From Olleya aquimaris (GTDB lineage: Bacteria > Bacteroidota > Bacteroidia > Flavobacteriales > Flavobacteriaceae), in NCBI RefSeq assembly GCF_003259525.1, contig NZ_QLLO01000002.1, positions 186,001 through 250,000 of the forward strand: DNA of 64,000 bases, written 5' to 3'. Of the stretch, positions 1 to 64,000 are shown in pieces. Every line of letters starts with the position of its first letter. Positions within the stretch are counted from its first letter, which is position 1. The notes beneath the pieces are model-generated. The model saw only the letters and a list, made by a program, of their open reading frames with translations, was not told the DNA's origin and did not search any database. The translations under genes were made by a program, and so were the position numbers.

Positions 1-195
1 AAAAAAATACTTTTTGGTACGCTTGTAGGCGGTTATATCTGGTGTAATAACCAAATTATTTTCTTTTTTAATAAACGCTTTTGGTTGATCATAGCCTTCT
101 AAATCAGCTTTGATATTTTCGTAACCTAAAAATTCTAAGTGATTAATAGATTGTTTTAAAATGTCTTCGTGTGTTTCTTTGTCTTGTGCTATCAT
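1..195 (-). CDS. Hypothetical protein, 5' part only (3' end cut by window start)
   Basis: An open frame runs leftward from an ATG at 195 and is still open at base 1, giving 65 residues. The N-terminus (MIAQDKETHEDILKQS) is hydrophilic and has no signal peptide. A short stretch near the cut end reads VITPDITAYKRTKKYFF. A PD followed by Lys/Tyr/Phe-rich residues resembles the start of a PD-(D/E)XK nuclease-like core, but the decisive E-x-K would lie outside the window, so that is only a guess. It is divergent from the PLP enzyme at 336. No function is assigned; the gene call rests on the unbroken frame and flavobacterial-looking codon use. Confidence 0.6.
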   Translation of the reverse strand, partial: MIAQDKETHEDILKQSINHLEFLGYENIKADLEGYDQPKAFIKKENNLVITPDITAYKRTKKYFF

Positions 196-335
196 AATCT
201 ATAGTATACAAAATTTAGATTAAAAATTCCGTTAAAGACTCGTTAAATCCTAATTTTATACTGTATTAATATAGATACTTTTTAATATTCATCTTTTAAA
301 TTAGTAATTTAGAGCTTTAAAATCGTTGATTAAAA

Positions 336-1484
336 ATGAAATCAAAACATATCGGATTAAATACTGTTTGTACACATGTAGGGGAAGTGCCTGACCAACA
401 GTTTAAAGGAGCAATTTCTCCTATTTATTTATCATCCTCTTACGAGTTTATGGATGTTGATGTCAAACGTTATCCACGATATTTTAATACACCAAACCAA
501 GAATACTTAGCTAAAAAAATTGCAGCTTTAGAACATACAGAAACTGCAATGATTTTTGGTTCTGGTATGGCTGCAATAAGTCATATGTTTTTAGCTTTTT
601 TAAAATCTGGAGATCATATTGTTGTGCAAAATACCTTGTATGGTGGTACAACTAATTTTATTAGAGAAGAATTTCCTAAACTAAATATAGAATTTACGTT
701 TACCAATGGGTATAAGGTAGAAGATTTTGAAGCTGCAATCCAGCCCAATACCAAATTGATACATATTGAAACACCTTCAAACCCATTATTAACCATTACA
801 GATATTAAAGCAATTGCAACTTTAGCTCAACAAAAAAGTATTGTAACTAGTATAGATAATACGTTTGCTAGTCCTGTAAATCAAAATCCAGCAGATTTTG
901 GTATAGATTTAATCATGCATTCAGCAACCAAATATTTTGGTGGTCATAGCGACATTTGTGCAGGCGCTGTTGCAGGAAGCAAAAATCACATGGATAAAAT
1001 TTGGAATGTGTCTAAAAACTATGGAGGAAGTCTTAGCGATTTTACGGTTTGGATGTTAGAACGAAGTATGAAAACTATGGGTTTACGTGTTAAAGCGCAA
1101 ACCAAAAACGCTATGAAACTAGCTAAATGGTTAAATAAACAATCTTTTGTAAAACAGGTGTATTATCCAGGTCTTAAAACACATCCAGAACACCAATTAG
1201 CTACTGAGCAAATGAAAGGATTTGGAGCTATGTTATCTTTTGAATTAACAGACTCTATAGATTCTAATCAATTTATGAAACAATTACAATTAATTAAAGC
1301 GTCTATGAGTTTGGCAGGTATTGAAAGTACAATGCTATCTCCAGCGCAAACATCTCATTCGTTATTAACTGCAGAACAGCGCGAAGCAGTTGGAATTACC
1401 GATGGATTAATTAGATTTTCAGTAGGAATAGAAGACGTTAAAGATTTAAAAACAGATATTTTACAAGCCATACAAAATCTATAA
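336..1484 (+). CDS. Cys/Met metabolism PLP-dependent enzyme (cystathionine gamma-synthase / methionine gamma-lyase family)
   Basis: This 382-aa protein is a fold-type I PLP enzyme of the trans-sulfuration family, which makes or cleaves the C-S bond at the gamma carbon of homoserine-derived amino acids in the cytoplasm. The PLP-binding lysine is K199 in the hallmark SATKYFGGHSD. The aspartate that pairs with the pyridine nitrogen is in TSIDNTFASP (about 171-180), and a phosphate-binding loop is seen in FGSGMAA (74-80). Length matches the family (380-400). Family members (CGS, CBL, CGL, MGL) cannot be separated safely by eye, so no symbol is given. It is followed 10 nt later by rlmF and bshB1, probably in the same transcript. 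Confidence 0.88.
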   Translation: MKSKHIGLNTVCTHVGEVPDQQFKGAISPIYLSSSYEFMDVDVKRYPRYFNTPNQEYLAKKIAALEHTETAMIFGSGMAAISHMFLAFLKSGDHIVVQNTLYGGTTNFIREEFPKLNIEFTFTNGYKVEDFEAAIQPNTKLIHIETPSNPLLTITDIKAIATLAQQKSIVTSIDNTFASPVNQNPADFGIDLIMHSATKYFGGHSDICAGAVAGSKNHMDKIWNVSKNYGGSLSDFTVWMLERSMKTMGLRVKAQTKNAMKLAKWLNKQSFVKQVYYPGLKTHPEHQLATEQMKGFGAMLSFELTDSIDSNQFMKQLQLIKASMSLAGIESTMLSPAQTSHSLLTAEQREAVGITDGLIRFSVGIEDVKDLKTDILQAIQNL

Positions 1485-1494
1485 TTTAAACACA

Positions 1495-2388
1495 ATGCAC
1501 AAAAATAACAAGCACACAGATAATTATAATTTTGATCAACTGGTTACTGAGTATCCAAAATTAGAGCCTTATATATTTACTAATGCAACCAACAAAAAAA
1601 CTATTGATTTTGCCAACCCTAAAGCAGTAAAAGCTTTAAATGCAGCGTTGTTAAAAAAGCATTATAATATCAATTATTGGGAGTTTCCAGATCATTTTTT
1701 ATGTCCTCCAATTCCGGGTCGTGTAGATTATATACATCATATAGCAGATATGTTAGAGCGTTCTAAAATTAATGAAAACGTCACAGTTATGGATATTGGC
1801 ACAGGAGCCAATTGCATTTATCCATTGCTAGGATCTTCAGAATATGGCTGGGATTTTATTGGTGTTGACAGTAATGAAGAGGCATTGACAATTGCACAAA
1901 ATATTATCAATCAAAATAATCTGCAAGAAAAGATAACATTAAGACAGCAAAATGACACGACTCATGTTTTAGAAGGTGTTTTAACCCAATTAGATAAAGT
2001 AACTGTAACCATGTGTAATCCACCTTTTTTTAAAAATGAAGCAGATGCACTTGCAGCAACAAAACGAAAATTGAAAGGACTTGGGCAACCAACAGATGAG
2101 ATGGTACGTAACTTTGCTGGTCAGGCGCACGAGTTGTGGTACAAAGGAGGCGAGAAGGCTTTTTTGCATACCTATTTATACGAAAGTTCTTTAAAACAAA
2201 CAGACAGTTTTTGGTACACTAGTTTAGTGTCTAATAAGGATAATGTAAAAACGATGAATCAATCTTTAAAAAAGTTGGGTGCTACAGCAGTTTTGACTTT
2301 AGGTATGAATATTGGAAATAAAAAGAGTAGGATAGTAGCTTGGACGTTTTTAGACAAAAAGCAACAACAAGATTGGAATAATAAATAA
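1495..2388 (+). CDS. rlmF: 23S rRNA (adenine(1618)-N6)-methyltransferase RlmF
   Basis: This 297-aa SAM-dependent methyltransferase N6-methylates adenine 1618 of 23S rRNA. The N-terminal part shows the RlmF/YbiN-specific stretch around YWEFPDHFLCPPIPGRVDY (61-79). Motif I is DIGTGAN (100-106), and the N6-adenine methyltransferase signature is NPPFF (175-179). A second family-specific segment follows (KLKGLG). Length is near the E. coli protein (about 308 aa). The stop at 2388 is 3 nt before the bshB1 start, so the two are probably co-transcribed. Confidence 0.9.
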   Translation: MHKNNKHTDNYNFDQLVTEYPKLEPYIFTNATNKKTIDFANPKAVKALNAALLKKHYNINYWEFPDHFLCPPIPGRVDYIHHIADMLERSKINENVTVMDIGTGANCIYPLLGSSEYGWDFIGVDSNEEALTIAQNIINQNNLQEKITLRQQNDTTHVLEGVLTQLDKVTVTMCNPPFFKNEADALAATKRKLKGLGQPTDEMVRNFAGQAHELWYKGGEKAFLHTYLYESSLKQTDSFWYTSLVSNKDNVKTMNQSLKKLGATAVLTLGMNIGNKKSRIVAWTFLDKKQQQDWNNK

Positions 2389-2391
2389 TTT

Positions 2392-3108
2392 ATGAAAGTA
2401 GATATACTAGCATTTGGTGCACATCCTGATGATGTCGAGTTAGGAGCAGGAGCTACAATAGCTAAAGAAATTGCTAACGGAAAAACTGTAGCGATTGTAG
2501 ATTTAACTAAAGGAGAACTGGGTACTCGTGGGACAGACATTACACGACAATCTGAAGCTGAAAACGCTAAGACTATTTTGGGAGTAACCCATAGAGAAAA
2601 CCTAGGATTTGCAGATGGTTTTTTTATTAATGATAAGCAACATCAATTAGAAGTTATTAAAATGATACGCAAATATCAACCAGAAATAGTGCTTTGTAAT
2701 GCTATAGACGACAGACATATCGATCATAGTAAAGGTAGTAAGCTTGTTAGTGATGCTTGTTTTTTAAGTGGATTAATCAAAATTGAAACGACATATAATG
2801 GTCTGCAACAAAAGCAACATAGACCTAAACAAGTGTATCATTATATTCAATGGAAAAATATAACTCCAGATGTTGTGGTTGATGTATCAGATTTTATGGA
2901 AGTAAAATTAAAAAGTGTTTTAGCCTATAAAACTCAATTTTTTGATCCTAGTAGCAAAGAACCAGAAACCCCAATATCAAGTAAAAACTTTACAGATAGC
3001 GTGACGTACAGAGCTAAAGATTTAGGACGATTAATAAATGTAGAATATGCAGAGGGCTTTACAGCAGAGCGTTACGTTGCAGTAGATAGTTTATTTAATT
3101 TAAAATAA
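2392..3108 (+). CDS. bshB1: Bacillithiol biosynthesis deacetylase BshB1 (PIG-L/LmbE family)
   Basis: This 238-aa zinc-dependent deacetylase of the LmbE/PIG-L fold removes acetate from GlcNAc-malate, the second step of bacillithiol synthesis. The AHPDDVELGAG motif (10-20) supplies ligands H11 and D14, and the third ligand is H112 in DRHIDHSKG. Length matches BshB1 (230-240 aa). Bacillithiol is the usual low-molecular-weight thiol in Bacteroidota, which agrees with the host. No bshA or bshC is seen in the window, so the pathway genes are scattered. Confidence 0.9.
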   Translation: MKVDILAFGAHPDDVELGAGATIAKEIANGKTVAIVDLTKGELGTRGTDITRQSEAENAKTILGVTHRENLGFADGFFINDKQHQLEVIKMIRKYQPEIVLCNAIDDRHIDHSKGSKLVSDACFLSGLIKIETTYNGLQQKQHRPKQVYHYIQWKNITPDVVVDVSDFMEVKLKSVLAYKTQFFDPSSKEPETPISSKNFTDSVTYRAKDLGRLINVEYAEGFTAERYVAVDSLFNLK

Positions 3109-3126
3109 AAATTTTAATAAAAACGT

Positions 3127-3156
3127 TTGCAATAACTACTAAATAATTTACCTTTG
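3127..3156 (+). promoter_or_regulatory. Bacteroidota-type promoter for tRNA-His
   Basis: A TTG (3127-3129), 19 nt, then TACCTTTG (3149-3156) match the Bacteroidota sigma-ABfr consensus (TTG, 19-21 nt, TAnnTTTG). The -7 element ends 27 nt before the tRNA, which suits a stable-RNA promoter. Confidence 0.65.
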
Positions 3157-3183
3157 CACACGCATTATTTAATGCACACAAAT

Positions 3184-3258
3184 GGTGGTTGTAGCTCAGC
3201 TGGTTAGAGCGTCGGTTTGTGGTACCGAAAGTCGCCGGTTCGAACCCGGTCTTCCACC
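3184..3258 (+). tRNA. tRNA-His (anticodon GTG)
   Basis: The cloverleaf can be folded by hand. The extra G-1 at 3184 faces C73 at 3258, as is typical for tRNA-His. The D stem is GCTC/GAGC. The anticodon stem TCGGT/ACCGA carries loop TTGTGGT with anticodon GTG. The T stem GCCGG/CCGGT carries loop TTCGAAC. The full CCA end is not encoded. The acceptor stem as read has two adjacent U-U oppositions (positions 5-68 and 6-67). The gene has its own promoter and terminator. Confidence 0.95.
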
Positions 3259-3265
3259 CAAAAGC

Positions 3266-3297
3266 AAAAAGCTTCTCTTTTTAGAGAAGCTTTTTTT
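3266..3297 (+). terminator. Rho-independent terminator after tRNA-His
   Basis: A hairpin with 7-bp core GCTTCTC/GAGAAGC (3271-3277 with 3284-3290), a 6-nt loop and flanking A/T pairs is followed by seven T at 3291-3297. It begins a few bases after the tRNA 3' end. Confidence 0.85.
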
Positions 3298-3450
3298 GTG
3301 ATTTATATTTAGGTATAGTAAGTGTTTTATTTTCAAGCTAAAAATAAACTTTAAACTGTTATTAATTTTATTGTAGCATCCTATTAATATTCAATGTAAT
3401 GATTTCAATATAAAACATTAAATTGCAATCAACTAAAACTAACTAATTTT

Positions 3451-3786
3451 ATGAGTCATACCATTCAATTTGACGATTTTACTAAAGTAGATTTACGTGT
3501 AGGAACTATTGTTGAGGTTAACGATTTTCCTAAAGCTAAAAACCCAGCGTATCAACTAACTATAGATTTTGGAGATTTAGGTATTAAAAAAAGTAGCGCA
3601 CAAATTACTACTTTATATACAAAAGAAGACTTGCTAAATAAACAGATTGTAGCTGTAGTAAACTTTCCTAAAAAGCAAATTGCTACATTTATGAGTGAGT
3701 GCTTAGTGCTTGGAGCAGTTAATAATAAAGACGTTATCTTACTTAATCCAGAAAATAAAGTGCCTAATGGTACAGTCGTATCTTAG
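3451..3786 (+). CDS. csaA: tRNA-binding domain protein, CsaA-like
   Basis: This 111-aa protein is a single tRNA-binding OB-fold domain of the CsaA/YgjH type. Diagnostic segments are KVDLRVGTI (12-20) and, near the C-terminus, NFPKKQIATFMSECLVLGA, the conserved dimer and nucleic-acid binding region. Length equals stand-alone CsaA proteins (about 110 aa). CsaA has been reported to have chaperone-like export activity in Bacillus; whether that holds here is unknown. It lies 3 nt before the BASS transporter gene. Confidence 0.85.
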   Translation: MSHTIQFDDFTKVDLRVGTIVEVNDFPKAKNPAYQLTIDFGDLGIKKSSAQITTLYTKEDLLNKQIVAVVNFPKKQIATFMSECLVLGAVNNKDVILLNPENKVPNGTVVS

Positions 3787-3789
3787 TCT

Positions 3790-4689
3790 ATGATAGATGT
3801 CAATCAAGCACAAGTCCAATTTGATGCTAACGGATTGTTTATGCTTAACATTGCATTGGCAATAGTTATGTTTGGCGTGGCTTTGGGTATTAATTTAAAA
3901 GATTTTAAACAACTATTTAAGCAACCTAAACCTATCTTAATTGGCTTATTATCTCAGTTTATTTTATTACCATTAGTAACCTTTTTACTAGTATTATTAA
4001 TTAAACCTGTACCAAGTATTGCTTTAGGTATGTTTATGGTAGCAGCTTGTCCTGGCGGAAATATTAGTAATTTTATGACTCATTTATCCAAAGGAAACAC
4101 TGCATTATCTGTAAGTTTAACTGCTTTTGCATCTGCTTTAGCCTTGTTTTTTACACCGTTTAATTTTCAGTTGTATGGAAACTTATATCAGCCTACTGCT
4201 ACAATCTTAAAAGCGGTAACATTGCATCCTATGGATATTTTTAAGATTATGATTTTAATTCTAGGTATTCCATTATTATTAGGTATGTTATTTAATAGTT
4301 ACAATCCTAAACTTGCTGTTAAGCTTTCTAATATTTTAAAACCCATTTCCATCTTAATTTTTGTAAGTATCGTTGTTATCGCATTTTCTAAAAATTTAGA
4401 CGTGTTTACTGGTTTTATTCATCATGTGTTGGCAATAGGTGTTGGTCATAATATTGTAGCTTTACTTCTTGGTTTTAGTATAGCCAAACTTTTTAGGTTA
4501 TCTTTTAAAAATCAAAAAACGTTAAGTATAGAAACAGGAATACAAAATTCTGGCTTAGGTCTGTTACTTGTTTTTACTTTTTTTAATGGCTTGGGCGGAA
4601 TGGCTGTTTTAGTTGCCTTTTGGGGAATTTGGCATATTATATCTGGATTGATACTATCGTTTTTCTGGTCAAAAACTAACAACACTTAA
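3790..4689 (+). CDS. Bile acid:sodium symporter (BASS) family transporter
   Basis: This 299-aa integral membrane protein has about nine to ten hydrophobic segments along its whole length. The conserved CPGGNISNFMTHLSKGN segment (about residues 88-104) is the BASS sodium-binding crossover region, and ETGIQNSGLGL (about 245-255) is the second one. Family members move organic anions with sodium; the substrate cannot be inferred here. Its TAA shares its last base with the ATG of the next gene (TAATG at 4687), so the two are translationally coupled. Confidence 0.85.
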   Translation: MIDVNQAQVQFDANGLFMLNIALAIVMFGVALGINLKDFKQLFKQPKPILIGLLSQFILLPLVTFLLVLLIKPVPSIALGMFMVAACPGGNISNFMTHLSKGNTALSVSLTAFASALALFFTPFNFQLYGNLYQPTATILKAVTLHPMDIFKIMILILGIPLLLGMLFNSYNPKLAVKLSNILKPISILIFVSIVVIAFSKNLDVFTGFIHHVLAIGVGHNIVALLLGFSIAKLFRLSFKNQKTLSIETGIQNSGLGLLLVFTFFNGLGGMAVLVAFWGIWHIISGLILSFFWSKTNNT

Positions 4690-5726
4690 TGGCTACTTTG
4701 AAATCTATTTGGTTACATAGCGTACGATTATACATCCAAATAGGGTTATTTTTTTATTATAAAAAAATTACTCTAAAAGGAAAACACAACGTACCCAAAA
4801 AGCAACCAATTTTGTTTTTAGGTAACCACCAAAATGCTTTATTAGACCCTTTACTAATAGCAACCAAATCTGGACGATTTTGTTATTACTTAACCAGAGC
4901 AGCAGTGTTTAAAAAGCCTTTAATAAGTCGTTTATTAAGAAGTTTGAATATGCTTCCTGTGTATCGCGTTAGAGATGGTTGGAGCACAATAACTAAAAAC
5001 AATTCAATTTTTAATAAAAGCGTTCAATTACTAAGCAATAATTACGCAATCACTATTTTCCCTGAGGGTAGTCATAATATAGTAAGACGTGTTAGACCTT
5101 TAAGTAAAGGGTTTACTAGAATTATTTTAGAGTTTACAGAAAAGTTTCCCGATCAAACTATTCACCTTATTCCAGTTGGGTTTAATTATGAAAATATAAA
5201 AGCCAAAGGGAATCGTGTGTCTATTCACTTTGGAAAGCCCATATTATCTTCAGCTTACGCTGATATAAATACAGTTGATGCTACTAACCTATTAAAACAA
5301 GATGTTTTTGAGGCTATGAGCAAGTTGACCACTCATATTCCTGAAGCTAATTATGAAACAACATTACAACAATTACAAGATTTAAATGTTGATTTTACTA
5401 ATCCAGAACAAGTCAATACATGTATTAAAACCAATTTTAAAAATTGTGTGTCTACACCTTATAACCCTTCCTTTATTAAAGCATTAGTAAAACCTTTGGT
5501 GTATTTATTATTATGTGTTCCTATAATTATTTGGAGAACCCTTGTTAAACCCAAAGTTGATGAAGAAGAGTTTATGTCCACCTTTAGATTTGCAATATGT
5601 TTATCTTTAGTTCCTTTATGGGTTTTACTTTTATGTATTGTATTATTTTATGCGTTTGGGCTTACAGTAGCAGGTATAGGGTTAGGTGTGTTAATTGTGC
5701 TGATGTTAGTGTATATAAAGTCATAA
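4689..5726 (+). CDS. Lysophospholipid/glycerol-3-phosphate acyltransferase family protein (PlsC-like)
   Basis: This 345-aa membrane acyltransferase has the catalytic His-Asp pair in GNHQNALLD (H47, D53; five residues between, as in Gat1-like enzymes rather than the usual four) and the phosphate-binding motif FPEGSHN (about 124-130). Two or three hydrophobic segments fill the C-terminal 90 residues. It is longer than housekeeping PlsC (about 245 aa), so it is a paralogue and the exact acyl acceptor is unknown. It is translationally coupled to the upstream transporter and ends just before a strong hairpin. Confidence 0.8.
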   Translation: MATLKSIWLHSVRLYIQIGLFFYYKKITLKGKHNVPKKQPILFLGNHQNALLDPLLIATKSGRFCYYLTRAAVFKKPLISRLLRSLNMLPVYRVRDGWSTITKNNSIFNKSVQLLSNNYAITIFPEGSHNIVRRVRPLSKGFTRIILEFTEKFPDQTIHLIPVGFNYENIKAKGNRVSIHFGKPILSSAYADINTVDATNLLKQDVFEAMSKLTTHIPEANYETTLQQLQDLNVDFTNPEQVNTCIKTNFKNCVSTPYNPSFIKALVKPLVYLLLCVPIIIWRTLVKPKVDEEEFMSTFRFAICLSLVPLWVLLLCIVLFYAFGLTVAGIGLGVLIVLMLVYIKS

Positions 5727-5727
5727 A

Positions 5728-5763
5728 AAAAAGGTCAATTTATATTAAAATTGACCTTTATTA
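5728..5763. terminator. Bidirectional rho-independent terminator between convergent genes
   Basis: A perfect 12-bp stem (5730-5741 with 5748-5759, core AAAGGTCAATTT) with a 6-nt loop lies between the acyltransferase and the convergent PUR-family gene. Read on the minus strand it is followed by a run of eight T, so it is strongest for the leftward gene. The rightward T tract is shorter. Confidence 0.8.
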
Positions 5764-5798
5764 AAATCGTATATCAAAAAATCTACAATTGTAAATCT

Positions 5799-6209
5799 TT
5801 AAATATCATCAAAATCTATATCAGTAAATCTGCTTTCTGCACTTGATGCATCAGTAGTTTCTGTAGTTGCAGTATCTTCAGTAGATTCTGCTTTTGGTGT
5901 ATCGTATTCTTTTTTAAAGTCCTTTTGGTGACGCTCGCTAATTACTTCATCTCCTTTTTCAGTAATGATATAATCCGTCATTTCTTTTAAAATATCATTA
6001 AATTCATTAAAATCTTCTTTGTACAAATAGATTTTATGTTTTTTATAATGAAACGATCCGTCGTCATTAGTAAACTTTTTACTTTCCGTAATGGTTAAGT
6101 AATAATCATCTGCTTTAGTAGCTCTTACATCAAAAAAATAAGTACGTCGTCCTGCTCTTAATACTTTCGAAAAAATTTCTTCCTTCTCCATCATCTCGTT
6201 ATTGCGCAT
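5799..6209 (-). CDS. PUR-alpha-like DNA/RNA-binding protein (DUF3276)
   Basis: This 136-aa protein has a conserved core beginning EEIFSKVLRAGRRTYFFDVR and continuing with YYLTITESKKF and HKIYLYKEDFNEF. That is the PUR-alpha repeat found across Bacteroidota and Spirochaetes (related to Borrelia BpuR), which binds single-stranded nucleic acid. The last 40 residues are acidic and Thr/Ser-rich and look disordered. The start at 6209 is the first Met; Met6 or Met7 are equally possible. A promoter-like pair lies 35-65 nt upstream. Confidence 0.88.
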   Translation of the reverse strand: MRNNEMMEKEEIFSKVLRAGRRTYFFDVRATKADDYYLTITESKKFTNDDGSFHYKKHKIYLYKEDFNEFNDILKEMTDYIITEKGDEVISERHQKDFKKEYDTPKAESTEDTATTETTDASSAESRFTDIDFDDI

Positions 6210-6243
6210 AATTTGAATTTATTTGTTAGTTAATTCTTAATCT

Positions 6244-6274
6244 CAAAAATCAAAAAAAAAGTTGAATGACACAA
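6244..6274 (-). promoter_or_regulatory. Putative promoter for the PUR-family gene
   Basis: On the minus strand, TTG (6274-6272), 20 nt, then GATTTTTG (6251-6244) match the Bacteroidota consensus except for the first base of the -7 element. It sits about 35 nt upstream of the start codon in the gap after the exporter gene. Confidence 0.45.
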
Positions 6275-6293
6275 CATTTTATAACAATTCTTT

Positions 6294-8036
6294 TTACTTG
6301 GTTGTTTTTAAATATAACTCTTTGTAGTAACCATCAATGTTTATAAGCTCTTCATGCGTACCTGATTGTACAATATGTCCATCGTCCAATACTATAATTT
6401 GGTCTGCATTTTTAGCAGAAGAGATTCTGTGACTAACAATTATTGTTGTTTTACCTTCGGTAATAGTTTTTAGATTATTTAATATTTTTTCTTCTGTTTC
6501 TGTATCTACTGCAGATAAACAATCATCAAACAACATAATTTGAGGCTTTTTAATAATAGCTCTGGCTATAGAGACACGTTGTTTTTGCCCACCAGAAAGT
6601 GTAATACCACGTTCGCCTAAAACAGTATCGTATTTATTATTAAATTTTATAATGTTTTTATGTACTTGGGCTAATTTAGCTGCTTCAATAACCTCGTCAT
6701 CAGTCGCATTTTCTTTACCAAACTTAATATTTTTGTTTATGGTATCACTAAATAAAAAGGCATCTTGCGGTACGTAGCCAGTTGCGTCACGTAAGCTGTA
6801 AAGGTTTAAAGATTCGATAGGTTGGTTATCAATTTGTATTTCGCCTTTATCCACATCGTATAAACGCCCTACTAAATCTAAAATAGTCGATTTTCCAGAA
6901 CCCGTTTTTCCAATAATTGCTAGAGTTTCGCCAGAATTGACTTTAAAACTAATGTTTTTTAGTGCTTGGATATTGGTGTCGTCATAAGTAAAATACACAT
7001 TTTTAAACTCTATATCACCTTTAATGTCAGAGAGTTGGTGATTATGATTTTGTATTTCTGGTTTGGTATTTAAAAACTCGTTAATTCGTTTTTGAGAGGC
7101 TTCCGCTTCTTGTACTATAGAAGTCACCCAACCAACAGTTGCAACAGGCCAGGTTAGTAGGTTTACATACATGATAAATTCTGAAATAGTACCTAGGCTA
7201 ATCTCGCCATTCATGTATTGCTTACCACCAATATATATAACAAGTACATTACTTAATCCAATTAATAATATCATCATTGGAAAAAATAAAGCTTGAATAC
7301 GGACTAAACTTAATTGTTTGTCTTTACTGGTTTCAGATAATTCGTCAAAATTTACTGAAGTTTCAGGTTCTATTCCGTAAGCTTTAATGACAGAAATTCC
7401 GCTAAATGTTTCTTGAGAAAACGTAGAAAGTTTAGACAAATATTGTTGAACAATGGTACTGCGTTTATGTATTTCGGAACTTATTTTATAAATAATTACA
7501 GATAAAATAGGTAAAGGAATAATAGTGTATAACGTTAACATTGGTGCTTGCCTAAACATAAAAACTAGTGCAACAGCAAATAAAGTAAGCGTGTTGATAC
7601 TATACATAATAGCAGGACCAGCATACATACGGACTTTACCAACGTCTTCGCTAATACGATTCATTAAATCACCTGTTCTGTTTTTTTTGTAAAAGTTTAA
7701 GGATAGCTTTTGGTACTGTTGGTAAATTTCATTTTTTAAATCAAACTCTATATAACGGGATACATTAATTATGGTTTGACGCATCCAAAAGGTTAATATA
7801 CCAGAGAGCACAGCAGATCCAAGAAGTAGTAGGATAAATTTTAATAATTCTGCTCTGTAAATTGTTTCGTCTACTTCTGGTTGTAACAGCTGATTATTAA
7901 CAACATCTATAATAGAACCAATAAATTTTGGTACAAAAACGGTAAACAGTTTAGATCCAATAGTAATTAAAATACCTATAATAATTTGGACTCTATATTT
8001 ATAAAAGTATTTGTTAAGATGCTGTAATTCTTTCAT
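6294..8036 (-). CDS. ABC transporter, fused permease/ATPase half-exporter (MsbA/MdlA type)
   Basis: This 580-aa half-transporter has a six-helix membrane domain (about 15-300) followed by one ATPase domain. The ATPase shows Walker A GKTGSGKST (about 372-380), signature LSGGQKQR (about 479-486), Walker B IMLFDD (about 499-504), D-loop SAVD and switch histidine in VSHRIS. The residue after Walker B is Asp rather than the catalytic Glu, as in the degenerate half of heterodimeric exporters such as TM287 or BmrC. No second half is adjacent. Substrate unknown. Confidence 0.9.
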   Translation of the reverse strand: MKELQHLNKYFYKYRVQIIIGILITIGSKLFTVFVPKFIGSIIDVVNNQLLQPEVDETIYRAELLKFILLLLGSAVLSGILTFWMRQTIINVSRYIEFDLKNEIYQQYQKLSLNFYKKNRTGDLMNRISEDVGKVRMYAGPAIMYSINTLTLFAVALVFMFRQAPMLTLYTIIPLPILSVIIYKISSEIHKRSTIVQQYLSKLSTFSQETFSGISVIKAYGIEPETSVNFDELSETSKDKQLSLVRIQALFFPMMILLIGLSNVLVIYIGGKQYMNGEISLGTISEFIMYVNLLTWPVATVGWVTSIVQEAEASQKRINEFLNTKPEIQNHNHQLSDIKGDIEFKNVYFTYDDTNIQALKNISFKVNSGETLAIIGKTGSGKSTILDLVGRLYDVDKGEIQIDNQPIESLNLYSLRDATGYVPQDAFLFSDTINKNIKFGKENATDDEVIEAAKLAQVHKNIIKFNNKYDTVLGERGITLSGGQKQRVSIARAIIKKPQIMLFDDCLSAVDTETEEKILNNLKTITEGKTTIIVSHRISSAKNADQIIVLDDGHIVQSGTHEELINIDGYYKELYLKTTK

Positions 8037-8095
8037 TTAGTTAAAATGGCGATTTCAAAAGTTTTTAACATTTTCGCATTTTTAAATGCTAAAAA

Positions 8096-8126
8096 TTGTT
8101 TTAATATTAATTATGAGTTAATTTTG
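8096..8126 (+). promoter_or_regulatory. Bacteroidota-type promoter for leucine dehydrogenase
   Basis: TTG (8096-8098), exactly 20 nt, then TAATTTTG (8119-8126) are a full match to the consensus. The inferred transcription start near 8133 leaves a leader of about 37 nt before the ATG at 8170. Confidence 0.7.
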
Positions 8127-8169
8127 CATGCTAATTTTACAAATAACGTAATCTTTATACATTAATTAA

Positions 8170-9273
8170 ATGGTTTCAGAATTAATTAACACCAATCAAT
8201 TATCAAAAGCAGATCCTGTTTTTGGACAATTGTCTTTCGATAATCATGAACAAGTCGTTTTTTGCAACGACAAAGATACAGGATTAAAAGCAATAATTGG
8301 AATACATAATACGGTTTTAGGACCTGCATTAGGAGGTACCAGAATGTGGCAATATGCTAACGAGTGGGAAGCACTAAACGATGTTTTGCGTTTGTCAAGA
8401 GGGATGACCTTTAAATCTGCTATTACTGGTTTAAATTTAGGTGGTGGAAAAGCAGTCATTATTGGTGACGCTAAAACACAAAAGACACCAGAATTAATGA
8501 AGCGTTTTGGCGAATTTGTGCATAGTTTAAGCGGAAAATACATAACCGCAGAAGATGTTGGTATGGAAACTGCAGATATGGATTTGGTTAGAGAAGTTAC
8601 CCCTTATGTAACTGGTATTTCTGAAGCTAAAGGTGGCGCAGGTAATCCGTCACCAATTACAGCTTATGGTGTGTTTATGGGTATGAAAGCTGCTGCTAAA
8701 TACAAATTTGGAACCGATGTTTTAGAAGACAAAACGGTTATTGTACAAGGGATTGGACACGTAGGAGAGTCTTTAGTAGAGCATTTAACTAATGATGGAG
8801 CAAAGGTTATTATTGATGATATTAACGAAGACCGTTTAGAAGCAATCAGCAAAAAATATGGAGCGACTATTTACAAAGGACATAATATATATGCCGAAAA
8901 TGTAGATATTTATGCGCCTTGTGCTTTAGGAGCAACAATTAATGATGCAACTATTAACACGTTAAAAGCTAAAGTAATAGCTGGAGCAGCTAATAACCAA
9001 TTGGCAGACGAGTTGAAGCATGGAAGATTATTGCAAGAAAAAGGAATTGTATATGCGCCAGACTTTTTAATTAATGCAGGTGGTATTATAAATGTGTATG
9101 CCGAGCTTGAAAATTATGGTAAGCAAGAAATTATGCGTAAAACAGAAAATATCTACAATACAACGTTAGAAATTTTGAATAATGCTAATACCAATCATAT
9201 CACAACGCATCAAGCAGCATTAGATATTGCTAAAAGTAGAATTGAAGCTAGAAAAAAAGAAAATCTACAATAG
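8170..9273 (+). CDS. Leucine dehydrogenase (Glu/Leu/Phe/Val dehydrogenase family)
   Basis: This 367-aa NAD-dependent enzyme interconverts branched-chain amino acids and 2-oxo acids. The glycine-rich substrate loop GLNLGGGKAVI (87-97) carries the catalytic Lys94, and Lys82 in MTFKSA binds the substrate carboxylate; their 12-residue spacing equals K68/K80 of Bacillus LeuDH. The C-terminal Rossmann domain has GIGHVGES (about 195-202). Length fits leucine dehydrogenase (about 365 aa) rather than glutamate dehydrogenase (about 450). It is monocistronic, with a consensus promoter and a perfect terminator. Confidence 0.92.
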   Translation: MVSELINTNQLSKADPVFGQLSFDNHEQVVFCNDKDTGLKAIIGIHNTVLGPALGGTRMWQYANEWEALNDVLRLSRGMTFKSAITGLNLGGGKAVIIGDAKTQKTPELMKRFGEFVHSLSGKYITAEDVGMETADMDLVREVTPYVTGISEAKGGAGNPSPITAYGVFMGMKAAAKYKFGTDVLEDKTVIVQGIGHVGESLVEHLTNDGAKVIIDDINEDRLEAISKKYGATIYKGHNIYAENVDIYAPCALGATINDATINTLKAKVIAGAANNQLADELKHGRLLQEKGIVYAPDFLINAGGIINVYAELENYGKQEIMRKTENIYNTTLEILNNANTNHITTHQAALDIAKSRIEARKKENLQ

Positions 9274-9300
9274 ATATCATTTAAATTATACTATTTTTGC

Positions 9301-9330
9301 AAGGCGAAAGTGAAGACTTTCGCCTTTTTT
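9301..9330 (+). terminator. Rho-independent terminator after leucine dehydrogenase
   Basis: A perfect 10-bp stem AAGGCGAAAG/CTTTCGCCTT (9301-9310 with 9317-9326), a 6-nt loop, and four more T follow. It lies 27 nt after the stop codon. Confidence 0.88.
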
Positions 9331-9382
9331 AATTCATTATAAGTATTTCAAATAATATTGAAATTTAAAGTTCTTTGTAAGT

Positions 9383-10327
9383 ATGCTAAGTAGAAGACAT
9401 ATTCGTGTTAAAGTAATGCAAGTTTTATATGCATTTAATGGTACAGAAAGTGACGATTTTTCAAAAGATCAAAAGTTTTTATTATACAGTATAGATAACA
9501 TGTATAATTTATACTTAATGTTGATGTCTTTATTAATTGAGGTTAATAAAAAATCTATAACTCAATTAGAAAATATCCAAAAAAAGCACCTAGCAACTCC
9601 AGAAGAAAAAAATCCAAATAAAAAGTTTATAAATAATCAAGTGCTTCAGTTAATTGCTAATAACGAAGCATTACAGGCTGCTTTTGAAGCTAAAAAGATT
9701 AATAATTGGCAATTAGATAATGAGTATGTAGATATTATTTACAAAGCCATTATTGCTAGTGATTTGTATAAAGATTACATGCAAACTAAAACGTCTACTT
9801 TTAAAGAAGACAAAGACTTTATAGTAGATATTTATAAAGAAATAATAGCGCCAAACGATAAGCTTTACGATTATATAGAAGATAAAAACTTAACATGGTT
9901 AGACGATTTGCCAACAGTAAATACCTCTATTGTAAAGCTACTTCGTAAATTAAAAGAAACTTCTAATGCCCATCTTCTTACTCCTAAATTATATAAAGAC
10001 GCAGAAGACAAACAGTTTGCTATAGATTTGTTTAAAAAGACATTGCTTAATCAATCTAAATTAGGCGAAGAAATTGCAGGAAAAACAAATAATTGGGATA
10101 CAGAGCGTATAGCAACTTTAGACCTTGTATTATTAAAAATGGCTATTTGTGAGTTAAGTCATTTTCCTTCCATACCAACTAAAGTAACAATAAACGAATA
10201 TTTAGAAATTGCCAAAGAATACTCTACACCAAAAAGCAGTATTTTTATTAATGGTATTTTAGATAAGTTATTAAAACAGTACCAGGAACAAGGCAAACTA
10301 AATAAAGTTGGTCGAGGATTGATGTAG
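9383..10327 (+). CDS. nusB: Transcription antitermination factor NusB
   Basis: This 314-aa protein starts MLSRRHIRVKVMQVLYAF, the conserved RNA-binding N-terminus of NusB, which with NusE/S10 binds boxA in rRNA leaders. The canonical C-terminal helices are present from about 230 (NNWDTERIATLDLVLLKMA, then INEYLEIAKEYSTPKS and FINGILDKL). Between the two halves sit about 150 residues absent from E. coli NusB (139 aa). The long form is usual in Bacteroidota. It is not obviously co-transcribed with its neighbours. Confidence 0.9.
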   Translation: MLSRRHIRVKVMQVLYAFNGTESDDFSKDQKFLLYSIDNMYNLYLMLMSLLIEVNKKSITQLENIQKKHLATPEEKNPNKKFINNQVLQLIANNEALQAAFEAKKINNWQLDNEYVDIIYKAIIASDLYKDYMQTKTSTFKEDKDFIVDIYKEIIAPNDKLYDYIEDKNLTWLDDLPTVNTSIVKLLRKLKETSNAHLLTPKLYKDAEDKQFAIDLFKKTLLNQSKLGEEIAGKTNNWDTERIATLDLVLLKMAICELSHFPSIPTKVTINEYLEIAKEYSTPKSSIFINGILDKLLKQYQEQGKLNKVGRGLM

Positions 10328-10349
10328 TTAAAAAATATTATTATTTTTA
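10319..10349 (+). promoter_or_regulatory. Putative promoter for the DUF1573-yajC pair
   Basis: TTG (10319-10321), 20 nt, TATTTTTA (10342-10349) match the consensus except that the final G is A. The TTG overlaps the last codons of nusB. The leader would be about 60 nt. Confidence 0.35.
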
Positions 10350-10415
10350 CAATCCAAATTTTATAACAATCAGAAGCCTAAATTAAAGGTTTCACCAAAT
10401 CTAAAAATAAGTATT

Positions 10416-10913
10416 ATGAAAAAAGTAATGATTCTATTAAGCGCTATTTGCTTAATAAGCCTATCTTCTTGTAAAGAAGATGCAACTGCTAAAATTGATT
10501 CAGGAAATGTCGCAGAAGCTGCAGAAAGAGATGCAAAATCTAACAAATTACCTGTAATTACATTTGATAAAAAAGAACATGATTTTGGAGAAATAATTTC
10601 TGGAACACCTCAAGAAACTGTATTTACTTACACTAACACTGGTGAAGCACCTTTAGTAATTACAGATATTAAAAGTACTTGTGGGTGTACTGTACCAAAA
10701 GATTGGTCAAGAGAACCATTAGCAGTAGGAGAGTCTGATAAATTTACTGTTAAATTTAACGGAAAAGGCGCTAATAAAACCTCTAAAGTAATTAATATTA
10801 CTGCAAATACTGCAACAGGAAAAGAATCTGTAAAGATTACAGCTTTTATCAAGCCAGATCCTAATGCACCAAAGCCGGCAGCTAATACTAACTTAGGACC
10901 TGTAACTCAATAA
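10416..10913 (+). CDS. DUF1573 domain lipoprotein
   Basis: This 165-aa protein has a lipoprotein signal peptide (MKKVMILLSAICLISLSSCKED, lipobox LSSC with Cys19) and one DUF1573 beta-sandwich domain (about 47-140). Typical segments are FDKKEHDFGEI, the FTYTNTGEAPL strand and the near-invariant STCGCTVP. The tail is Pro/Ala/Asn-rich. The domain is very common in Bacteroidota envelope proteins and has no firm function. Its TAA overlaps the yajC ATG by one base, so it is probably translated together with yajC. Confidence 0.88.
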   Translation: MKKVMILLSAICLISLSSCKEDATAKIDSGNVAEAAERDAKSNKLPVITFDKKEHDFGEIISGTPQETVFTYTNTGEAPLVITDIKSTCGCTVPKDWSREPLAVGESDKFTVKFNGKGANKTSKVINITANTATGKESVKITAFIKPDPNAPKPAANTNLGPVTQ

Positions 10914-11209
10914 TGGAAGGAATTAGCGGATTTTTACCGATTATAGCTATGTTTGCTGTTGTGTATTTCTTTATGATTGCACCACAGATGAAACGAGCTA
11001 AACAAGAAAAACAATTTGCTGCAGCATTAAAACGTGGCGATAAAGTGATAACAAAAAGTGGGTTGCACGGAAAGATTGCAGACCTTAACGATAAAGACAA
11101 CAGTTGTATTATAGAGACTATGTCTGGAAAGTTAAAGTATGATCGTTCTGCTATTTCTATGGAAATGAGCAAATCCCTTAACAAACCAACTACAGATGTA
11201 AAAAAGTAG
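10913..11209 (+). CDS. yajC: Preprotein translocase subunit YajC
   Basis: This 98-aa protein has one N-terminal membrane helix (about 7-23) followed by MIAPQMKRAKQEKQFAAAL and a soluble domain with GDKVITKSGLHGKIADL, the standard YajC pattern. YajC is an accessory subunit of the SecDF complex in the inner membrane. Length is normal. It starts inside the stop codon of the DUF1573 gene and is followed by a strong terminator. Confidence 0.92.
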   Translation: MEGISGFLPIIAMFAVVYFFMIAPQMKRAKQEKQFAAALKRGDKVITKSGLHGKIADLNDKDNSCIIETMSGKLKYDRSAISMEMSKSLNKPTTDVKK

Positions 11210-11230
11210 TTTTATATAATTTTTATTACA

Positions 11231-11263
11231 AAAAAGGCGACCAATTCTGGTCGCCTTTTTTTT
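11231..11263 (+). terminator. Rho-independent terminator after yajC (copy 1 of a repeated hairpin)
   Basis: A perfect 13-bp stem (11231-11243 with 11248-11260) with loop ATTC and eight T in total. Thirty bases (11231-11260) are identical to 18145-18174, the terminator after the next gene. Confidence 0.9.
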
Positions 11264-11400
11264 GCTATTTACTTTTATAAATCATTGATAAACAGGGCTT
11301 TATTTTGCTGAAAAACTACATTTTGTCGTATTTATATTACATTTTAACGATTAAATGATTTTGCATGGAATTTAAAAAACTACATTCGTTAATCGATTTA

Positions 11401-11408
11401 TAGTTTTG
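11401..11408 (+). promoter_or_regulatory. Possible -7 element for the giant T9SS cargo gene
   Basis: TAGTTTTG matches TAnnTTTG. No TTG is found at the expected -33 position. It lies 79 nt before the ATG at 11487, in the otherwise featureless gap 11264-11486. Confidence 0.3.
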
Positions 11409-11486
11409 ATTAAACATCTTCCCTCAAACAAATCAAATTATAAATTTAGTTAAACCCCAAGTTTAATATTATTAATTACCTACTTA

Positions 11487-14400
11487 ATGAAAAAGTTTTT
11501 ACTAATTCTATTGGTTTGTGCATTTTTTTGTGCTCAAAAAATTAATGCTCAATGCTCTTCTTTTGTACCAAATCAAAATACTATTTATGGTTTAGTTTTT
11601 AATGACTTTAACCAAAATGGTAATAAAGGTATATTTGAGCCCACCCTACAAAATATAGGTGTTAATCTGTATCAAGATGTAAATTCAAATGGAATTTTAG
11701 ATTCAGAAGATATTTTAACAGATTCAGATATTTCAGATAATACTGGTAATTATACTTTAGTTGCTCCAGAATTATTTACCTATGAAAACGTAGCCGATAA
11801 CTTTGATACATCATCATGGTCTGGAAATAATGGCTCTATTAATTGGAATAACGATTGGCAAGAATTAGGTGAAAGCGGTGTAACCACAGGTAATGTAAGG
11901 GTTGATAATAATAAGTTAAGATTTGGAAGATTTGTCGATGGTGGTTCTAATATTTCTGGGGATGGTGTTGTTAGACAAATTACTACATCTGCTTATTCTA
12001 ATGGGATTTTATCCTTTGATTTTAGTAAAAGTATAAGCTCAACTAGTGGGCAAGATTTCTCAGTGAATGTTCAAATTTCTTCAGATGGTACAAATTTTAC
12101 AACCATAGATAATATATCGTTTTCTGATACTGAACAAAACTATACTTACGATGTGTCATCCGTAATTGGAGGAACCACTTATGTTAGATTTTTAGGAAGT
12201 GGAAGTGTTGGTAGTGAAATAAATAATTTTTTATATATAGATAATATTGATTTAAACCTAGCTCTTGGTGGTGGTTATGGTACAGATTTTTTAGTAGTTC
12301 TTGATGATGCAACTATACCAGCAGGTATGACATTAACATCAGCAAACACAATTGCTGTTTCTTTTAGCGGTCTAGGTAATAGAAGTTGCAATAATAATTT
12401 TGGTTTGTATTCCTGTGGTTCAAGTTGTGCCCCTAATGCATTTGACGATTATGCGTCTATGATACAGGGTAGCTCTGTGATAATAGATGTATTAAGTAAT
12501 GATTTTGATGGAAATAACAACATTGACACTTCCTCTTTAGTTATAAGTACACAACCAACTAATGGATCTGTAAGTATTGATGCTTCTGGTAATTTAATAT
12601 ATTCTCCAAACGGAGTTTTTTATGGTACAGATACATTTCAATATCAAATTTGTGATTCTACTTTTCTAACACCCTTATGTGATAATGCTACAGTAACAGT
12701 TTATGTAGAAGAAAATTATATAGACCCTTGCGTGCAAGCAGTACAAGAGCAAGTGTATTATGTTCCTTTTTCTGATGACGATTTAAGAACTGCATTATAT
12801 AACTCTGGAAATACTAATTTAGCGTCTTGTAACTATCCATTATCTAATGAGGTTAATAGAGTAACAAGTATAAAAAGCCCATATCCAGGTACAGTGATAG
12901 TTTATGACCATTGGGAAGATGGATATGAAGCTGATATAAATAATCCCGTTCAAGCAACTACACAAGTTTGGGGAGACGAGGACGTGACTAATGGAACATC
13001 ACCTAATTACTCAAATGATTATATCCCATCTGGAGGAGATATAGTTTTAGAAAACACTTATAATTATAATCCTAGAAATTCAACCAATATTGTTTATGAT
13101 GGTAGAGATAAAATTGTAACATCAAATGATATAGCAATGTCTGCAATTGCTGGAGATGTTGATAGATTTGAAATACAATTAGCAAAAACAGATGTTTATA
13201 GTGTTGATAAATTTGGAACTTCATTTACAGTACCTTTTGGAGAAGATTTAGGTCAAGAGTTTGTTTATACAGGCTTATTTGCTAGAGCAAGTGAAGATGG
13301 TACAACTATAAACATAGATTTAGATAATAATGGTACAGTTGATGCCACTCAGACTATTAATGAAGGTGAAGTTATGTTTATTGATGGTGGCGTGCAATCA
13401 GGTGCTTATATAACAAGTAACTTACCTATAGGTGTAGATTTGTTTTTTGGTGGTCAAGATTGTTTTGGTACAAGACAAATAAACATTTATCCATCTAAGT
13501 TTTATTCAGATGTGTATTATTCACCAGTACCTACAACTAGAAGTTCTGCACCAGCAGTAGTATATTTTTATAATAGTTTAAATAGAACAATAGCTATTGA
13601 TTGGGAATCTAATATTAATACAGGAACCATTACTATTGCAGCAAAATCATCTGGATCGCTAACTTTAAGTGATAATTCTGGATATAAGTTTGAAAGTCAA
13701 GATGGTTCTTCATATGTAGCAAGTGAAGTAATTGATTCCGATGCAACTGGACAGCAATACGATTGGGCTTTTAATTTAATATCAGAAGAACGATTAACAG
13801 ATTTTACTGCAATAGCATGGGCACCAGGAACTATAGATTTTCAGTATAATTATAATCCGGTTTGGGTAACTCCAACTGACAATACAACAATATACATAAA
13901 ATATGATGGTGATTTAACAGATGCAACTGCATCATTAAGTCCTTGCAATATACCTTATGACGAATCTAGAACATTAAATGCACTTAATTATACTCAAATA
14001 TTTGACACATTTAATGCAGATAATGACCAGGGAGGGTTAGCTGTGTTTACTTGCGATGGCACAAAAATTTTTTCTGTGTATGGTCAAGATGCTAATTTAG
14101 CAACTACTGGTACAGGTACAGGAACGATAGATGTAGGGACAACCATGCAGCCATTATGTTTAAAAGCATTAGTGTTTGCAAATAAGGATATAGCGTATGG
14201 GTTATTTAACACACCAACAGAAGTTAATGTAGCATATAATGACGCTCAGTTTTTAACTAATTTAGATGAAACGTCCATAACTACTAATGGATTACAACCT
14301 CAAAATGGTACTATAGTCATAAATGGTGACGGAACAATAACTTATACACCTAATGATGGTTTTATTGGACAAGATACTTTTGAATATACTATATGTTCTT

Positions 14401-17400
14401 TAGAGTTTCCCGGGACTTGCGATATTGCAACAGTAACTGTTCATATAGCAGATTGTCCAACACCAGGGAACAAAAATATAGTTTATGGTCAAGTATTTTT
14501 TGATTTAGATGAAGATACCGTTAATAATGATGATTTAGGAATTGATGACATCAATATTAATATTTATGAGGATGTAAATTCAAATGGTTTAGTCGATAGT
14601 GGTACAGATATATTTTATTCATCGGTTTCATCTAATTCGCTTGGTTTTTATAGTTTTGAATCTCCTAACTTTAATGTTGAAATAGAAGATGATTTTGATT
14701 CTAATACTTACAGTGGTGGTTCAGGTTGGTCAAGTAATTGGACTGAAGTAAGTGATGACAATAATAGTTCATCTGGTGATGTACAAATCTGGGGTACAAA
14801 AAGAAGACTTCAAATAAAAAACAATAAATCGGCTTATAGAAGTGCTAATTTATCTGGAGTTACAGAAGCAAATATCTCTTTTAAAGTCTATGAAAGAGGT
14901 AAAATTGATGCCTCAGATGATGTAACTGTTGAAATATGTAGCGATAATTCATTTTCAAATTGTCAGACATTATTTTTTAAAGCTAACGATTTTAGAAGCT
15001 CCACAATTAATGGTGTATTAATTGATTCAGATAAAATAACATCAAACACAACAATTAGGGCTAGAGTCAATGGTTATACCTCTAGTGATGAGTATTTTTA
15101 TATTGATAATATTGTGATTAGGTATAAAGTAAATGGTGAAAATTTAGTACTAGAGATTGATACTGCTTCTTTACCAGCTGGTTATATATTTAGTACTGAT
15201 AACGTAGAGGTAGCTTCATTTGCAAGTGGTAGTTATGGTTCGTGTGCAAAATCTAACGATTTTGGATTGCTGAGATGTAATCTTGAAGATCCAAGAGTTG
15301 AAATTATTTGTGATGATAATGGGACGCCAAATGATGCTTCAGATGATGGGTTTAATATATCTTTAGATCCAGCAGGTACTAGAATAGGTACTACTTATAC
15401 AGTAACAGGTGATTTGTCAGGGTCTGGTACTTATGGTACACCATTAATATTTGGTCCTTTTTCTAATACAGACAATAGCTTTGTTTTTACTATTACAGAT
15501 GATTCTGGAAATTGTTCTATAGATAATTATGAAATTGAAGTCCCATCTAATTATTGCTTATTCTCTGATTCATCTTCTACTTTAGATTTTGATGGTGTTG
15601 ACGATTATTTAGATAGTACTTTAAATTTAAGTGGTTATGCTTCAGCTTCAATGATGGCTTGGGTAAAAATAGATGATACTTTCTCTAACACAGGGACAGT
15701 ATTAAGTCAAGGTAGTTTTACACTTTCTGTTGATAATAATCAAACCATTAAAGCCACTTTAAATGAGACGTCAATTAGCTTACCGATAACTTCAGCTATA
15801 AGTAAAAATATTTGGGCTCATGTTGCAGTTGTTTTTGATTCTAGTCTTAGTTCTGACCAGGTTAAAATATTTATAAATGGTAGTTTGGAAGGTACAATTA
15901 CAAATACATCACTAACATCTGTTATTACTTCATCTTCAGACTCGTTTAATATTGGACGTAATGTAAGTAGTAATAACCAATATTTTAAAGGTGCATTAGA
16001 TGAAGTTAGGGTTTTTGATACTGCTCTTACAATTTCTCAATTACAACAGGTTATTTATCAAGAAATAGCTGAGGTTTCAAATAATGTTGGAGGTGTTATA
16101 CTTCCAAAACAAGTAAAAGATACAGTAAATAATTCAACAATTTCTTGGGCAAATTTACAAGCATACTACCAAATGAATGATGTTGAAAATTCAAAAACAT
16201 CTGATGCCTCAATCTATGGTAGGACTGCAGAATTGAATAATATAACTACTATGCAAGAACAGACTGCGCCAATACCGTTTATAACAAGCACTGACGGGAA
16301 TTGGGCATCAACAACGACTTGGTTGCATGGTAATGTTTGGAATTTATCAGAGCTAAATAATTCTGGTTACGCCATTGCTATAGTAGATAATTTGTTAACT
16401 ACAAATTCTGGAATTGAAGTATTAGGGTTAATAATAGAAGACAATAAAAAACTTACCGTAAATACGGATAATTTCGTTAAAGTTAACTCTTACTTAGAAC
16501 TTAATGGTCAATTAGATTTACAACAAGACTCACAGTTAATACAAGGGGTAAATAGTGATTTAGTAACTTCTGTTAATGGAGAAATTTTAAGACGTCAAGA
16601 AGGTAATTCTAGTGTGTATTGGTATAACTATTTTAGTTCTCCCGTAAGTGATGCATCTGTGTCTGTTTTAACAGATAATAACTCAACTAATAATTTAAAC
16701 AACACCGGATTTACTTTAAATAATTTACAATATGGAAATGGTAATGTAGTAACTTATACTAATGCTTATCATGCAACTGGTAGTATAAGTACTTATTGGA
16801 TGTACGACTTTATAAATGGAGTAACTTATTATGATTGGGCATTTGTAAATCCAAGTGTAGCAATAGCTCCTGGGACTGGATATACTCAAAAAGGAACAGG
16901 TGTAGGAACCGAACAGCAGTATATATTTAAAGGAAAACCTAATAATGGTGTGATTCATATTGATGCAATAGATACAGGAGGACCAGGTTCTGATCCTACA
17001 CAAGCTGGTGGTTATACTAAAACAGATTATCTATTAGGAAATCCTTATCCTTCTGCATTAGATATTCATAAATTTATTGATGACAATGCAGGAGTTTCAG
17101 ATGGAAGTATTAGGTTGTGGCAACAATGGAGTGGGAATTCACATAACTTAACAGATTATAATGGTGGTTATGCTGTTGTAAATAAATTAGCTTCTGTTAA
17201 AGCGTATCAATTTGTTGGTATAGAAGGAGGAATAGACAATACAGCTCAAAATGGAACATCTGTACCTACTAGATATCTACCAGTTGGTCAAGGGTTTATT
17301 ACAGAGATTATTGCTAATGGAACTATAGAGTTTAACAATTCGCAACGTGTATTTATTAAAGAAACTGATGCAGATGGAAGTTATTCTAATGGTTCTGTAT

Positions 17401-18128
17401 TTTTTAGATCAAACAATAATTTAAATAATTTAAGTAATTCAGATTCTACTATAAGCAAGTTTAGATTGTTTATGAATGCAGAAAATGGAGCTTCAAGAGA
17501 ATTAGTTCTTGGTTTTAGTAATATTACTTCAGATGATTTTGATTATGGATATGATGCTAAAAGTGAATCTTTTAAAGCTGATGATTTAAACTTAGTTTTA
17601 AATCAAACTCCAATGGTAATGCAAGCTTATAGCCCAATTACTGAAGATAAAGTAATTCCTTTAGTGTTTAATGCTACAACCAGTCAGTCTTATACTATTA
17701 GTATTGGTGCTTTTGAGGATTTTGATGCTAATCAAGATGTATTTATAAAAGATAATTACACTAATACATATCATGATATTAGACAGTCTGATTATACATT
17801 TACTTCTCAAGCAGGTCATTTTAATGATAGATTTGAAATAGTTTTTAAAGATCAACCTGTTTTATCTACAGACGATATATTATTTGAAGAAGGTGTTACA
17901 GTTTTCTTTAATAATTCAAATGATGTATTAGTTATTAATGGATTAAAAGAAGATCTTAAATCTGTTAGCTTAATTAATATGTTAGGACAACAAGTAATAA
18001 CATTTAATAATGTAACTATTGAAGACGCTAAATACGGTATTTCAATTACTGGATTAAGCTCTGGTGCTTATTTGGTTAATCTTACAGGAAAATCAAGAAA
18101 TGGTACCAAAAAGATAATAATAGAATAA
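11487..18128 (+). CDS. Giant multidomain secreted protein with T9SS type A C-terminal sorting domain
   Basis: This 2213-aa protein has a signal peptide (MKKFLLILLVCAFFCAQKINAQ). An SdrD-B-like module (about 33-310; NDFNQNGNKGIF, DVNSNGILDSED) has a beta-rich segment (about 103-258) inserted inside it. An Ig/cadherin-like module follows (about 316-406; NAFDDYASM, DVLSNDFD, GTDTFQYQICD), then a domain containing YDHWEDGYEADINNP. Next are a second Ig-like repeat (about 911-990), a second SdrD-B-like module with its own insert (about 1000-1270), and a LamG/concanavalin-like domain (about 1363-1521; LDFDGVDDYLDS, ALDEVRVFD). The last about 75 residues are a T9SS type A sorting signal (LINMLGQQV, GLSSGAYLVNL). 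It is predicted to be cell-surface or released; ligand unknown. Confidence 0.9.
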   Translation: MKKFLLILLVCAFFCAQKINAQCSSFVPNQNTIYGLVFNDFNQNGNKGIFEPTLQNIGVNLYQDVNSNGILDSEDILTDSDISDNTGNYTLVAPELFTYENVADNFDTSSWSGNNGSINWNNDWQELGESGVTTGNVRVDNNKLRFGRFVDGGSNISGDGVVRQITTSAYSNGILSFDFSKSISSTSGQDFSVNVQISSDGTNFTTIDNISFSDTEQNYTYDVSSVIGGTTYVRFLGSGSVGSEINNFLYIDNIDLNLALGGGYGTDFLVVLDDATIPAGMTLTSANTIAVSFSGLGNRSCNNNFGLYSCGSSCAPNAFDDYASMIQGSSVIIDVLSNDFDGNNNIDTSSLVISTQPTNGSVSIDASGNLIYSPNGVFYGTDTFQYQICDSTFLTPLCDNATVTVYVEENYIDPCVQAVQEQVYYVPFSDDDLRTALYNSGNTNLASCNYPLSNEVNRVTSIKSPYPGTVIVYDHWEDGYEADINNPVQATTQVWGDEDVTNGTSPNYSNDYIPSGGDIVLENTYNYNPRNSTNIVYDGRDKIVTSNDIAMSAIAGDVDRFEIQLAKTDVYSVDKFGTSFTVPFGEDLGQEFVYTGLFARASEDGTTINIDLDNNGTVDATQTINEGEVMFIDGGVQSGAYITSNLPIGVDLFFGGQDCFGTRQINIYPSKFYSDVYYSPVPTTRSSAPAVVYFYNSLNRTIAIDWESNINTGTITIAAKSSGSLTLSDNSGYKFESQDGSSYVASEVIDSDATGQQYDWAFNLISEERLTDFTAIAWAPGTIDFQYNYNPVWVTPTDNTTIYIKYDGDLTDATASLSPCNIPYDESRTLNALNYTQIFDTFNADNDQGGLAVFTCDGTKIFSVYGQDANLATTGTGTGTIDVGTTMQPLCLKALVFANKDIAYGLFNTPTEVNVAYNDAQFLTNLDETSITTNGLQPQNGTIVINGDGTITYTPNDGFIGQDTFEYTICSLEFPGTCDIATVTVHIADCPTPGNKNIVYGQVFFDLDEDTVNNDDLGIDDININIYEDVNSNGLVDSGTDIFYSSVSSNSLGFYSFESPNFNVEIEDDFDSNTYSGGSGWSSNWTEVSDDNNSSSGDVQIWGTKRRLQIKNNKSAYRSANLSGVTEANISFKVYERGKIDASDDVTVEICSDNSFSNCQTLFFKANDFRSSTINGVLIDSDKITSNTTIRARVNGYTSSDEYFYIDNIVIRYKVNGENLVLEIDTASLPAGYIFSTDNVEVASFASGSYGSCAKSNDFGLLRCNLEDPRVEIICDDNGTPNDASDDGFNISLDPAGTRIGTTYTVTGDLSGSGTYGTPLIFGPFSNTDNSFVFTITDDSGNCSIDNYEIEVPSNYCLFSDSSSTLDFDGVDDYLDSTLNLSGYASASMMAWVKIDDTFSNTGTVLSQGSFTLSVDNNQTIKATLNETSISLPITSAISKNIWAHVAVVFDSSLSSDQVKIFINGSLEGTITNTSLTSVITSSSDSFNIGRNVSSNNQYFKGALDEVRVFDTALTISQLQQVIYQEIAEVSNNVGGVILPKQVKDTVNNSTISWANLQAYYQMNDVENSKTSDASIYGRTAELNNITTMQEQTAPIPFITSTDGNWASTTTWLHGNVWNLSELNNSGYAIAIVDNLLTTNSGIEVLGLIIEDNKKLTVNTDNFVKVNSYLELNGQLDLQQDSQLIQGVNSDLVTSVNGEILRRQEGNSSVYWYNYFSSPVSDASVSVLTDNNSTNNLNNTGFTLNNLQYGNGNVVTYTNAYHATGSISTYWMYDFINGVTYYDWAFVNPSVAIAPGTGYTQKGTGVGTEQQYIFKGKPNNGVIHIDAIDTGGPGSDPTQAGGYTKTDYLLGNPYPSALDIHKFIDDNAGVSDGSIRLWQQWSGNSHNLTDYNGGYAVVNKLASVKAYQFVGIEGGIDNTAQNGTSVPTRYLPVGQGFITEIIANGTIEFNNSQRVFIKETDADGSYSNGSVFFRSNNNLNNLSNSDSTISKFRLFMNAENGASRELVLGFSNITSDDFDYGYDAKSESFKADDLNLVLNQTPMVMQAYSPITEDKVIPLVFNATTSQSYTISIGAFEDFDANQDVFIKDNYTNTYHDIRQSDYTFTSQAGHFNDRFEIVFKDQPVLSTDDILFEEGVTVFFNNSNDVLVINGLKEDLKSVSLINMLGQQVITFNNVTIEDAKYGISITGLSSGAYLVNLTGKSRNGTKKIIIE

Positions 18129-18142
18129 ATTGTAATATCATT

Positions 18143-18175
18143 AAAAAAAGGCGACCAATTCTGGTCGCCTTTTTT
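18143..18175. terminator. Bidirectional terminator between convergent genes (copy 2 of a repeated hairpin)
   Basis: The same hairpin as at 11231, with loop ATTC and a T tract on both strands (six T rightward, seven T leftward). It serves both the giant gene and the leftward YdeI-like gene, whose stop codon starts at 18179. Confidence 0.9.
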
Positions 18176-18176
18176 G

Positions 18177-18785
18177 TTAGCAGTTTTTATACTTATCGTG
18201 TAACCCTTTGGATTCTATAATCATAGGTTTTATTTTTTCAAGTCTAGACAATTTTGTAGCTTCTCTTTTTGCTTCAGCAATGTAATTACAATACTCTCTT
18301 TGATGAGAAGGTGACAATACCTTAAACGCAGTATGTAATTCAGTATTATTTTTTAATTCACTTTTTAACTCTGCAGGAATCACAACATCTTTTTTTGTGG
18401 CTCTTATAGGTTTGAGTTCTTTTCCTAATTTTTGATTGTCTATAGCTTCATTTATATACGCTAAAACCACAGGTTTGTTAATGTCGTCAAGGGTTTTAAA
18501 GCGTAATTGACGCAAAGCTTTAGTTTTACCTTCTTGAGCATTATATAATAAGTTATGCTCATCTTTTAAAAACACACCATTAAAAAACCACAAACAAAAA
18601 TGGTTTTTAAAAGCGCCTAAACCAACCACATTTTTACCTTGATAACTATAGACTGGTGCGCTCCATTTTATGGATTCTTCTAAATTAGTAGATAGTAGTA
18701 ACTCACGAAGCGTTACTAAAGCGTCTTTGAAATGTGCGTTAACTTCTATGTATTCTTCAACCGAATAAACTTTTTTCATTGCCAT
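18177..18785 (-). CDS. YdeI/OmpD-associated family protein with DUF1801 domain
   Basis: This 202-aa cytoplasmic protein has an N-terminal DUF1801-type fold (about 10-115; ESIKWSAPVYSYQGKNV, FKNHFCLWFFNG), followed by a C-terminal YdeI helical region containing FKVLSPSHQREYCNYIAEAK and the typical EAKREATKLSRLEKI. These proteins are common in Bacteroidota and often called bacteriocin-protection or OmpD-associated, but their biochemical role is unproven. It starts 6 nt after the upstream membrane-protein gene, so the pair is likely co-transcribed. Confidence 0.82.
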   Translation of the reverse strand: MAMKKVYSVEEYIEVNAHFKDALVTLRELLLSTNLEESIKWSAPVYSYQGKNVVGLGAFKNHFCLWFFNGVFLKDEHNLLYNAQEGKTKALRQLRFKTLDDINKPVVLAYINEAIDNQKLGKELKPIRATKKDVVIPAELKSELKNNTELHTAFKVLSPSHQREYCNYIAEAKREATKLSRLEKIKPMIIESKGLHDKYKNC

Positions 18786-18791
18786 TACATT

Positions 18792-19208
18792 TTAAATTAA
18801 CTTCCCGTAAACATATCTGTTAGCAAACGATTTTCCGAAGAAAAAAGCAGCAATTGCAAGCAAGCCATCAGCTAAACTAAACCATAGTTCTTTTGGTAAC
18901 ATAATAATATTAAAGGCTGTAGCTGCAAGCATAAATCCTCCTACGATGTAGGCTGGAATCAAACTGGTTTTAGAAATCATTCCTGCTATCCACATTCCGC
19001 ATACAATTCCTGCAAAATGACCAATAACTACAAATACTTTAGCACCTACTGGAATTAAGTGCATATTTGCTTTTAGGGATTCCATATTCTTTGGGTCTAT
19101 ACCTTCTGGTAAAGGGAAAACGCTATGTCCTATTAAAGATTCAAACAGAAAGACTACTCCAGAAGCTATCACTAAACCTACTATGGTTGCTATTACATTT
19201 TTAAGCAT
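18792..19208 (-). CDS. Small four-helix membrane protein, function unknown
   Basis: This 138-aa protein has four hydrophobic helices (about 4-25, 54-78, 85-106 and 110-130) with small-residue motifs. The first begins ATIVGLVIASGVVFLFE; the second contains VIGHFAGIVCGMWIAG. No signature domain is recognised. It is common as a hypothetical protein in Flavobacteria. It is the first gene of a probable two-gene unit with the YdeI-like protein. Confidence 0.75.
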   Translation of the reverse strand: MLKNVIATIVGLVIASGVVFLFESLIGHSVFPLPEGIDPKNMESLKANMHLIPVGAKVFVVIGHFAGIVCGMWIAGMISKTSLIPAYIVGGFMLAATAFNIIMLPKELWFSLADGLLAIAAFFFGKSFANRYVYGKLI

Positions 19209-19256
19209 GATATAAATTGTTTATACTCAAAATTGAGTGAGTTAGTATTTCAATTT

Positions 19257-19291
19257 ACAAAAAAATCCTAAAGCTTTACACTTTAGGATTT
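19257..19291 (-). terminator. Rho-independent terminator of secA
   Basis: A perfect 11-bp stem AAATCCTAAAG/CTTTAGGATTT (19263-19273 with 19281-19291) lies 24 nt beyond the secA stop. Read leftward it ends in a run of seven T. Confidence 0.85.
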
Positions 19292-19314
19292 ATATTATTT
19301 GGTGTTTAAGTAAG

Positions 19315-22300
19315 TTAATCGTTAACCAAAACCCATTCGCCTTTTGCAATTAAAGGCTCTGCTTGTTTGTATTTTAAGGTTTTGTTTTCACCACTCATAA
19401 CATGCTTAATGGTCACCTTATCATTACGTCCAATTTTAGGTTGGTCTCTAACAATAGTTTCAACCACTTGTTGTTGACGTTGCGTGTTTCCAGCAGCTCT
19501 GCTTTGTGCTGCACGTTCATCCATATTAGGGATTTCGTCTTTTTGAGTTTGTAAATTTTCTTTTTTACGAACCTCTCTAGCTTCACTAATTGCATTTGTT
19601 GTTTCAGTAGGTAATTCACCTTTAAATAAAAATGAAATTACATCTTTATTCACTTGATCAATCATGCTTTTAAACAATTCAAAAGCTTCAAACTTATATA
19701 TTAATAAAGGATCTTTTTGCTCATGGACTGCTAATTGTACAGATTGCTTTAACTCGTCCATTTTACGTAAATGCGTTTTCCAAGCATCATCAATAATGGC
19801 TAATGATATGTTTTTCTCAAAGTCAGTAACTAATTGTTTTCCTTTAGTTTCATATGCTTTTTCAAGGTCAGTTACAACTTGTAAAGTTTTAGTACCATCT
19901 GTAAACGGTACAACTATACGTTTGTATTTATCACGTTGGTTAAGATATACATTTTCAATAACAGGAAATGCGATTTCTGCATTGCGCTCCATTTTTTGTT
20001 TGTAGTGCTCAAATGCTGCTTTGTAAATGGTTTGTGCAACCTCTAGTGCAGATAATTTATTAAATTCTGCTTCTGAAATTGGAGAAGACATTGAAAAATA
20101 TCTAATCAACTCAAATTCAAAATTCTTAAAGTCGTTAGCTTCTTTGTTAGTTTCTGCAATACCTTCTGATGTGTCATAGATCATATTGGCTAAATCCACG
20201 CGAAGACGCTCTCCAAATAAGGCATGGTAACGACGTTTGTATACCACTTCACGTTGCGAGTTCATCACATCATCATATTCTAGTAGACGCTTACGCACAC
20301 CAAATTGGTTTTCTTCTACTTTTTTCTGTGCACGCTCAATAGATTTAGAGATCATAGAATGCTGAATCACTTCACCTTCTTTTAATCCCATTCTATCCAT
20401 CATCTTAGCAATACGATCTGAACCAAACAAACGCATTAAATTATCTTCTAGCGATACATAAAATTGCGAGCTTCCTGGATCTCCTTGACGACCAGCACGA
20501 CCACGTAACTGTCGGTCTACACGACGCGAGTCATGACGTTCTGTACCAATAATTGCCAATCCACCAGCAGCTTTAACCTCGTCTGACAATTTAATATCTG
20601 TACCACGACCTGCCATGTTGGTTGCTATGGTTACCTGTCCAGCTTTACCTGCTTGGTCTACTATTTCTGCCTCTTTTTTGTGCTGCTTTGCGTTTAAGAC
20701 ATTGTGTGGCACTTTTCTAATAGATAGCATTTTACCTAACAACTCAGAAATCTCTACACTAGTTGTACCAATTAACACAGGACGACCTTGTTGAGATAGT
20801 TTTGTAACCTCGTCTATAACAGCATTGTATTTCTCACGCTTGGTTTTGTAAACTAAATCTTGTCTGTCATCTCTTGCAATTGGTCTGTTAGTTGGAATCT
20901 CTACAACATCTAATTTGTAGATTTCCCAAAACTCTCCAGCTTCTGTTACTGCAGTACCTGTCATACCAGACAGTTTTTTGTACATTCTAAAGTAGTTTTG
21001 AAGCGTTACCGTTGCAAAAGTTTGCGTTGCATCTTCAATTTTTACATTTTCTTTAGCTTCAATTGCTTGGTGTAATCCATCGCTATAACGACGACCATCC
21101 ATAATACGACCTGTTTGCTCGTCTACAATCATTACTTTATTATCCATGACCACGTATTGTGTGTCTTTTTCAAATAAAGCATAGGCTTTTAGTAATTGGT
21201 TTAGGGTATGAATACGTTCAGATTTTACACCAAAGTCTCTAAATAAATCTTCTTTGGCTTCTGCTTCTTCTTCTTTAGATAAGCCTTTAGCTTCAATTTT
21301 TGCAATTTCAACACCAATTTCTGGCATCACAAAAAAGTCAGGATTGTCTTTTCCAGAAAGGAATTCAACCCCTTTATCTGTTAACTCAATTTGATTTGTT
21401 TTTTCTTCAATAACATAGTACAACTCCGCATCTACCTTAGGCATCTCACGATTGTTGTCTTGCATGTAAAAGTTTTCTGTTTTTTGAAGAATTTGTTTAA
21501 CACCTTCTTCACTTAAAAACTTAATTAAAGCTTTGTTTTTAGGAATACCTCTGTACACTCGCAATAGTTGAAAACCACCTTCTTTAGTATCGCCTTCAGC
21601 TATTAATTTTTTTGCTTGTACAAGTACTTGAGTTAAATATTTGCGTTGTACAGCAACTATGTTTTCTACTTTTGGCTTTAATTCTGTAAACTCGTGTTCA
21701 TCCCCTTTTGGGATAGGGCCAGAAATAATTAAAGGTGTACGTGCATCATCAATTAATACCGAATCGACCTCATCGACAATCGCGTAGTGGTGTGGACGTT
21801 GTACCAAATCTCCTGGTGCATGTGCCATGTTATCACGTAAGTAGTCAAAACCAAACTCGTTGTTAGTACCATAGGTGATATCTGCATTATAAGCTTTACG
21901 ACGTGCATCACTATTTGGTTGATGGTAGTCTATACAATCTATACTTAATCCATGAAAGTTAAAGATTGGAGCCATCCAAGCACTATCACGTTTTGCTAGA
22001 TAGTCGTTTACAGTTACTAAATGCACACCATTTCCAGCTAAAGCATTTAAATAAACAGGTAGTGTTGCCACTAAGGTTTTACCTTCACCTGTTTGCATCT
22101 CTGCAATTTTACCTTGGTGCATCGCAACACCACCAATTAGTTGGACATCATAATGTACCATGTCCCAAGTAATGGCTTTACCTGCAGCATCCCAAGAATT
22201 TGACCACACTGCTTGGTCACCATCTAAGGTTATAAAATCTTTTTCGCCAGATAAGCTTCTGTCAAACTCGTTAGCTGTAACTGTAATTGTAGTATTGTCT

Positions 22301-22671
22301 TTAAAACGTTTAGCAGTTTCTTTAACAACAGCAAAAGCTTCTGGAAGGATTTGGTTTAATACATCTTCTGTGACTTTGTAAGCGTCTTCTTTAATTTTAT
22401 CGATTTCTTGATAGATATCCTCACGTTGGTCAATATCTTCAGTTGCTTCTGCTTCTGTTTTAAGCGCTTCTATTTTGGTGTAGTAAGGCTCACGTGCTTC
22501 TGCTATAATAGCCTTAAACTCGGCAGTTTTAGCGCGTAATTGGTCATGTGATAAAGCTTCTAGTGCTTTTTCAAAGGTTTTAATTTTATCTACTATAGGT
22601 GTGATGGATTTGACGTCTTGTTTAGACTTGTCACCAACAAACACTTTTAGTACGGAATTTAAAAAACTCAT
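19315..22671 (-). CDS. secA: Preprotein translocase subunit SecA
   Basis: This 1118-aa ATPase motor of the Sec translocon has Walker A QTGEGKT (193-199), DEVD box (299-302) with VLIDDARTPLIISG, motor domain 2 with ATNMAGRGTDI and QLRGRAGRQGDPG, and helical scaffold and wing domains. Two insertions make it longer than E. coli SecA (901 aa): a charged segment at about 58-100 and about 100 residues after 325 in the preprotein cross-linking domain. Both are usual for Bacteroidota. The C-terminal Cys/His zinc motif that binds SecB is absent. It has its own terminator. Confidence 0.97.
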   Translation of the reverse strand: MSFLNSVLKVFVGDKSKQDVKSITPIVDKIKTFEKALEALSHDQLRAKTAEFKAIIAEAREPYYTKIEALKTEAEATEDIDQREDIYQEIDKIKEDAYKVTEDVLNQILPEAFAVVKETAKRFKDNTTITVTANEFDRSLSGEKDFITLDGDQAVWSNSWDAAGKAITWDMVHYDVQLIGGVAMHQGKIAEMQTGEGKTLVATLPVYLNALAGNGVHLVTVNDYLAKRDSAWMAPIFNFHGLSIDCIDYHQPNSDARRKAYNADITYGTNNEFGFDYLRDNMAHAPGDLVQRPHHYAIVDEVDSVLIDDARTPLIISGPIPKGDEHEFTELKPKVENIVAVQRKYLTQVLVQAKKLIAEGDTKEGGFQLLRVYRGIPKNKALIKFLSEEGVKQILQKTENFYMQDNNREMPKVDAELYYVIEEKTNQIELTDKGVEFLSGKDNPDFFVMPEIGVEIAKIEAKGLSKEEEAEAKEDLFRDFGVKSERIHTLNQLLKAYALFEKDTQYVVMDNKVMIVDEQTGRIMDGRRYSDGLHQAIEAKENVKIEDATQTFATVTLQNYFRMYKKLSGMTGTAVTEAGEFWEIYKLDVVEIPTNRPIARDDRQDLVYKTKREKYNAVIDEVTKLSQQGRPVLIGTTSVEISELLGKMLSIRKVPHNVLNAKQHKKEAEIVDQAGKAGQVTIATNMAGRGTDIKLSDEVKAAGGLAIIGTERHDSRRVDRQLRGRAGRQGDPGSSQFYVSLEDNLMRLFGSDRIAKMMDRMGLKEGEVIQHSMISKSIERAQKKVEENQFGVRKRLLEYDDVMNSQREVVYKRRYHALFGERLRVDLANMIYDTSEGIAETNKEANDFKNFEFELIRYFSMSSPISEAEFNKLSALEVAQTIYKAAFEHYKQKMERNAEIAFPVIENVYLNQRDKYKRIVVPFTDGTKTLQVVTDLEKAYETKGKQLVTDFEKNISLAIIDDAWKTHLRKMDELKQSVQLAVHEQKDPLLIYKFEAFELFKSMIDQVNKDVISFLFKGELPTETTNAISEAREVRKKENLQTQKDEIPNMDERAAQSRAAGNTQRQQQVVETIVRDQPKIGRNDKVTIKHVMSGENKTLKYKQAEPLIAKGEWVLVND

Positions 22672-22697
22672 AGTTTTTGTGTTTTATTTAAGATGAA

Positions 22698-22780
22698 ATG
22701 CTTCGACTATGCTTAGCATGACATGATTTTATGTTTTAATTTTTTTTGCGACTTTCCCACTGAGCGCAGTCGAAGTGCTT
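22698..22780. repeat. Imperfect inverted pair of an intergenic repeat (TTCGACT...GCTCAGT type)
   Basis: GCTTCGACTATGCTTAGCAT at 22700-22719 and, in the opposite orientation, ACTGAGCGCAGTCGAAGTGC at 22759-22778 share the core (A)CTTCGACTnnGCTnAG. This looks like the small dispersed repeats common in Bacteroidota intergenic DNA. It lies in the secA upstream gap (22672-22905), which holds no gene. Confidence 0.5.
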
Positions 22781-22857
22781 TTTTAAGAAAAATAAGTCTC
22801 TTTTAAAAAGGGTCTAAATATACGTTTTTAGCTGCGTTTGGCTAAATTTTAAAGCAC

Positions 22858-22887
22858 AAAAAAAGCCTCTAATTGAGACTTTTTTTT
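22858..22887 (-). terminator. Terminator after the DUF2795 gene
   Basis: A hairpin AAAAGCCTC/GAGACTTTT with one internal mismatch and a 5-nt loop. Read leftward it ends in about seven T and lies 19 nt past the stop codon. Confidence 0.65.
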
Positions 22888-22905
22888 GATACTATTTATA
22901 AGTTA

Positions 22906-23127
22906 TTAATATTCATCCTCATTCCAGAGGTAATCTTCGTCAGTTGGATAATCTGGCCAAATTTCTTCTATGGAGTCGTACGAATCACCTTCGTCTTCAA
23001 TAGACTGTAAGTTTTCTACAACTTCTAAAGGTGCGCCTGTTCTAATAGCGTAATCAATAAGCTCATCTTTAGTTGCTGGCCAAGGCGCATCACTTAAATA
23101 AGATGCTAATTCTAATGTCCAATACAT
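22906..23127 (-). CDS. DUF2795 domain protein
   Basis: This 73-aa acidic protein begins MYWTLELASYLSDAPWPATK and continues DELIDYAIRTGAPLEVVENL, the DUF2795 helical core found in many Bacteroidota and Proteobacteria. The C-terminal 25 residues are rich in Asp, Glu, Tyr and Trp (EEIWPDYPTDEDY). Function is unknown. It has its own consensus promoter and terminator, so it is a real monocistronic gene despite its size. Confidence 0.85.
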   Translation of the reverse strand: MYWTLELASYLSDAPWPATKDELIDYAIRTGAPLEVVENLQSIEDEGDSYDSIEEIWPDYPTDEDYLWNEDEY

Positions 23128-23150
23128 TTGTTATGCGGTTTTAATTTTTG

Positions 23151-23180
23151 CAAAAATAAATTTTTAGTTTAAATAGTCAA
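23151..23180 (-). promoter_or_regulatory. Bacteroidota-type promoter for the DUF2795 gene
   Basis: On the minus strand, TTG (23180-23178), 19 nt, TATTTTTG (23158-23151) are a full consensus match. The start codon is 24 nt downstream of the -7 element. Confidence 0.65.
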
Positions 23181-23290
23181 GTAAAAAGTGAATTATTTTT
23201 TCATTAAAAAAAAGAACGTCTTCTAAACTGAAACTACTTGATACTAAAGTGTTTTGCAGTGTTACTAATCACAGCGCTTTGTAAAGTAGT

Positions 23291-23863
23291 TTACTTTTTT
23301 TCTGGTATCCACTTAACTTCGTCTGCTTGTAAGTCATGAGACAATTTTCGTGCCAACACAAAAAGGTAGTCAGAAAGACGGTTTAAATAGGTTAAGGTAT
23401 TCGCTTCAAAAGGTTCTAAATCGTTAAGTGCTGATGCTAAGCGTTCTGCACGTCTGCATACGGTACGTGCGATGTGACAGAATGACACGGTTTGATGACC
23501 ACCAGGTAGTACAAAGTGTGTCATAGGTGGTAAAGCTTCATTCATGGTGTCCATTTCAGATTCTAGCAATTCTATATCTTTAGAAGTGATTTTTTCTATG
23601 TTTAGTCGCTCTTTTCCGTTTTTTAAAATGGCTTTTTCAGGATCTGTTGCTAAGACAGCACCTACTGTAAATAGTTTGTCCTGTATGTTTATAAGGATGT
23701 CTTTATAATGTTGGTTAATGTGTTGGTCTCTAACCAGTCCTATATGCGAGTTTAGCTCGTCTACTGTTCCGTAACTTTCTATGCGTATATGGTGTTTTGG
23801 AACACGTGTACCACCAAATAATGCGGTAGTGCCTTTATCTCCTGTTTTTGTGTAAATTTTCAT
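23291..23863 (-). CDS. Cob(I)yrinic acid a,c-diamide adenosyltransferase (PduO type)
   Basis: This 190-aa enzyme transfers the adenosyl group of ATP to cob(I)alamin. The N-terminal ATP-binding motif TKTGDKGTTALFGG (4-17) and the VDELNSHIG helix (about 34-42) are diagnostic, as are the central CHIARTVCRRAERL and C-terminal YLNRLSDYLFVLAR. Length is typical. No other cobalamin gene is near, so it probably serves salvage for a B12-dependent mutase elsewhere. Confidence 0.9.
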   Translation of the reverse strand: MKIYTKTGDKGTTALFGGTRVPKHHIRIESYGTVDELNSHIGLVRDQHINQHYKDILINIQDKLFTVGAVLATDPEKAILKNGKERLNIEKITSKDIELLESEMDTMNEALPPMTHFVLPGGHQTVSFCHIARTVCRRAERLASALNDLEPFEANTLTYLNRLSDYLFVLARKLSHDLQADEVKWIPEKK

Positions 23864-23952
23864 GATTGTAAAGTTAAGTGGAAATAGTTAAAAAGTAAAA
23901 ACGATTTACTTGAATTTTATGTATTGATTTATTGAAATCAGAATTAAAATGA

Positions 23953-23987
23953 GAAAGATTGCTTCGTCATGCTTCCTAGCAATGACA
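23953..23987. repeat. Intergenic repeat-like element at the 3' end of the methyltransferase gene
   Basis: The stretch contains GATTGCTTCGTCATGCTTCC followed by TAGCAATGACA. It resembles a widespread small dispersed element (GATTGCTTCGTC...CGCAATGAC) with short inverted ends ATTGCT/AGCAAT. It abuts the stop codon of the 23988-24767 gene. Confidence 0.4.
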
Positions 23988-24767
23988 TTATACTCTAATG
24001 GTAAAATGCTCTTTAGCTTGTTCTTTTCTGAAAAATACCAGTCCAAAATGATAGGTATCAATAGTTACTGTGACTTTAGGGTGGTTTTTTATACTTACCC
24101 AAGCGTCTGTCATGTCTTTGGACCAATAGATGTCATCAAAAATAAACACAGAATTATTATGACTAGTGGGTAGTAACGTTTCAAAATAGTGTAAAGTAGC
24201 TTCTTTTTGATGATTTCCATCAAAGTAAATGAGGTCGTAAGTGTTATTTTTTAGATTAGGTAAATTAGAGTTGAAGTGACCTGTCATGACTTCAATATTT
24301 TTTAAGTTGAAATTATTAAACGTGTGTTTAGTAAATTCTGAAATATTTGGACAACCCTCAATGGTAGTAATAGTCGCTTTAGGACTCCCTAAATGCATCG
24401 CATGTGTTGCTATACCTAGCGACGTGCCTAGTTCTAAAATAGAATTAAATTGAAAATAATTAGACAGTCTATATAATAATTTTGCTTCTTTAAAGCTGGA
24501 GCCAGCAACCTTTGCCATTTTTGAAACTAAACGGGAATTAGTCTTAAACACCTGACTTCCTGAACCTAAATCTTTAACATCTATGGTTTGGTTACTTTTT
24601 AATAACTGATTGATGTAGTCTTTGATTGTTTTGTAAGCAACGTGATTTGATTTATCATAAAAACATTTAGTCACTAAGTCAAATACAAAAGGGGAGTGGA
24701 CACCATGTTGATTGGTGGACCTTATTAAGAATTTTAAATAGGATTGTATTTGATAAACTTTACTCAT
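23988..24767 (-). CDS. Class I SAM-dependent O-methyltransferase-like protein
   Basis: This 259-aa protein has a Rossmann methyltransferase core: motif I ILELGTSLGIATHAM (about 115), an acidic strand end TTIEGCPNISEF, and the LIYFDGNHQKEATLHYFE segment with FIFDDIYWSKDM. The last two recall class I O-methyltransferases of the TylF/CmcI or caffeoyl-CoA type. The first 80 residues include HGVHSPFVFDLVTKC, conserved in Bacteroidota homologues. The substrate is unknown. It lies 29 nt downstream of the ABC-F gene, probably co-transcribed. Confidence 0.8.
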   Translation of the reverse strand: MSKVYQIQSYLKFLIRSTNQHGVHSPFVFDLVTKCFYDKSNHVAYKTIKDYINQLLKSNQTIDVKDLGSGSQVFKTNSRLVSKMAKVAGSSFKEAKLLYRLSNYFQFNSILELGTSLGIATHAMHLGSPKATITTIEGCPNISEFTKHTFNNFNLKNIEVMTGHFNSNLPNLKNNTYDLIYFDGNHQKEATLHYFETLLPTSHNNSVFIFDDIYWSKDMTDAWVSIKNHPKVTVTIDTYHFGLVFFRKEQAKEHFTIRV

Positions 24768-24796
24768 TTTACTAACTACTAACTACTATCTACTTA

Positions 24797-26668
24797 TTAA
24801 GACTGACCTTCCATCTTCTCTGCTAACTCCAACCAGCGTAACTCTTTTTCTTCAATACTATCTATAATAGTTTGGATTTTGTTAGACAGTTCTGTGATTT
24901 GATCTTGTGTTAAATCTGGGTTTAAAAACTGTTGTTCTATTTCTTTTTTATCAAATTCTAATGCTTTGATTTTACTTTCTAAATTTTTATACTCTTTCTG
25001 CTCGTTATACGATAACGCTATATTGCTGTCTTTTTTCCAGTTTTTCTTTTCTTTTTTATCTTCTGTATTATCGGTGTTTTCAGGAGCTTTACTGTCTTCG
25101 TAAGCTCTATAATCTGAATAATTTCCTGGAAAATTCTCAACCTCACCTTCTCCTTTAAAAACCAAAAGATGATCTACGATTTTGTCCATAAAATAACGGT
25201 CGTGAGACACAACAATGAGGCAACCCGGAAAATCTAATAAGAAATCTTCAAGCACATTTAGGGTTACAATATCTAAATCGTTTGTAGGTTCATCCAGAAT
25301 TAAAAAGTTTGGATTTTGGATTAACACTGTACATAAATATAGGCGTTTACGCTCGCCACCACTAAGTTTTTCAACAAAGTCATATTGCTTTTTGCGGTCA
25401 AATAAAAAGCGTTCTAATAATTGTTGTGCACTAATTTGACGTCCTTTTTTTAACGGAATATAATCGCCAAAATCTCTAACCACATCAATCACTTTTTGAT
25501 CTGGCTTTGGAGTAATTCCAGCTTGGGTATAGTATCCAAACTTAACGGTTTCGCCAATAATAATTTTACCACTATCAGGAGGTATGGTTTGGGTTAGCAT
25601 ATTAAGGAACGTTGATTTTCCTGTTCCGTTTTTACCAATAATACCAACACGTTCGCCACGTTGGAAGTTATAATCAAACTTATCCAGTATCATTTTGTCT
25701 TTAAACGATTTGGAGAGTTTAACTAACTCGACAATTTTACTTCCAAGACGCTCCATGTTAAGCTCTAACTCGACTACATGATCTTTTCTGCGTTGATGTG
25801 CTTTGTGCTTGATGTCAGCAAAATCGTCTATTCTAGATTTAGATTTTGTGGTACGCGCTTTGGGTTGGCGACGCATCCACGTTAATTCTTTTTTATACAG
25901 TTGTTTGGCTTTTCCAGTTTCAACTTGTTCTCTAGCGATACGTTCTTCTTTCTTTTCTAGATAATACGAATAGTTTCCTTTGTAATTATATAATTGTCCA
26001 TGGTCCAGTTCTATAATTTCGTTACACACACGCTCTAAAAAGTAACGGTCGTGGGTGACCATAAATAAGGTGATATTTTCTTTGGCAAAAAAAGCTTCTA
26101 GCCACTCAATCATTTCTAAATCAAGGTGGTTAGTTGGCTCATCCAATATTAGTAAATCAGGTTTATTAATTAAAGCGTTAGCTAAACTTAAACGCTTTTT
26201 TTGTCCACCCGATAAGCTGCTTACTTTTTGCTCTAAATTATCAAGTTTTAGCTTAAATAAAATTTGTTTGTATTGGGTTTCAAAATCCCACGCATTATGT
26301 CTGTCCATTTGCTCAAACGCGATTTGATAGACATCTTCATCTTCAGGGTTTTGTAGGGCTTTTTCGTAATTTTTTATAATATCTAAAATAGGGTTGTCTG
26401 TATTAAAAATAGTTTCTTCAACCGTTAAATTAGGCTCTAGTATTGGTTCTTGAGGTAAAAAGGCAACCTTAATATCTTTTCTGTAAATAATATTACCCGT
26501 ATCTGGTACATCAAGTCCAGCCAACATGTTTAAAATGGAGGTTTTTCCAGTACCGTTTTTGGCAACAAAAGCAATCTTTTGGTCTTTGTGAACGCTAAAG
26601 GATAGACCCTCAAATAAGGTTAACTCGCCATAGGATTTGGCTATATTTTCTACTGTTAGATAATTCAA
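24797..26668 (-). CDS. ABC-F family ATPase, Uup-like
   Basis: This 623-aa soluble protein has two ATPase domains and no membrane helices. The first has Walker A AKNGTGKT (36-43), LSGGQKKR (152-159) and LLILDEPTNHLD (172-183). The second has GKNGTGKST, LSGGERKR and FLILDEPTNDLD. They are joined by a linker rich in Arg/Lys (WMRRQPKARTTKSKSRI). The C-terminal about 75 residues form a predicted coiled coil (KALEFDKKEIEQQF), which marks the Uup subgroup. Uup-like proteins act on ribosomes or branched DNA; which applies here is not known. Confidence 0.9.
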   Translation of the reverse strand: MNYLTVENIAKSYGELTLFEGLSFSVHKDQKIAFVAKNGTGKTSILNMLAGLDVPDTGNIIYRKDIKVAFLPQEPILEPNLTVEETIFNTDNPILDIIKNYEKALQNPEDEDVYQIAFEQMDRHNAWDFETQYKQILFKLKLDNLEQKVSSLSGGQKKRLSLANALINKPDLLILDEPTNHLDLEMIEWLEAFFAKENITLFMVTHDRYFLERVCNEIIELDHGQLYNYKGNYSYYLEKKEERIAREQVETGKAKQLYKKELTWMRRQPKARTTKSKSRIDDFADIKHKAHQRRKDHVVELELNMERLGSKIVELVKLSKSFKDKMILDKFDYNFQRGERVGIIGKNGTGKSTFLNMLTQTIPPDSGKIIIGETVKFGYYTQAGITPKPDQKVIDVVRDFGDYIPLKKGRQISAQQLLERFLFDRKKQYDFVEKLSGGERKRLYLCTVLIQNPNFLILDEPTNDLDIVTLNVLEDFLLDFPGCLIVVSHDRYFMDKIVDHLLVFKGEGEVENFPGNYSDYRAYEDSKAPENTDNTEDKKEKKNWKKDSNIALSYNEQKEYKNLESKIKALEFDKKEIEQQFLNPDLTQDQITELSNKIQTIIDSIEEKELRWLELAEKMEGQS

Positions 26669-26706
26669 TTTTAGATTTTTTTACAAAGATGGGTTTAAAT
26701 AAGTAA

Positions 26707-26733
26707 AAAGTGAAAAGTTTAAAGTGAAAAGTT
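26707..26733. repeat. Short tandem direct repeat upstream of the polysaccharide locus
   Basis: The 13-mer AAAGTGAAAAGTT occurs at 26707-26719 and again at 26721-26733. It lies between the divergent ABC-F and wza-like genes. A related AAAGTGAAAA motif recurs at about 53066. Confidence 0.5.
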
Positions 26734-26859
26734 GCAAGCAGAAGACTTACCAACAAGCTATTTGTTATCTAGGACTTGATTTTAAAACTTGAGATTTTAT
26801 GTTTTATCTTTAAAATACCAAAAAATCCGACAAAAGTTTTATTATTCACGATGAAAGGT

Positions 26860-26867
26860 TATATTTG
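26860..26867 (+). promoter_or_regulatory. Possible -7 element at the head of the polysaccharide locus
   Basis: TATATTTG is a perfect TAnnTTTG; the -33 position reads TTT rather than TTG. It would put transcription start near 26874, just before the ATG at 26890, and is one reason for preferring that start over in-frame ATGs at 26776 and 26851. Confidence 0.35.
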
Positions 26868-26889
26868 TCAATTAACAAACGCCTCAACA

Positions 26890-27690
26890 ATGAAGCAAAT
26901 TATAGTGTGTGTACTGGTAGTATTTAGTCTTTTAAGTACGTCATGTATTACAAATAAAGACGTGGTTTATCTTCAAGATAAAGGAACTATTGTAGATGAC
27001 TCACTTCAAATCCAAGCTTTAGCAACGCCTTATCGAGTTCAGGTTAATGATATTTTGAGTATAAGTATCAAGTCAACAGATTCTGAGCTTAAAGGTTTGC
27101 TAGAAATTTTTCAGCCTACAAATCAGACTTCTGGAGGTGGAAATGCTCAAAGCTTATATTTTAGTGGTTTTACGGTTGATTTACATGGTAATATTGAGTT
27201 TCCAATATTAGATAAAGTTAACGTTTTAGGGTTTACTACAGATGAAATCGAAGATAAAGTTAAAGAGGCTCTATTGGAAAAATATTTAAAAGATGTTTCT
27301 AAAATATTTGTGACAGTTAAACTAGCTGGATTACGTTACACGATTACTGGTGAGGTGTCTGGTGGAGGTGTTAAGACATTATTTCAAGACCGTGTTAACA
27401 TTATTGAAGCCTTAGCCAATGGTGGTGATATATTACCCACAGGAGACAGAAAGGATATTATGGTAATAAGACAATATCCTAATGGTCAAAAAATTCATCA
27501 TATAGATTTAACAGATATTGCTGCAATGAAATCACCTTACTATTTCATACAACCAAATGATATCATTTTAGTCAAGCCACTTAAGCGTAAAGCTTTAGGT
27601 GCTGGGCAAACAGCGACGCAAACCTTTACGACTATAGCTAGTATTTTTTCGGTTTTGGTATCCACTTATTTTTTAGCTAGAAATCTATAA
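26890..27690 (+). CDS. Polysaccharide biosynthesis/export outer-membrane lipoprotein (Wza-like)
   Basis: The chosen start gives 266 aa beginning MKQIIVCVLVVFSLLSTSC, a lipoprotein signal with lipobox LSTSC. The frame is open upstream to 26776, but the extra 38 residues are not signal-like. The Poly_export domain (about 45-140; YRVQVNDILSISI, VDLHGNIEFPILDKV) is followed by a SLBB-like domain (YTITGEVSGGGV, IIEALANGGDI). A C-terminal hydrophobic segment (TTIASIFSVLVSTYFLA) could be the outer-membrane helix. Wza-like proteins form the outer-membrane polysaccharide exit channel. It is the first gene of the locus, 9 nt before the wzc-like gene. Confidence 0.88.
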   Translation: MKQIIVCVLVVFSLLSTSCITNKDVVYLQDKGTIVDDSLQIQALATPYRVQVNDILSISIKSTDSELKGLLEIFQPTNQTSGGGNAQSLYFSGFTVDLHGNIEFPILDKVNVLGFTTDEIEDKVKEALLEKYLKDVSKIFVTVKLAGLRYTITGEVSGGGVKTLFQDRVNIIEALANGGDILPTGDRKDIMVIRQYPNGQKIHHIDLTDIAAMKSPYYFIQPNDIILVKPLKRKALGAGQTATQTFTTIASIFSVLVSTYFLARNL

Positions 27691-27699
27691 TTAGTTATT

Positions 27700-30156
27700 A
27701 TGAATGAAGAATTTGATGTTTTAGACTCTGGTCCTGTATTTGATATTAAGGCGTTTTTATTTAAAGCGCTTAGTTATTGGAAGTTGTTTATTATATGTGT
27801 TGGAATAGGTGTGTTTATCGTTTATCAACAAAATATAAGAAAGCAACAATCGTACAGATTAAGTACTAAAATATCTATCGAAGACGATAAAAACCCCTTG
27901 TTTACCTCTAACACTAATCTAACCTTTAATTATGGTGGTGTGTCTGGAAAAGTGCAGACAGTAATGAATACCCTACAATCTAGAAGTTTACACGAGCAAG
28001 TTGTAGATAGTCTTCAATTTTATATTAATTATCTCAAACAATCGCGTTTTAGAAAAGACGATATTTATAAAGCAGCACCATTTAGGTTTAATCCTAGTTT
28101 TGATGACTATCAAATATTAAATACACCAATAAAAGTAACTTTTAAAAATCAAGAGACCTTCACTTTAGAATTTGATTTTAAAGGTTTAGCAGTATCCGCA
28201 CAAAATTATGATGATTATTCAGTTAAAAATTTTGATGTAACACAAGGTGTATTTAGTAGAGAATATAAAGTAGGAGCGCTTATTGATTTGCCATATTTAA
28301 ATGGAACTTTAAATGTTGTTGAAGACAGAAATATAAAGCCAGGAGATACTTATTTTTTGCAATTTCAATCATTTGATGCTGTAGTAGCCTCTTATCGTTT
28401 TAGGTTAAGTGTAAGTAATCCACGTAATTCGGCTATTTTATTGCTGAGTATGGTAGATAATAACACAAAAAAAATAGAAGATTATTTAAATAAAACAGTT
28501 GAGGTTTTAACTAAAGAACAGCTAGACAGAAAAAATCAATTTGTAACAAATACCATAAATTTCATTGATAGTCAGATTAACAGAGTTAAATCTGATATGG
28601 AAGATAACTCAGACCAGTTAAATGATTACCGCTCCAAAAACGGGATTTTTGACTTGGGACAAGAAAGCATAGCTATTACCCAAAAAATATCAACTTTAGA
28701 GTTAGAAAGAGATAATCTTTATGATAAAAAAGATTACTACAATAGATTAAAAAATTATTTACTTACAAGTACAAGTTTTACAGAATTACCTGCACCATCA
28801 ACAGCAGGAATAGATGAGACAAACATATTAAATAACATATCAAAAATTAATTCGCTATCTGTACAAAAAGCGAAATATGAAGAAACTGTTAAATCTAATA
28901 CTACAATATTTAAAGATTTAAACCAGCAAATAAATGGTTTAAAATCTGTATTGTTAGAAAATATAAGTGCAGCTCTAAATGGTTTAGATAGAGAATTGAA
29001 ACGTGTAAATTCAAAAATTGGAGTCGCTAAAGGTGAATTTAAAAAAATGCCAAAAGACCAACAGTTTTTAATGGATATTCAACGTCAATATTTATTAAAC
29101 GAAAAAACATATACCATGTTCTTGTCTAAACGTGGTGAAGCCGATATTATTAAAGCAGCCACAGTTTCGGATATTCTTTTAATTGATCCAGCAAAAAACA
29201 CTGGTGCTCAACCAATAGATTTAAAGTTAAGTTCTAGATATATGTTTGCTATTTTTGGTGGGATTTTACCTCCATTATTATTAGCCTTTTTAGTTACATT
29301 TTTTGATACCAGAATACATAATCCTCAAAATCTAGAAAGCTTGAGTTCTATACCATTGTTGGGTGTTGTTGGTAAAAATACATTAGATAATAATTTAGTG
29401 GTACACCGTAAACCAAAATCTTCTGTAGCAGAAGCGTTTAGGGCAATTAGATCTAGTTTGCAGTACATGTATAAACAACATGATTTGGATAGCACTAAAA
29501 CGGTTATGGTCACCTCTTCAGTTAGTGGTGAAGGAAAAACGTTTTGCTCTATTAATATTGCAACCGTTTTTGCCTTGAGTGGTAAAAAAACAGTATTAGT
29601 AGGTTTAGATTTGCGTAAGCCTAAAATCTTTGGTGATTTTGAAATCCAAAATGATATTGGTGCAGTTAACTACTTAATAGGCCAAAAAAACTTAGACGAG
29701 GTCACGCAACAAACTAAAGTTCAAAATTTAGAGGTGATTACCTCAGGTCCCATACCACCCAATCCATCAGAATTATTGATAAGTGAAAAGATGCATGAGT
29801 TAATGCAGTTATTAAAAGAAAAATACGACTACATCATACTAGATACACCTCCAATAGGTTTAGTTGCAGATGCTATAGAACTAGTACAGTATGCAGATGC
29901 ATCATTATATGTGGTAAGACAAGACTACACTAAAAAAGAAATGCTTAATTTAATTAACGATAAGCATAAAAAAGGTGAGGTTAAAAATATAAGTTTATTA
30001 TATAACGGGTTTAATCAAAAAGGTAAATATGGGTACGGTTACGGTTACGGTTACGGTTATGGTTATGGTAATTATGCTAATGGATACCATGAAAACGAGA
30101 CTAAGAAAGTTTCAGTCTTAAAGCGTATTTTATCTTTTTTTAATCCTTTAAAGTAA
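27700..30156 (+). CDS. Polysaccharide co-polymerase / tyrosine autokinase (Wzc-like)
   Basis: This 818-aa protein has a Wzz/GNVR periplasmic part between two membrane helices (about 28-45 and 514-535), with long coiled-coil segments at about 270-470. A cytoplasmic BY-kinase follows, with Walker A VSGEGKT (608-614), Walker A' VLVGLDLRKPK (about 633-643) and Walker B YIILDTPP (about 711-718). The C-terminus carries a tyrosine cluster of alternating Gly-Tyr (about 777-792), the autophosphorylation tail that controls chain length and export in Wzc. The GY stretch is encoded by a near-perfect hexanucleotide repeat at 30031-30069. Confidence 0.93.
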   Translation: MNEEFDVLDSGPVFDIKAFLFKALSYWKLFIICVGIGVFIVYQQNIRKQQSYRLSTKISIEDDKNPLFTSNTNLTFNYGGVSGKVQTVMNTLQSRSLHEQVVDSLQFYINYLKQSRFRKDDIYKAAPFRFNPSFDDYQILNTPIKVTFKNQETFTLEFDFKGLAVSAQNYDDYSVKNFDVTQGVFSREYKVGALIDLPYLNGTLNVVEDRNIKPGDTYFLQFQSFDAVVASYRFRLSVSNPRNSAILLLSMVDNNTKKIEDYLNKTVEVLTKEQLDRKNQFVTNTINFIDSQINRVKSDMEDNSDQLNDYRSKNGIFDLGQESIAITQKISTLELERDNLYDKKDYYNRLKNYLLTSTSFTELPAPSTAGIDETNILNNISKINSLSVQKAKYEETVKSNTTIFKDLNQQINGLKSVLLENISAALNGLDRELKRVNSKIGVAKGEFKKMPKDQQFLMDIQRQYLLNEKTYTMFLSKRGEADIIKAATVSDILLIDPAKNTGAQPIDLKLSSRYMFAIFGGILPPLLLAFLVTFFDTRIHNPQNLESLSSIPLLGVVGKNTLDNNLVVHRKPKSSVAEAFRAIRSSLQYMYKQHDLDSTKTVMVTSSVSGEGKTFCSINIATVFALSGKKTVLVGLDLRKPKIFGDFEIQNDIGAVNYLIGQKNLDEVTQQTKVQNLEVITSGPIPPNPSELLISEKMHELMQLLKEKYDYIILDTPPIGLVADAIELVQYADASLYVVRQDYTKKEMLNLINDKHKKGEVKNISLLYNGFNQKGKYGYGYGYGYGYGYGNYANGYHENETKKVSVLKRILSFFNPLK
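30031..30069 (+). repeat. Hexanucleotide repeat (GGTTAC/GGTTAT) in the kinase tyrosine tail
   Basis: Six in-frame GGN-TAY units follow each other (GGGTAC, three GGTTAC, two GGTTAT) and then GGTAAT. Gain or loss of a unit would keep the reading frame but change the number of tyrosines. Confidence 0.85.
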
Positions 30157-30160
30157 CATT

Positions 30161-31039
30161 TTGAATACTAAAAATAATAGTTCAGATTGGTTATATACCA
30201 TATCACCAAAAAGGAAGCTTATAGATCTAAATTTTAAAGAGATTTGGCGCTATCGAGATTTGCTTTTATTATTTGTAAAACGTAATGTTATTACACTTTA
30301 TAAGCAAACCATTTTAGGTCCTTTGTGGTATTTTATCCAACCTTTGTTTACAACTCTTACGTTTACTTTAATTTTTAATAACTTGGCTAATATCCCAACA
30401 GGTAATGGGATTCCTGCCTTTTTATTTAATTTAGCAGGTTTAAGTTGTTGGAATTATTTTAGTAGTTGTTTAACTGGTACAAGTAATACCTTTAAAGCCA
30501 ATCAAGGCTTATTTGGTAAGGTATACTTTCCTCGTGTTATTGTGCCTTTATCTGTAGTAATTACCAATTTGGTCAATTTTGGAATCCGAATGTTGGTATT
30601 TATTAGTTTCTATGTTTATTTTAAGTTGTTTACAGAAAGTGCAAGCCAAGCTTTGCCTACCGCTTCTGTAGTTTTATTACCAGTATTAATATTTTTAATG
30701 GCACTTTTTGGTTTAGGTTTTGGGATGATTATTTCATCATTTACAACCAAGTATCGTGATTTAACTTATTTGGTTGGTTTTGGTGTACAATTATTAATGT
30801 ATGGGTCTGCGGTAATGTATCCTTTATCCTATTTTAAAGAAAAACTACCAGAATATTCATGGTTAGTAGAGTATAACCCAATGACCACGTTTATAGAATT
30901 ATTTAGACATATGACATTAGGGACAGAACAGTTTTCATTAGCCTCATTTTTATATGCAGGAACAGTAAGTATTGTTTTCTTTTTAATAGGGCTAATTGTG
31001 TTTAACAGAACAGAAAAATCGTTTATAGACACCGTTTAG
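30161..31039 (+). CDS. ABC transporter permease for polysaccharide export (Wzm-like)
   Basis: This 292-aa ABC-2 type permease has a cytoplasmic N-terminus (EIWRYRDLLLLFVKRNVITL), the signature TILGPLWYFIQPL (about 50-62), and six hydrophobic helices. It closely resembles Wzm/RfbA O-antigen exporters. The start is TTG at 30161; no ATG or GTG in the frame would keep the conserved N-terminus. It is 1 nt away from the ATPase gene. With Wzt it would move lipid-linked polysaccharide across the inner membrane. Confidence 0.9.
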   Translation: MNTKNNSSDWLYTISPKRKLIDLNFKEIWRYRDLLLLFVKRNVITLYKQTILGPLWYFIQPLFTTLTFTLIFNNLANIPTGNGIPAFLFNLAGLSCWNYFSSCLTGTSNTFKANQGLFGKVYFPRVIVPLSVVITNLVNFGIRMLVFISFYVYFKLFTESASQALPTASVVLLPVLIFLMALFGLGFGMIISSFTTKYRDLTYLVGFGVQLLMYGSAVMYPLSYFKEKLPEYSWLVEYNPMTTFIELFRHMTLGTEQFSLASFLYAGTVSIVFFLIGLIVFNRTEKSFIDTV

Positions 31040-31040
31040 T

Positions 31041-32285
31041 ATGAAAAAAAAAGACATCATATTAAAAGCCGAAAACATTTCTAAACAATACCGTTTAGGG
31101 TTGGTAGGTACTGGAACTATTAAAGACGATTTAAAGCGTTGGTGGTTTAAAATTAGAGGTAAAGACGATCCTTTTTTAACAGTTGGAGAAAGTAATGACC
31201 GAAGTACTAAAGCAGAGTCCGATTATGTTTGGGCTTTAGAGGATATTAATTTTGAAGTTCAACGTGGTGAAGTATTAGGGATTATAGGTAAAAACGGAGC
31301 AGGTAAATCTACGTTATTAAAAATTTTATCTAAAGTCACTAGTCCTACAACAGGAGAAATAAAAACTAAAGGGCGAATAGCCTCTTTATTAGAAGTTGGG
31401 ACAGGCTTTCATGGCGAGATGACAGGTCGAGAAAATGTGTACTTAAATGGCGCTATTTTAGGAATGACTAAAAAGGAAATCAGTTCTAAAATTGATGAGA
31501 TAATTGCTTTTTCTGGTTGCGAGCGTTACATAGATACACCTGTTAAGCGTTATAGTTCTGGGATGACCGTACGTTTGGCTTTTGCAGTTGCTGCTTTTTT
31601 AGAACCAGAGATATTAGTAGTGGATGAGGTACTTGCAGTAGGAGATGCCGAATTCCAGAAAAAAGCTATAGGTAAGATGCAAGACATCTCTAGAGGGGAA
31701 GGTCGTACAGTCTTGTTTGTGAGTCATAATATGGCAGCTGTTAGAAGTTTGTGTACTAGAGGTCTTTTATTAGAAAATGGAAAGAACGTTTTTGAAAGTG
31801 AAGATATTAATCTTTGTATATCTGAATATTTAAAAAATGAACCTCATTCTAATTTGACAACTAAATATCTTAATGAAGACAAAAAATTTGGTATAACAAG
31901 TATTAAATTAACAAGTAACACTAATGTTTTTGATGTAAATGATGAAATTTGCTTTGATTTAAAACTAAGCCAATCTATTGTTGATGAGTATATTTGTGCT
32001 TTTTATGTCAGAGATGAATTAGGAGAAGTTTTGTTTTTTAGTGAATCTACAGATGAAAAACTTGTAATTACCAAAGATGATAATAATTTAAAATTTCTTT
32101 TTAATGCTCAATATTTACTTGTAGGATTTTATAAAATTACTTTTGGTATAAAATCTAAAAGTGGAAATTTAGTAGATGTTGTAAAAGATGAAATTACTAT
32201 TAATATTGTCGATACTTATAGAACACGTAGTAAAAGACCTGGAAAAATTATATTACCAACAATATGGAAAAAAGTCAAGAGTTAA
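31041..32285 (+). CDS. ABC transporter ATPase for polysaccharide export (Wzt-like) with C-terminal recognition domain
   Basis: This 414-aa protein has an N-terminal ATPase (about 1-260) with Walker A GKNGAGKST (83-91), the tyrosine-finger type segment LLEVGTGFHGEMTGRENVYL, signature SSGM (172-175) and Walker B ILVVDE (191-196). The C-terminal about 130 residues (282-395) are beta-rich (FGITSIKL, FYVRDELGEVLF, GFYKITFGI), as in the carbohydrate-binding domain of E. coli O8/O9a Wzt, which recognises the capped non-reducing end. The last 22 nt overlap the next gene, a candidate end-modifying enzyme. Confidence 0.92.
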   Translation: MKKKDIILKAENISKQYRLGLVGTGTIKDDLKRWWFKIRGKDDPFLTVGESNDRSTKAESDYVWALEDINFEVQRGEVLGIIGKNGAGKSTLLKILSKVTSPTTGEIKTKGRIASLLEVGTGFHGEMTGRENVYLNGAILGMTKKEISSKIDEIIAFSGCERYIDTPVKRYSSGMTVRLAFAVAAFLEPEILVVDEVLAVGDAEFQKKAIGKMQDISRGEGRTVLFVSHNMAAVRSLCTRGLLLENGKNVFESEDINLCISEYLKNEPHSNLTTKYLNEDKKFGITSIKLTSNTNVFDVNDEICFDLKLSQSIVDEYICAFYVRDELGEVLFFSESTDEKLVITKDDNNLKFLFNAQYLLVGFYKITFGIKSKSGNLVDVVKDEITINIVDTYRTRSKRPGKIILPTIWKKVKS

Positions 32286-34339
32286 AAACTATAAACAGTA
32301 AAGTGGGATGTTTTTTATGTAAAAACACTTCCTTCGTTCTTATTTCAGAACTTGACAGAAATGATGACCTTCTAAATAATTTTTCATGTAAGCACTGTGG
32401 GTTTATCATGGTATTGCCTAGGCCTAATTTAACAACACACAATGATTTGTATTCTTTGGGAGGTTTTTCTACTGAAGCAAGAGGAGGTAATAAGCCAAAT
32501 ATTGCTAAAATAAAAAGATCAGAAGAAATCGCTTGGTTAAATTTTAAAAGATTACAAACTGTTTTAGGGATTGAGACTTTATATAAATTCAAAGATTCTC
32601 TTGAAATTGGATGTGGTGTAGGTAGTTATTTAAGATTGTTAAGCGTTCTTGGCCAAGATGTTATTGGTATCGAGCCAGATTCAAATTTTTCTAAATATGG
32701 CAATGAAAATTATAAAATTCAAATAGAAAATACATTTTTAGAAAATTTTAAAACAAAAAAAACTTTTGATTTAATTTCTTCATTTCACGTTATAGAACAT
32801 GTCGAAAATCCGAAATATTTTGTTGAACGATGCTATGAACTATTAAATCAAGATGGAATTCTTTATTTAGAGTGTCCATCTATAGATAATTTGTATGGTG
32901 ATAATGAAAAATTCTTTTTTTGGAAACCTCATATAAATTCATTTAGTGATATTACTTTACGATATTTACTAGAGTCAAGTAATTTTGAAGTAATAGATTT
33001 AAAACATCATCGTGGATTTGTAAATGTTGTTGCTAAAAAAAGAACTCAACTATATACTCCTGATTTACAATTAGATAGTTACAAAAGAATTATTGAGTTA
33101 ATTGATATTAAAAAAAATGGAATTAGACCTATTTATAAGAATCAAAATAAAAATTTTAAATACAAATTATATAGTTTAAAAAAACAAACTGAAAGAAAAA
33201 TAAGAAAACTAAAAGAAATACTTAAAAAGAAAGAAGAAGAAAAGCAATTAAAGAAAGCTAAATATAGAATTGCACATCTAGGATTTCATAACTCTTATAA
33301 TACTGGAGATATTGCACTTTTTAATGCAGTAAGAAAACAATATGAACATTATTTAGGAAATGTACATTTTGAATTATTTGATTTACACAAAGAAGTAACA
33401 TTAGACCTTATTGATAGACTAAATGATTTTGATGGTATTATAGTTGGAGGAGGTGGATTATTTTTAAAGGACACAAATGAAAATAATATTTCAGGCTGGC
33501 AATGGGCAATCCCTGCAGAGTATTATATTAAAATAAAAGCACCATTATTTATCCATGCTGTAGGATACAATAAGTTTAGAGGTCAGGATGATTTTATCAA
33601 TAAATTTTCTGAAAATCTAAATATGTTGGTAGAAAAATCTTCTTTTTTTGGATTGAGAAATTCTGGTTCCATACAAAATATTTCATCATATTTAGATGTT
33701 GAATTAAAGAAAAAAATATCTTTTCAGCCTTGTCCAACCACGATTTTAGATGAATTATATGCTCCTAAAGCTAAAGTAAAACAAGCCAACAGAAAAAAAC
33801 GCATAGGAATAAATATTGCATTTGACAGACATAATTTGAGGTATGGCAATCAAAGTGAAGAGAACAAGATTATGTCAAGGCTTTGTCAAGTTATTAAAGC
33901 CTTACAAAAGCAAGATTATGAAGTAGTATATATTATTCATGTACCACGTGACGAAGAATTCATGCTATGGGTTTTACAATATAATATTAACATGCCAATT
34001 GAAAACTTAGTTGGGCTAAGTATTGATGATATTATTAAAAAGTACAAGACTTTTGATTTAATCATTGGTACAAGAGGGCATGCTCAAATGATACCTTTTG
34101 GATTAGATATTAGTATAATTAGCCTTATCAGTCACGAAAAGTTAAAATATTTTTTAAATGATATTAAAATGCCTGAAAGAGGAGTTGAGATTAGTTCAAA
34201 TAATTTAATTTCTGAATTATTAGATAAAGTAAAAATTTTCATAGACGACTCTGATTATTCAGATGCTAAGGATAATTTTTTAAAATGCACTTCAGATAAT
34301 TTTTCAACAATTAAGAAAACCTTAGATGGTAAATTATAA
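32264..34339 (+). CDS. Methyltransferase / polysaccharide pyruvyl transferase fusion with Lys/Glu-rich linker
   Basis: This 691-aa protein has two enzymes. The N-terminal half has a zinc-ribbon-like Cys set (C16, C19, C42, C45) and a class I methyltransferase core: EIGCGVG (114-120), then FHVIEHVENP (174-183), as in sugar methyltransferases. A highly charged helical segment (about 297-334, SLKKQTERKIRKLKEILKKK) links to a pyruvyl-transferase domain (335-660; GFHNSYNTGD 340-349, GIIVGGGGLF 391-400, GTRGHAQMIPFGL 602-614) of the CsaB/WcaK type. It starts inside the end of wzt. Inference: it caps or decorates the glycan recognised by Wzt. Alternative: internal modification of repeat units. Confidence 0.88.
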   Translation: MEKSQELKTINSKVGCFLCKNTSFVLISELDRNDDLLNNFSCKHCGFIMVLPRPNLTTHNDLYSLGGFSTEARGGNKPNIAKIKRSEEIAWLNFKRLQTVLGIETLYKFKDSLEIGCGVGSYLRLLSVLGQDVIGIEPDSNFSKYGNENYKIQIENTFLENFKTKKTFDLISSFHVIEHVENPKYFVERCYELLNQDGILYLECPSIDNLYGDNEKFFFWKPHINSFSDITLRYLLESSNFEVIDLKHHRGFVNVVAKKRTQLYTPDLQLDSYKRIIELIDIKKNGIRPIYKNQNKNFKYKLYSLKKQTERKIRKLKEILKKKEEEKQLKKAKYRIAHLGFHNSYNTGDIALFNAVRKQYEHYLGNVHFELFDLHKEVTLDLIDRLNDFDGIIVGGGGLFLKDTNENNISGWQWAIPAEYYIKIKAPLFIHAVGYNKFRGQDDFINKFSENLNMLVEKSSFFGLRNSGSIQNISSYLDVELKKKISFQPCPTTILDELYAPKAKVKQANRKKRIGINIAFDRHNLRYGNQSEENKIMSRLCQVIKALQKQDYEVVYIIHVPRDEEFMLWVLQYNINMPIENLVGLSIDDIIKKYKTFDLIIGTRGHAQMIPFGLDISIISLISHEKLKYFLNDIKMPERGVEISSNNLISELLDKVKIFIDDSDYSDAKDNFLKCTSDNFSTIKKTLDGKL

Positions 34340-35216
34340 TCCTAAAGAATGGGTAGTTGTTTTGGGTTCTGGATATAGCATAAACAATCTTCCAGAAAGT
34401 TTAATTAGCTGGATAAATCAAACTAAAGCTAGAATTGCCATAAATAAATTTGGATATTTTTTTGATTTGACTAAAGTGAAACCCAACAAGCTATATTTTC
34501 ATGATTGTAATGATGAAACTGCAGAATTTTTTCTTAGACAATCAATTGAGAAAACTTCTAAATTAGATGACATTTCTTACTATTTAAGTAGTGAAATAGA
34601 ACAATACGTTTGTCATGAAAAACTTAAATATTTAAGTAAAATAACTAGATTTAGGTCAATTCACTTTTTAGTTTCAATATTAAGAAAATTATATAAGCCA
34701 TTTTTTAAAAATAGTTTTAATAGAATAAGAGAAGATATTGAGTTAAAAAACTCTTTCAAACCAATTTTTATTAAAAAGAAAAATAAAACAAAATTTATAA
34801 GAATTGAGAGTCTTTTTTCAGAAAATAATATTTGGGGAAATAGTTTCAACGATTCATTATATCATTTTAGAGGAAGCCTTACTACCGTTTTTAATGTGAT
34901 TTCTATAGATTATCCAAAAACGAATATATTAATGTTAGGTGTCGATCTGAATGATAATAGATATTTCTTTGATAGAGAGTTAGATGATTTGAAAAAAAAA
35001 CATAAAGTGGGAGAAGATTGGACCACCAACTATATGAAAAATTCAGGAAAACATTTCAGCGCAGTTGAAATGAAAGGAGTTAGTATTTTTGATGCAATTA
35101 ATTATTGTGTAAGTAACTTAGCATCTACAGGTAATATTTTATATGCTTTTCCTAGTGAAAATGCAAGTATTTTTAAATCTGGAATAAAAGAGTTTAAAAT
35201 CAAAAGCCAAAAGTAA
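34326..35216 (+). CDS. Putative glycosyltransferase resembling GT42 sialyltransferases
   Basis: This 296-aa protein has no obvious signal or membrane helix. Features in order parallel Campylobacter CstII-type enzymes: a Rossmann nucleotide loop VVLGSGYSINNLP (10-22, compare GNGPSL), then INKFGYFF, then FRGSLTTVFNVI (about 181-192), followed by ILMLGVDLNDNRYFFD, and GKHFSAVEMKG with a His near residue 243 before the C-terminal YAFPSENA. This similarity is judged by eye and is weak. The locus contains CMP-nonulosonate genes, which fits. It overlaps both neighbours by a few bases. The DNA looks especially AT-rich. Confidence 0.55.
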   Translation: MVNYNPKEWVVVLGSGYSINNLPESLISWINQTKARIAINKFGYFFDLTKVKPNKLYFHDCNDETAEFFLRQSIEKTSKLDDISYYLSSEIEQYVCHEKLKYLSKITRFRSIHFLVSILRKLYKPFFKNSFNRIREDIELKNSFKPIFIKKKNKTKFIRIESLFSENNIWGNSFNDSLYHFRGSLTTVFNVISIDYPKTNILMLGVDLNDNRYFFDRELDDLKKKHKVGEDWTTNYMKNSGKHFSAVEMKGVSIFDAINYCVSNLASTGNILYAFPSENASIFKSGIKEFKIKSQK

Positions 35217-36487
35217 TGAAGATTCTTATAATAAGTACTTTGGATAGAGGAGGTGCAGCCAATGCCTGCTTTAGGTTGCATATGGCTTTACAAAATACAG
35301 AAGTAGTATCAAATGCTTTAGTGTTAGAAAAAAGTAAGAATTATCAAAATACATTTCAATTTAAAAAAAAGAAAAAGAATATTTTAAGAATAATAATTAA
35401 GAAAGTGGCTAATAAGATAATAGGATATTATTCTTTAGAAAAAATATTTGCTAATAGTCAAACTAATTTTCTTAATAAAAGAACAAAAGGGCTAGAATTT
35501 TTTTCTTTCCCAAATTCTAAATATGATATTACAAAAACAGAACTTTATAAAAAAGCAGATATTATTAATTTACATTGGGTTGCAAATTTTTTAGATTTTG
35601 AATCTTTTTTTAAAAATAATACCAAACCAGTAATTTGGACTCTACATGATATGAACCCTTTTACAGGAGGAGAACATTATGCAGAATTAGAATTTGGCAT
35701 AAGTAAAGAGGGTAATCCATTAGAAAGGCAATTTACAGATCATGAAAGAAAAGTTTTTAATCAAAATTTAGATTTAAAACTTCAAGCTCTAAAAAATTGT
35801 AGTAATTTAACAATAGTAGCACCTTCTATATGGCTAAAGAATCAAGCAGAATCAAGTAATCTGTTTAAAAATAGAGTGGTTTATCATATACCTTATGGGT
35901 TAAATGTAGAAGTGTTTAAAACAAGAGACAAAGCATTTTCAAGAGATTTATTTGATATACCATTAAAAAAGAGAGTTGTATTATTTGTTGCAGATTCTGT
36001 AGAAAATAATAGAAAAGGATTTGTTTATTTAAAAAGAGCTTTAGAGCAAATAAATGATGATAATATGATTTTATGTTCTATTGGAAGAGGAAAACCAAAT
36101 TTAGATACATCAATTCAAATCAAACATCTAGGAGCAATAACAGATGAAAAAACAATTAGTATTATTTATTCTTTGGCAGATGTTTTTGTAATACCTTCCT
36201 TAATGGATAACTTACCAAATACAGTTTTAGAGTCACTATTGTGTGGTACTCCAGTTATTGGGTTTCCTATTGGAGGTATTCCAGATATGATTATAGATGG
36301 TGATAATGGGATGCTTACCCAGACTGTAAGTGTAATATCTCTTGCAGATAAAATACAAGAATTTTTTAGTAAAGGTGTTACTTTAACAAGAGAACAAATT
36401 CGCACGCAAGCAATTACTAAATATAATCAAAATATACAGGCAGAAGCCTATATTAAGCTTTATAAGAAGGTGTTAAATAAAACTTAA
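35216..36487 (+). CDS. Glycosyltransferase, GT4 family
   Basis: This 423-aa GT-B enzyme has an N-terminal acceptor domain beginning STLDRGGAANACFRLHMAL, with LHWVANFLDFESFF and WTLHDMNPFTGG. The donor domain contains VYHIPYGLNVEVF (about 222-234) and the family motif IPSLMDNLPNTVLESLLCGT with GGIPDMI after it. This order (HDMNPFTGG, then the NLPNTVLE block) is common in bacterial colanic-acid-like transferases. It starts in the stop codon of the preceding gene. Sugar specificity is unknown. Confidence 0.87.
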   Translation: MKILIISTLDRGGAANACFRLHMALQNTEVVSNALVLEKSKNYQNTFQFKKKKKNILRIIIKKVANKIIGYYSLEKIFANSQTNFLNKRTKGLEFFSFPNSKYDITKTELYKKADIINLHWVANFLDFESFFKNNTKPVIWTLHDMNPFTGGEHYAELEFGISKEGNPLERQFTDHERKVFNQNLDLKLQALKNCSNLTIVAPSIWLKNQAESSNLFKNRVVYHIPYGLNVEVFKTRDKAFSRDLFDIPLKKRVVLFVADSVENNRKGFVYLKRALEQINDDNMILCSIGRGKPNLDTSIQIKHLGAITDEKTISIIYSLADVFVIPSLMDNLPNTVLESLLCGTPVIGFPIGGIPDMIIDGDNGMLTQTVSVISLADKIQEFFSKGVTLTREQIRTQAITKYNQNIQAEAYIKLYKKVLNKT

Positions 36488-36514
36488 TTTTTTAATAATT
36501 AATTTAGAAAAAAA

Positions 36515-37294
36515 GTGACAATAATTTCTATCATAACTGTAAATTACAATGATAAGCTAGGTTTAGAACGCACTATTAAAAGTGTACAAAACCAAACTGC
36601 CTCTAATTTTGAGCATATCATTATTGATGGAAATAGCACAGATGGAAGTCTAGACGTTATTAAGGACAATGAAAACAGTTTTAGTTATTGGATTAGCGAA
36701 CCTGATACTGGTGTTTACAATGCTATGAATAAAGGAATAAAAGTAGCAAAAGGTGATTATTTGTTGTTTTTAAATAGTGGAGACGATTTTTCAGATAATG
36801 ATGCATTGAAAAGAGTTAGTAAAGATTTATTTAATTCAGATATTATTTATTGTAATATCAATGTCATTGGAGCTAATTCTCAAAAAATAAAAAAATGTCC
36901 AGACCAACTGTCTTTTGAATACCTTTATAATGATGTACCACCACATCAAGCAACGTTTACTAAACGTAACTTATTTGAAACTATAGGACTTTATGATGAG
37001 ACTTTAAAAATAGTATCTGATTGGAAATTTTTAATACTAGCAATATGTAAATATAATGCGACTTATAAACATTTAGATGATGTAATTACTAATTTTTATG
37101 AAGGAGGAATAAGCTCTGTTCAAGAAAACAGAATGCTTTTAAAGCAAGAAAGAGCTACAATTTTAAAAGAGGAGTTTAGCCTTTTTATAAATGATCTAAA
37201 AAAAATGATAGAGCTTAGAGATACAATTACAGACTTACGTAATTCAAAAAAAATAAAATTATTAATAAAACTAGGTTTAATTAATAAGTTCTAA
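36515..37294 (+). CDS. Glycosyltransferase, GT2 family (WcaA-like)
   Basis: This 259-aa GT-A enzyme starts at GTG (36515) with ISIITVNYNDKLGLERTIKS. The nucleotide-binding strand HIIIDGNSTDGS (about 35-46) and the metal-binding region LLFLNSGDDF (about 86-95; DD in place of DxD) are present. A conserved segment YNDVPPHQATFTKR (about 139-152) is typical of the WcaA-like subgroup. Length is typical. There is a 27-nt gap to the upstream gene and none to the downstream one. Confidence 0.85.
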   Translation: MTIISIITVNYNDKLGLERTIKSVQNQTASNFEHIIIDGNSTDGSLDVIKDNENSFSYWISEPDTGVYNAMNKGIKVAKGDYLLFLNSGDDFSDNDALKRVSKDLFNSDIIYCNINVIGANSQKIKKCPDQLSFEYLYNDVPPHQATFTKRNLFETIGLYDETLKIVSDWKFLILAICKYNATYKHLDDVITNFYEGGISSVQENRMLLKQERATILKEEFSLFINDLKKMIELRDTITDLRNSKKIKLLIKLGLINKF

Positions 37295-38245
37295 ATGGAA
37301 GCAACTGTATCTGTTATTATACCTGTTTTTAATGCAGAACAATATATTGAAAAAGCAATAATATCTGCAATACAACAACCTGAAGTTAAGCAAATTATAG
37401 TTGTTAATGATGGTAGTACAGATAATACGGAACACATACTTGATAAATTACTTATTGACTATTCAATTTTAGAAGTTTATTACCATACAAATAAAGAAAA
37501 CAGAGGACGTTCTGCTACCAGAAATTTAGCTTTACAAAAAGCAAAATGTAATTATATAGCCTTTTTAGATGCTGATGATTTCTATTTAGAACATAGGTTT
37601 TTAAAAGATTTTGAAATTATTAATCATAATAAATTTTTAGATGGTGTATACAATGCAATAGGTGTTCATTTTTATAGAGAATATAAAGATTCAGAATTTG
37701 AAAAACTTAAATTAACAACAATTACTAAAAAGATTAGTCCAGAAAATTTATTTGAAAATTTAATTTATCACAAAAACGGACATTTTTCTTTAGATGGATT
37801 ACTATTAAAAAGTGATGTATTTAATAAAATTGGGCTTTTTAACGAAGAGTTAGCAGTAGGAGAGGACTCTGACTTGATACTAAAAGCTGCAATAGTTTGT
37901 AAATTAGAATCTGGGCAAATTGATAAGCCAGTTGCTATACGAGGTGTACACGAAAAAAACATTTTTAATAATAGCCAGTTTTATAGTGACTATAATTTTA
38001 AAGTTTTTGAATCACTACTATTTTGGTGTTACAAAAAAAATGTTGATTTAAAATATGTTGATTGGATAATGGATAATTTATGGCGATTAAAATTTAAAGA
38101 GAAGCTTAGTATGTTAACTTATATTAGATATTGGAGCACTCTTTTTATAATTAATCCAAAGGTGTTATTTTCAAAGTTAGCAATTAAGTATTTTCCACTA
38201 ATACGACTCAGAAAACAATATTTTTCATTTTTATATAATAAATAA
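37295..38245 (+). CDS. Glycosyltransferase, GT2 family
   Basis: This 316-aa GT-A enzyme begins VSVIIPVFNAEQYIEKAI with IIVVNDGSTDNTEHI (about 34-48) and the DxD-type YIAFLDADDF (about 88-97). The acceptor part includes EELAVGEDSDLILKAA (about 182-197), the ED motif with the presumptive catalytic base. Its ATG follows the stop codon of the previous gene directly. Specificity unknown. Confidence 0.87.
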   Translation: MEATVSVIIPVFNAEQYIEKAIISAIQQPEVKQIIVVNDGSTDNTEHILDKLLIDYSILEVYYHTNKENRGRSATRNLALQKAKCNYIAFLDADDFYLEHRFLKDFEIINHNKFLDGVYNAIGVHFYREYKDSEFEKLKLTTITKKISPENLFENLIYHKNGHFSLDGLLLKSDVFNKIGLFNEELAVGEDSDLILKAAIVCKLESGQIDKPVAIRGVHEKNIFNNSQFYSDYNFKVFESLLFWCYKKNVDLKYVDWIMDNLWRLKFKEKLSMLTYIRYWSTLFIINPKVLFSKLAIKYFPLIRLRKQYFSFLYNK

Positions 38246-38262
38246 ATCAGTATAACTTATTT

Positions 38263-39150
38263 ATGTTTAATCCATTAGTCTCCATAATCATCCCTAGTTT
38301 TAATAGAGGTCATATTATACCTGAGACTTTAGATAGTATTTTAGCTCAAGACTACTCTAATTGGGAATGTATAATTGTAGATGATGGAAGTACAGATAAC
38401 ACAGCCCAAATTGTTAATGCCTATTGTAAAAAAGACACGAGATTTAAATTTCTTGATAGACCAAAACACAAACCAAAAGGTGCCAATGCTTGCAGAAACT
38501 ATGGTTTTGAGTTATGTAACGGTGAGTATATTCAGTTTTTAGACTCAGACGATTTACTTTCAAAAAATAAATTAAGTAGTCAATTAAAACGGGCTAAACA
38601 TACAAATGCTGATATCGTGACTTGCAAATGGGGACGATTTACAACTCATGAGGATTTCAAAATTAAAGAGTCTTTACTGTATAAAGATTACAATCCAGCT
38701 TACCAACTTTTAATAGCGTATGGAGATTTAAAAAGTTTTTTACCCTCTCATGTGTTTTTAGTAAAAAAAGAAATTTTTTTAAAATCTGGCTTGTGGAACG
38801 AAGCGTTAAAAATAAACCAAGATGGAGAACTATTTTGTCGCGTAATTTATCAGTCTAATTCAATAGCTTTTGATAGTAATTGTCATGTAAAATACAGAGC
38901 TGCAAGTGATAACAAAACTAGTAACTTAAGCTCTTTAGCCAAAGCAATAGACTTAACCCAAAGCTGGAAATTAATAGCAGAGTATCTTAATACAAAAGAC
39001 AAAGACAAGTTTAAAAGTTATATAGATTTTGGTAAAAGTTATGCATTTGAAGTATTGAAGGTAAACTTTAAAAATGAAATTTTTAAAAATTTCTATTTTT
39101 ACCGCAACCAATTAATGCGTTTTGTAAAGAAAAAAATAAACCAAAAATAG
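38263..39150 (+). CDS. Glycosyltransferase, GT2 family
   Basis: This 295-aa GT-A enzyme has SIIIPSFNRGHIIPETLDSI (8-27), WECIIVDDGSTDNTAQI (about 34-50) and YIQFLDSDDLL (about 89-99). CRNYGFELCNGEYIQF is nearly shared with the gene at 43431, so the two are paralogues. It is followed after 1 nt by a GT4 gene that is likewise a paralogue of the GT4 gene at 42246. Confidence 0.87.
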   Translation: MFNPLVSIIIPSFNRGHIIPETLDSILAQDYSNWECIIVDDGSTDNTAQIVNAYCKKDTRFKFLDRPKHKPKGANACRNYGFELCNGEYIQFLDSDDLLSKNKLSSQLKRAKHTNADIVTCKWGRFTTHEDFKIKESLLYKDYNPAYQLLIAYGDLKSFLPSHVFLVKKEIFLKSGLWNEALKINQDGELFCRVIYQSNSIAFDSNCHVKYRAASDNKTSNLSSLAKAIDLTQSWKLIAEYLNTKDKDKFKSYIDFGKSYAFEVLKVNFKNEIFKNFYFYRNQLMRFVKKKINQK

Positions 39151-39151
39151 T

Positions 39152-40264
39152 TTGAAACAAGTAGCCATTTTAGGACCCATTAACTCTAGAGGAGGTAGAG
39201 AAATTGAGACTGCCTTTATTGCAGATGTCTTAAAAGAGAGATATGAAGTTTCCATTTTTTCTACCGAAACCATTAAACAAAATAATGATTTGTATTTGGT
39301 TAATCCAACATTAGATATTTATACCAAATTCAAAAAAAAGACAAACAAATTAAAAGCACTTCTTGGATTTAAAATAAATTATGATAACCTATATTTTAAA
39401 AATCTTAACAATCAAAATATAAAGTCTTTAAACCAAGTTATAAAAGAAGCAGATTTGATTGTTATAATGGCTCAATTAACCTCTAATTACACCAAAGAGA
39501 TAATTTTAGCAGCAAATAACCATAATAAGAAGGTCATTTATAGAACCACTGGTACAATCCCTAAAATTAATTTAAACGACGCGTATTTTTCTTATGTAGA
39601 GCACGTCAGTTTATTTATTAATCATTCAGAAAAAAATTCAACAGTATTTAAACAAAAAGATGGTCTTAATTATAAAATAATTGACCAATGTGTTTTTAAA
39701 GAAGACGATATTCTAGTTAAGCAAAGAGCTATAGATACTATAAAAAACTTTTATTGTGCTTCAAGATTAGACAAAAATAAAGATGTTATTACTGTAATTA
39801 AAGCTTTTAATGCTATAAAAGATAGAGAAGATTTAAAACTACATATAATAGGTGATGGCCCAGAAATAGAACATTTAAAATCTAAAGCAGAGCACAAAAA
39901 CATTAAGTTTTACGGTCATTTAAAGTATGATAGTATGATTGCTGCCATCTCTAATTTTGATTGTTTAATAGTGTCTTCAATTGAAGAGGCAGGACCTTAC
40001 AATGCATTAGAAGCAGCATTGTTAGGAATTCCAATATTATCCACTAAAAGTGGTGCAATGCCAGAACGTTTTTTTGGTGAAGATAACTTATGGTTTGACC
40101 AAGGTGATTGGGAAGGGCTTTCAATTAAAATTTTAGAGTATTCAAATTTTGATGCTAAACAGATAAAACTAATTCAAAAACGCTATATTGAAATTTATAA
40201 TAACAATCATTCCAAAAAAACAATAGCTAAAGCTTATTTGGATGCAGTAAGTTTGTATTTATAA
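39152..40264 (+). CDS. Glycosyltransferase, GT4 family
   Basis: This 370-aa GT-B enzyme begins with TTG at 39152 (AILGPINSRGGREIETAF). The donor domain has FYCASRLDKNKDVITVIKAF, LHIIGDGPEIEHLK and VSSIEEAGPYNALEAALLG with STKSGAMPE. The GGREIE loop and EEAGP motif are shared with the gene at 42246. Specificity unknown. Confidence 0.87.
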   Translation: MKQVAILGPINSRGGREIETAFIADVLKERYEVSIFSTETIKQNNDLYLVNPTLDIYTKFKKKTNKLKALLGFKINYDNLYFKNLNNQNIKSLNQVIKEADLIVIMAQLTSNYTKEIILAANNHNKKVIYRTTGTIPKINLNDAYFSYVEHVSLFINHSEKNSTVFKQKDGLNYKIIDQCVFKEDDILVKQRAIDTIKNFYCASRLDKNKDVITVIKAFNAIKDREDLKLHIIGDGPEIEHLKSKAEHKNIKFYGHLKYDSMIAAISNFDCLIVSSIEEAGPYNALEAALLGIPILSTKSGAMPERFFGEDNLWFDQGDWEGLSIKILEYSNFDAKQIKLIQKRYIEIYNNNHSKKTIAKAYLDAVSLYL

Positions 40265-40294
40265 TTTTAGTTTTTTAGAAATATAAGAAATAAA

Positions 40295-41221
40295 ATGACC
40301 ACATATTTAATCACAGGAGGTGCAGGAAACGTTGGTAGTACCTTAGCAAAGCACTTAGCTTCAGATAAATCTAATATCATTGTAATTATAGATAATTTAT
40401 CTACCGGTAGTTTGCATAAAATACCAAAATTGGATAACGTTAAGTTTATTAAATCTGATGTTAATAATTATGAAGATATTGCACCAGTATTTGCACGTTA
40501 TGATTTTGATTTTGTGTTTCATTATGCTGCTATGGTTGGTGTAAAGCGTACTTTAAAACACCCAATGAGTGTATTAAAAGATATAGAAGGGATTAAAAAT
40601 ATCTTATCCCTATCAAAAAATTCTGGAGTACAACGTGTTTTTTATTCTAGCTCTTCCGAGGTATACGGAGAACCTTTTGAAATCCCTCAAAACGAAAACA
40701 CAACACCACTTAATTCTAGATTACCCTACGCCATTGTTAAAAATGTTGGAGAGGCGTTTTTTAAATCCTACTATCAAGAATACGGTTTAGAATATACCAT
40801 TTTCAGGTTTTTTAATACCTATGGACCTAATCAAAGTGAAGACTTTGTATTACCCCGTTTTTTAAAATTAGCACTTCAAAATAAAGACATCAATATTTAT
40901 GGAGATGGATTACAAACTCGATCCTTTTGTTATGTAGATGATAATGTTGAAACCTGCATTAAAGCCATCACAGATAAATCTTGTGTAAACGAAGTTTTAA
41001 ATGTTGGTAGTGACAAAGAACAAACCATTTTATCTTTAGCAGAAGAGATTATCAGTTTGACAAACTCTAAAAGTAATATAGTGCATTTACCAGCTTTAAA
41101 AGAAGGTGATATGGCACGACGTTGTCCAGATACTTCAAAAATGAAAAAAGTACTAGGTAGAGACTTAATGCCACTTGAAGAAGGCGTTTTAAAACTAGTA
41201 GAGTATTACAAGAAACAATAA
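40295..41221 (+). CDS. NAD-dependent nucleotide-sugar epimerase/dehydratase (extended SDR)
   Basis: This 308-aa extended SDR enzyme has the NAD motif GGAGNVGSTLAKHL (8-21), the DNLSTGS segment typical of UDP-glucose 4-epimerases, YSSSSEVYGEP (about 117-127) and catalytic YAIVK (Y/K about 147-151). FFNTYGPNQ and GLQTRSFCYVDD are also typical. Length and segments fit GalE/WbpP-like epimerases or UDP-glucuronate decarboxylases; the substrate cannot be fixed by eye. It is flanked by the duplicated GT2/GT4 pairs. Confidence 0.85.
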   Translation: MTTYLITGGAGNVGSTLAKHLASDKSNIIVIIDNLSTGSLHKIPKLDNVKFIKSDVNNYEDIAPVFARYDFDFVFHYAAMVGVKRTLKHPMSVLKDIEGIKNILSLSKNSGVQRVFYSSSSEVYGEPFEIPQNENTTPLNSRLPYAIVKNVGEAFFKSYYQEYGLEYTIFRFFNTYGPNQSEDFVLPRFLKLALQNKDINIYGDGLQTRSFCYVDDNVETCIKAITDKSCVNEVLNVGSDKEQTILSLAEEIISLTNSKSNIVHLPALKEGDMARRCPDTSKMKKVLGRDLMPLEEGVLKLVEYYKKQ

Positions 41222-41224
41222 TGT

Positions 41225-42265
41225 ATGCGTAAAGGTTATAATCCAACCAAAGGAGGGAAGTTAGTTGTTAAAGAGCCATGTGATCATAGGGTTATTATTC
41301 CATTGCACATACCGCATGAAAACGATTATTTTAAAGATGCTTATAAAATCTTTGAACTGTGCTTGTTTTCTGTATTAAAAACAGCAAGTTCTAAACTAAA
41401 AGTATCCATAATTAGTAATAAGTGTAGTCAAGAAGTTAATGAAAGATTGATTAAATTATATGATAGCCATAATATTGATGAGCTCATAATAGAACGAGAA
41501 GGTATTGGTAAAATTAATAGTTTGTTAAAAGCATTACGTACAGTTGAAGAGCGGTTAGTAACCATTACAGATGCAGACGTGTTATTTTTAGACCATTGGG
41601 AAGATGAGGTAGTCAAGGTCTTTAGTTCGTTTCCAAAAGCTGGTGCTGTATGTCCAGTACCTGTTTATAGAAAACATTTAGACTTAACAGCTAATATTTG
41701 GAGCAAATATTTATTCTCTAAAAAATTAAAATTTAGAGCAGTCAAAGATGTAGATGCATTAGAGAATTTTGCAAAAAGCATTGGTTGGACTCATTTACCA
41801 GAAGAGTTTGGTGACAGTATAGGTACATTACAAGCAAAGGATGATACTATAGCAGTACTAGGCTGTTCTCATTTTGTTGCGACCTATAAAACCGAAGTGT
41901 TTAAAGCCTTGCCAGAAGACAATAGTGCTTATTTAATAGATGGTGATAGCGAGTTTTTATATATGGATAAACCAGTAGTGTTGACTGACGGTTATCGTTT
42001 GTCAACCTATACCAATAATGCCTACCACTTAGGGAATGTATTTGAACCCTGGATGCAAGACAACTTTGATGCTTTAAAAGCAAGAGAACAAAAACACATT
42101 GATTACTCGTCTTTAAAAACTTTGAAGAAAAATACAGTTAAGTATATTATAATCAATAAACTCTTCAAACGTGCTATAAAAATTAAACCTTTATTAAGAT
42201 ATTTATTAAAAACAAAAGGTTTGACAAATTCGCAAGTGTTTAATTATGTTGACAGAAAATATTAA
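41225..42265 (+). CDS. Glycosyltransferase-like protein, GT-A fold, unassigned family
   Basis: This 346-aa protein has DHRVIIPLHIPHENDYF (about 20-36) followed by a strand LKVSIISNKCSQEV. The clear DxD motif is VTITDADVLFLDHWEDEV (about 114-131). FGDSIGTLQAKDD and the C-terminal CSHFVATYKTEVF segment do not match a family known to me. An ATG at 41221 in another frame exists; 41225 keeps the long frame. It overlaps the following GT4 gene by 20 nt. Confidence 0.75.
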   Translation: MRKGYNPTKGGKLVVKEPCDHRVIIPLHIPHENDYFKDAYKIFELCLFSVLKTASSKLKVSIISNKCSQEVNERLIKLYDSHNIDELIIEREGIGKINSLLKALRTVEERLVTITDADVLFLDHWEDEVVKVFSSFPKAGAVCPVPVYRKHLDLTANIWSKYLFSKKLKFRAVKDVDALENFAKSIGWTHLPEEFGDSIGTLQAKDDTIAVLGCSHFVATYKTEVFKALPEDNSAYLIDGDSEFLYMDKPVVLTDGYRLSTYTNNAYHLGNVFEPWMQDNFDALKAREQKHIDYSSLKTLKKNTVKYIIINKLFKRAIKIKPLLRYLLKTKGLTNSQVFNYVDRKY

Positions 42266-43406
42266 AAAAATAACTATAATTGGCTTAATTGATAATATTG
42301 GAGGTCGTGAAATAGAAGCAAGAAATATTATTATAGCACTATCAAAAAAATTTGAAATAAAAGTGGTTTCTATGTTTTTAATGACTGAAAAGTCTGAGGC
42401 AATAAAAGGTTTAAATTGTAATTGGACTAATGTTTATAAAGAGATTAATCGCCAATACATTACCATTAGATTTATCAGCTATTTTCTCAAGCACTATCAT
42501 AAACGTAAAACACCCTCACATTTTTTAGTAGATAATAAAATAAGTAGACGTCTGTTTAACCTTTCAATTTTAAAAAATAACATTTTAAAAAAAGAAATCG
42601 ATAAAGCAGATGCTATTTTATATTGTGGCACTTTAAGTTTGAATGCTTTAAACCAAATGATTATATATTGTAATCAAACAAACACACCTATTGTTTTAAG
42701 AACTACAGGTAAAATACAGAACATAACGGAGGATTTTAAAAAGTTGATACCAAAGATAGATGTAACTTTAGTACACTCTTTAAAAAATGGATTGTCTTTA
42801 ATGCCTTTTAAACCCAAAAAAATTATTAAAATTGATCAAACCTCTTTACAAGAACAGTCGTTACTAAATTTGAAAATAAGTGCTACGGAAAAATTAGTCT
42901 ATGGTTTTTTGGGGCGATTTTCAGCTGAAAAAGGTATAATAGAATTAATGAAAAATTTTAATACTCTAAACGAACTTTTAATTATTGCAGGTTCTGGTCC
43001 ATTACATAAAGAAGTTAATTGTTTAAAAACAGATAACATAACTATTCTAAAGGTAGTATCACCAGAAAATATTTCCGATTATTTCAAGAAAATTGATGTT
43101 TTGATTATACCATCTTATGAAGAAGCAGGACCATTGGTAGGTGTTGAAGCTATGGCTGCAGGTAAAATAATTTTGTCCACAAAAGTTGGTGCAATGGAAG
43201 ATAGATTAAAAGATACTAAAAATAATTTTTGGTTTGATATAAATGATAAGCAATCTTTAATAGATCAAATTAACTTTTTAGCTAAGAAAACACCCGAAAT
43301 GATTGTTGAGATTAGAGAAAATGTTAGATCACATTATATTAATAATTATTCTATTAGGACAATATCTAACAATTATATTGATATATTTAAAACATTGTTA
43401 GATTAA
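42246..43406 (+). CDS. Glycosyltransferase, GT4 family
   Basis: This 386-aa GT-B enzyme begins IIGLIDNIGGREIEARNI. The donor domain shows VYGFLGRFSAEKGIIELM, LIIAGSGPLHKEV and IPSYEEAGPLVGVEAMAAG with STKVGAMED. It is a clear paralogue of the 39152 gene (same GGREIE, EEAGP and GAM blocks), so the pair probably adds related sugars or uses the same donor. Its start overlaps the upstream coding region. Confidence 0.87.
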   Translation: MLTENIKKITIIGLIDNIGGREIEARNIIIALSKKFEIKVVSMFLMTEKSEAIKGLNCNWTNVYKEINRQYITIRFISYFLKHYHKRKTPSHFLVDNKISRRLFNLSILKNNILKKEIDKADAILYCGTLSLNALNQMIIYCNQTNTPIVLRTTGKIQNITEDFKKLIPKIDVTLVHSLKNGLSLMPFKPKKIIKIDQTSLQEQSLLNLKISATEKLVYGFLGRFSAEKGIIELMKNFNTLNELLIIAGSGPLHKEVNCLKTDNITILKVVSPENISDYFKKIDVLIIPSYEEAGPLVGVEAMAAGKIILSTKVGAMEDRLKDTKNNFWFDINDKQSLIDQINFLAKKTPEMIVEIRENVRSHYINNYSIRTISNNYIDIFKTLLD

Positions 43407-43430
43407 AATAAATGTAAGTAATTTTCTATC

Positions 43431-44378
43431 TTGATTTCCATCATAATCCCAATTTACAATCGTGCTCATTTAATTGAAGAAACTATAGCTTCTATTAAAG
43501 CACAAACCTATACCCATTGGGAGTGTATTATTGTAGATGATGGTAGTACAGATAATACAGTTGCCTTTACAAAACAATTAATTGAAGCGGATAAACGTTT
43601 TCAACTGTTTGAGCGTCCCTCTCATTTAAAAAAAGGACCAAGTACTTGCCGAAACTATGCTATTACAAAAATGACAGGCGATTATATCCAGTTTTTTGAT
43701 AGTGATGATGTTATGCATCCAGAACATCTTAAGTTAAAGATAGAAGCAATTCAAGACAATGATTTTGTAGTTTGTCAATTACTAGAGTTTACTGGAGCAT
43801 TTGATGTAAGTCAATTTAAATTAGCAAAACAACCAGATATTAAGCCTAGTCAAAATGTTTTTGAAGATTTTGCTACAGGTGCGTTCCCTATGATGATGGT
43901 GGCTCCACTTTGGAATGCGTCAAGTTTGTTACCGTATTTACCTATAAGAGAAGATTTGCACATCTTGGAAGATCACGAGTTCTATGCTCGTGCACTTTTA
44001 GATAAAAAAAGCTATGCACTACTAAATAAACCGTTAATTTTTTATAGAGTTGGAGCAAACTCATCAACCAACAGTTTTTATGCCAATGTAGATTATGGTT
44101 TAGACTCCTATTTTAAAGCAAAGCGTTCTGTTTTAGCGCTTTCAAATTCTGAAAACATAAAACTGGCTATTCTAAAAATGACTTTGGGTTTTTTTAGACA
44201 AGCACTTGCTGAACGTAATTTTAAAGCTGCAAAACGTTGTTTAGAGTTTATTAAAACAGAACAATTAGCATATAATTTAAAGTTAAAACTAAAACTAGCT
44301 CGCATTCGTTTTTTCTATACTATTTTTAAATTAGTTAAAAAAGGAGATACCAAATTTAAACCCTTATTTAAATTATAA
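43431..44378 (+). CDS. Glycosyltransferase, GT2 family
   Basis: This 315-aa GT-A enzyme has TTG as start (43431). An upstream ATG at 43412 is immediately followed by a stop. It begins ISIIIPIYNRAHLIEETI and has WECIIVDDGSTDNTVAF (about 30-46) and YIQFFDSDDVMHPEH (about 85-99). The catalytic-base region is EDHEFYARALLD. It is a paralogue of the 38263 gene. The C-terminal part is Lys-rich and helical. Confidence 0.87.
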   Translation: MISIIIPIYNRAHLIEETIASIKAQTYTHWECIIVDDGSTDNTVAFTKQLIEADKRFQLFERPSHLKKGPSTCRNYAITKMTGDYIQFFDSDDVMHPEHLKLKIEAIQDNDFVVCQLLEFTGAFDVSQFKLAKQPDIKPSQNVFEDFATGAFPMMMVAPLWNASSLLPYLPIREDLHILEDHEFYARALLDKKSYALLNKPLIFYRVGANSSTNSFYANVDYGLDSYFKAKRSVLALSNSENIKLAILKMTLGFFRQALAERNFKAAKRCLEFIKTEQLAYNLKLKLKLARIRFFYTIFKLVKKGDTKFKPLFKL

Positions 44379-44380
44379 GT

Positions 44381-45532
44381 ATGAAACTATTAATGGTCGC
44401 CATTCCAAACCATCACTTTTTTCAATGGGTCAACCAATTGAAAGATTCGGGCTATGAGGTCTATTGGTTTGATGTGACTGATGGTGGACCACAATCGCCC
44501 AAAATAGAGTGGGTGACTCAAATAAAAGGGTGGAAATTGAAGTGGAATTTTCCATTTAGAAGTACGATAAAAAAAAGACTTCCAAAACTGTATAAGTGTA
44601 TTCAAAAGTATAATGAACATGATGTGTCTAAAGCATTTCAAAACGCGCTAACTACTATACAACCAGACATTGTGCATTGCTTTGAAATGCAATTAGCAGG
44701 ATTGCCTATATTACCTATTATGGAACAGAACACTATTCCATTAATCTATTCTTCTTGGGGAAGTGATGTGTTTTATTTTAAAGAATTAGGTGTGTCAAAA
44801 CAAGAGTTAGAGCGTTTCTATAAGCGTACCAATTATCTGGTTACAGATTGCCAACGGGATTATCATTTAGCAGTTAAAAATGGATTTAACAATCGGTTTT
44901 TAGGTGTGTTTCCTGGTAATGGCGGTTTGACTATCAATAATTCTAATATTAAACCCGTTTCAGAACGACCAATTATTTTAATTAAAGGTTACGACGATGG
45001 TGTGGGTAAAGCTTCCATAGTATTAAAAGCTTTGGAGTTGGTTTCTGTAAAACTTTTAGATTATAAGCAAATTGTTATTTACAGTGCAGATGATAGTATT
45101 CAAAAACAAATACAACACTCTAAGATACTGTCTTCTTTACCTTTTACCATTCACTCTAGATACACGTTTATTCAAAATAAAGAGTTGTTAGAATTAATGG
45201 GGAAAAGTTGTCTTCATATTGCTAATAGTATTTCAGACGGAATGCCTAACGCTTTGTTAGAAGCCATGTCCATGGGTGCATTCCCTATTCAATCTAATCC
45301 AGGTCAGGTCACCGAGGAAGTCCTTGTACACGGTAAAAACGGATTGCTAATTGCCAATCCATTAGATGTAAAAGAAATAGCTAAGCATATAGAAACTGCA
45401 CTAAAAGATGACTCGTTAAGACAACAAGCACAAGATTTTAATGTCAATTTTATGCAAAGACAGTATAATCGTACTACATTGCAACCCAAAATACAAACCC
45501 TTTATCAAACCGTTTACTCAGAATACCAATAG
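44381..45532 (+). CDS. Glycosyltransferase, GT4 family
   Basis: This 383-aa GT-B enzyme has an N-terminal part with MVAIPNHHFFQWVNQLKDSG and IVHCFEMQLAGLPIL, then SSWGSDVFYF. The donor domain ends with NSISDGMPNALLEAMSMGAF and GQVTEEVLVHGKNGLLI. It abuts the GT2 gene at 45533 with no gap. The NHHFFQW start is unlike most GT4 members, so the acceptor may be unusual. Confidence 0.85.
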   Translation: MKLLMVAIPNHHFFQWVNQLKDSGYEVYWFDVTDGGPQSPKIEWVTQIKGWKLKWNFPFRSTIKKRLPKLYKCIQKYNEHDVSKAFQNALTTIQPDIVHCFEMQLAGLPILPIMEQNTIPLIYSSWGSDVFYFKELGVSKQELERFYKRTNYLVTDCQRDYHLAVKNGFNNRFLGVFPGNGGLTINNSNIKPVSERPIILIKGYDDGVGKASIVLKALELVSVKLLDYKQIVIYSADDSIQKQIQHSKILSSLPFTIHSRYTFIQNKELLELMGKSCLHIANSISDGMPNALLEAMSMGAFPIQSNPGQVTEEVLVHGKNGLLIANPLDVKEIAKHIETALKDDSLRQQAQDFNVNFMQRQYNRTTLQPKIQTLYQTVYSEYQ

Positions 45533-46417
45533 ATGCAACTTTCGTTTTTAATAGTCACCAAAAATAGACCAGAAGATTTGGCTTTAACGTTAACTAAGTT
45601 AAAGGCTATCATCGATTTATCTATCCATGAAGTGTTGGTGTTTATTGATGGTTGTTCTAAGACCGAAAAGATTATTAACGATTTTGATTGGGTAGATTGG
45701 ACGGTTTCTACTCTTAGCATTAGTGCGTCTCCAGCAAGACATGCGTTGTATAAAAAGGCAACAGGTACCATTTTTATTGGTTTAGATGATGATGCGCATC
45801 CTATTAGCCCTCATTTTATTGAAGCTATTGAAGCCGAATTTCAACACAATACACATTTAGGTATTATCGCTTTTCAGGAAGTGAGAGGGTTGTATAAAAC
45901 CGATGAAGACGCTTTACTGCATTCTAAAGAGTTAGAATCTCATTTGACCAATGATTTTGTAGGTTGTGGTTTTGCGATTAAAAAAGAGGTGTATAAGGCA
46001 ACTAATGGCTTCCCTGTTTGGATAGATATTTATGGCGAAGAACCTGCAGTGTCTTTAGAAGTTTTAGATTTGGGATATGATATTATTTATCAACCAAATA
46101 TAAAAGTCAACCATCGTATTGATGTCAAAAAAAGAATGCAACAAGGTCGTAACTATTTTAGATTTGAACGACAATTAAAAAATACCCTACGTTATTATTT
46201 AGTCTATTACCCAAAACCACTCAAAAAAATAGCAAAAACCTTATGGCATAACTTTAATAAGTATGCTTTAAAAGACTGGAACTATTTTAAGTCGTTTGTT
46301 TTGGTGTTTTTTTCAACGTTGTATACATTACCTAGCCTATTAAAATACAGACAACCAGTACAACAAGAGACAATTTCTAAAAAACTAAATTTAAAATCGC
46401 TAAACTACTCTGCGTAA
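45533..46417 (+). CDS. Glycosyltransferase, GT2 family
   Basis: This 294-aa GT-A enzyme begins LSFLIVTKNRPEDLALTL, with FIGLDDDAHPISP (about 78-90) as DxD. CGFAIKKEVYKATNGF and DIYGEEPAVSLEVLDLGYDI form the acceptor/catalytic region. A weakly hydrophobic segment (SFVLVFFSTLYTLPSLL) near residue 265 could associate with the membrane. It abuts both neighbours. Confidence 0.86.
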   Translation: MQLSFLIVTKNRPEDLALTLTKLKAIIDLSIHEVLVFIDGCSKTEKIINDFDWVDWTVSTLSISASPARHALYKKATGTIFIGLDDDAHPISPHFIEAIEAEFQHNTHLGIIAFQEVRGLYKTDEDALLHSKELESHLTNDFVGCGFAIKKEVYKATNGFPVWIDIYGEEPAVSLEVLDLGYDIIYQPNIKVNHRIDVKKRMQQGRNYFRFERQLKNTLRYYLVYYPKPLKKIAKTLWHNFNKYALKDWNYFKSFVLVFFSTLYTLPSLLKYRQPVQQETISKKLNLKSLNYSA

Positions 46418-47857
46418 ATGCTATTTAACTCACTTGATTTTGCTGTCTTTTTACCTATAGTATTTATACTATATTGGTTTGTTACAGATAAAAGCCTAAA
46501 GCTTCAAAATGCTTTATTAGTCCTTGCTAGTTATGTGTTTTATGGATGGTGGGATTGGCGCTTTTTGTCTTTAATTATCTTTAGTTCTTTAGTGGATTAC
46601 ACCATAGGCTTACAATTAAAAAAAGAAGACAAACCCTCTAAGCGAAAACTGCTACTTTGGACTAGTATTCTTGTTAATTTAGGGTTTTTAGGTTTTTTTA
46701 AATACTATAACTTTTTTGTTGATAATTTTGTGGAAGCGTTTTCGTTTTTCGGAAGCAAGATTCAGCCCAATACTTTAGATATTATTCTACCTGTTGGGAT
46801 TAGTTTTTACACTTTTCAAACTTTAAGTTATACCATTGATGTTTATAAGCGAAAGTTAGAACCAACTGAAGATATCGTGTCTTTTTTAGCGTTTGTCAGC
46901 TTTTTTCCACAATTGGTTGCAGGACCCATAGAGCGTGCTACCCATTTATTACCTCAATTTTATAAAAAAAGACAGTTTCATTACAGCAAAGCGGTTGATG
47001 GCTGCCGACAAATTCTTTGGGGATTTTTCAAAAAAGTGGTCATTGCTGATAATTGTGCTGAATATGCCAATCAAATCTTTAATAATTCGGCAGAACACTC
47101 TGGCAGTACTTTGTTAATGGGTGCTTTGTTTTTTACCTTTCAAATTTATGGCGATTTTTCAGGGTATTCAGACATTGCAATTGGGACGTCTAGATTATTT
47201 GGATTTAACTTAAAACAGAATTTTGCATTCCCTTATTTTTCACGTGATATTGCCGAGTTTTGGAGGCGTTGGCATATGTCACTTTCCACTTGGTTTAGGG
47301 ACTATTTGTACATTCCGTTAGGAGGAAGTAGAGGTGGAACCTGGATGAAAGTCCGTAATACCTTTATCATCTTTTTAGTTAGTGGATTTTGGCATGGTGC
47401 TAATTGGACGTTTATTGTTTGGGGATTTTTAAATGCGCTCTATTTTTTACCCTTATTATTAGCAAACCGTAACAGAAATAACTTAAATGTCGTCGCTCAA
47501 GACAGTTATTTACCAACTTTAAAAGAAAGTATGCAAATGCTAATCACATTTGGTATTACTGTATTGGCTTGGATCTTTTTTAGAGCAGAAAATCTAACAC
47601 ACGCCATGTCCTATTTAAAAGGCATTTTTAATAAAACCTTGTTATCCTTACCAAGCATAAGACCAACCAACTTAATAATTCTGATTTTGTTTTTTTTATT
47701 GATTGAGTGGATTGGAAGACGCCAACAATACGCTATTGAAGTTTTGTTTATAAAGCAATCTAGATTTATTAAATGGATGTTTTATATGATGCTAATAACA
47801 TTAATATTTTTGTTTACTTCTGATAGTCAACAAGAGTTTATTTATTTCCAATTTTAA
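46418..47857 (+). CDS. MBOAT family O-acyltransferase (AlgI-like)
   Basis: This 479-aa polytopic membrane protein has about ten helices. The family region is HMSLSTWFRDYLYIPLGG (about 286-303), and the invariant catalytic His is in SGFWHGANWTF (about residue 325). It matches AlgI/DltB-type enzymes, which pass acyl groups (often acetyl) across the membrane for transfer to extracellular polymers. The next gene is an SGNH-like partner, the usual pairing. It lies within the polysaccharide locus, so O-acylation of the glycan is the likely job. Confidence 0.92.
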   Translation: MLFNSLDFAVFLPIVFILYWFVTDKSLKLQNALLVLASYVFYGWWDWRFLSLIIFSSLVDYTIGLQLKKEDKPSKRKLLLWTSILVNLGFLGFFKYYNFFVDNFVEAFSFFGSKIQPNTLDIILPVGISFYTFQTLSYTIDVYKRKLEPTEDIVSFLAFVSFFPQLVAGPIERATHLLPQFYKKRQFHYSKAVDGCRQILWGFFKKVVIADNCAEYANQIFNNSAEHSGSTLLMGALFFTFQIYGDFSGYSDIAIGTSRLFGFNLKQNFAFPYFSRDIAEFWRRWHMSLSTWFRDYLYIPLGGSRGGTWMKVRNTFIIFLVSGFWHGANWTFIVWGFLNALYFLPLLLANRNRNNLNVVAQDSYLPTLKESMQMLITFGITVLAWIFFRAENLTHAMSYLKGIFNKTLLSLPSIRPTNLIILILFFLLIEWIGRRQQYAIEVLFIKQSRFIKWMFYMMLITLIFLFTSDSQQEFIYFQF

Positions 47858-47859
47858 AG

Positions 47860-48777
47860 ATGAAGCAATTTTTAAAACATGGTTTTATTTTTTTTATCAT
47901 TTTTTTCATTGTAGAAAAAAGTGCTTACTTGCTTATGTTAAAAGCGCCACAAAGAGAATATGACAAAAGATTAGAGTTTGTTTTAAAAGGTGAAATGAAT
48001 AAAGACATAATAATTTTAGGGTCATCCAGAGGAGCTTCAAATGTTTTGGCAGGACAACTTGAAAAAGAGACTGGTCTTAAAACTTATAACTTATCATATG
48101 AGGGTTCAAATGTTCTATTTCATAATTTTATTTTAAAAACGCTTTTAAAATATAATAAATCTCCTAAAAAAATAATTATAGTTTTTGATTTGCCCTATCA
48201 ATTTATAGAAGAAAAATCACTAATATTTAGAGCTGATAGATTGTATCCACTATCAAAAAGTAATTATATAAATGAACAGCTTATTAAACATGAAAAAAAA
48301 AATTGGATATCTTGGTTTTTTATGTTGGCTAGACTAAATAAAGTGCATTTAGAATTTAACAATAAAAACCCTTTTCGTTATAATCCCATTGATAGTTTGG
48401 GGTCTAGACCTTACATAATAAAGAAAGATACTAAAAATCCAGAATATTTAAGTACTATAACTAAATACGATAGTGCTTTAGAATTACCAGAAAAAATTGA
48501 AGCTTTTACAAATATTCAGAAGCTTTGCTCAGAAAATAATATTGAGTTAATTGTTGTCATACCTCCAAATTTTAAAAAATATAATTCCAGTTTTACAAAG
48601 CGTATTAAGAAGTTGTTATTGCAAGATAATAGACTTTATGTATACGATACCTTGAATCCTATTTATAAAAATGAAGATTACTTTAATGACTCATCTCACC
48701 TTTTTAAAAATGGAGCCAAAATCTTTACCTCAGAAATTAGTACTTTTATCAACCAAAATAAAGACAGTTTAAAATAA
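47860..48777 (+). CDS. SGNH-hydrolase-like membrane-anchored protein (AlgJ/AlgX/DltD-like role)
   Basis: This 305-aa protein has an N-terminal membrane anchor (about 7-26), then [12 protein letters not shown] (50-61) as the GDS-like nucleophile block (S55/S56). An Asn-containing block YNLSYEGSN follows, and near the C-terminus D277-S-S-H280 ([11 protein letters not shown]), the expected Asp-x-x-His pair. These are the SGNH catalytic elements. It follows an MBOAT gene by 2 nt, so it is probably the extracytoplasmic transferase. The overall sequence is divergent. Confidence 0.72.
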
Positions 48778-49838
48778 TGAAAATAGCCTTAATTACAGGA
48801 ATAAACGGACAAGATGGATCTTACCTTGCCGAGCTTTTACTAGATAAAGGCTACATGGTACATGGTATTATCAGACGTAGCTCTACCTTTAATACAGAAC
48901 GTATTGAACATCTATATATTGACGTATTGTTAAAAGATCAGCATAAAAAGCAAAAAATCAAGCTGCATTATGGTGATATGACAGATGGTTCCAATTTAAT
49001 ACGTTTAGTACAAGAGATTCAACCCGACGAGATTTACAATCTTGCAGCACAGTCCCATGTAAAAGTCTCTTTTGATTTGCCAGAATACACCGCAGAAACA
49101 GATGGAGTTGGTACCTTAAAACTATTAGAAGCTATCCGTATTTGTGGTTTGACTGATAAAACAAGAATTTATCAAGCATCAACCTCTGAGCTGTATGGTA
49201 AAGTACAAGAAATTCCGCAGACAGAAGCAACACCCTTTTATCCAAGATCACCATATGGTGTGGCAAAATTATATGCCTTTTGGATTACTAAAAACTATCG
49301 CGAATCCTATAACATGTTTGCTGTAAATGGTATTTTATTTAATCACGAGTCTGAGCGACGTGGCGAAACCTTTGTGACAAGAAAAATTACTCTAGCAGCT
49401 GCAAGAATTGCACATGGTATTCAAGATAAATTATATTTAGGAAACTTAGATGCCAAACGCGATTGGGGATATGCTAAAGATTATGTAGAATGTATGTGGT
49501 TGATGCTTCAACAAGAGGTTCCTGAAGATTATGTTATTGGAACAGGAGAACAGCATACCGTTAGAGAATTCTGTGAGCTGGCGTTTAGAGAAGCTAATAT
49601 TACCATTAATTGGGAGGGTAAAGACGAAAAGGAAAAAGGCGTCTGTGCTAAAACAGGACGTGTTTTAATAGAAATTGATCCTAATTATTATCGCTTAGCC
49701 GAAGTAGAAACCTTATTAGGTGATCCAACTAAAGCCAAAACCAATTTAGGTTGGAATCCTAACAAAACATCTTTTAATGAATTGGTTAGCATCATGATGC
49801 AACACGATTTAAAACTAATAGAAAATCAAAAAAAGTAA
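48777..49838 (+). CDS. gmd: GDP-mannose 4,6-dehydratase
   Basis: This 353-aa extended SDR has NADP motif [14 protein letters not shown] (8-21), the [15 protein letters not shown] segment unique to Gmd (33-47), and [13 protein letters not shown]. Catalytic [16 protein letters not shown] and [10 protein letters not shown] are present, then [17 protein letters not shown] and the [16 protein letters not shown] block. It makes GDP-4-keto-6-deoxymannose, which the next gene product reduces to GDP-L-fucose. It overlaps its neighbours by one base each side. Confidence 0.97.
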
Positions 49839-50887
49839 TGAATCTTGATGCTAAAATATTTGTAGCTGGTCATAACGGTTTGGTTGGAAGTGCCATTTTA
49901 AAAACACTAAAAAATAAAGGGTATTTTAATATTGTAACTAGAAATAGAACCGAGTTAGATTTAATGGATTACTATAGTGTGGATTCTTTTTTTAAAGCTG
50001 AACAACCAGAATACGTGTTTTTAGCAGCAGCAAAAGTTGGTGGTATACTTGACAATAATTTAAGAAGAGGAACTTTTATCTATGAAAATTTAATGATTCA
50101 AAATCACGTGATTCATTTAAGTCATGTTTATAAAGTGAAAAAACTATTATTTTTGGGGAGTACTTGTATCTACCCTAAAGATTGTCCCCAACCAATAAAA
50201 GAAGAGTATTTACTAACTGGTCCGTTAGAGTATACTAATGAGCCTTACGCAATTGCTAAAATTGCTGGTATAAAATTATGCGAAAGCTATAATATTCAAT
50301 ATGGTACCAATTTTTTATCTGTAATGCCAACAAATTTGTATGGTCCTAATGATAATTTTGATTTAGAAAAATCACACGTACTACCTGCATTAATTAGAAA
50401 AATTCATTTAGCCAAATTATTTCAAGACGACGACATTGAAGGAATAAAAAATAATTTAAAAGTCGATACTATTGAAGAAGTACAATCAATTTTAAATACA
50501 CACGGAATCACTAATTCTTCAGTTGAAATCTGGGGAAGTGGTCAGCCTATGCGCGAGTTTTTATGGTCAGAAGATATGGCTGAATCTTGTGTTTTTGTTA
50601 TGAATAATGTCAATTTTGAAGCTTGTGTTTTAAATACAAATGAAGTCAGAAATACACATATAAATATTGGAACTGGAAGTGATGTTTCAATTAAAACCTT
50701 GGCTAATCTTATTAAAGAGACAATTAATTATAAAGGCGAGTTTACTTTTAATACTTCAAAACCTGATGGTACCTTGAAAAAGCTTACAGATAGTAGTAAA
50801 ATAAATGCTTTAGGATGGACACATTCTATGTCTTTAGAAGAAGGTGTAAAAAAGTTGTATTCATGGTATCTTCAAAATAGTATTTAA
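49838..50887 (+). CDS. fcl: GDP-L-fucose synthase
   Basis: This 349-aa epimerase/reductase has FVAGHNGLVGSAIL (8-21), AAAKVGGILDNN, FLGSTCIYPKDCPQPI (active-site Ser/Cys) and YAIAKIAGIKLCESYN (Tyr/Lys). It finishes GDP-L-fucose synthesis after gmd. It is longer than E. coli Fcl (321 aa) because of an insertion of about 30 residues around 202-230, common in Bacteroidota versions. An 88-nt gap follows, the largest inside this part of the locus, and may hold an internal promoter. Confidence 0.95.
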   Translation: MNLDAKIFVAGHNGLVGSAILKTLKNKGYFNIVTRNRTELDLMDYYSVDSFFKAEQPEYVFLAAAKVGGILDNNLRRGTFIYENLMIQNHVIHLSHVYKVKKLLFLGSTCIYPKDCPQPIKEEYLLTGPLEYTNEPYAIAKIAGIKLCESYNIQYGTNFLSVMPTNLYGPNDNFDLEKSHVLPALIRKIHLAKLFQDDDIEGIKNNLKVDTIEEVQSILNTHGITNSSVEIWGSGQPMREFLWSEDMAESCVFVMNNVNFEACVLNTNEVRNTHINIGTGSDVSIKTLANLIKETINYKGEFTFNTSKPDGTLKKLTDSSKINALGWTHSMSLEEGVKKLYSWYLQNSI

Positions 50888-50975
50888 ATAGCCTTTTATC
50901 CGAAATTTCTTAACTTTCATCCGAAAAAAAGTGTATTTTAGCGACAAATTAAGAATTCGAATCTTTTAGTAATAC

Positions 50976-52130
50976 ATGAAAAAAATCGGTTTTATTCCTT
51001 TACGTAAAGGCTCTAAAGGTATTCCTGGAAAAAATAAACGAAAAATGGTTGGTAGACCTTTGTTTACTTGGGTGTTAGGCGAAGCTTTACAGTCTCATTT
51101 AGATGAAGTTTATGTCTTTACAGACGACCAATCCATTATCGATTTTATTAACAAAGAATACCACTATACCTCAAAAATAAAAGCACTATTAAGAAGTAGT
51201 GAAAGTGCTACAGACACAGCCTCTACCGAAAATGCTATGCTAGAGTTTGCAAAACAAATCGATTATAATTTTGATGTGTTTTGCCTATTACAAGCTACTT
51301 CCCCTTTTACAACAGCATCCGATATCAATGCGTGTTTACAAGAAATTAAAAACGGTAAAGACTCTGCATTAACTGTTGTTAATACGCATCGTTTTTTATG
51401 GAATACAGATGGAACACCAATAAATTACAATCCTTTTAATCGTCCAAGACGTCAAGATTTTGAAGGTGTGCTCATTGAAAATGGAGCAGTCTATACCTGT
51501 AATAAAGAGGTCTTAAAAAATAAAAATAACCGTTTAGGCGATAACATTGGTATTGTCACCATGCCTGAAGATAGCTTACATGAAATTGACACCGAATCTG
51601 ATTGGATAGTTGTCGAGCAATTGTTGATAGAACGTCAAAAACGTGCTAAATCAGCCCAAAAAATCACACATCTAGTTTTAGATGTGGATGGTGTTTTTAC
51701 GGATGGAAGCATTACTTATACTAAAGATGGCGAGCATACTAAACGCTTTGATATGCGAGATGGTATGGGCTTAGAAATCCTACGTCAGTTTGATGTCCAG
51801 GTTATGGTTATGACGTCTGAGCAATCAGAATTGGTTGCTAAACGCATGAAAAAGCTTCAAATAAAAGATGTGTTTTTAGGTGTAAAAGATAAATTTACTT
51901 TGTTACAAAACTTATCAAAAACGAAAGGTTTTTCATTAAATAATGTGGCTTATGTTGGCGACGATGTTAACGATTTATCCAACATAGTTAGTGTGGGTTG
52001 GTCTTTAGCACCACATAATGCCATGACAGAAATAAAAACTAATGCCGATGTGGTGCTGTCTAAAAATTCCGGAAATGGAGCTATTAGAGAAGCCTGTCAA
52101 TTTATAAAAAATTACAATAAACGATTTTAG
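50976..52130 (+). CDS. Acylneuraminate cytidylyltransferase fused to HAD phosphatase (NeuA-KdsC-like)
   Basis: This 384-aa protein has two domains. Residues 1-225 are a CMP-nonulosonate synthetase: PLRKGSKGIPGKNKRKM (8-24), the CTP loop, and LLQATSPFT. Residues 230-384 are a HAD phosphatase like KdsC: LDVDGVFTDGSI (D236, D238), RFDMRDGMGLE, then VGDDVNDLSN. A similar architecture occurs in animal CMAS. It would remove a phosphate from a nonulosonate phosphate and activate the sugar with CMP. It precedes the NeuB-like synthase by 9 nt. Confidence 0.9.
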   Translation: MKKIGFIPLRKGSKGIPGKNKRKMVGRPLFTWVLGEALQSHLDEVYVFTDDQSIIDFINKEYHYTSKIKALLRSSESATDTASTENAMLEFAKQIDYNFDVFCLLQATSPFTTASDINACLQEIKNGKDSALTVVNTHRFLWNTDGTPINYNPFNRPRRQDFEGVLIENGAVYTCNKEVLKNKNNRLGDNIGIVTMPEDSLHEIDTESDWIVVEQLLIERQKRAKSAQKITHLVLDVDGVFTDGSITYTKDGEHTKRFDMRDGMGLEILRQFDVQVMVMTSEQSELVAKRMKKLQIKDVFLGVKDKFTLLQNLSKTKGFSLNNVAYVGDDVNDLSNIVSVGWSLAPHNAMTEIKTNADVVLSKNSGNGAIREACQFIKNYNKRF

Positions 52131-52139
52131 TCCTCAACT

Positions 52140-53015
52140 ATGAATACTTATAAAACCCCATATATCATTGCCGAAATAGGCTGTAACCATAAAGGCGACA
52201 TGCAAATTGCCAAAGAGCTTATTCAAATGGCAAAAATATTTTGTCAAGTAGATGCTGTTAAGTTTCAAAAGCGTCATAACAAAGAGTTGTTAACCGAGGA
52301 ACAATACAATAGCCCACATCCAAATCCATCAAATTCTTATGGAGATACTTATGGTGCACATCGCGAATATTTAGAGTTTGATGTACATCAACACCAAGAA
52401 TTAAAAGATTTTTGTGAAGAGATTGGTATCGATTATTCCACCTCTGTTTGGGATGTGACTTCTGCTAAAGAAATAGCGTCATTACATCCTAAGTTTATAA
52501 AAATTCCATCAGCGTGTAACAATAATGTGAAGATGTTAGAATGGTTATGCAACAATTATGATGGCGAATTGCATATTTCTACAGGAATGACCACCAAAGA
52601 TGAAATTGAGGATTTAGTGCAATTATTTAAAAAACACAATAGAAACAAAGATTTAGTACTTTATAATTGTACCTCTGGTTATCCAGTTCCTTTTGAAGAT
52701 GTGTGCTTGTTAGATATTAACCTTTTAATTGAGAAATACGGATCAGACGTTAAGCACATTGGGTTTTCTGGTCACCATTTAGGGATTGCTGTAGATGTTG
52801 CAGCTTATACATTGGGTGCAAATGTTATTGAACGACATTACACCTTGGACAGAACCTGGAAAGGGACAGATCACGCAGCCTCTTTAGAGCCTATGGGTTT
52901 GCGTAAATTATCAAGAGATTTAAATGCAGTACATAAAGCTTTAACTTTTAAAAGTCAAGATATTTTACCAATTGAGCAAGTACAACGTGATAAGTTGAAA
53001 AATCAAAAAGGATAA
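52140..53015 (+). CDS. Nonulosonate (sialic acid-family) synthase, NeuB-like, lacking the SAF domain
   Basis: This 291-aa TIM-barrel synthase condenses PEP with an aldose. Typical blocks are IAEIGCNHKGDMQIAKELI (9-27), DAVKFQKRH, then LHISTGMTTKDEIEDL, YNCTSGYPVPFEDV, IGFSGHHLGI and ERHYTLDRTWKGTDHAASLE. Standard NeuB (about 340 aa) ends with an antifreeze-like SAF domain; here the protein stops about 40 residues after the barrel. Product may be a nonulosonate or its 9-phosphate. No epimerase or kinase for the aldose is nearby. Confidence 0.88.
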   Translation: MNTYKTPYIIAEIGCNHKGDMQIAKELIQMAKIFCQVDAVKFQKRHNKELLTEEQYNSPHPNPSNSYGDTYGAHREYLEFDVHQHQELKDFCEEIGIDYSTSVWDVTSAKEIASLHPKFIKIPSACNNNVKMLEWLCNNYDGELHISTGMTTKDEIEDLVQLFKKHNRNKDLVLYNCTSGYPVPFEDVCLLDINLLIEKYGSDVKHIGFSGHHLGIAVDVAAYTLGANVIERHYTLDRTWKGTDHAASLEPMGLRKLSRDLNAVHKALTFKSQDILPIEQVQRDKLKNQKG

Positions 53016-53019
53016 TTAT

Positions 53020-53083
53020 TAGTTAACAGTTAAAAGTTAAAAGTTAAATTTAACAATGAATAGTTAAAAGTGAAAATTTAATA
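53020..53083. repeat. AT-rich spacer with short degenerate direct repeats
   Basis: Between the NeuB-like gene and the next is a spacer of repeated (A)GTTAAAAGT-type units (AGTTAACAGTTAAAAGTTAA, then AATAGTTAAAAGTGAAAA). It holds a four-codon frame ATG-AAT-AGT-TAA at 53056. The same first codons recur at the true start GTG-AAT-AGC at 53084. It resembles the spacer at 26707. Confidence 0.5.
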
Positions 53084-54484
53084 GTGAATAGCAAAAAAGT
53101 ATTTGTTTTTTTTCCTGATGGTGTAGGTTTGCGCAACTTCGCCTTTACCAATTTTAAAACTATTGGCGAGCAAATGGGTTTTGATATTACCTATTGGAAT
53201 AATACCGTTTTTTCTTTACAAGATAATCTAGGATTTAAAGAAGTAAAGATTAACAATCACCAGATTCATCCTTTAACTCCACTATATTCTCGTGCGCGTA
53301 AACGAGCCGAATTGAATGTCTCTAGAGACAAATTTAAAGACGATGTTTATCCTACCTATAAATTTCCGTTTAATTATAAAGGACTCAAAAATACATTTAA
53401 AAGTCTCTACACCAAATGGTTGATAGGGTTGTATTCATCCGAAAAAGGTGTTGAAAAAATTCGTCAAAAAATAAATAGTCTAGAGCGTCAAAATCCTAAA
53501 TACGCTTATTGCAAAGCGCAATTAGAACAACATCAACCTGACTTAATATTTTGTACCACCCAACGTGCTACTCAATCTATTAGTGCCTTATTAGCAGCAC
53601 AAGATTTAGGGATTCCAACAGTTGCATTTGTGTATTCTTGGGATAATGTCCCAAAAGCCATGCAAGTGGTAGAAACCGATTATTATTGTGTTTGGAGTGA
53701 TTTAATGAAAGAGGAAGTCTTAAAATACTATCCTTTTGTAAAAGAGGAGCAGGTGTTTGTAACTGGTACACCACAGTTTGAACCACATTATGATGACAAC
53801 TTAAAACAAAGTCGAGAAGACTTTTTTAACGCTTATAATTTAGATGTCAATAAAAAATACATCTGCTATTCTGGTGATGATGAAACCACGTCACCTTTAG
53901 ATCAATACTATCTTGAAGATTTAGCCAATGCTGTGAGAAGCCTAAATAGGAAAGGCGAAAACTTAGGCATTATCTATAGAAAATGTCCAGTAGATTTTAC
54001 TTCTCGTTACGATGCGGTCCTTGAAGCTCATAAAGATATTATTGAAGTATTAGATCCTATTTGGAAGCCAATTGGTGACCAATGGAATCAAGTATTACCA
54101 GCAAAAGAAGATTTTAACATGCTGTATAATGTGTGTGAACATTCTGAGTTTGTAACCAACGTGTGTTCTTCTACGGTTTTTGATTTTGTAGCACACAACA
54201 AGCCTTGTATTTATTATAATTACGAGCAACCACAACTTAAAAAAGGGATAAGAGATATTGGACAGAATTATAAGTATGTGCATTTTAGAAGTATGCCAAG
54301 TGATAAAGCTGCTGTGTTTTGTACCAATAAACACGATTTAGAAGGCTTGGTAAAGCAAATTTTAGATGGACAACTGTCTAATGTAGAGGAAGGCAAACAA
54401 TGGTATGAGATTGTTGTTGGTAAAGCGCCAACTGAAGCATCAAAAAATATATGGTCTGCCATAAACACCATTTTAAATAAATAA
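53084..54484 (+). CDS. Putative GT-B glycosyltransferase, family not recognised
   Basis: This 466-aa protein starts at GTG (MNSKKVFVFFPDGVGLRNF). The middle has LIFCTTQRATQSISALLAAQ and a Rossmann-like AFVYSWDNVPKAMQV. A donor-like half has KYICYSGDDETTSPLD and LGIIYRKCPVDF. A late block, EFVTNVCSSTVFDFVAHNKP (about 362-381), resembles the donor-binding helix of TagF/CDP-glycerol and Kdo-transferase-like GT-B enzymes. No family is firmly recognised. Its position after the CMP-nonulosonate genes suggests it may use that donor; this is inference only. Confidence 0.65.
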   Translation: MNSKKVFVFFPDGVGLRNFAFTNFKTIGEQMGFDITYWNNTVFSLQDNLGFKEVKINNHQIHPLTPLYSRARKRAELNVSRDKFKDDVYPTYKFPFNYKGLKNTFKSLYTKWLIGLYSSEKGVEKIRQKINSLERQNPKYAYCKAQLEQHQPDLIFCTTQRATQSISALLAAQDLGIPTVAFVYSWDNVPKAMQVVETDYYCVWSDLMKEEVLKYYPFVKEEQVFVTGTPQFEPHYDDNLKQSREDFFNAYNLDVNKKYICYSGDDETTSPLDQYYLEDLANAVRSLNRKGENLGIIYRKCPVDFTSRYDAVLEAHKDIIEVLDPIWKPIGDQWNQVLPAKEDFNMLYNVCEHSEFVTNVCSSTVFDFVAHNKPCIYYNYEQPQLKKGIRDIGQNYKYVHFRSMPSDKAAVFCTNKHDLEGLVKQILDGQLSNVEEGKQWYEIVVGKAPTEASKNIWSAINTILNK

Positions 54485-55152
54485 TGGAAGATTATTATAA
54501 TAAATTAAAAAACGACTTTTTAATACAAGACCAATCACTATTAAGATTTGGTAGTATTGGTGATGGAGGTTATTTTTTAAGACCAGAAACCATCACCAAT
54601 TCTAATGTATTATTTAGTGGTGGTATTTCTTCTAATTTAGAATTTGAATATGACTTATTTAGATTCAACGAGAGGTTACAAATTATAATGGTTGATCCTA
54701 CAGTTTCAGGTAACAAATTAGTATTAAAAGGATTAGCAAGATTGTTTTTTAAAAAACCTGATAAAATTCGCTATTTGTTTAATGCGTTGATATTTAATTT
54801 TTTAATTCGACAAAAGCGTTGCGAACATTTAAAGTTGTGGTTAAATACTGATAATAGTATTTTAAAGTTAAGTAAACACAAACTAAAAGCGGATGATAAA
54901 ATTTTATTAAAGTTTGATATTGAAGGTGGTGAGTATGATTTTTTTGATGAAATCACATCAAATTTAAGCCAATTTTCAGCTCTGGTTTTCGAGTTTCATG
55001 ATGTGCATAAAATGCATAACGAAGTCTATAATTTTTTGCAAAAATGTTCAACACAATTTAACTTAGTGTATTTAGGTATAAATCCTTCAGGAGGATTTGA
55101 TGGGTCAAACAGACCTAAGTGTATTGAGGTGACTTTAGAACCAAAAAAATAA
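54484..55152 (+). CDS. FkbM-like methyltransferase domain protein
   Basis: This 222-aa protein has FGSIGDGGYFLRPE (about 22-35), and the late segment KILLKFDIEGGEYDFFDEI (about 139-157), which matches the FkbM motif (K-x-D-x-E-G-x-E). It is followed by ALVFEFHDVHKMH. The classical glycine-rich SAM motif is weak (VLFSGGISSNLEFE may replace it). FkbM-type enzymes O-methylate sugars or polyketides. It starts in the stop codon of the previous gene. Confidence 0.7.
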   Translation: MEDYYNKLKNDFLIQDQSLLRFGSIGDGGYFLRPETITNSNVLFSGGISSNLEFEYDLFRFNERLQIIMVDPTVSGNKLVLKGLARLFFKKPDKIRYLFNALIFNFLIRQKRCEHLKLWLNTDNSILKLSKHKLKADDKILLKFDIEGGEYDFFDEITSNLSQFSALVFEFHDVHKMHNEVYNFLQKCSTQFNLVYLGINPSGGFDGSNRPKCIEVTLEPKK

Positions 55153-55156
55153 CGCT

Positions 55157-56308
55157 ATGCACATCGCTTTCCTTACATCAGAATATCCACATCCTAAAGT
55201 GCCTCACGCAGCAGGAATAGCGACTAGTATTAAAAACCTTGCAGTTACTTTAGTTAACAAAGGGGTTAGGATTACCGTTTTTGTATACCACCAAAACGAG
55301 GATGCTATTATAGACGATGACGGTGTCACTATCCATTTGATAGCAAAAAAAAAATATAGCCTATTCACTTGGTATTTTTACAGAAAACACTTGCAACACT
55401 ATATTAACAGAGTGGTTGTAACAGAGAATATACACCTTCTGGAAGCTCCAGATTGGACAGGAATCACTGCATTTATGCATTTAAAGGCACCGCTAGTGAT
55501 TCGGTTTCATGGAAGTGATGCGTATTTCTGTAAGTTAGATAAAAGACCACAGAAATTTAAAAACTTTGTGTTTGAAAAATTGGCACTACTCAAAGCCAAA
55601 GCCTACATAGCACCAACCACTTTTGCTGGTCAAGAAACCGCTAAAATTTTCGGTTTACACCGAAAAAAAATTAAAACCATACATTATGGCTTACAGTTAG
55701 ACCATTTTAATAATGAAACGCCTAATGTCTATGACGATAAGACGCTATTGTATATTGGAACCCTCATTAGAAAAAAAGGCGTTTTAGAATTAGCAGAAAT
55801 CTTTAATAAAGTTATAGAAGTTGAGCCTCATGCTAAATTAAAATTAATAGGTGGTGATGCACCAGATGTAAAAACAGGAACCTCTTCAACCTATGCTTTA
55901 ATGCAAAATGTATTCTCTGACAAAGCAAAATTAAACGTTGAGTATTTAGGTAAAATTCCTTATTCTGAGGTTAAACATCAAATCAAACAAGCCCATGTTT
56001 GTATATTTCCAAGTTTTGCTGAAACACTAGGCATGGTTACTATTGAAAGTATGGCGTTACAAAAACCAGTGGTCAATACTAGTATTGGTTGGGCACAAGA
56101 GCTGATAGACGATGGTGTAAATGGCTATTTGGTGCATCCTTCAGATATAGATACCTATAGTCAAAAAATAGTGCATCTTTTTAACGACAAAGCATTAAGT
56201 TTAAAAATGGGGCAACAAGCACGTCTAAAAGTGGAGTCTACTTTTGACATCAACAGCATTGCAGATAAAAATATAGAATACTACCAATCTATTATTTCAA
56301 AAAAATAA
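55157..56308 (+). CDS. Glycosyltransferase, GT4 family
   Basis: This 383-aa GT-B enzyme begins IAFLTSEYPHPKVPHAAGIA, followed by LLEAPDWTGITAFMHL and VIRFHGSDAYFC. The donor domain has LLYIGTLIRKKGVLELAEIF, LKLIGGDAPD and FPSFAETLGMVTIESMALQK with NTSIGWAQELIDDG. It lies 4 nt after the FkbM-like gene. Specificity unknown. Confidence 0.88.
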   Translation: MHIAFLTSEYPHPKVPHAAGIATSIKNLAVTLVNKGVRITVFVYHQNEDAIIDDDGVTIHLIAKKKYSLFTWYFYRKHLQHYINRVVVTENIHLLEAPDWTGITAFMHLKAPLVIRFHGSDAYFCKLDKRPQKFKNFVFEKLALLKAKAYIAPTTFAGQETAKIFGLHRKKIKTIHYGLQLDHFNNETPNVYDDKTLLYIGTLIRKKGVLELAEIFNKVIEVEPHAKLKLIGGDAPDVKTGTSSTYALMQNVFSDKAKLNVEYLGKIPYSEVKHQIKQAHVCIFPSFAETLGMVTIESMALQKPVVNTSIGWAQELIDDGVNGYLVHPSDIDTYSQKIVHLFNDKALSLKMGQQARLKVESTFDINSIADKNIEYYQSIISKK

Positions 56309-56313
56309 TACTA

Positions 56314-57270
56314 ATGACTTTTAAAAAGTTAATGCAATTTTTAAGTAAAAAAAAGAAAAAGCAAATGTTGTTTTTTCATTACTTAAAATACTTTAGTTTG
56401 AAGCAACCCAAACACAAACAAATTGTTATTTGTTTTGATGGTTTGTTTACACATGGTGGATGGGTTGATCGTTTAAAAGGTATCGTATCGTTTTATCAAA
56501 TCGCTCAAGAATTAGGTTACGACTTTAAAATACTATTTGATAACCCTTTTAACCTCTCTACCTTATTAGCACCTAATGTAGTGGACTGGGAGTTAAAAAG
56601 AAGTGCTTTAACTTGGCATCCCACCCAAACTAAATGCTTGTATTTGGTGAATAATTTTAAAGCTAACCCATTACAACTAATTAAAACATCTAAAGCAAAT
56701 ACCTTTTATGTGTATGCTAATATAGATTATTCTAAAGCTACGTTTCCAAAATTAGATACTCAAGCTCTAGAACAAAAATGGAGAGCCGATTTTAATGCAT
56801 TATTTAAAAAGAGTGAATTATTAGACAAAAAGCTAAAAGTAATAACTTCAGAACCTTACATAGCATTTCATTCCAGATTTACTACGCTTATGGGTGATTT
56901 TGTTGACACTACAAGTAAAGTGCTTTCTGTAACAGAAAAAGAACAATTAAGCCAGAAACTACTAGCAATTATTAATCGCGTGAAAGCAGAAAGTAATATC
57001 AACACTTATGTGTTTTCTGATAGTATTAATTTTATTAATTATATTAAACAAAATACAACTGTTAAAGTCGTTGAAGGGAATCCGTTTCATATGGATAACT
57101 TCACCAAAAGCACACATCTTGAAGGACATTTAAAAACGGTAATCGATTTTTTTATGATTGCTAATAGTGAGAACGTTTATTTTTTAAACGTCAAACCTAT
57201 GTATAATAGTAGTTTTTCAAAATATGCTGCTATTATCGGAAATACTGATTTTCAAGTTTTAGAAGCATGA
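56314..57270 (+). CDS. Fucosyltransferase-like protein (GT11/GT23/GT65-like motifs)
   Basis: This 318-aa protein has a very basic start. Its first motif FTHGGWVDRLKGIVSFYQ (about 45-62) resembles the GG-x-G-x-R-L GDP-fucose site of GT11/GT23-type fucosyltransferases. YIAFHSRFTTLMGD (about 187-200) matches the H-x-R motif of these enzymes. ENVYFLNVKPMYNSSFSKYA (about 285-304) matches the late S-x-F-S-x-x-A block. The resemblance is by eye. gmd and fcl in the same locus would supply the donor. It overlaps the next gene by 4 nt. Confidence 0.6.
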   Translation: MTFKKLMQFLSKKKKKQMLFFHYLKYFSLKQPKHKQIVICFDGLFTHGGWVDRLKGIVSFYQIAQELGYDFKILFDNPFNLSTLLAPNVVDWELKRSALTWHPTQTKCLYLVNNFKANPLQLIKTSKANTFYVYANIDYSKATFPKLDTQALEQKWRADFNALFKKSELLDKKLKVITSEPYIAFHSRFTTLMGDFVDTTSKVLSVTEKEQLSQKLLAIINRVKAESNINTYVFSDSINFINYIKQNTTVKVVEGNPFHMDNFTKSTHLEGHLKTVIDFFMIANSENVYFLNVKPMYNSSFSKYAAIIGNTDFQVLEA

Positions 57271-58823
57271 TTATATTAGTCCATCAACATCATACAATCA
57301 CTCAAGTTTTGGATGCTCAACAGCAACCCATTACTGCTGGATTTGTTATTGGAGAGACTATAACTAAAACCCTTCAAAAAATTGCTCAATCTAGAACAGA
57401 TGCTCTTATTATTTGGTGTGAACAACAGTATTTAGAGTTTTTAAATGTTGATGATTTATCTAAAATTTTTCATCACCAACGTGTGCTGGCTAGTTATAAC
57501 TTGACACAGACACATTATTTACCCAAGCACATTGGATATGTTGAGCGTTCTTATTTTTTAAAAGTGAATAAAAGCGTCACCTTTCCAACATGGTTAATGA
57601 GCAGTCAAGTTGGAGGTGTTCATGCTTCAGTTTTAACTCATTTAAAAGAGGATTTAAATTTTCTAGAACCCTTTGACTATTTTTTAAATTCTTTAGCTAA
57701 ACGCGCTATGGTTGAGGGATTGTTTTGTTATTCTGAACCTAGTTTATTGCTACCAAATACTTCAGCCAAAACTGAAACTAAACACGCATCAACATGCACC
57801 TTGTTTAAGTTTGTTAAGCAACACTACAAATGGGTTTGGGTGTTTTTCTTGAGTGCATGCTATTTGATTTACGATAGAAAATTTACCTTTTTTCCTTTGC
57901 TAAAAAGTTTGTTTTATAAACAGCTATCCACTCACTTTAATTTAGATCAGATTTCTATTCAATCCACTAAACAAGTCATTAAAAACAAAGATATCGATGT
58001 TATCATCCCAACTATTGGTAGAAAGCACTATTTGTATGATGTTTTAAAAGATTTATCCGTTCAGACTATATTACCCAAAAACGTTATTATTGTTGAGCAA
58101 AACCCATTAGAAGACTCTGTTTCAGAATTAGACTATTTAAAAACTCACGATTGGCCTTTCAACATCAAACATACTTTTACACATCAATCTGGTGTTTGTA
58201 ATGCACGTAATTTGGCTTTATCACAAGTTGAAAGCGAATGGACCTTTTTAGGTGATGATGATAATAGATTTGAAGCCCATTTAATTGAAACACTTTTTAA
58301 CCATATTAAACAATATGGTGTGCAAGTGGGTACAACCGTTTATTTACAACCAAACGAAACGCAAACCTATTTAAAAACAGCCCAAACTAGTATTTTTGGT
58401 GCAGGAAATAGTATCATTAAATCTAGTCTAATCAAGCAAGTTAAGTTTAACATGAATTTTGAATTTAACTACGGAGAAGATAATGATTTTGGTATGCAAT
58501 TAAGACATTTGGGTGAAGATGTAGTGTATTTTGCAGACATTAAAATCACGCATTTAAAGGCGCCAATTGGTGGTTATCGTACCAAAGTCAAACAGCTTTG
58601 GGCGGATGATGTCGTCCAACCTAAACCATCTCCAACCATCATGTTATTAAACGAAACTTATTTTACAAAACACCAATTACTAGGTTACAAATTGTTATTA
58701 GGTTTACGCAGTTTTAAACATAGTCCAACTAAAAATCCATTTGCTTATATTAAGCAGTATAAAAAACAATGGAAACGTAGCCAATTTTGGAGCACCACAC
58801 TCCAGTCTAAAACCCATGCTTAA
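57267..58823 (+). CDS. Two-part glycosyltransferase: unknown N-terminal region, membrane-associated segment, GT2 domain
   Basis: This 518-aa protein is longer than other GT2 members here. Residues 1-185 have no motif I recognise; DALIIWCEQQYLEFLN suggests a degenerate GT-like fold. A hydrophobic segment (WVWVFFLSACYLIYD) lies around 192-206. From about 243 a GT2 domain starts: DIDVIIPTIGRKHYLYDVL, QSGVCNARNLAL, then WTFLGDDDNRFEAH (about 326-339) and the late YGEDNDFGMQLRHLGEDVVY. It ends in a Lys/Arg/Trp-rich tail. Confidence 0.75.
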   Translation: MIILVHQHHTITQVLDAQQQPITAGFVIGETITKTLQKIAQSRTDALIIWCEQQYLEFLNVDDLSKIFHHQRVLASYNLTQTHYLPKHIGYVERSYFLKVNKSVTFPTWLMSSQVGGVHASVLTHLKEDLNFLEPFDYFLNSLAKRAMVEGLFCYSEPSLLLPNTSAKTETKHASTCTLFKFVKQHYKWVWVFFLSACYLIYDRKFTFFPLLKSLFYKQLSTHFNLDQISIQSTKQVIKNKDIDVIIPTIGRKHYLYDVLKDLSVQTILPKNVIIVEQNPLEDSVSELDYLKTHDWPFNIKHTFTHQSGVCNARNLALSQVESEWTFLGDDDNRFEAHLIETLFNHIKQYGVQVGTTVYLQPNETQTYLKTAQTSIFGAGNSIIKSSLIKQVKFNMNFEFNYGEDNDFGMQLRHLGEDVVYFADIKITHLKAPIGGYRTKVKQLWADDVVQPKPSPTIMLLNETYFTKHQLLGYKLLLGLRSFKHSPTKNPFAYIKQYKKQWKRSQFWSTTLQSKTHA

Positions 58824-59847
58824 ACTATACACAAATACAAACTTTTTAACCGAAACGTATCGACGTCAAGTCTTTCCGTTACTGTTTGATTTGGTATTTA
58901 AAAAAAACGACACCTTATTGTCTAAATATCAATTGGTAGCTGCTATTGAAGATGCAGATGTTGTCGTATTTCCTGCAGATTATGCTGTTTTTTTAAAACA
59001 AAAACACGCATGTACCACATTGTTACATTTAGCTAAACAGCATCAAAAACCTATTTGGATATACACTGCAGGAGATTATGGGTTTACCAATTACATACCA
59101 AATAGTTATACCTTTAGATTAGGTGGTTTTGATAGCCAATTAGACACTAATACGTTTGTAATCCCATCTTTTATTAATGATCCTTATGACACTTTTTTAC
59201 CACAAGGTTTTTCAGCTTTAAAAAAAGACAGCACACCCAGTATTGGATTTGTTGGTCATGCGCAATCTGGTTTTAAAAAGTATGTTAAAGAGTATACCAA
59301 TCATTTAAAATACCGTATTAAAAGAGCGTTTAACGTGATTCTAGCGGACCAACAATCGTTTTACCCTTCCAGTATAAAACGCGCCAAGTATTTAAGTCAA
59401 TTAGCTGTTAATGACCAACTAAATACGCAGTTTATTTTACGACACCACTACAGAGCAGGTTCGCAGTCTGAATTAACCCAAAAAGAAAGTTCAAAACAGT
59501 TTTATGACAATATGTTTAATAATGCATATACCTTATGTTTAAGAGGTGTCGGTAATTTTTCAGTCCGTTTTTACGAGACCTTAGCAGTAGGGCGCATCCC
59601 TATTTTAATAAATACAGATTGTCGTTTACCTTTATCTTCCAAAATAGATTGGTCTAAACATTGTTTGATTATAGAGGAGAAAGGTAAGGTACCCATTGCA
59701 GAGCAGATTTTAAAATTTCATAATTCATTAACTGAAACCGCATTTGAAAATTTACAAACCTCAAACAGAGATTTGTGGTTAAACACTTTACGAAGAGAAC
59801 CCTATTTTTTAGAAATTTACAACCAGTTTAAAACCAAACAACAATAA
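58816..59847 (+). CDS. Exostosin-like glycosyltransferase (GT47-like)
   Basis: The start at 58816 (ATG overlapping the stop of the previous gene) gives 343 aa; a longer TTG frame begins at 58741 but reads through the upstream gene. It begins MLKLYTNTNFLTETY. GFVGHAQSGFKKYVKEY lies near 165-181. The exostosin hallmark NAYTLCLRGVGNFSVRFYET, followed by LAVGRIPILIN, lies near 254-285, where the donor nucleotide-sugar is bound. The family adds glucuronate, xylose, galactose and others; specificity unknown. Confidence 0.75.
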   Translation: MLKLYTNTNFLTETYRRQVFPLLFDLVFKKNDTLLSKYQLVAAIEDADVVVFPADYAVFLKQKHACTTLLHLAKQHQKPIWIYTAGDYGFTNYIPNSYTFRLGGFDSQLDTNTFVIPSFINDPYDTFLPQGFSALKKDSTPSIGFVGHAQSGFKKYVKEYTNHLKYRIKRAFNVILADQQSFYPSSIKRAKYLSQLAVNDQLNTQFILRHHYRAGSQSELTQKESSKQFYDNMFNNAYTLCLRGVGNFSVRFYETLAVGRIPILINTDCRLPLSSKIDWSKHCLIIEEKGKVPIAEQILKFHNSLTETAFENLQTSNRDLWLNTLRREPYFLEIYNQFKTKQQ

Positions 59848-60845
59848 TGAATTTGTCTTTTTCATTAGTCATTTGCACCTATATGCGACCAAAAGCGATT
59901 GTTACGCTTTTAGAGTCGGTAGCTTTGCAAACACTTTATCCAGATGAGATTTTAATTATTGACGGTTCTACAACAAATGCTACAGAAGAGGCTTTAAAAA
60001 CAAAAGCTTTTAATAATCTTAGCTATTTTAAAGTTGATGACAACCATAGAGGTTTAACTAAGCAACGTAATTTTGGAATTAGTAAAGTAGATAAAAACAG
60101 TGCTATTATTTGTTTTTTGGATGACGATGTTGTTTTAGAGTCAGATTATTTTGAACACTTATTATCTACTTATACTACACATCCAAACGCTTTGGCAGTA
60201 GGCGGTTATATTACCAATGAAGTCCAGTGGGACACATCAGACCACAAAAACAACTCCTCTAAATTTTATTATGATGGATGGATGCGTAACGAGCCTTCTC
60301 GGTTTAAAATAAGACGTTTTTTTGGATTGCAGCCAGATACTAAACCTGGTTTTTTACCTACGTTTGCTCATGGACGCTCAGTAAGTTTTTTACCACCTTC
60401 GGGAAACATTTATGAAGTTGAGCAAATTATGGGAGGCGTGTCTAGTTATAAACGGGAAGTGTTTGATCAATTATCATTTTCAACGTATTTTGAAGGCTAT
60501 GGCTTGTATGAAGATGCAGACTTCTCTATTAGATTGGCTAACATAGGAGCGTTATATATTAATACTAATGCTAGATTGGCTCATTTTCATGATGGTTCTG
60601 GACGTCCTAATCAATACAACTATGGTAAAATGGTGGTAAGAAATAGTTGGTATGTTTGGCGCGTTAAATACCCTAATCCAAGTTTAAAAGCACGATTTAA
60701 ATTTCATGCTACCGAGTTGTTGCTCATGACTATTAGATTTACAAATATCTTTACCTCTAAAGACAAATTAAAAGCTTTTACAGAAACTGCAGGTCGTAAA
60801 ATGGGCTGGCTTTCGCTTATCTTTAACAAACCCAACATTCAATAA
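59847..60845 (+). CDS. Glycosyltransferase, GT2 family
   Basis: This 332-aa GT-A enzyme has FSLVICTYMRPKAIVTLL (5-22), ILIIDGSTTNATEEAL, and the DxD block IICFLDDDVVLESDYFEHL (about 90-108). A typical GT2 catalytic block is seen in YEDADFSIRLANIGALY (about 217-233), with HFHDGSGRPN. Its ATG sits in the stop codon of the preceding gene. The C-terminal part is basic and weakly hydrophobic. Specificity unknown. Confidence 0.88.
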   Translation: MNLSFSLVICTYMRPKAIVTLLESVALQTLYPDEILIIDGSTTNATEEALKTKAFNNLSYFKVDDNHRGLTKQRNFGISKVDKNSAIICFLDDDVVLESDYFEHLLSTYTTHPNALAVGGYITNEVQWDTSDHKNNSSKFYYDGWMRNEPSRFKIRRFFGLQPDTKPGFLPTFAHGRSVSFLPPSGNIYEVEQIMGGVSSYKREVFDQLSFSTYFEGYGLYEDADFSIRLANIGALYINTNARLAHFHDGSGRPNQYNYGKMVVRNSWYVWRVKYPNPSLKARFKFHATELLLMTIRFTNIFTSKDKLKAFTETAGRKMGWLSLIFNKPNIQ

Positions 60846-61993
60846 TGCGATTTTTAATCATCACACATGTTTTACATAAGTCTCAAAATAAGCACTGGTT
60901 TGCTTACGCACCATACGTGCGCGAAATGAATTTGTGGTTAAAATATGTTGATGAGGTCGAGATAGTTGCGCCAAAAACCAATCAACCCATTACAGATATT
61001 GATATTGTTTATCAACATGAAAAAATAATCTTAACAGAAATACCCTCTATTGCATTTGTAACGTTTGGTCGGACATTACTGTCTTTATTATCCTTGCCAT
61101 TTATACTGTATAAATTATATCAAGCTTGTCGTCGTGCAGATCATATTCATTTACGTTGTCCTGGAAATATTGGATTGTTAGGGTGTTTGGTGCAGATGTT
61201 ATTTCCCCAAAAAATAAAAACAGCAAAATACGCAGGAAATTGGGATCCACATGCTGTGCAACCCTTAAGTTATCGGATTCAGAAAAAACTATTATCCAAT
61301 ACCTCTTTAACTAAAAATATGACAGCATTAGTCTATGGACATTGGAATAATCAAACCAAAAATATTAAACCCTTTTATACTGCAACCTTTAACAATGAAG
61401 ATAGAGAAGATATCAATCTAAGAGATTATTCAGGACACTTACATTTTGTTTTTGTTGGTAGTTTGGTTAAAGGAAAACGACCTTTGCTGGCTATTCAAAT
61501 TGTTGAATCTTTAAAACAAAAAGGTTATTCTGTAGCTTTAGATATTTATGGTGATGGTATTTTAAAAGAAGAATTACAAGATTATATAACTAAAAATAAT
61601 TTATCTACATGTTTTCGTTTACACGGAAATCAAACCAGAGACACCATTAAAACTGCATTACAATCGGCACATTTTATTCTATTAGCTTCTCAATCTGAAG
61701 GTTGGCCAAAAGCTTTAGCCGAAGCTATGTTTTTTGGAGTTATACCCATTGCAACGTCTATATCTTGCGTGCCAGATATGTTAGATTACGGTAAACGAGG
61801 CATTTTAATTGAACCCCATGTTACTGATGCAGTGCGTAAGATAGAAGCGGTATTAAATAACATGGAACAATTGTCTAAAATGTCTAAAAACGCCTTACAG
61901 TGGTCGCAACAGTATACTTTAGATGTTTTTGAAGAGGATATTAAAAAACTAATAGAAAAAGGATCTACTCATTCAAAAAACAATGATGAATAA
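60845..61993 (+). CDS. Glycosyltransferase, GT4 family
   Basis: This 382-aa GT-B enzyme begins MRFLIITHVLHKSQNKHWFA and has YAPYVREMNLW. A hydrophobic patch (LLSLLSLPFILYKLYQ, about 79-94) may dock on the membrane. The donor domain shows FVFVGSLVKGKRPLLAI, LDIYGDGILKEEL, and LASQSEGWPKALAEAMFFG with CVPDMLDYGKRGILI. It overlaps the next gene by 11 nt. Confidence 0.88.
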   Translation: MRFLIITHVLHKSQNKHWFAYAPYVREMNLWLKYVDEVEIVAPKTNQPITDIDIVYQHEKIILTEIPSIAFVTFGRTLLSLLSLPFILYKLYQACRRADHIHLRCPGNIGLLGCLVQMLFPQKIKTAKYAGNWDPHAVQPLSYRIQKKLLSNTSLTKNMTALVYGHWNNQTKNIKPFYTATFNNEDREDINLRDYSGHLHFVFVGSLVKGKRPLLAIQIVESLKQKGYSVALDIYGDGILKEELQDYITKNNLSTCFRLHGNQTRDTIKTALQSAHFILLASQSEGWPKALAEAMFFGVIPIATSISCVPDMLDYGKRGILIEPHVTDAVRKIEAVLNNMEQLSKMSKNALQWSQQYTLDVFEEDIKKLIEKGSTHSKNNDE

Positions 61994-63110
61994 ACCTTTA
62001 GTAGAACATAATAAGATTTCTGCTTTGACAGGAACTAGAGTACTGCAACTTATTGATTCTTTAGAAGCAGGTGGCGCAGAGCGTGTCGCAATTAATTTTG
62101 CAAATGCTTTGGTAGGTGAGGTGGAAGGTTCCTTTTTATGTGCGACAAGAGCAGAAGGGTTATTAAAATCAAGTATTAATAGCGATGTGGGCTATCTATA
62201 TATAAATAAAACAAAAACTATAGATTTTAAAGCTATAAGACGATTACATCGTTTTGTAAAAGACCATCACATTACAATAATTCATGCGCATTCTACGTCT
62301 TATTTTTTAGCGACTATTATTAAAGTTTTAAAACCAAAACTAAAATTAGTTTGGCATGACCACTATGGTAAAAGCGAATTTTTGGAGCAACGTCCAAAAG
62401 GCGTGTTAAAAATATGTTCTTATTTTTTTAATCATGTTTTTAGTGTCAATTCTAAATTAGAAACTTGGGCAAAACAGTATTTAAAGGCGAAGTCGGTTAG
62501 TTATTTACCCAATTTTGCGATTAAAAATAAAATAGCTTCCACCACTAACTTAAAGGGAGAGCCTGGTAAACGCATCGTATGTTTAGCTAACTTACGTCCT
62601 CAAAAAGACCATTTAAATTTACTACAAGCTTTTAAAGACGTATTAAAAACGCATCCAGATTGGACCTTACATTTGGTGGGACAAGATTTTAAGGATGCGT
62701 ATTCTAAATCTGTTTTTAAGTTTATAAACACTAATCAATTAGAGTATAACGTCTTTGTTTATGGGAGTTGCCCAGATACCTCCGCTATTTTGTCCCAGTG
62801 TACCATAGGCGTTTTATCCTCAAAATCTGAAGGCTTACCTTTGGCGTTATTAGAATATGGATTAGCTGGTTTGCCTGTTATTACAACCGATGTTGGCGAT
62901 TGTAATTTGGTTGTTTCAAATAGACAAGAAGGGTTACTAATACCCTCTAATAATAGTTTAGCATTAGAAAAAGCATTATTAGAGTTTATTACTAATCCTG
63001 AAAAAGCTAAATTAGCTAGCAGTACATTGCATCATAAAGTAGAACTTCAATTTTCTGAAGCTTCGGCAATAAAAACAATTAAAGCCATCTATCAATCTAT
63101 TTTAGTTTAA
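61983..63110 (+). CDS. Glycosyltransferase, GT4 family
   Basis: This 375-aa GT-B enzyme begins with LQLIDSLEAGGAERVAINFA, the typical G-G-A-E-R loop, then IIHAHSTSYFLATII and VWHDHYGKSEF. The donor domain has RIVCLANLRPQKDHLNLLQA, LHLVGQDF and LSSKSEGLPLALLEYGLAGL with VGDCNLVVSNRQEG. The start 61983 overlaps the upstream gene by 11 nt. It is followed directly (TAATG) by the polymerase/ligase-like gene. Confidence 0.88.
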   Translation: MMNKPLVEHNKISALTGTRVLQLIDSLEAGGAERVAINFANALVGEVEGSFLCATRAEGLLKSSINSDVGYLYINKTKTIDFKAIRRLHRFVKDHHITIIHAHSTSYFLATIIKVLKPKLKLVWHDHYGKSEFLEQRPKGVLKICSYFFNHVFSVNSKLETWAKQYLKAKSVSYLPNFAIKNKIASTTNLKGEPGKRIVCLANLRPQKDHLNLLQAFKDVLKTHPDWTLHLVGQDFKDAYSKSVFKFINTNQLEYNVFVYGSCPDTSAILSQCTIGVLSSKSEGLPLALLEYGLAGLPVITTDVGDCNLVVSNRQEGLLIPSNNSLALEKALLEFITNPEKAKLASSTLHHKVELQFSEASAIKTIKAIYQSILV

Positions 63111-64000
63111 TGACACAAACAGAATACATTAATAAAAAAATAGAAAACTTATTCAAGCCTTTTTATATAAAGCTGGCTTTAGCTTTAATGGTTGTTTCTT
63201 ATTTTTATAATTTACCAGCACTTAAATACAGCTTAACGGGTGATAATGAGTTGAGATTATATGATATGACCGGTATTGTCATATTGTTTATTGTCTTTAA
63301 TAATTTAAAGTTATTTACCGTCTACATTAAATCTAAAACCTACTTTAAATACCTCAATACGTTTATATTGTGGGCAGGTTTTACTTTAATATTTAATGCA
63401 GCTTTTAGTATTTATAAAGGTAGACCCTTATGGTTTGTGCAAACCTGTTTGTATTATTATCATCTACTTATTTTCTTTTATACAGCAGTGTTAATGGCTA
63501 TGTATTTAAGAAACCGATCCAATTATAAAAGAGCAGCTAGCTTTATATTAATTCTAGCAATTGCAGAAGCTATTTTAGTGTTTGCACAGCATGCTGGATT
63601 AGTACCCTTTTTATGGAATGATGTTTACCTTCAGGCTTATGGAGGGTTTTTATCTGGTGCATTAGGCCCTAACAAAATTAATCTAGGGATGAATATGTTG
63701 TTTTCGCTAGTGTTTGCAATTGGTTTATTAATGCAGAAGCAATTAAAAGTCAATCGTATTTTAATAATAATAACTGTCTTAACTAGTTTAGCCACCATTG
63801 GTGTATCTGGTTCTAGGACAACATATTTAGCGTTAATTGTATTTGTTTGTTACTTATTTATTTCTAGTACTAAAAAGTTTTTTGGACTCTCAATAGTTAT
63901 ATCCTTAGGAATTATTATTGCGTTTTTTTTAAACCTAGAATTAATTGAAACCATTACAGAAACCATTGAAAATAGAGTTGTTAATAAAGTGTCAGATCCA
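63110..64000 (+). CDS. O-antigen polymerase/ligase-like membrane protein, 5' part only (cut by window end)
   Basis: The frame starts with ATG at 63110 and is still open at 64000, giving 297 residues. Sequence is strongly hydrophobic with at least eight helices, for example YDMTGIVILFIVFNNLKLF and TFILWAGFTLIF. VSGSRTTYLALIVF and GALGPNKINLGMNMLF occupy the positions of the conserved blocks of the Wzy_C/O-antigen ligase family. Such proteins either polymerise repeat units (Wzy) or ligate glycan to lipid A-core (WaaL); the missing end is needed to decide. It overlaps the upstream GT4 stop by one base. Confidence 0.82.
   Translation, partial: MTQTEYINKKIENLFKPFYIKLALALMVVSYFYNLPALKYSLTGDNELRLYDMTGIVILFIVFNNLKLFTVYIKSKTYFKYLNTFILWAGFTLIFNAAFSIYKGRPLWFVQTCLYYYHLLIFFYTAVLMAMYLRNRSNYKRAASFILILAIAEAILVFAQHAGLVPFLWNDVYLQAYGGFLSGALGPNKINLGMNMLFSLVFAIGLLMQKQLKVNRILIIITVLTSLATIGVSGSRTTYLALIVFVCYLFISSTKKFFGLSIVISLGIIIAFFLNLELIETITETIENRVVNKVSDP

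Follow-up and report, generated by a model that had tools for sequence, protein, structure and literature searches.

A predicted methyltransferase–pyruvyltransferase fusion encoded directly after wzt in Olleya aquimaris, a candidate cap writer for an ABC-exported surface glycan

The window described here is a 64,000-nucleotide stretch of Olleya aquimaris DNA, and all of its features given below lie on the forward strand. Its export genes comprise a Wza/OPX-like outer-membrane export protein (26,776–27,690; PF02563, E = 1.9e-14), the true start of which may be further in; a Wzc-like tyrosine autokinase/co-polymerase of 818 amino acids (27,700–30,156; TIGR01007 over cut-off), which is 66% identical to the protein preceding wzm–wzt in genome G058; and the ABC-2 permease gene wzm (30,161–31,039; PF01061, E = 4.5e-16). 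The next gene, wzt (31,041–32,285), encodes a 414-amino-acid ATPase with a C-terminal recognition domain (PF00005 and PF14524) and overlaps by 22 nt (32,264–32,285) a gene for a 691-amino-acid methyltransferase–pyruvyltransferase (MT-PVT) fusion (32,264–34,339), a candidate cap writer. A 296-amino-acid protein follows (34,326–35,216), which may be a partner of the fusion and may act as a nonulosonate transferase; in G661, a genome from another family, the fusion cassette contains a gene 31% identical to it. Further along are a CMP-nonulosonate synthase fused to a KdsC/Kdn-9-P-phosphatase-like HAD domain (50,976–52,130; PF02348; TIGR01670 over cut-off and NF058599 below cut-off) and a NeuB-type nonulosonate synthase (52,140–53,015; PF03102, E = 8.8e-68). 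A T9SS sorting domain was also detected, which fits Bacteroidota.

In the Pfam scan of Wzt, PF00005 covers residues 66–197 and PF14524 (Wzt_C) residues 281–391 (31,881–32,213; E = 3.6e-9), in agreement with the C-terminal beta-rich domain claimed in the preliminary description. The top phmmer match of the protein is 8dku_A (E = 6.9e-62), an entry titled A. aeolicus WzmWzt. When the model of the C-terminal domain (CTD; pLDDT 85.6) was compared with the PDB by Foldseek, the first 14 matches were all Wzt or Wzt carbohydrate-binding-domain entries, the best being 8dky with 3-O-methyl-mannose (E = 4.0e-8). Structure prediction, which had been proposed as a check on whether the domain has a sugar-binding fold at all, gave a cap-binding-domain fold; as modelled, the CTD belongs to the jelly-roll fold class of solved Wzt cap-binding domains and is predicted to bind accordingly.

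The 691-amino-acid protein had been described as a methyltransferase, a helical linker and a pyruvyltransferase in one chain, and Pfam and an AlphaFold model of the whole protein (pLDDT 88.2, pTM 0.86) confirm both the parts and their order. A Zn-ribbon-like cluster, C16/C19/C42/C45 (32,309–32,398), was recognized by cysteine conservation, all four residues being invariant in three aligned sequences including that of the window. The SAM methyltransferase domain (residues 108–245; 32,585–32,998; PF13489, E = 1.3e-17) has the Rossmann fold and ExGxGxG motif of class I enzymes, as seen by Pfam, fold search and sequence. In a Foldseek search with the whole model, the 18 best matches are MtmC, KijD1 and TcaB9 structures, sugar methyltransferases in which a Zn domain and a SAM domain stand in the same order as in the fusion; by this likeness, the methyltransferase half might C-methylate a nucleotide sugar, and the fusion would supply an unusual sugar, not a cap. 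This is highly improbable, since the catalytic Y222 and E224 of TcaB9 (residues mutated in PDB titles) align with W and P in the window, on which ground an identity as sugar C3-methyltransferase was rejected, and no C-methyltransferase family appears among the Pfam matches of the fusion.

The polysaccharide pyruvyl transferase domain (residues 346–614; 33,299–34,105) carries NxGD, RxxxS and H motifs. Its PF04230 (PS_pyruv_trans) match is over cut-off (E = 1.1e-14) when residues 332–691 are scanned alone and is missed when the window fusion is scanned at full length, while the full-length relative in G661 matches PF04230 at E = 1.7e-19. Residues N15, G17, D18, R134, S138 and H275 of this half are invariant across four aligned sequences and agree with the motifs printed in PMC10629545. 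By score and motifs, the second half is thus a member of the PF04230 family and a predicted pyruvyltransferase, and no kinase occurs among the Pfam matches of the fusion. The two-headed protein probably modifies a glycan chain with methyl and pyruvyl groups.

The linker (residues 296–331; 33,149–33,256) is modelled as one Lys-rich helix, the preliminary description having it as helical and Lys-Glu-rich, with 16 K/R and 5 E/D among its 36 residues. A simple heptad count together with the AlphaFold model gave no convincing heptad stripe, the best register being half hydrophobic, and the linker is approximately 12 residues shorter in the G661 relative, so its length is not conserved. The coiled coil looked for in this segment did not emerge, and the helix was rejected as a chain-length ruler on account of its shortness, its place between the two enzymes, its unclear heptads and its variable length. 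The C-terminal helix of the model spans just residues 666–687, and neither the model nor the heptad count revealed the coiled-coil ruler of terminators in capped ABC systems. The proposal that the fusion measures the glycan is therefore abandoned, the coiled coil of WbdD being long and C-terminal.

A sequence search of the genome contigs with the full fusion returned a single match, an unrelated methyltransferase (L005). The module was found, fused or unfused, immediately after wzt in three genomes: the window's own; G661, where a 669-amino-acid relative (41% identical) lies directly 3' of wzt after a 40-nt gap; and G058, where separate MT, MT2 and PVT genes stand straight after wzt, the first overlapping it by 20 nt. 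G286 departs from this pattern, its MT-PVT pair lying approximately 10 kb from wzt beside NeuB–NeuA; in the group that includes its Wzt CTD, eight of nine loci have an aminotransferase directly downstream. The suggested search for the fusion beside wzt elsewhere was thus answered by the same fusion in one genome and by separate genes in another, with G286 as the counterexample. The window and G661 have the fusion in common, while their Wzt CTD sequences are no more alike than usual (z of 2.5 against a median of 2.9, rank 66 of 111; BLAST E = 7.9). Both this difference and G286 speak for an alternative in which the fusion modifies repeat units or a side branch and not the chain end, operon order accounts for its position after wzt and Wzt recognizes another feature; some pyruvyltransferases act on every repeat, as WcfO of B. 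fragilis reportedly does. The recurrence of MT-PVT directly after wzt in three genomes weighs against repeat decoration, which is considered fairly unlikely.

It is improbable, to a greater degree, that the module serves mainly to finish a nonulosonic acid, probably Kdn-like, made by NeuB and the CMP-synthase and attached by the 296-amino-acid or a polysialyltransferase-like protein, with the MT-PVT enzymes modifying it or an adjoining sugar and export gating being secondary. In G661 and G286, MT-PVT is immediately followed by NeuB and NeuA-HAD, the cassettes of G058 and G286 also contain PF07388 proteins, the 296-amino-acid gene comes after the fusion in the window and, in G661, after NeuA, and the CMP-synthase carries a fused KdsC-type phosphatase. 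However, NeuB is approximately 18 kb from the module in the window and 15 kb in G058, and its occurrence in all four MT-PVT genomes was set aside as evidence for a nonulosonate cap because a similar NeuB is present in 44 of 249 family genomes. The transferase assignment itself is putative and draws on a sub-threshold PF01973 match of the G661 relative (E = 6.7e-6). For the 296-amino-acid protein, whose gene is present in one of 199 family genomes, the window's own, membership of a solved family was rejected: phmmer yielded just four unconvincing matches (E = 0.43–0.9), a two-sequence profile yielded none, and the Pfam match was confined to the relative and below threshold.

To return to the candidate cap writer, the gene after wzt (+1) was surveyed in 112 loci, found by similarity to the window Wzt at E <= 1e-50; such similarity occurred at 141 places in 133 of 249 genomes, and the survey comprises 111 of these places plus G661, with 29 mostly lower-ranked places left out and L089 dropped for a stop inside wzt. 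Gene calling followed a simple longest-ORF rule, some loci lie at contig ends and nine have flanks of 1.5 kb only. In most loci, approximately 82 of 112, the +1 gene encodes a decorating enzyme (methyl-, sulfo-, acyl- or pyruvyltransferase), and in nine a glycosyltransferase, by categories built from single-linkage clusters and their representatives; for four of the single assignments (L054, L070, L095 and L145), the Pfam score is under the curated cut-off. Pfam GT2 was counted at +1 in three of 112 loci against 35 of 101 at +3, the +1 tally having been made on a first set of proteins, some of them incomplete. This enrichment of decorating enzymes at +1 relative to +3 argues against repeat decoration, whereas a phylum sample in which 23 of 148 genomes have PF04230 proteins, counted irrespective of distance to wzt, is in its favor. 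Pyruvyltransferases occupy +1 in six loci, in three architectures (MT-PVT, radical-SAM-PVT and PVT alone), and at one locus, L090, the +1 protein joins kinase-like and methyltransferase domains. The 22-nt overlap in the window, although real as claimed, was rejected as a sign of coupling because wzt overlaps the following gene in 52 of the 112 loci; the gap or overlap is within 50 nt in 105.

The kind of +1 gene is associated with the kind of Wzt CTD. Twelve of 19 CTD groups share a +1 family, against a mean of 1.4 and a maximum of 6 in 1000 shuffles that ignore relatedness among loci. The +1 family is shared in 45 of 65 CTD-similar pairs and 26 of 3,912 CTD-dissimilar pairs, the pairs being non-independent, with two groups supplying 31 of the 45, and the association also holds inside bins of ATPase-domain identity. 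An initial claim that the CTD tracks +1 above later genes was true for pairs, for which sharing at +1 to +5 is 45, 22, 25, 8 and 7 of 65, and not for groups, which share +2 in 12 of 19 and +3 in 11 of 19 cases (+4 and +5, 6 and 4 of 16). Because the preference for +1 fails at the group level, the odds given to a specific CTD/+1 link were lowered, and with +2 and +3 shared almost as often, linkage may explain part of the +1 sharing. That physical linkage is the whole explanation, recombination inside the conserved ATPase part importing the CTD with the next few genes, is consistent with the like sharing at +1 to +3 and the fall in shared pairs with distance. Such an account is nonetheless quite improbable: the ATPase part adjoins the CTD directly and yet covaries with it only weakly; 26 of 51 CTD-similar pairs with a homologous +1 share no other +2 to +5 gene above 45% identity (19 of the 26 from one group); and the contrast of decorating enzymes at +1 with frequent glycosyltransferases at +3 is left unexplained.

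The reading tentatively favored, at close to even chances, takes the fusion to be a cap writer for an ABC-exported surface glycan, with the Wzt CTD binding the cap and licensing export. The fusion would act on the cytoplasmic side once the lipid-linked chain is finished and would equip its non-reducing end with an O-methyl group and a ketal-linked pyruvate, either on a single sugar or across two adjacent terminal sugars, a Kdn-like nonulosonic acid being one candidate acceptor; the C-terminal jelly roll of Wzt would then bind the modified end and license export via Wzm. We infer the terminal position of the modifications, both activities and the binding by Wzt. The Wzc-like protein and the kinetics of export are likelier determinants of chain length than the short helix of the linker. 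As in capped ABC systems, Wzt has a C-terminal jelly roll, with binding predicted from its fold, and a candidate terminating enzyme is encoded with wzm–wzt in the window and G661. The earlier suggestion that the fusion caps the glycan is therefore retained in part: the CTD fold, G661 and the decorating +1 slot argue for it, and G286, the unlike CTDs of window and G661 and the sharing of +2 and +3 against it.

A broader reading, possible but held with clearly less than even confidence, is that in this Bacteroidota family the position after wzt holds interchangeable cap writers, matched to an equally interchangeable cap-reading domain of Wzt. Known caps (methyl, methyl-phosphate, Kdo and pyruvate) would be only part of the range, which would extend to sulfate, acyl, aminosugar, methyl-plus-pyruvate and radical-SAM-plus-pyruvate caps, gating would proceed without a coiled-coil ruler, and the window fusion would be a double-headed writer. 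In known systems, export is coupled to a chemical tag carried by the end of the chain, and proven tag chemistries are few; a methyl-pyruvyl enzyme beside a Wzt with a recognition domain would offer a new chemistry that can be tested directly. Should the survey reading be right, the +1 gene would predict the tag, suggesting ligands for many uncharacterized Wzt recognition domains, and capping would work without the coiled-coil ruler held to be typical.

Among known systems, the order of the WbdD gene beside wzt resembles that of the window, and to our knowledge WbdD has no Zn-ribbon. WbdD entries are absent among the sequence matches of the fusion. In E. coli O9a and Klebsiella O3, WbdD likewise has two catalytic domains with the methyltransferase N-terminal, and its partner Wzt has a cap-binding domain (PMC3482155), as the window Wzt has by fold. 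The second domain is a kinase in WbdD and a pyruvyltransferase in the fusion, and the long coiled coil of WbdD follows the two catalytic domains (residues 460–708; PMC3482155), whereas the fusion has a 36-residue helix between its domains. The claim of a shared layout is therefore not supported, and the fusion falls outside the WbdD family as defined by a methyltransferase, a protein-kinase fold and a C-terminal coiled coil. WbbZ of Klebsiella O1b, a pyruvyltransferase, uses PEP to cap an ABC-exported O antigen at its non-reducing end; it has the same motif set as the pyruvyltransferase half of the fusion, and its PEP-dependent action shortens the polymer in vitro (PMC10629545). It stands alone, whereas the window pyruvyltransferase is fused; its capping is partial, its transporter is not cap-specific and its in-cell effect on length is small, terminal pyruvate in Klebsiella O1 being described as barely affecting length and as not gating export (PMC10629545). 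Pyruvate caps are thus already published, with WbbZ and with Burkholderia and Pseudomonas candidates, here compared by description only, for which pyruvate chain termination is proposed (PMC10629545). The parts of PMC3684754 consulted hold nothing on caps, and literature on Wzt with chain termination by pyruvate or sulfate, and on Bacteroidota, a scope outside which most subscription journals fell, gave no report of the fusion. The Klebsiella O7 ORF6 and O4 ORF7 terminators are also multi-module and varied in chemistry (methyl-phosphate and Kdo), and they carry a coiled-coil ruler (PMC11231755). The CTD of Aquifex aeolicus WzmWzt has the fold of the window's at 16–18% identity and binds a methylated terminal sugar, its cap being 3-O-methyl-mannose/rhamnose (PMC9445017).

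Genes for Wza-like and Wzc-like proteins, wzm, wzt (31041-32285) and a gene for a 691-aa protein (32264-34339) follow one another in the window, all on the + strand, and the coordinates, lengths and 22-nt wzt/fusion overlap given in the preliminary description all agree with the ORFs read here. The 691-aa protein is a fusion in which the methyltransferase (MT) domain is a plain Pfam match and the pyruvyltransferase (PVT) domain assigned to it was recovered as PF04230 (E 1.1e-14) with the C-terminal part scanned separately. Because Pfam does not call PF04230 in the full-length fusion, the match coming from the C-terminal half alone, automatic annotation may label the protein as a methyltransferase only. 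The NxGD, RxxxS/T and H motifs described for the PVT family (PMC10629545) are found in the fusion and are invariant across four aligned sequences, including that of the window. Its N-terminus is Zn-ribbon-like with four cysteines, a feature absent from the preliminary description. The model of the whole fusion is confident (pLDDT 88.2, pTM 0.86) and has one helix (residues 296-331) separating the two enzyme domains.

The PVT half is rare, recovered from four of 397 genomes within the window's family (E <= 1e-15) and in two of 395 across the phylum (four-sequence profile, E <= 1e-20), the window's own counted in both. G661, a genome of another family, also encodes a fusion (669 aa, 41% identical to the window's), which starts 40 nt past wzt; after it come NeuB, a CMP-nonulosonate synthase with a HAD phosphatase, and a relative of a 296-aa protein of the window. 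The 296-aa protein (34326-35216) is itself rare, occurring in one of 199 family genomes (the window's own), and its relative in the G661 fusion cassette (L174, 247-1086) has weak MptE-like (PF01973) similarity; the two are perhaps a new transferase family. Within the window's family, G058 has a Zn-ribbon MT overlapping wzt by 20 nt, then a second MT and then a PVT, all as separate genes, while the MT (40% identical) and PVT genes of G286 overlap by one base and lie ~10 kb away from wzt, adjoining NeuB and NeuA. The match in G011 is a distant stand-alone PVT protein (26% identical), with no methyltransferase among the neighbouring ORFs shown. MT and PVT go together in four genomes; the fused form occurs in two families, and in three of the four genomes the enzymes are encoded beside wzt.

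The C-terminal domain (CTD) of Wzt, as modelled (pLDDT 85.6), has the fold of a reader. The 14 best PDB matches of the model are Wzt or Wzt cap-binding-domain entries, led by the Aquifex domain with 3-O-methyl-mannose, after which comes the domain that serves Kdo-capped O12.

The slot directly after wzt (+1) was surveyed at 112 loci: that of the window, a further 110 in its family (out of 141 places listed, and including G058 and G286), plus G661. Approximately 82 of the 112 +1 genes, assigned from clusters and their representatives, encode methyl-, sulfo-, acyl- or pyruvyltransferases, the remainder being DegT aminotransferases (10/112), glycosyltransferases (9/112), and other or unclassified genes (11/112). 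PVT occurs at +1 in six of the 112 loci. In Pfam tallies, which are independent of the cluster assignments, Glycos_transf_2 was counted in 3/112 genes at +1 vs 35/101 at +3, and Sulfotransfer_3 in 21/112 vs 4/101. Sulfotransferase is the commonest Pfam family directly after wzt (for example at L034, L051, L071 and L106), which suggests sulfate as a possible cap. At several loci, the +1 gene encodes two or three enzymes as a single polypeptide. For instance, L097 combines sulfotransferase and methyltransferase, L081 acyltransferase and sulfotransferase, and L138 (G231) and its close relative L141 (G053) have a radical SAM-PVT protein directly after wzt; proteins of this last type are 726-761 aa long in L138, L141 and L151 (G593), the L151 protein being assigned to this type by eye, on the basis of its sequence and a PF04230 match. 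The 610-aa +1 protein of L090 (G274; 6819-8648, - strand) has hexapeptide acyltransferase, protein-kinase/RIO-like and methyltransferase domains; its pairing of kinase-like and methyltransferase domains is WbdD-like and occurs within the window's own family.

Association of the CTD with downstream genes was assessed by pairs and by CTD groups. At 96 loci with at least five such genes, similar CTDs being those at E < 1e-40 and dissimilar ones those at E >= 1e-3, homologous genes at +1, +2, +3, +4 and +5 were shared by 45, 22, 25, 8 and 7 of the 65 CTD-similar pairs and by 26, 78, 83, 111 and 95 of the 3912 dissimilar pairs, counts that overstate the association because 31 of the 45 sharing pairs come from two groups. 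Across five bins of ATPase-domain identity (70-100%), +1 was shared in 33-62% of CTD-similar and 0.1-1.4% of dissimilar pairs, and in 2000 shuffles of +1 among loci the count averaged 5.0 and peaked at 15, against 67 observed. When loci were grouped by CTD (19 groups, 59 loci), a gene was shared at +1 in 12/19, +2 in 12/19, +3 in 11/19, +4 in 6/16 and +5 in 4/16, with shuffled means of 1.4, 2.0, 2.1, 1.9 and 1.5, respectively. Since sharing is similar at +1, +2 and +3, the CTD moves together with the three genes that follow it, and +1 is not set apart by association. Of 51 pairs with both a similar CTD and a homologous +1, 26 had no further gene of +2 to +5 in common at >45% identity, but 19 of the 26 stem from one group. 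The first slot is distinguished by its content of decorating enzymes, not by association strength.

For the fusion itself, pairing with the CTD fails the simplest test, a negative result: the window and G661 have the same fusion, yet the similarity of their CTDs comes 66th in a ranking of 111, with profile comparison still showing a single fold. CTDs are fast-diverging domains, and the sugars capped in the two may not be alike. In G286, where the MT-PVT pair lies away from wzt, the CTD group has an aminotransferase at +1 in eight of nine loci, and L137 has a CTD as in L138/L141 but a methyltransferase at +1. Three glycosyltransferases of the window (35216-38245; GT4, GT2, GT2) are 48-63% identical in L138 and L141. 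The +1 gene and Wzt CTD differ despite these common enzymes, and the loci perhaps specify a common glycan core with the end swapped.

A candidate acceptor is a nonulosonic acid, given that the cassette also encodes NeuB, the CMP-synthase and possible transferases. The reading is weak for the window since its NeuB is ~18 kb off and such NeuB occurs in 44 of 249 family genomes. Elsewhere in the window, an MBOAT acyltransferase precedes a protein whose DUF1574 similarity is weak and below cut-off (46418-48777), the two being perhaps an AlgI/AlgJ-like pair that acetylates an exported glycan. A 2213-aa protein (11487-18128) combines a T9SS sorting domain with tandem-95-like repeats that score below cut-off.

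The fusion may be read as a cap writer that would add a methyl-pyruvyl cap, with the Wzt CTD as its candidate reader, because the slot after wzt has writer-type content and the CTD a reader fold. The earlier proposal of a WbdD-like terminator with pyruvyltransferase replacing the kinase is partly supported, being favoured by slot content and CTD fold and weakened by the failed CTD pairing of window and G661 and by the linker, whose suggested role as a ruler is unsupported: the coil of WbdD is C-terminal (residues 460-708; PMC3482155), whereas the fusion has a 36-residue helix between the enzymes, and the G661 linker is ~12 residues shorter. The wider pattern, with decorating enzymes filling the slot, is the more valuable finding, and a bold reading is that these enzymes would write what Wzt reads. 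In the literature listings covered, which leave aside the census likeliest to contain it, no account of an MT-PVT double enzyme in a Bacteroidota system with Wza-/Wzc-like proteins was found. A pyruvate cap as such is not new, since it is a proven terminal cap in Klebsiella O1b, where the polymer is shortened in vitro in a PEP-dependent manner, and pyruvate terminators were proposed without biochemical proof for two Proteobacteria (PMC10629545). In the capped systems described, a terminator modifies the chain end and halts growth, and Wzt exports capped chains only (PMC3482155, PMC11231755, PMC9445017), whereas the Klebsiella O1b exporter lacks cap specificity, and length in the cell is hardly altered by the pyruvate cap (PMC10629545).
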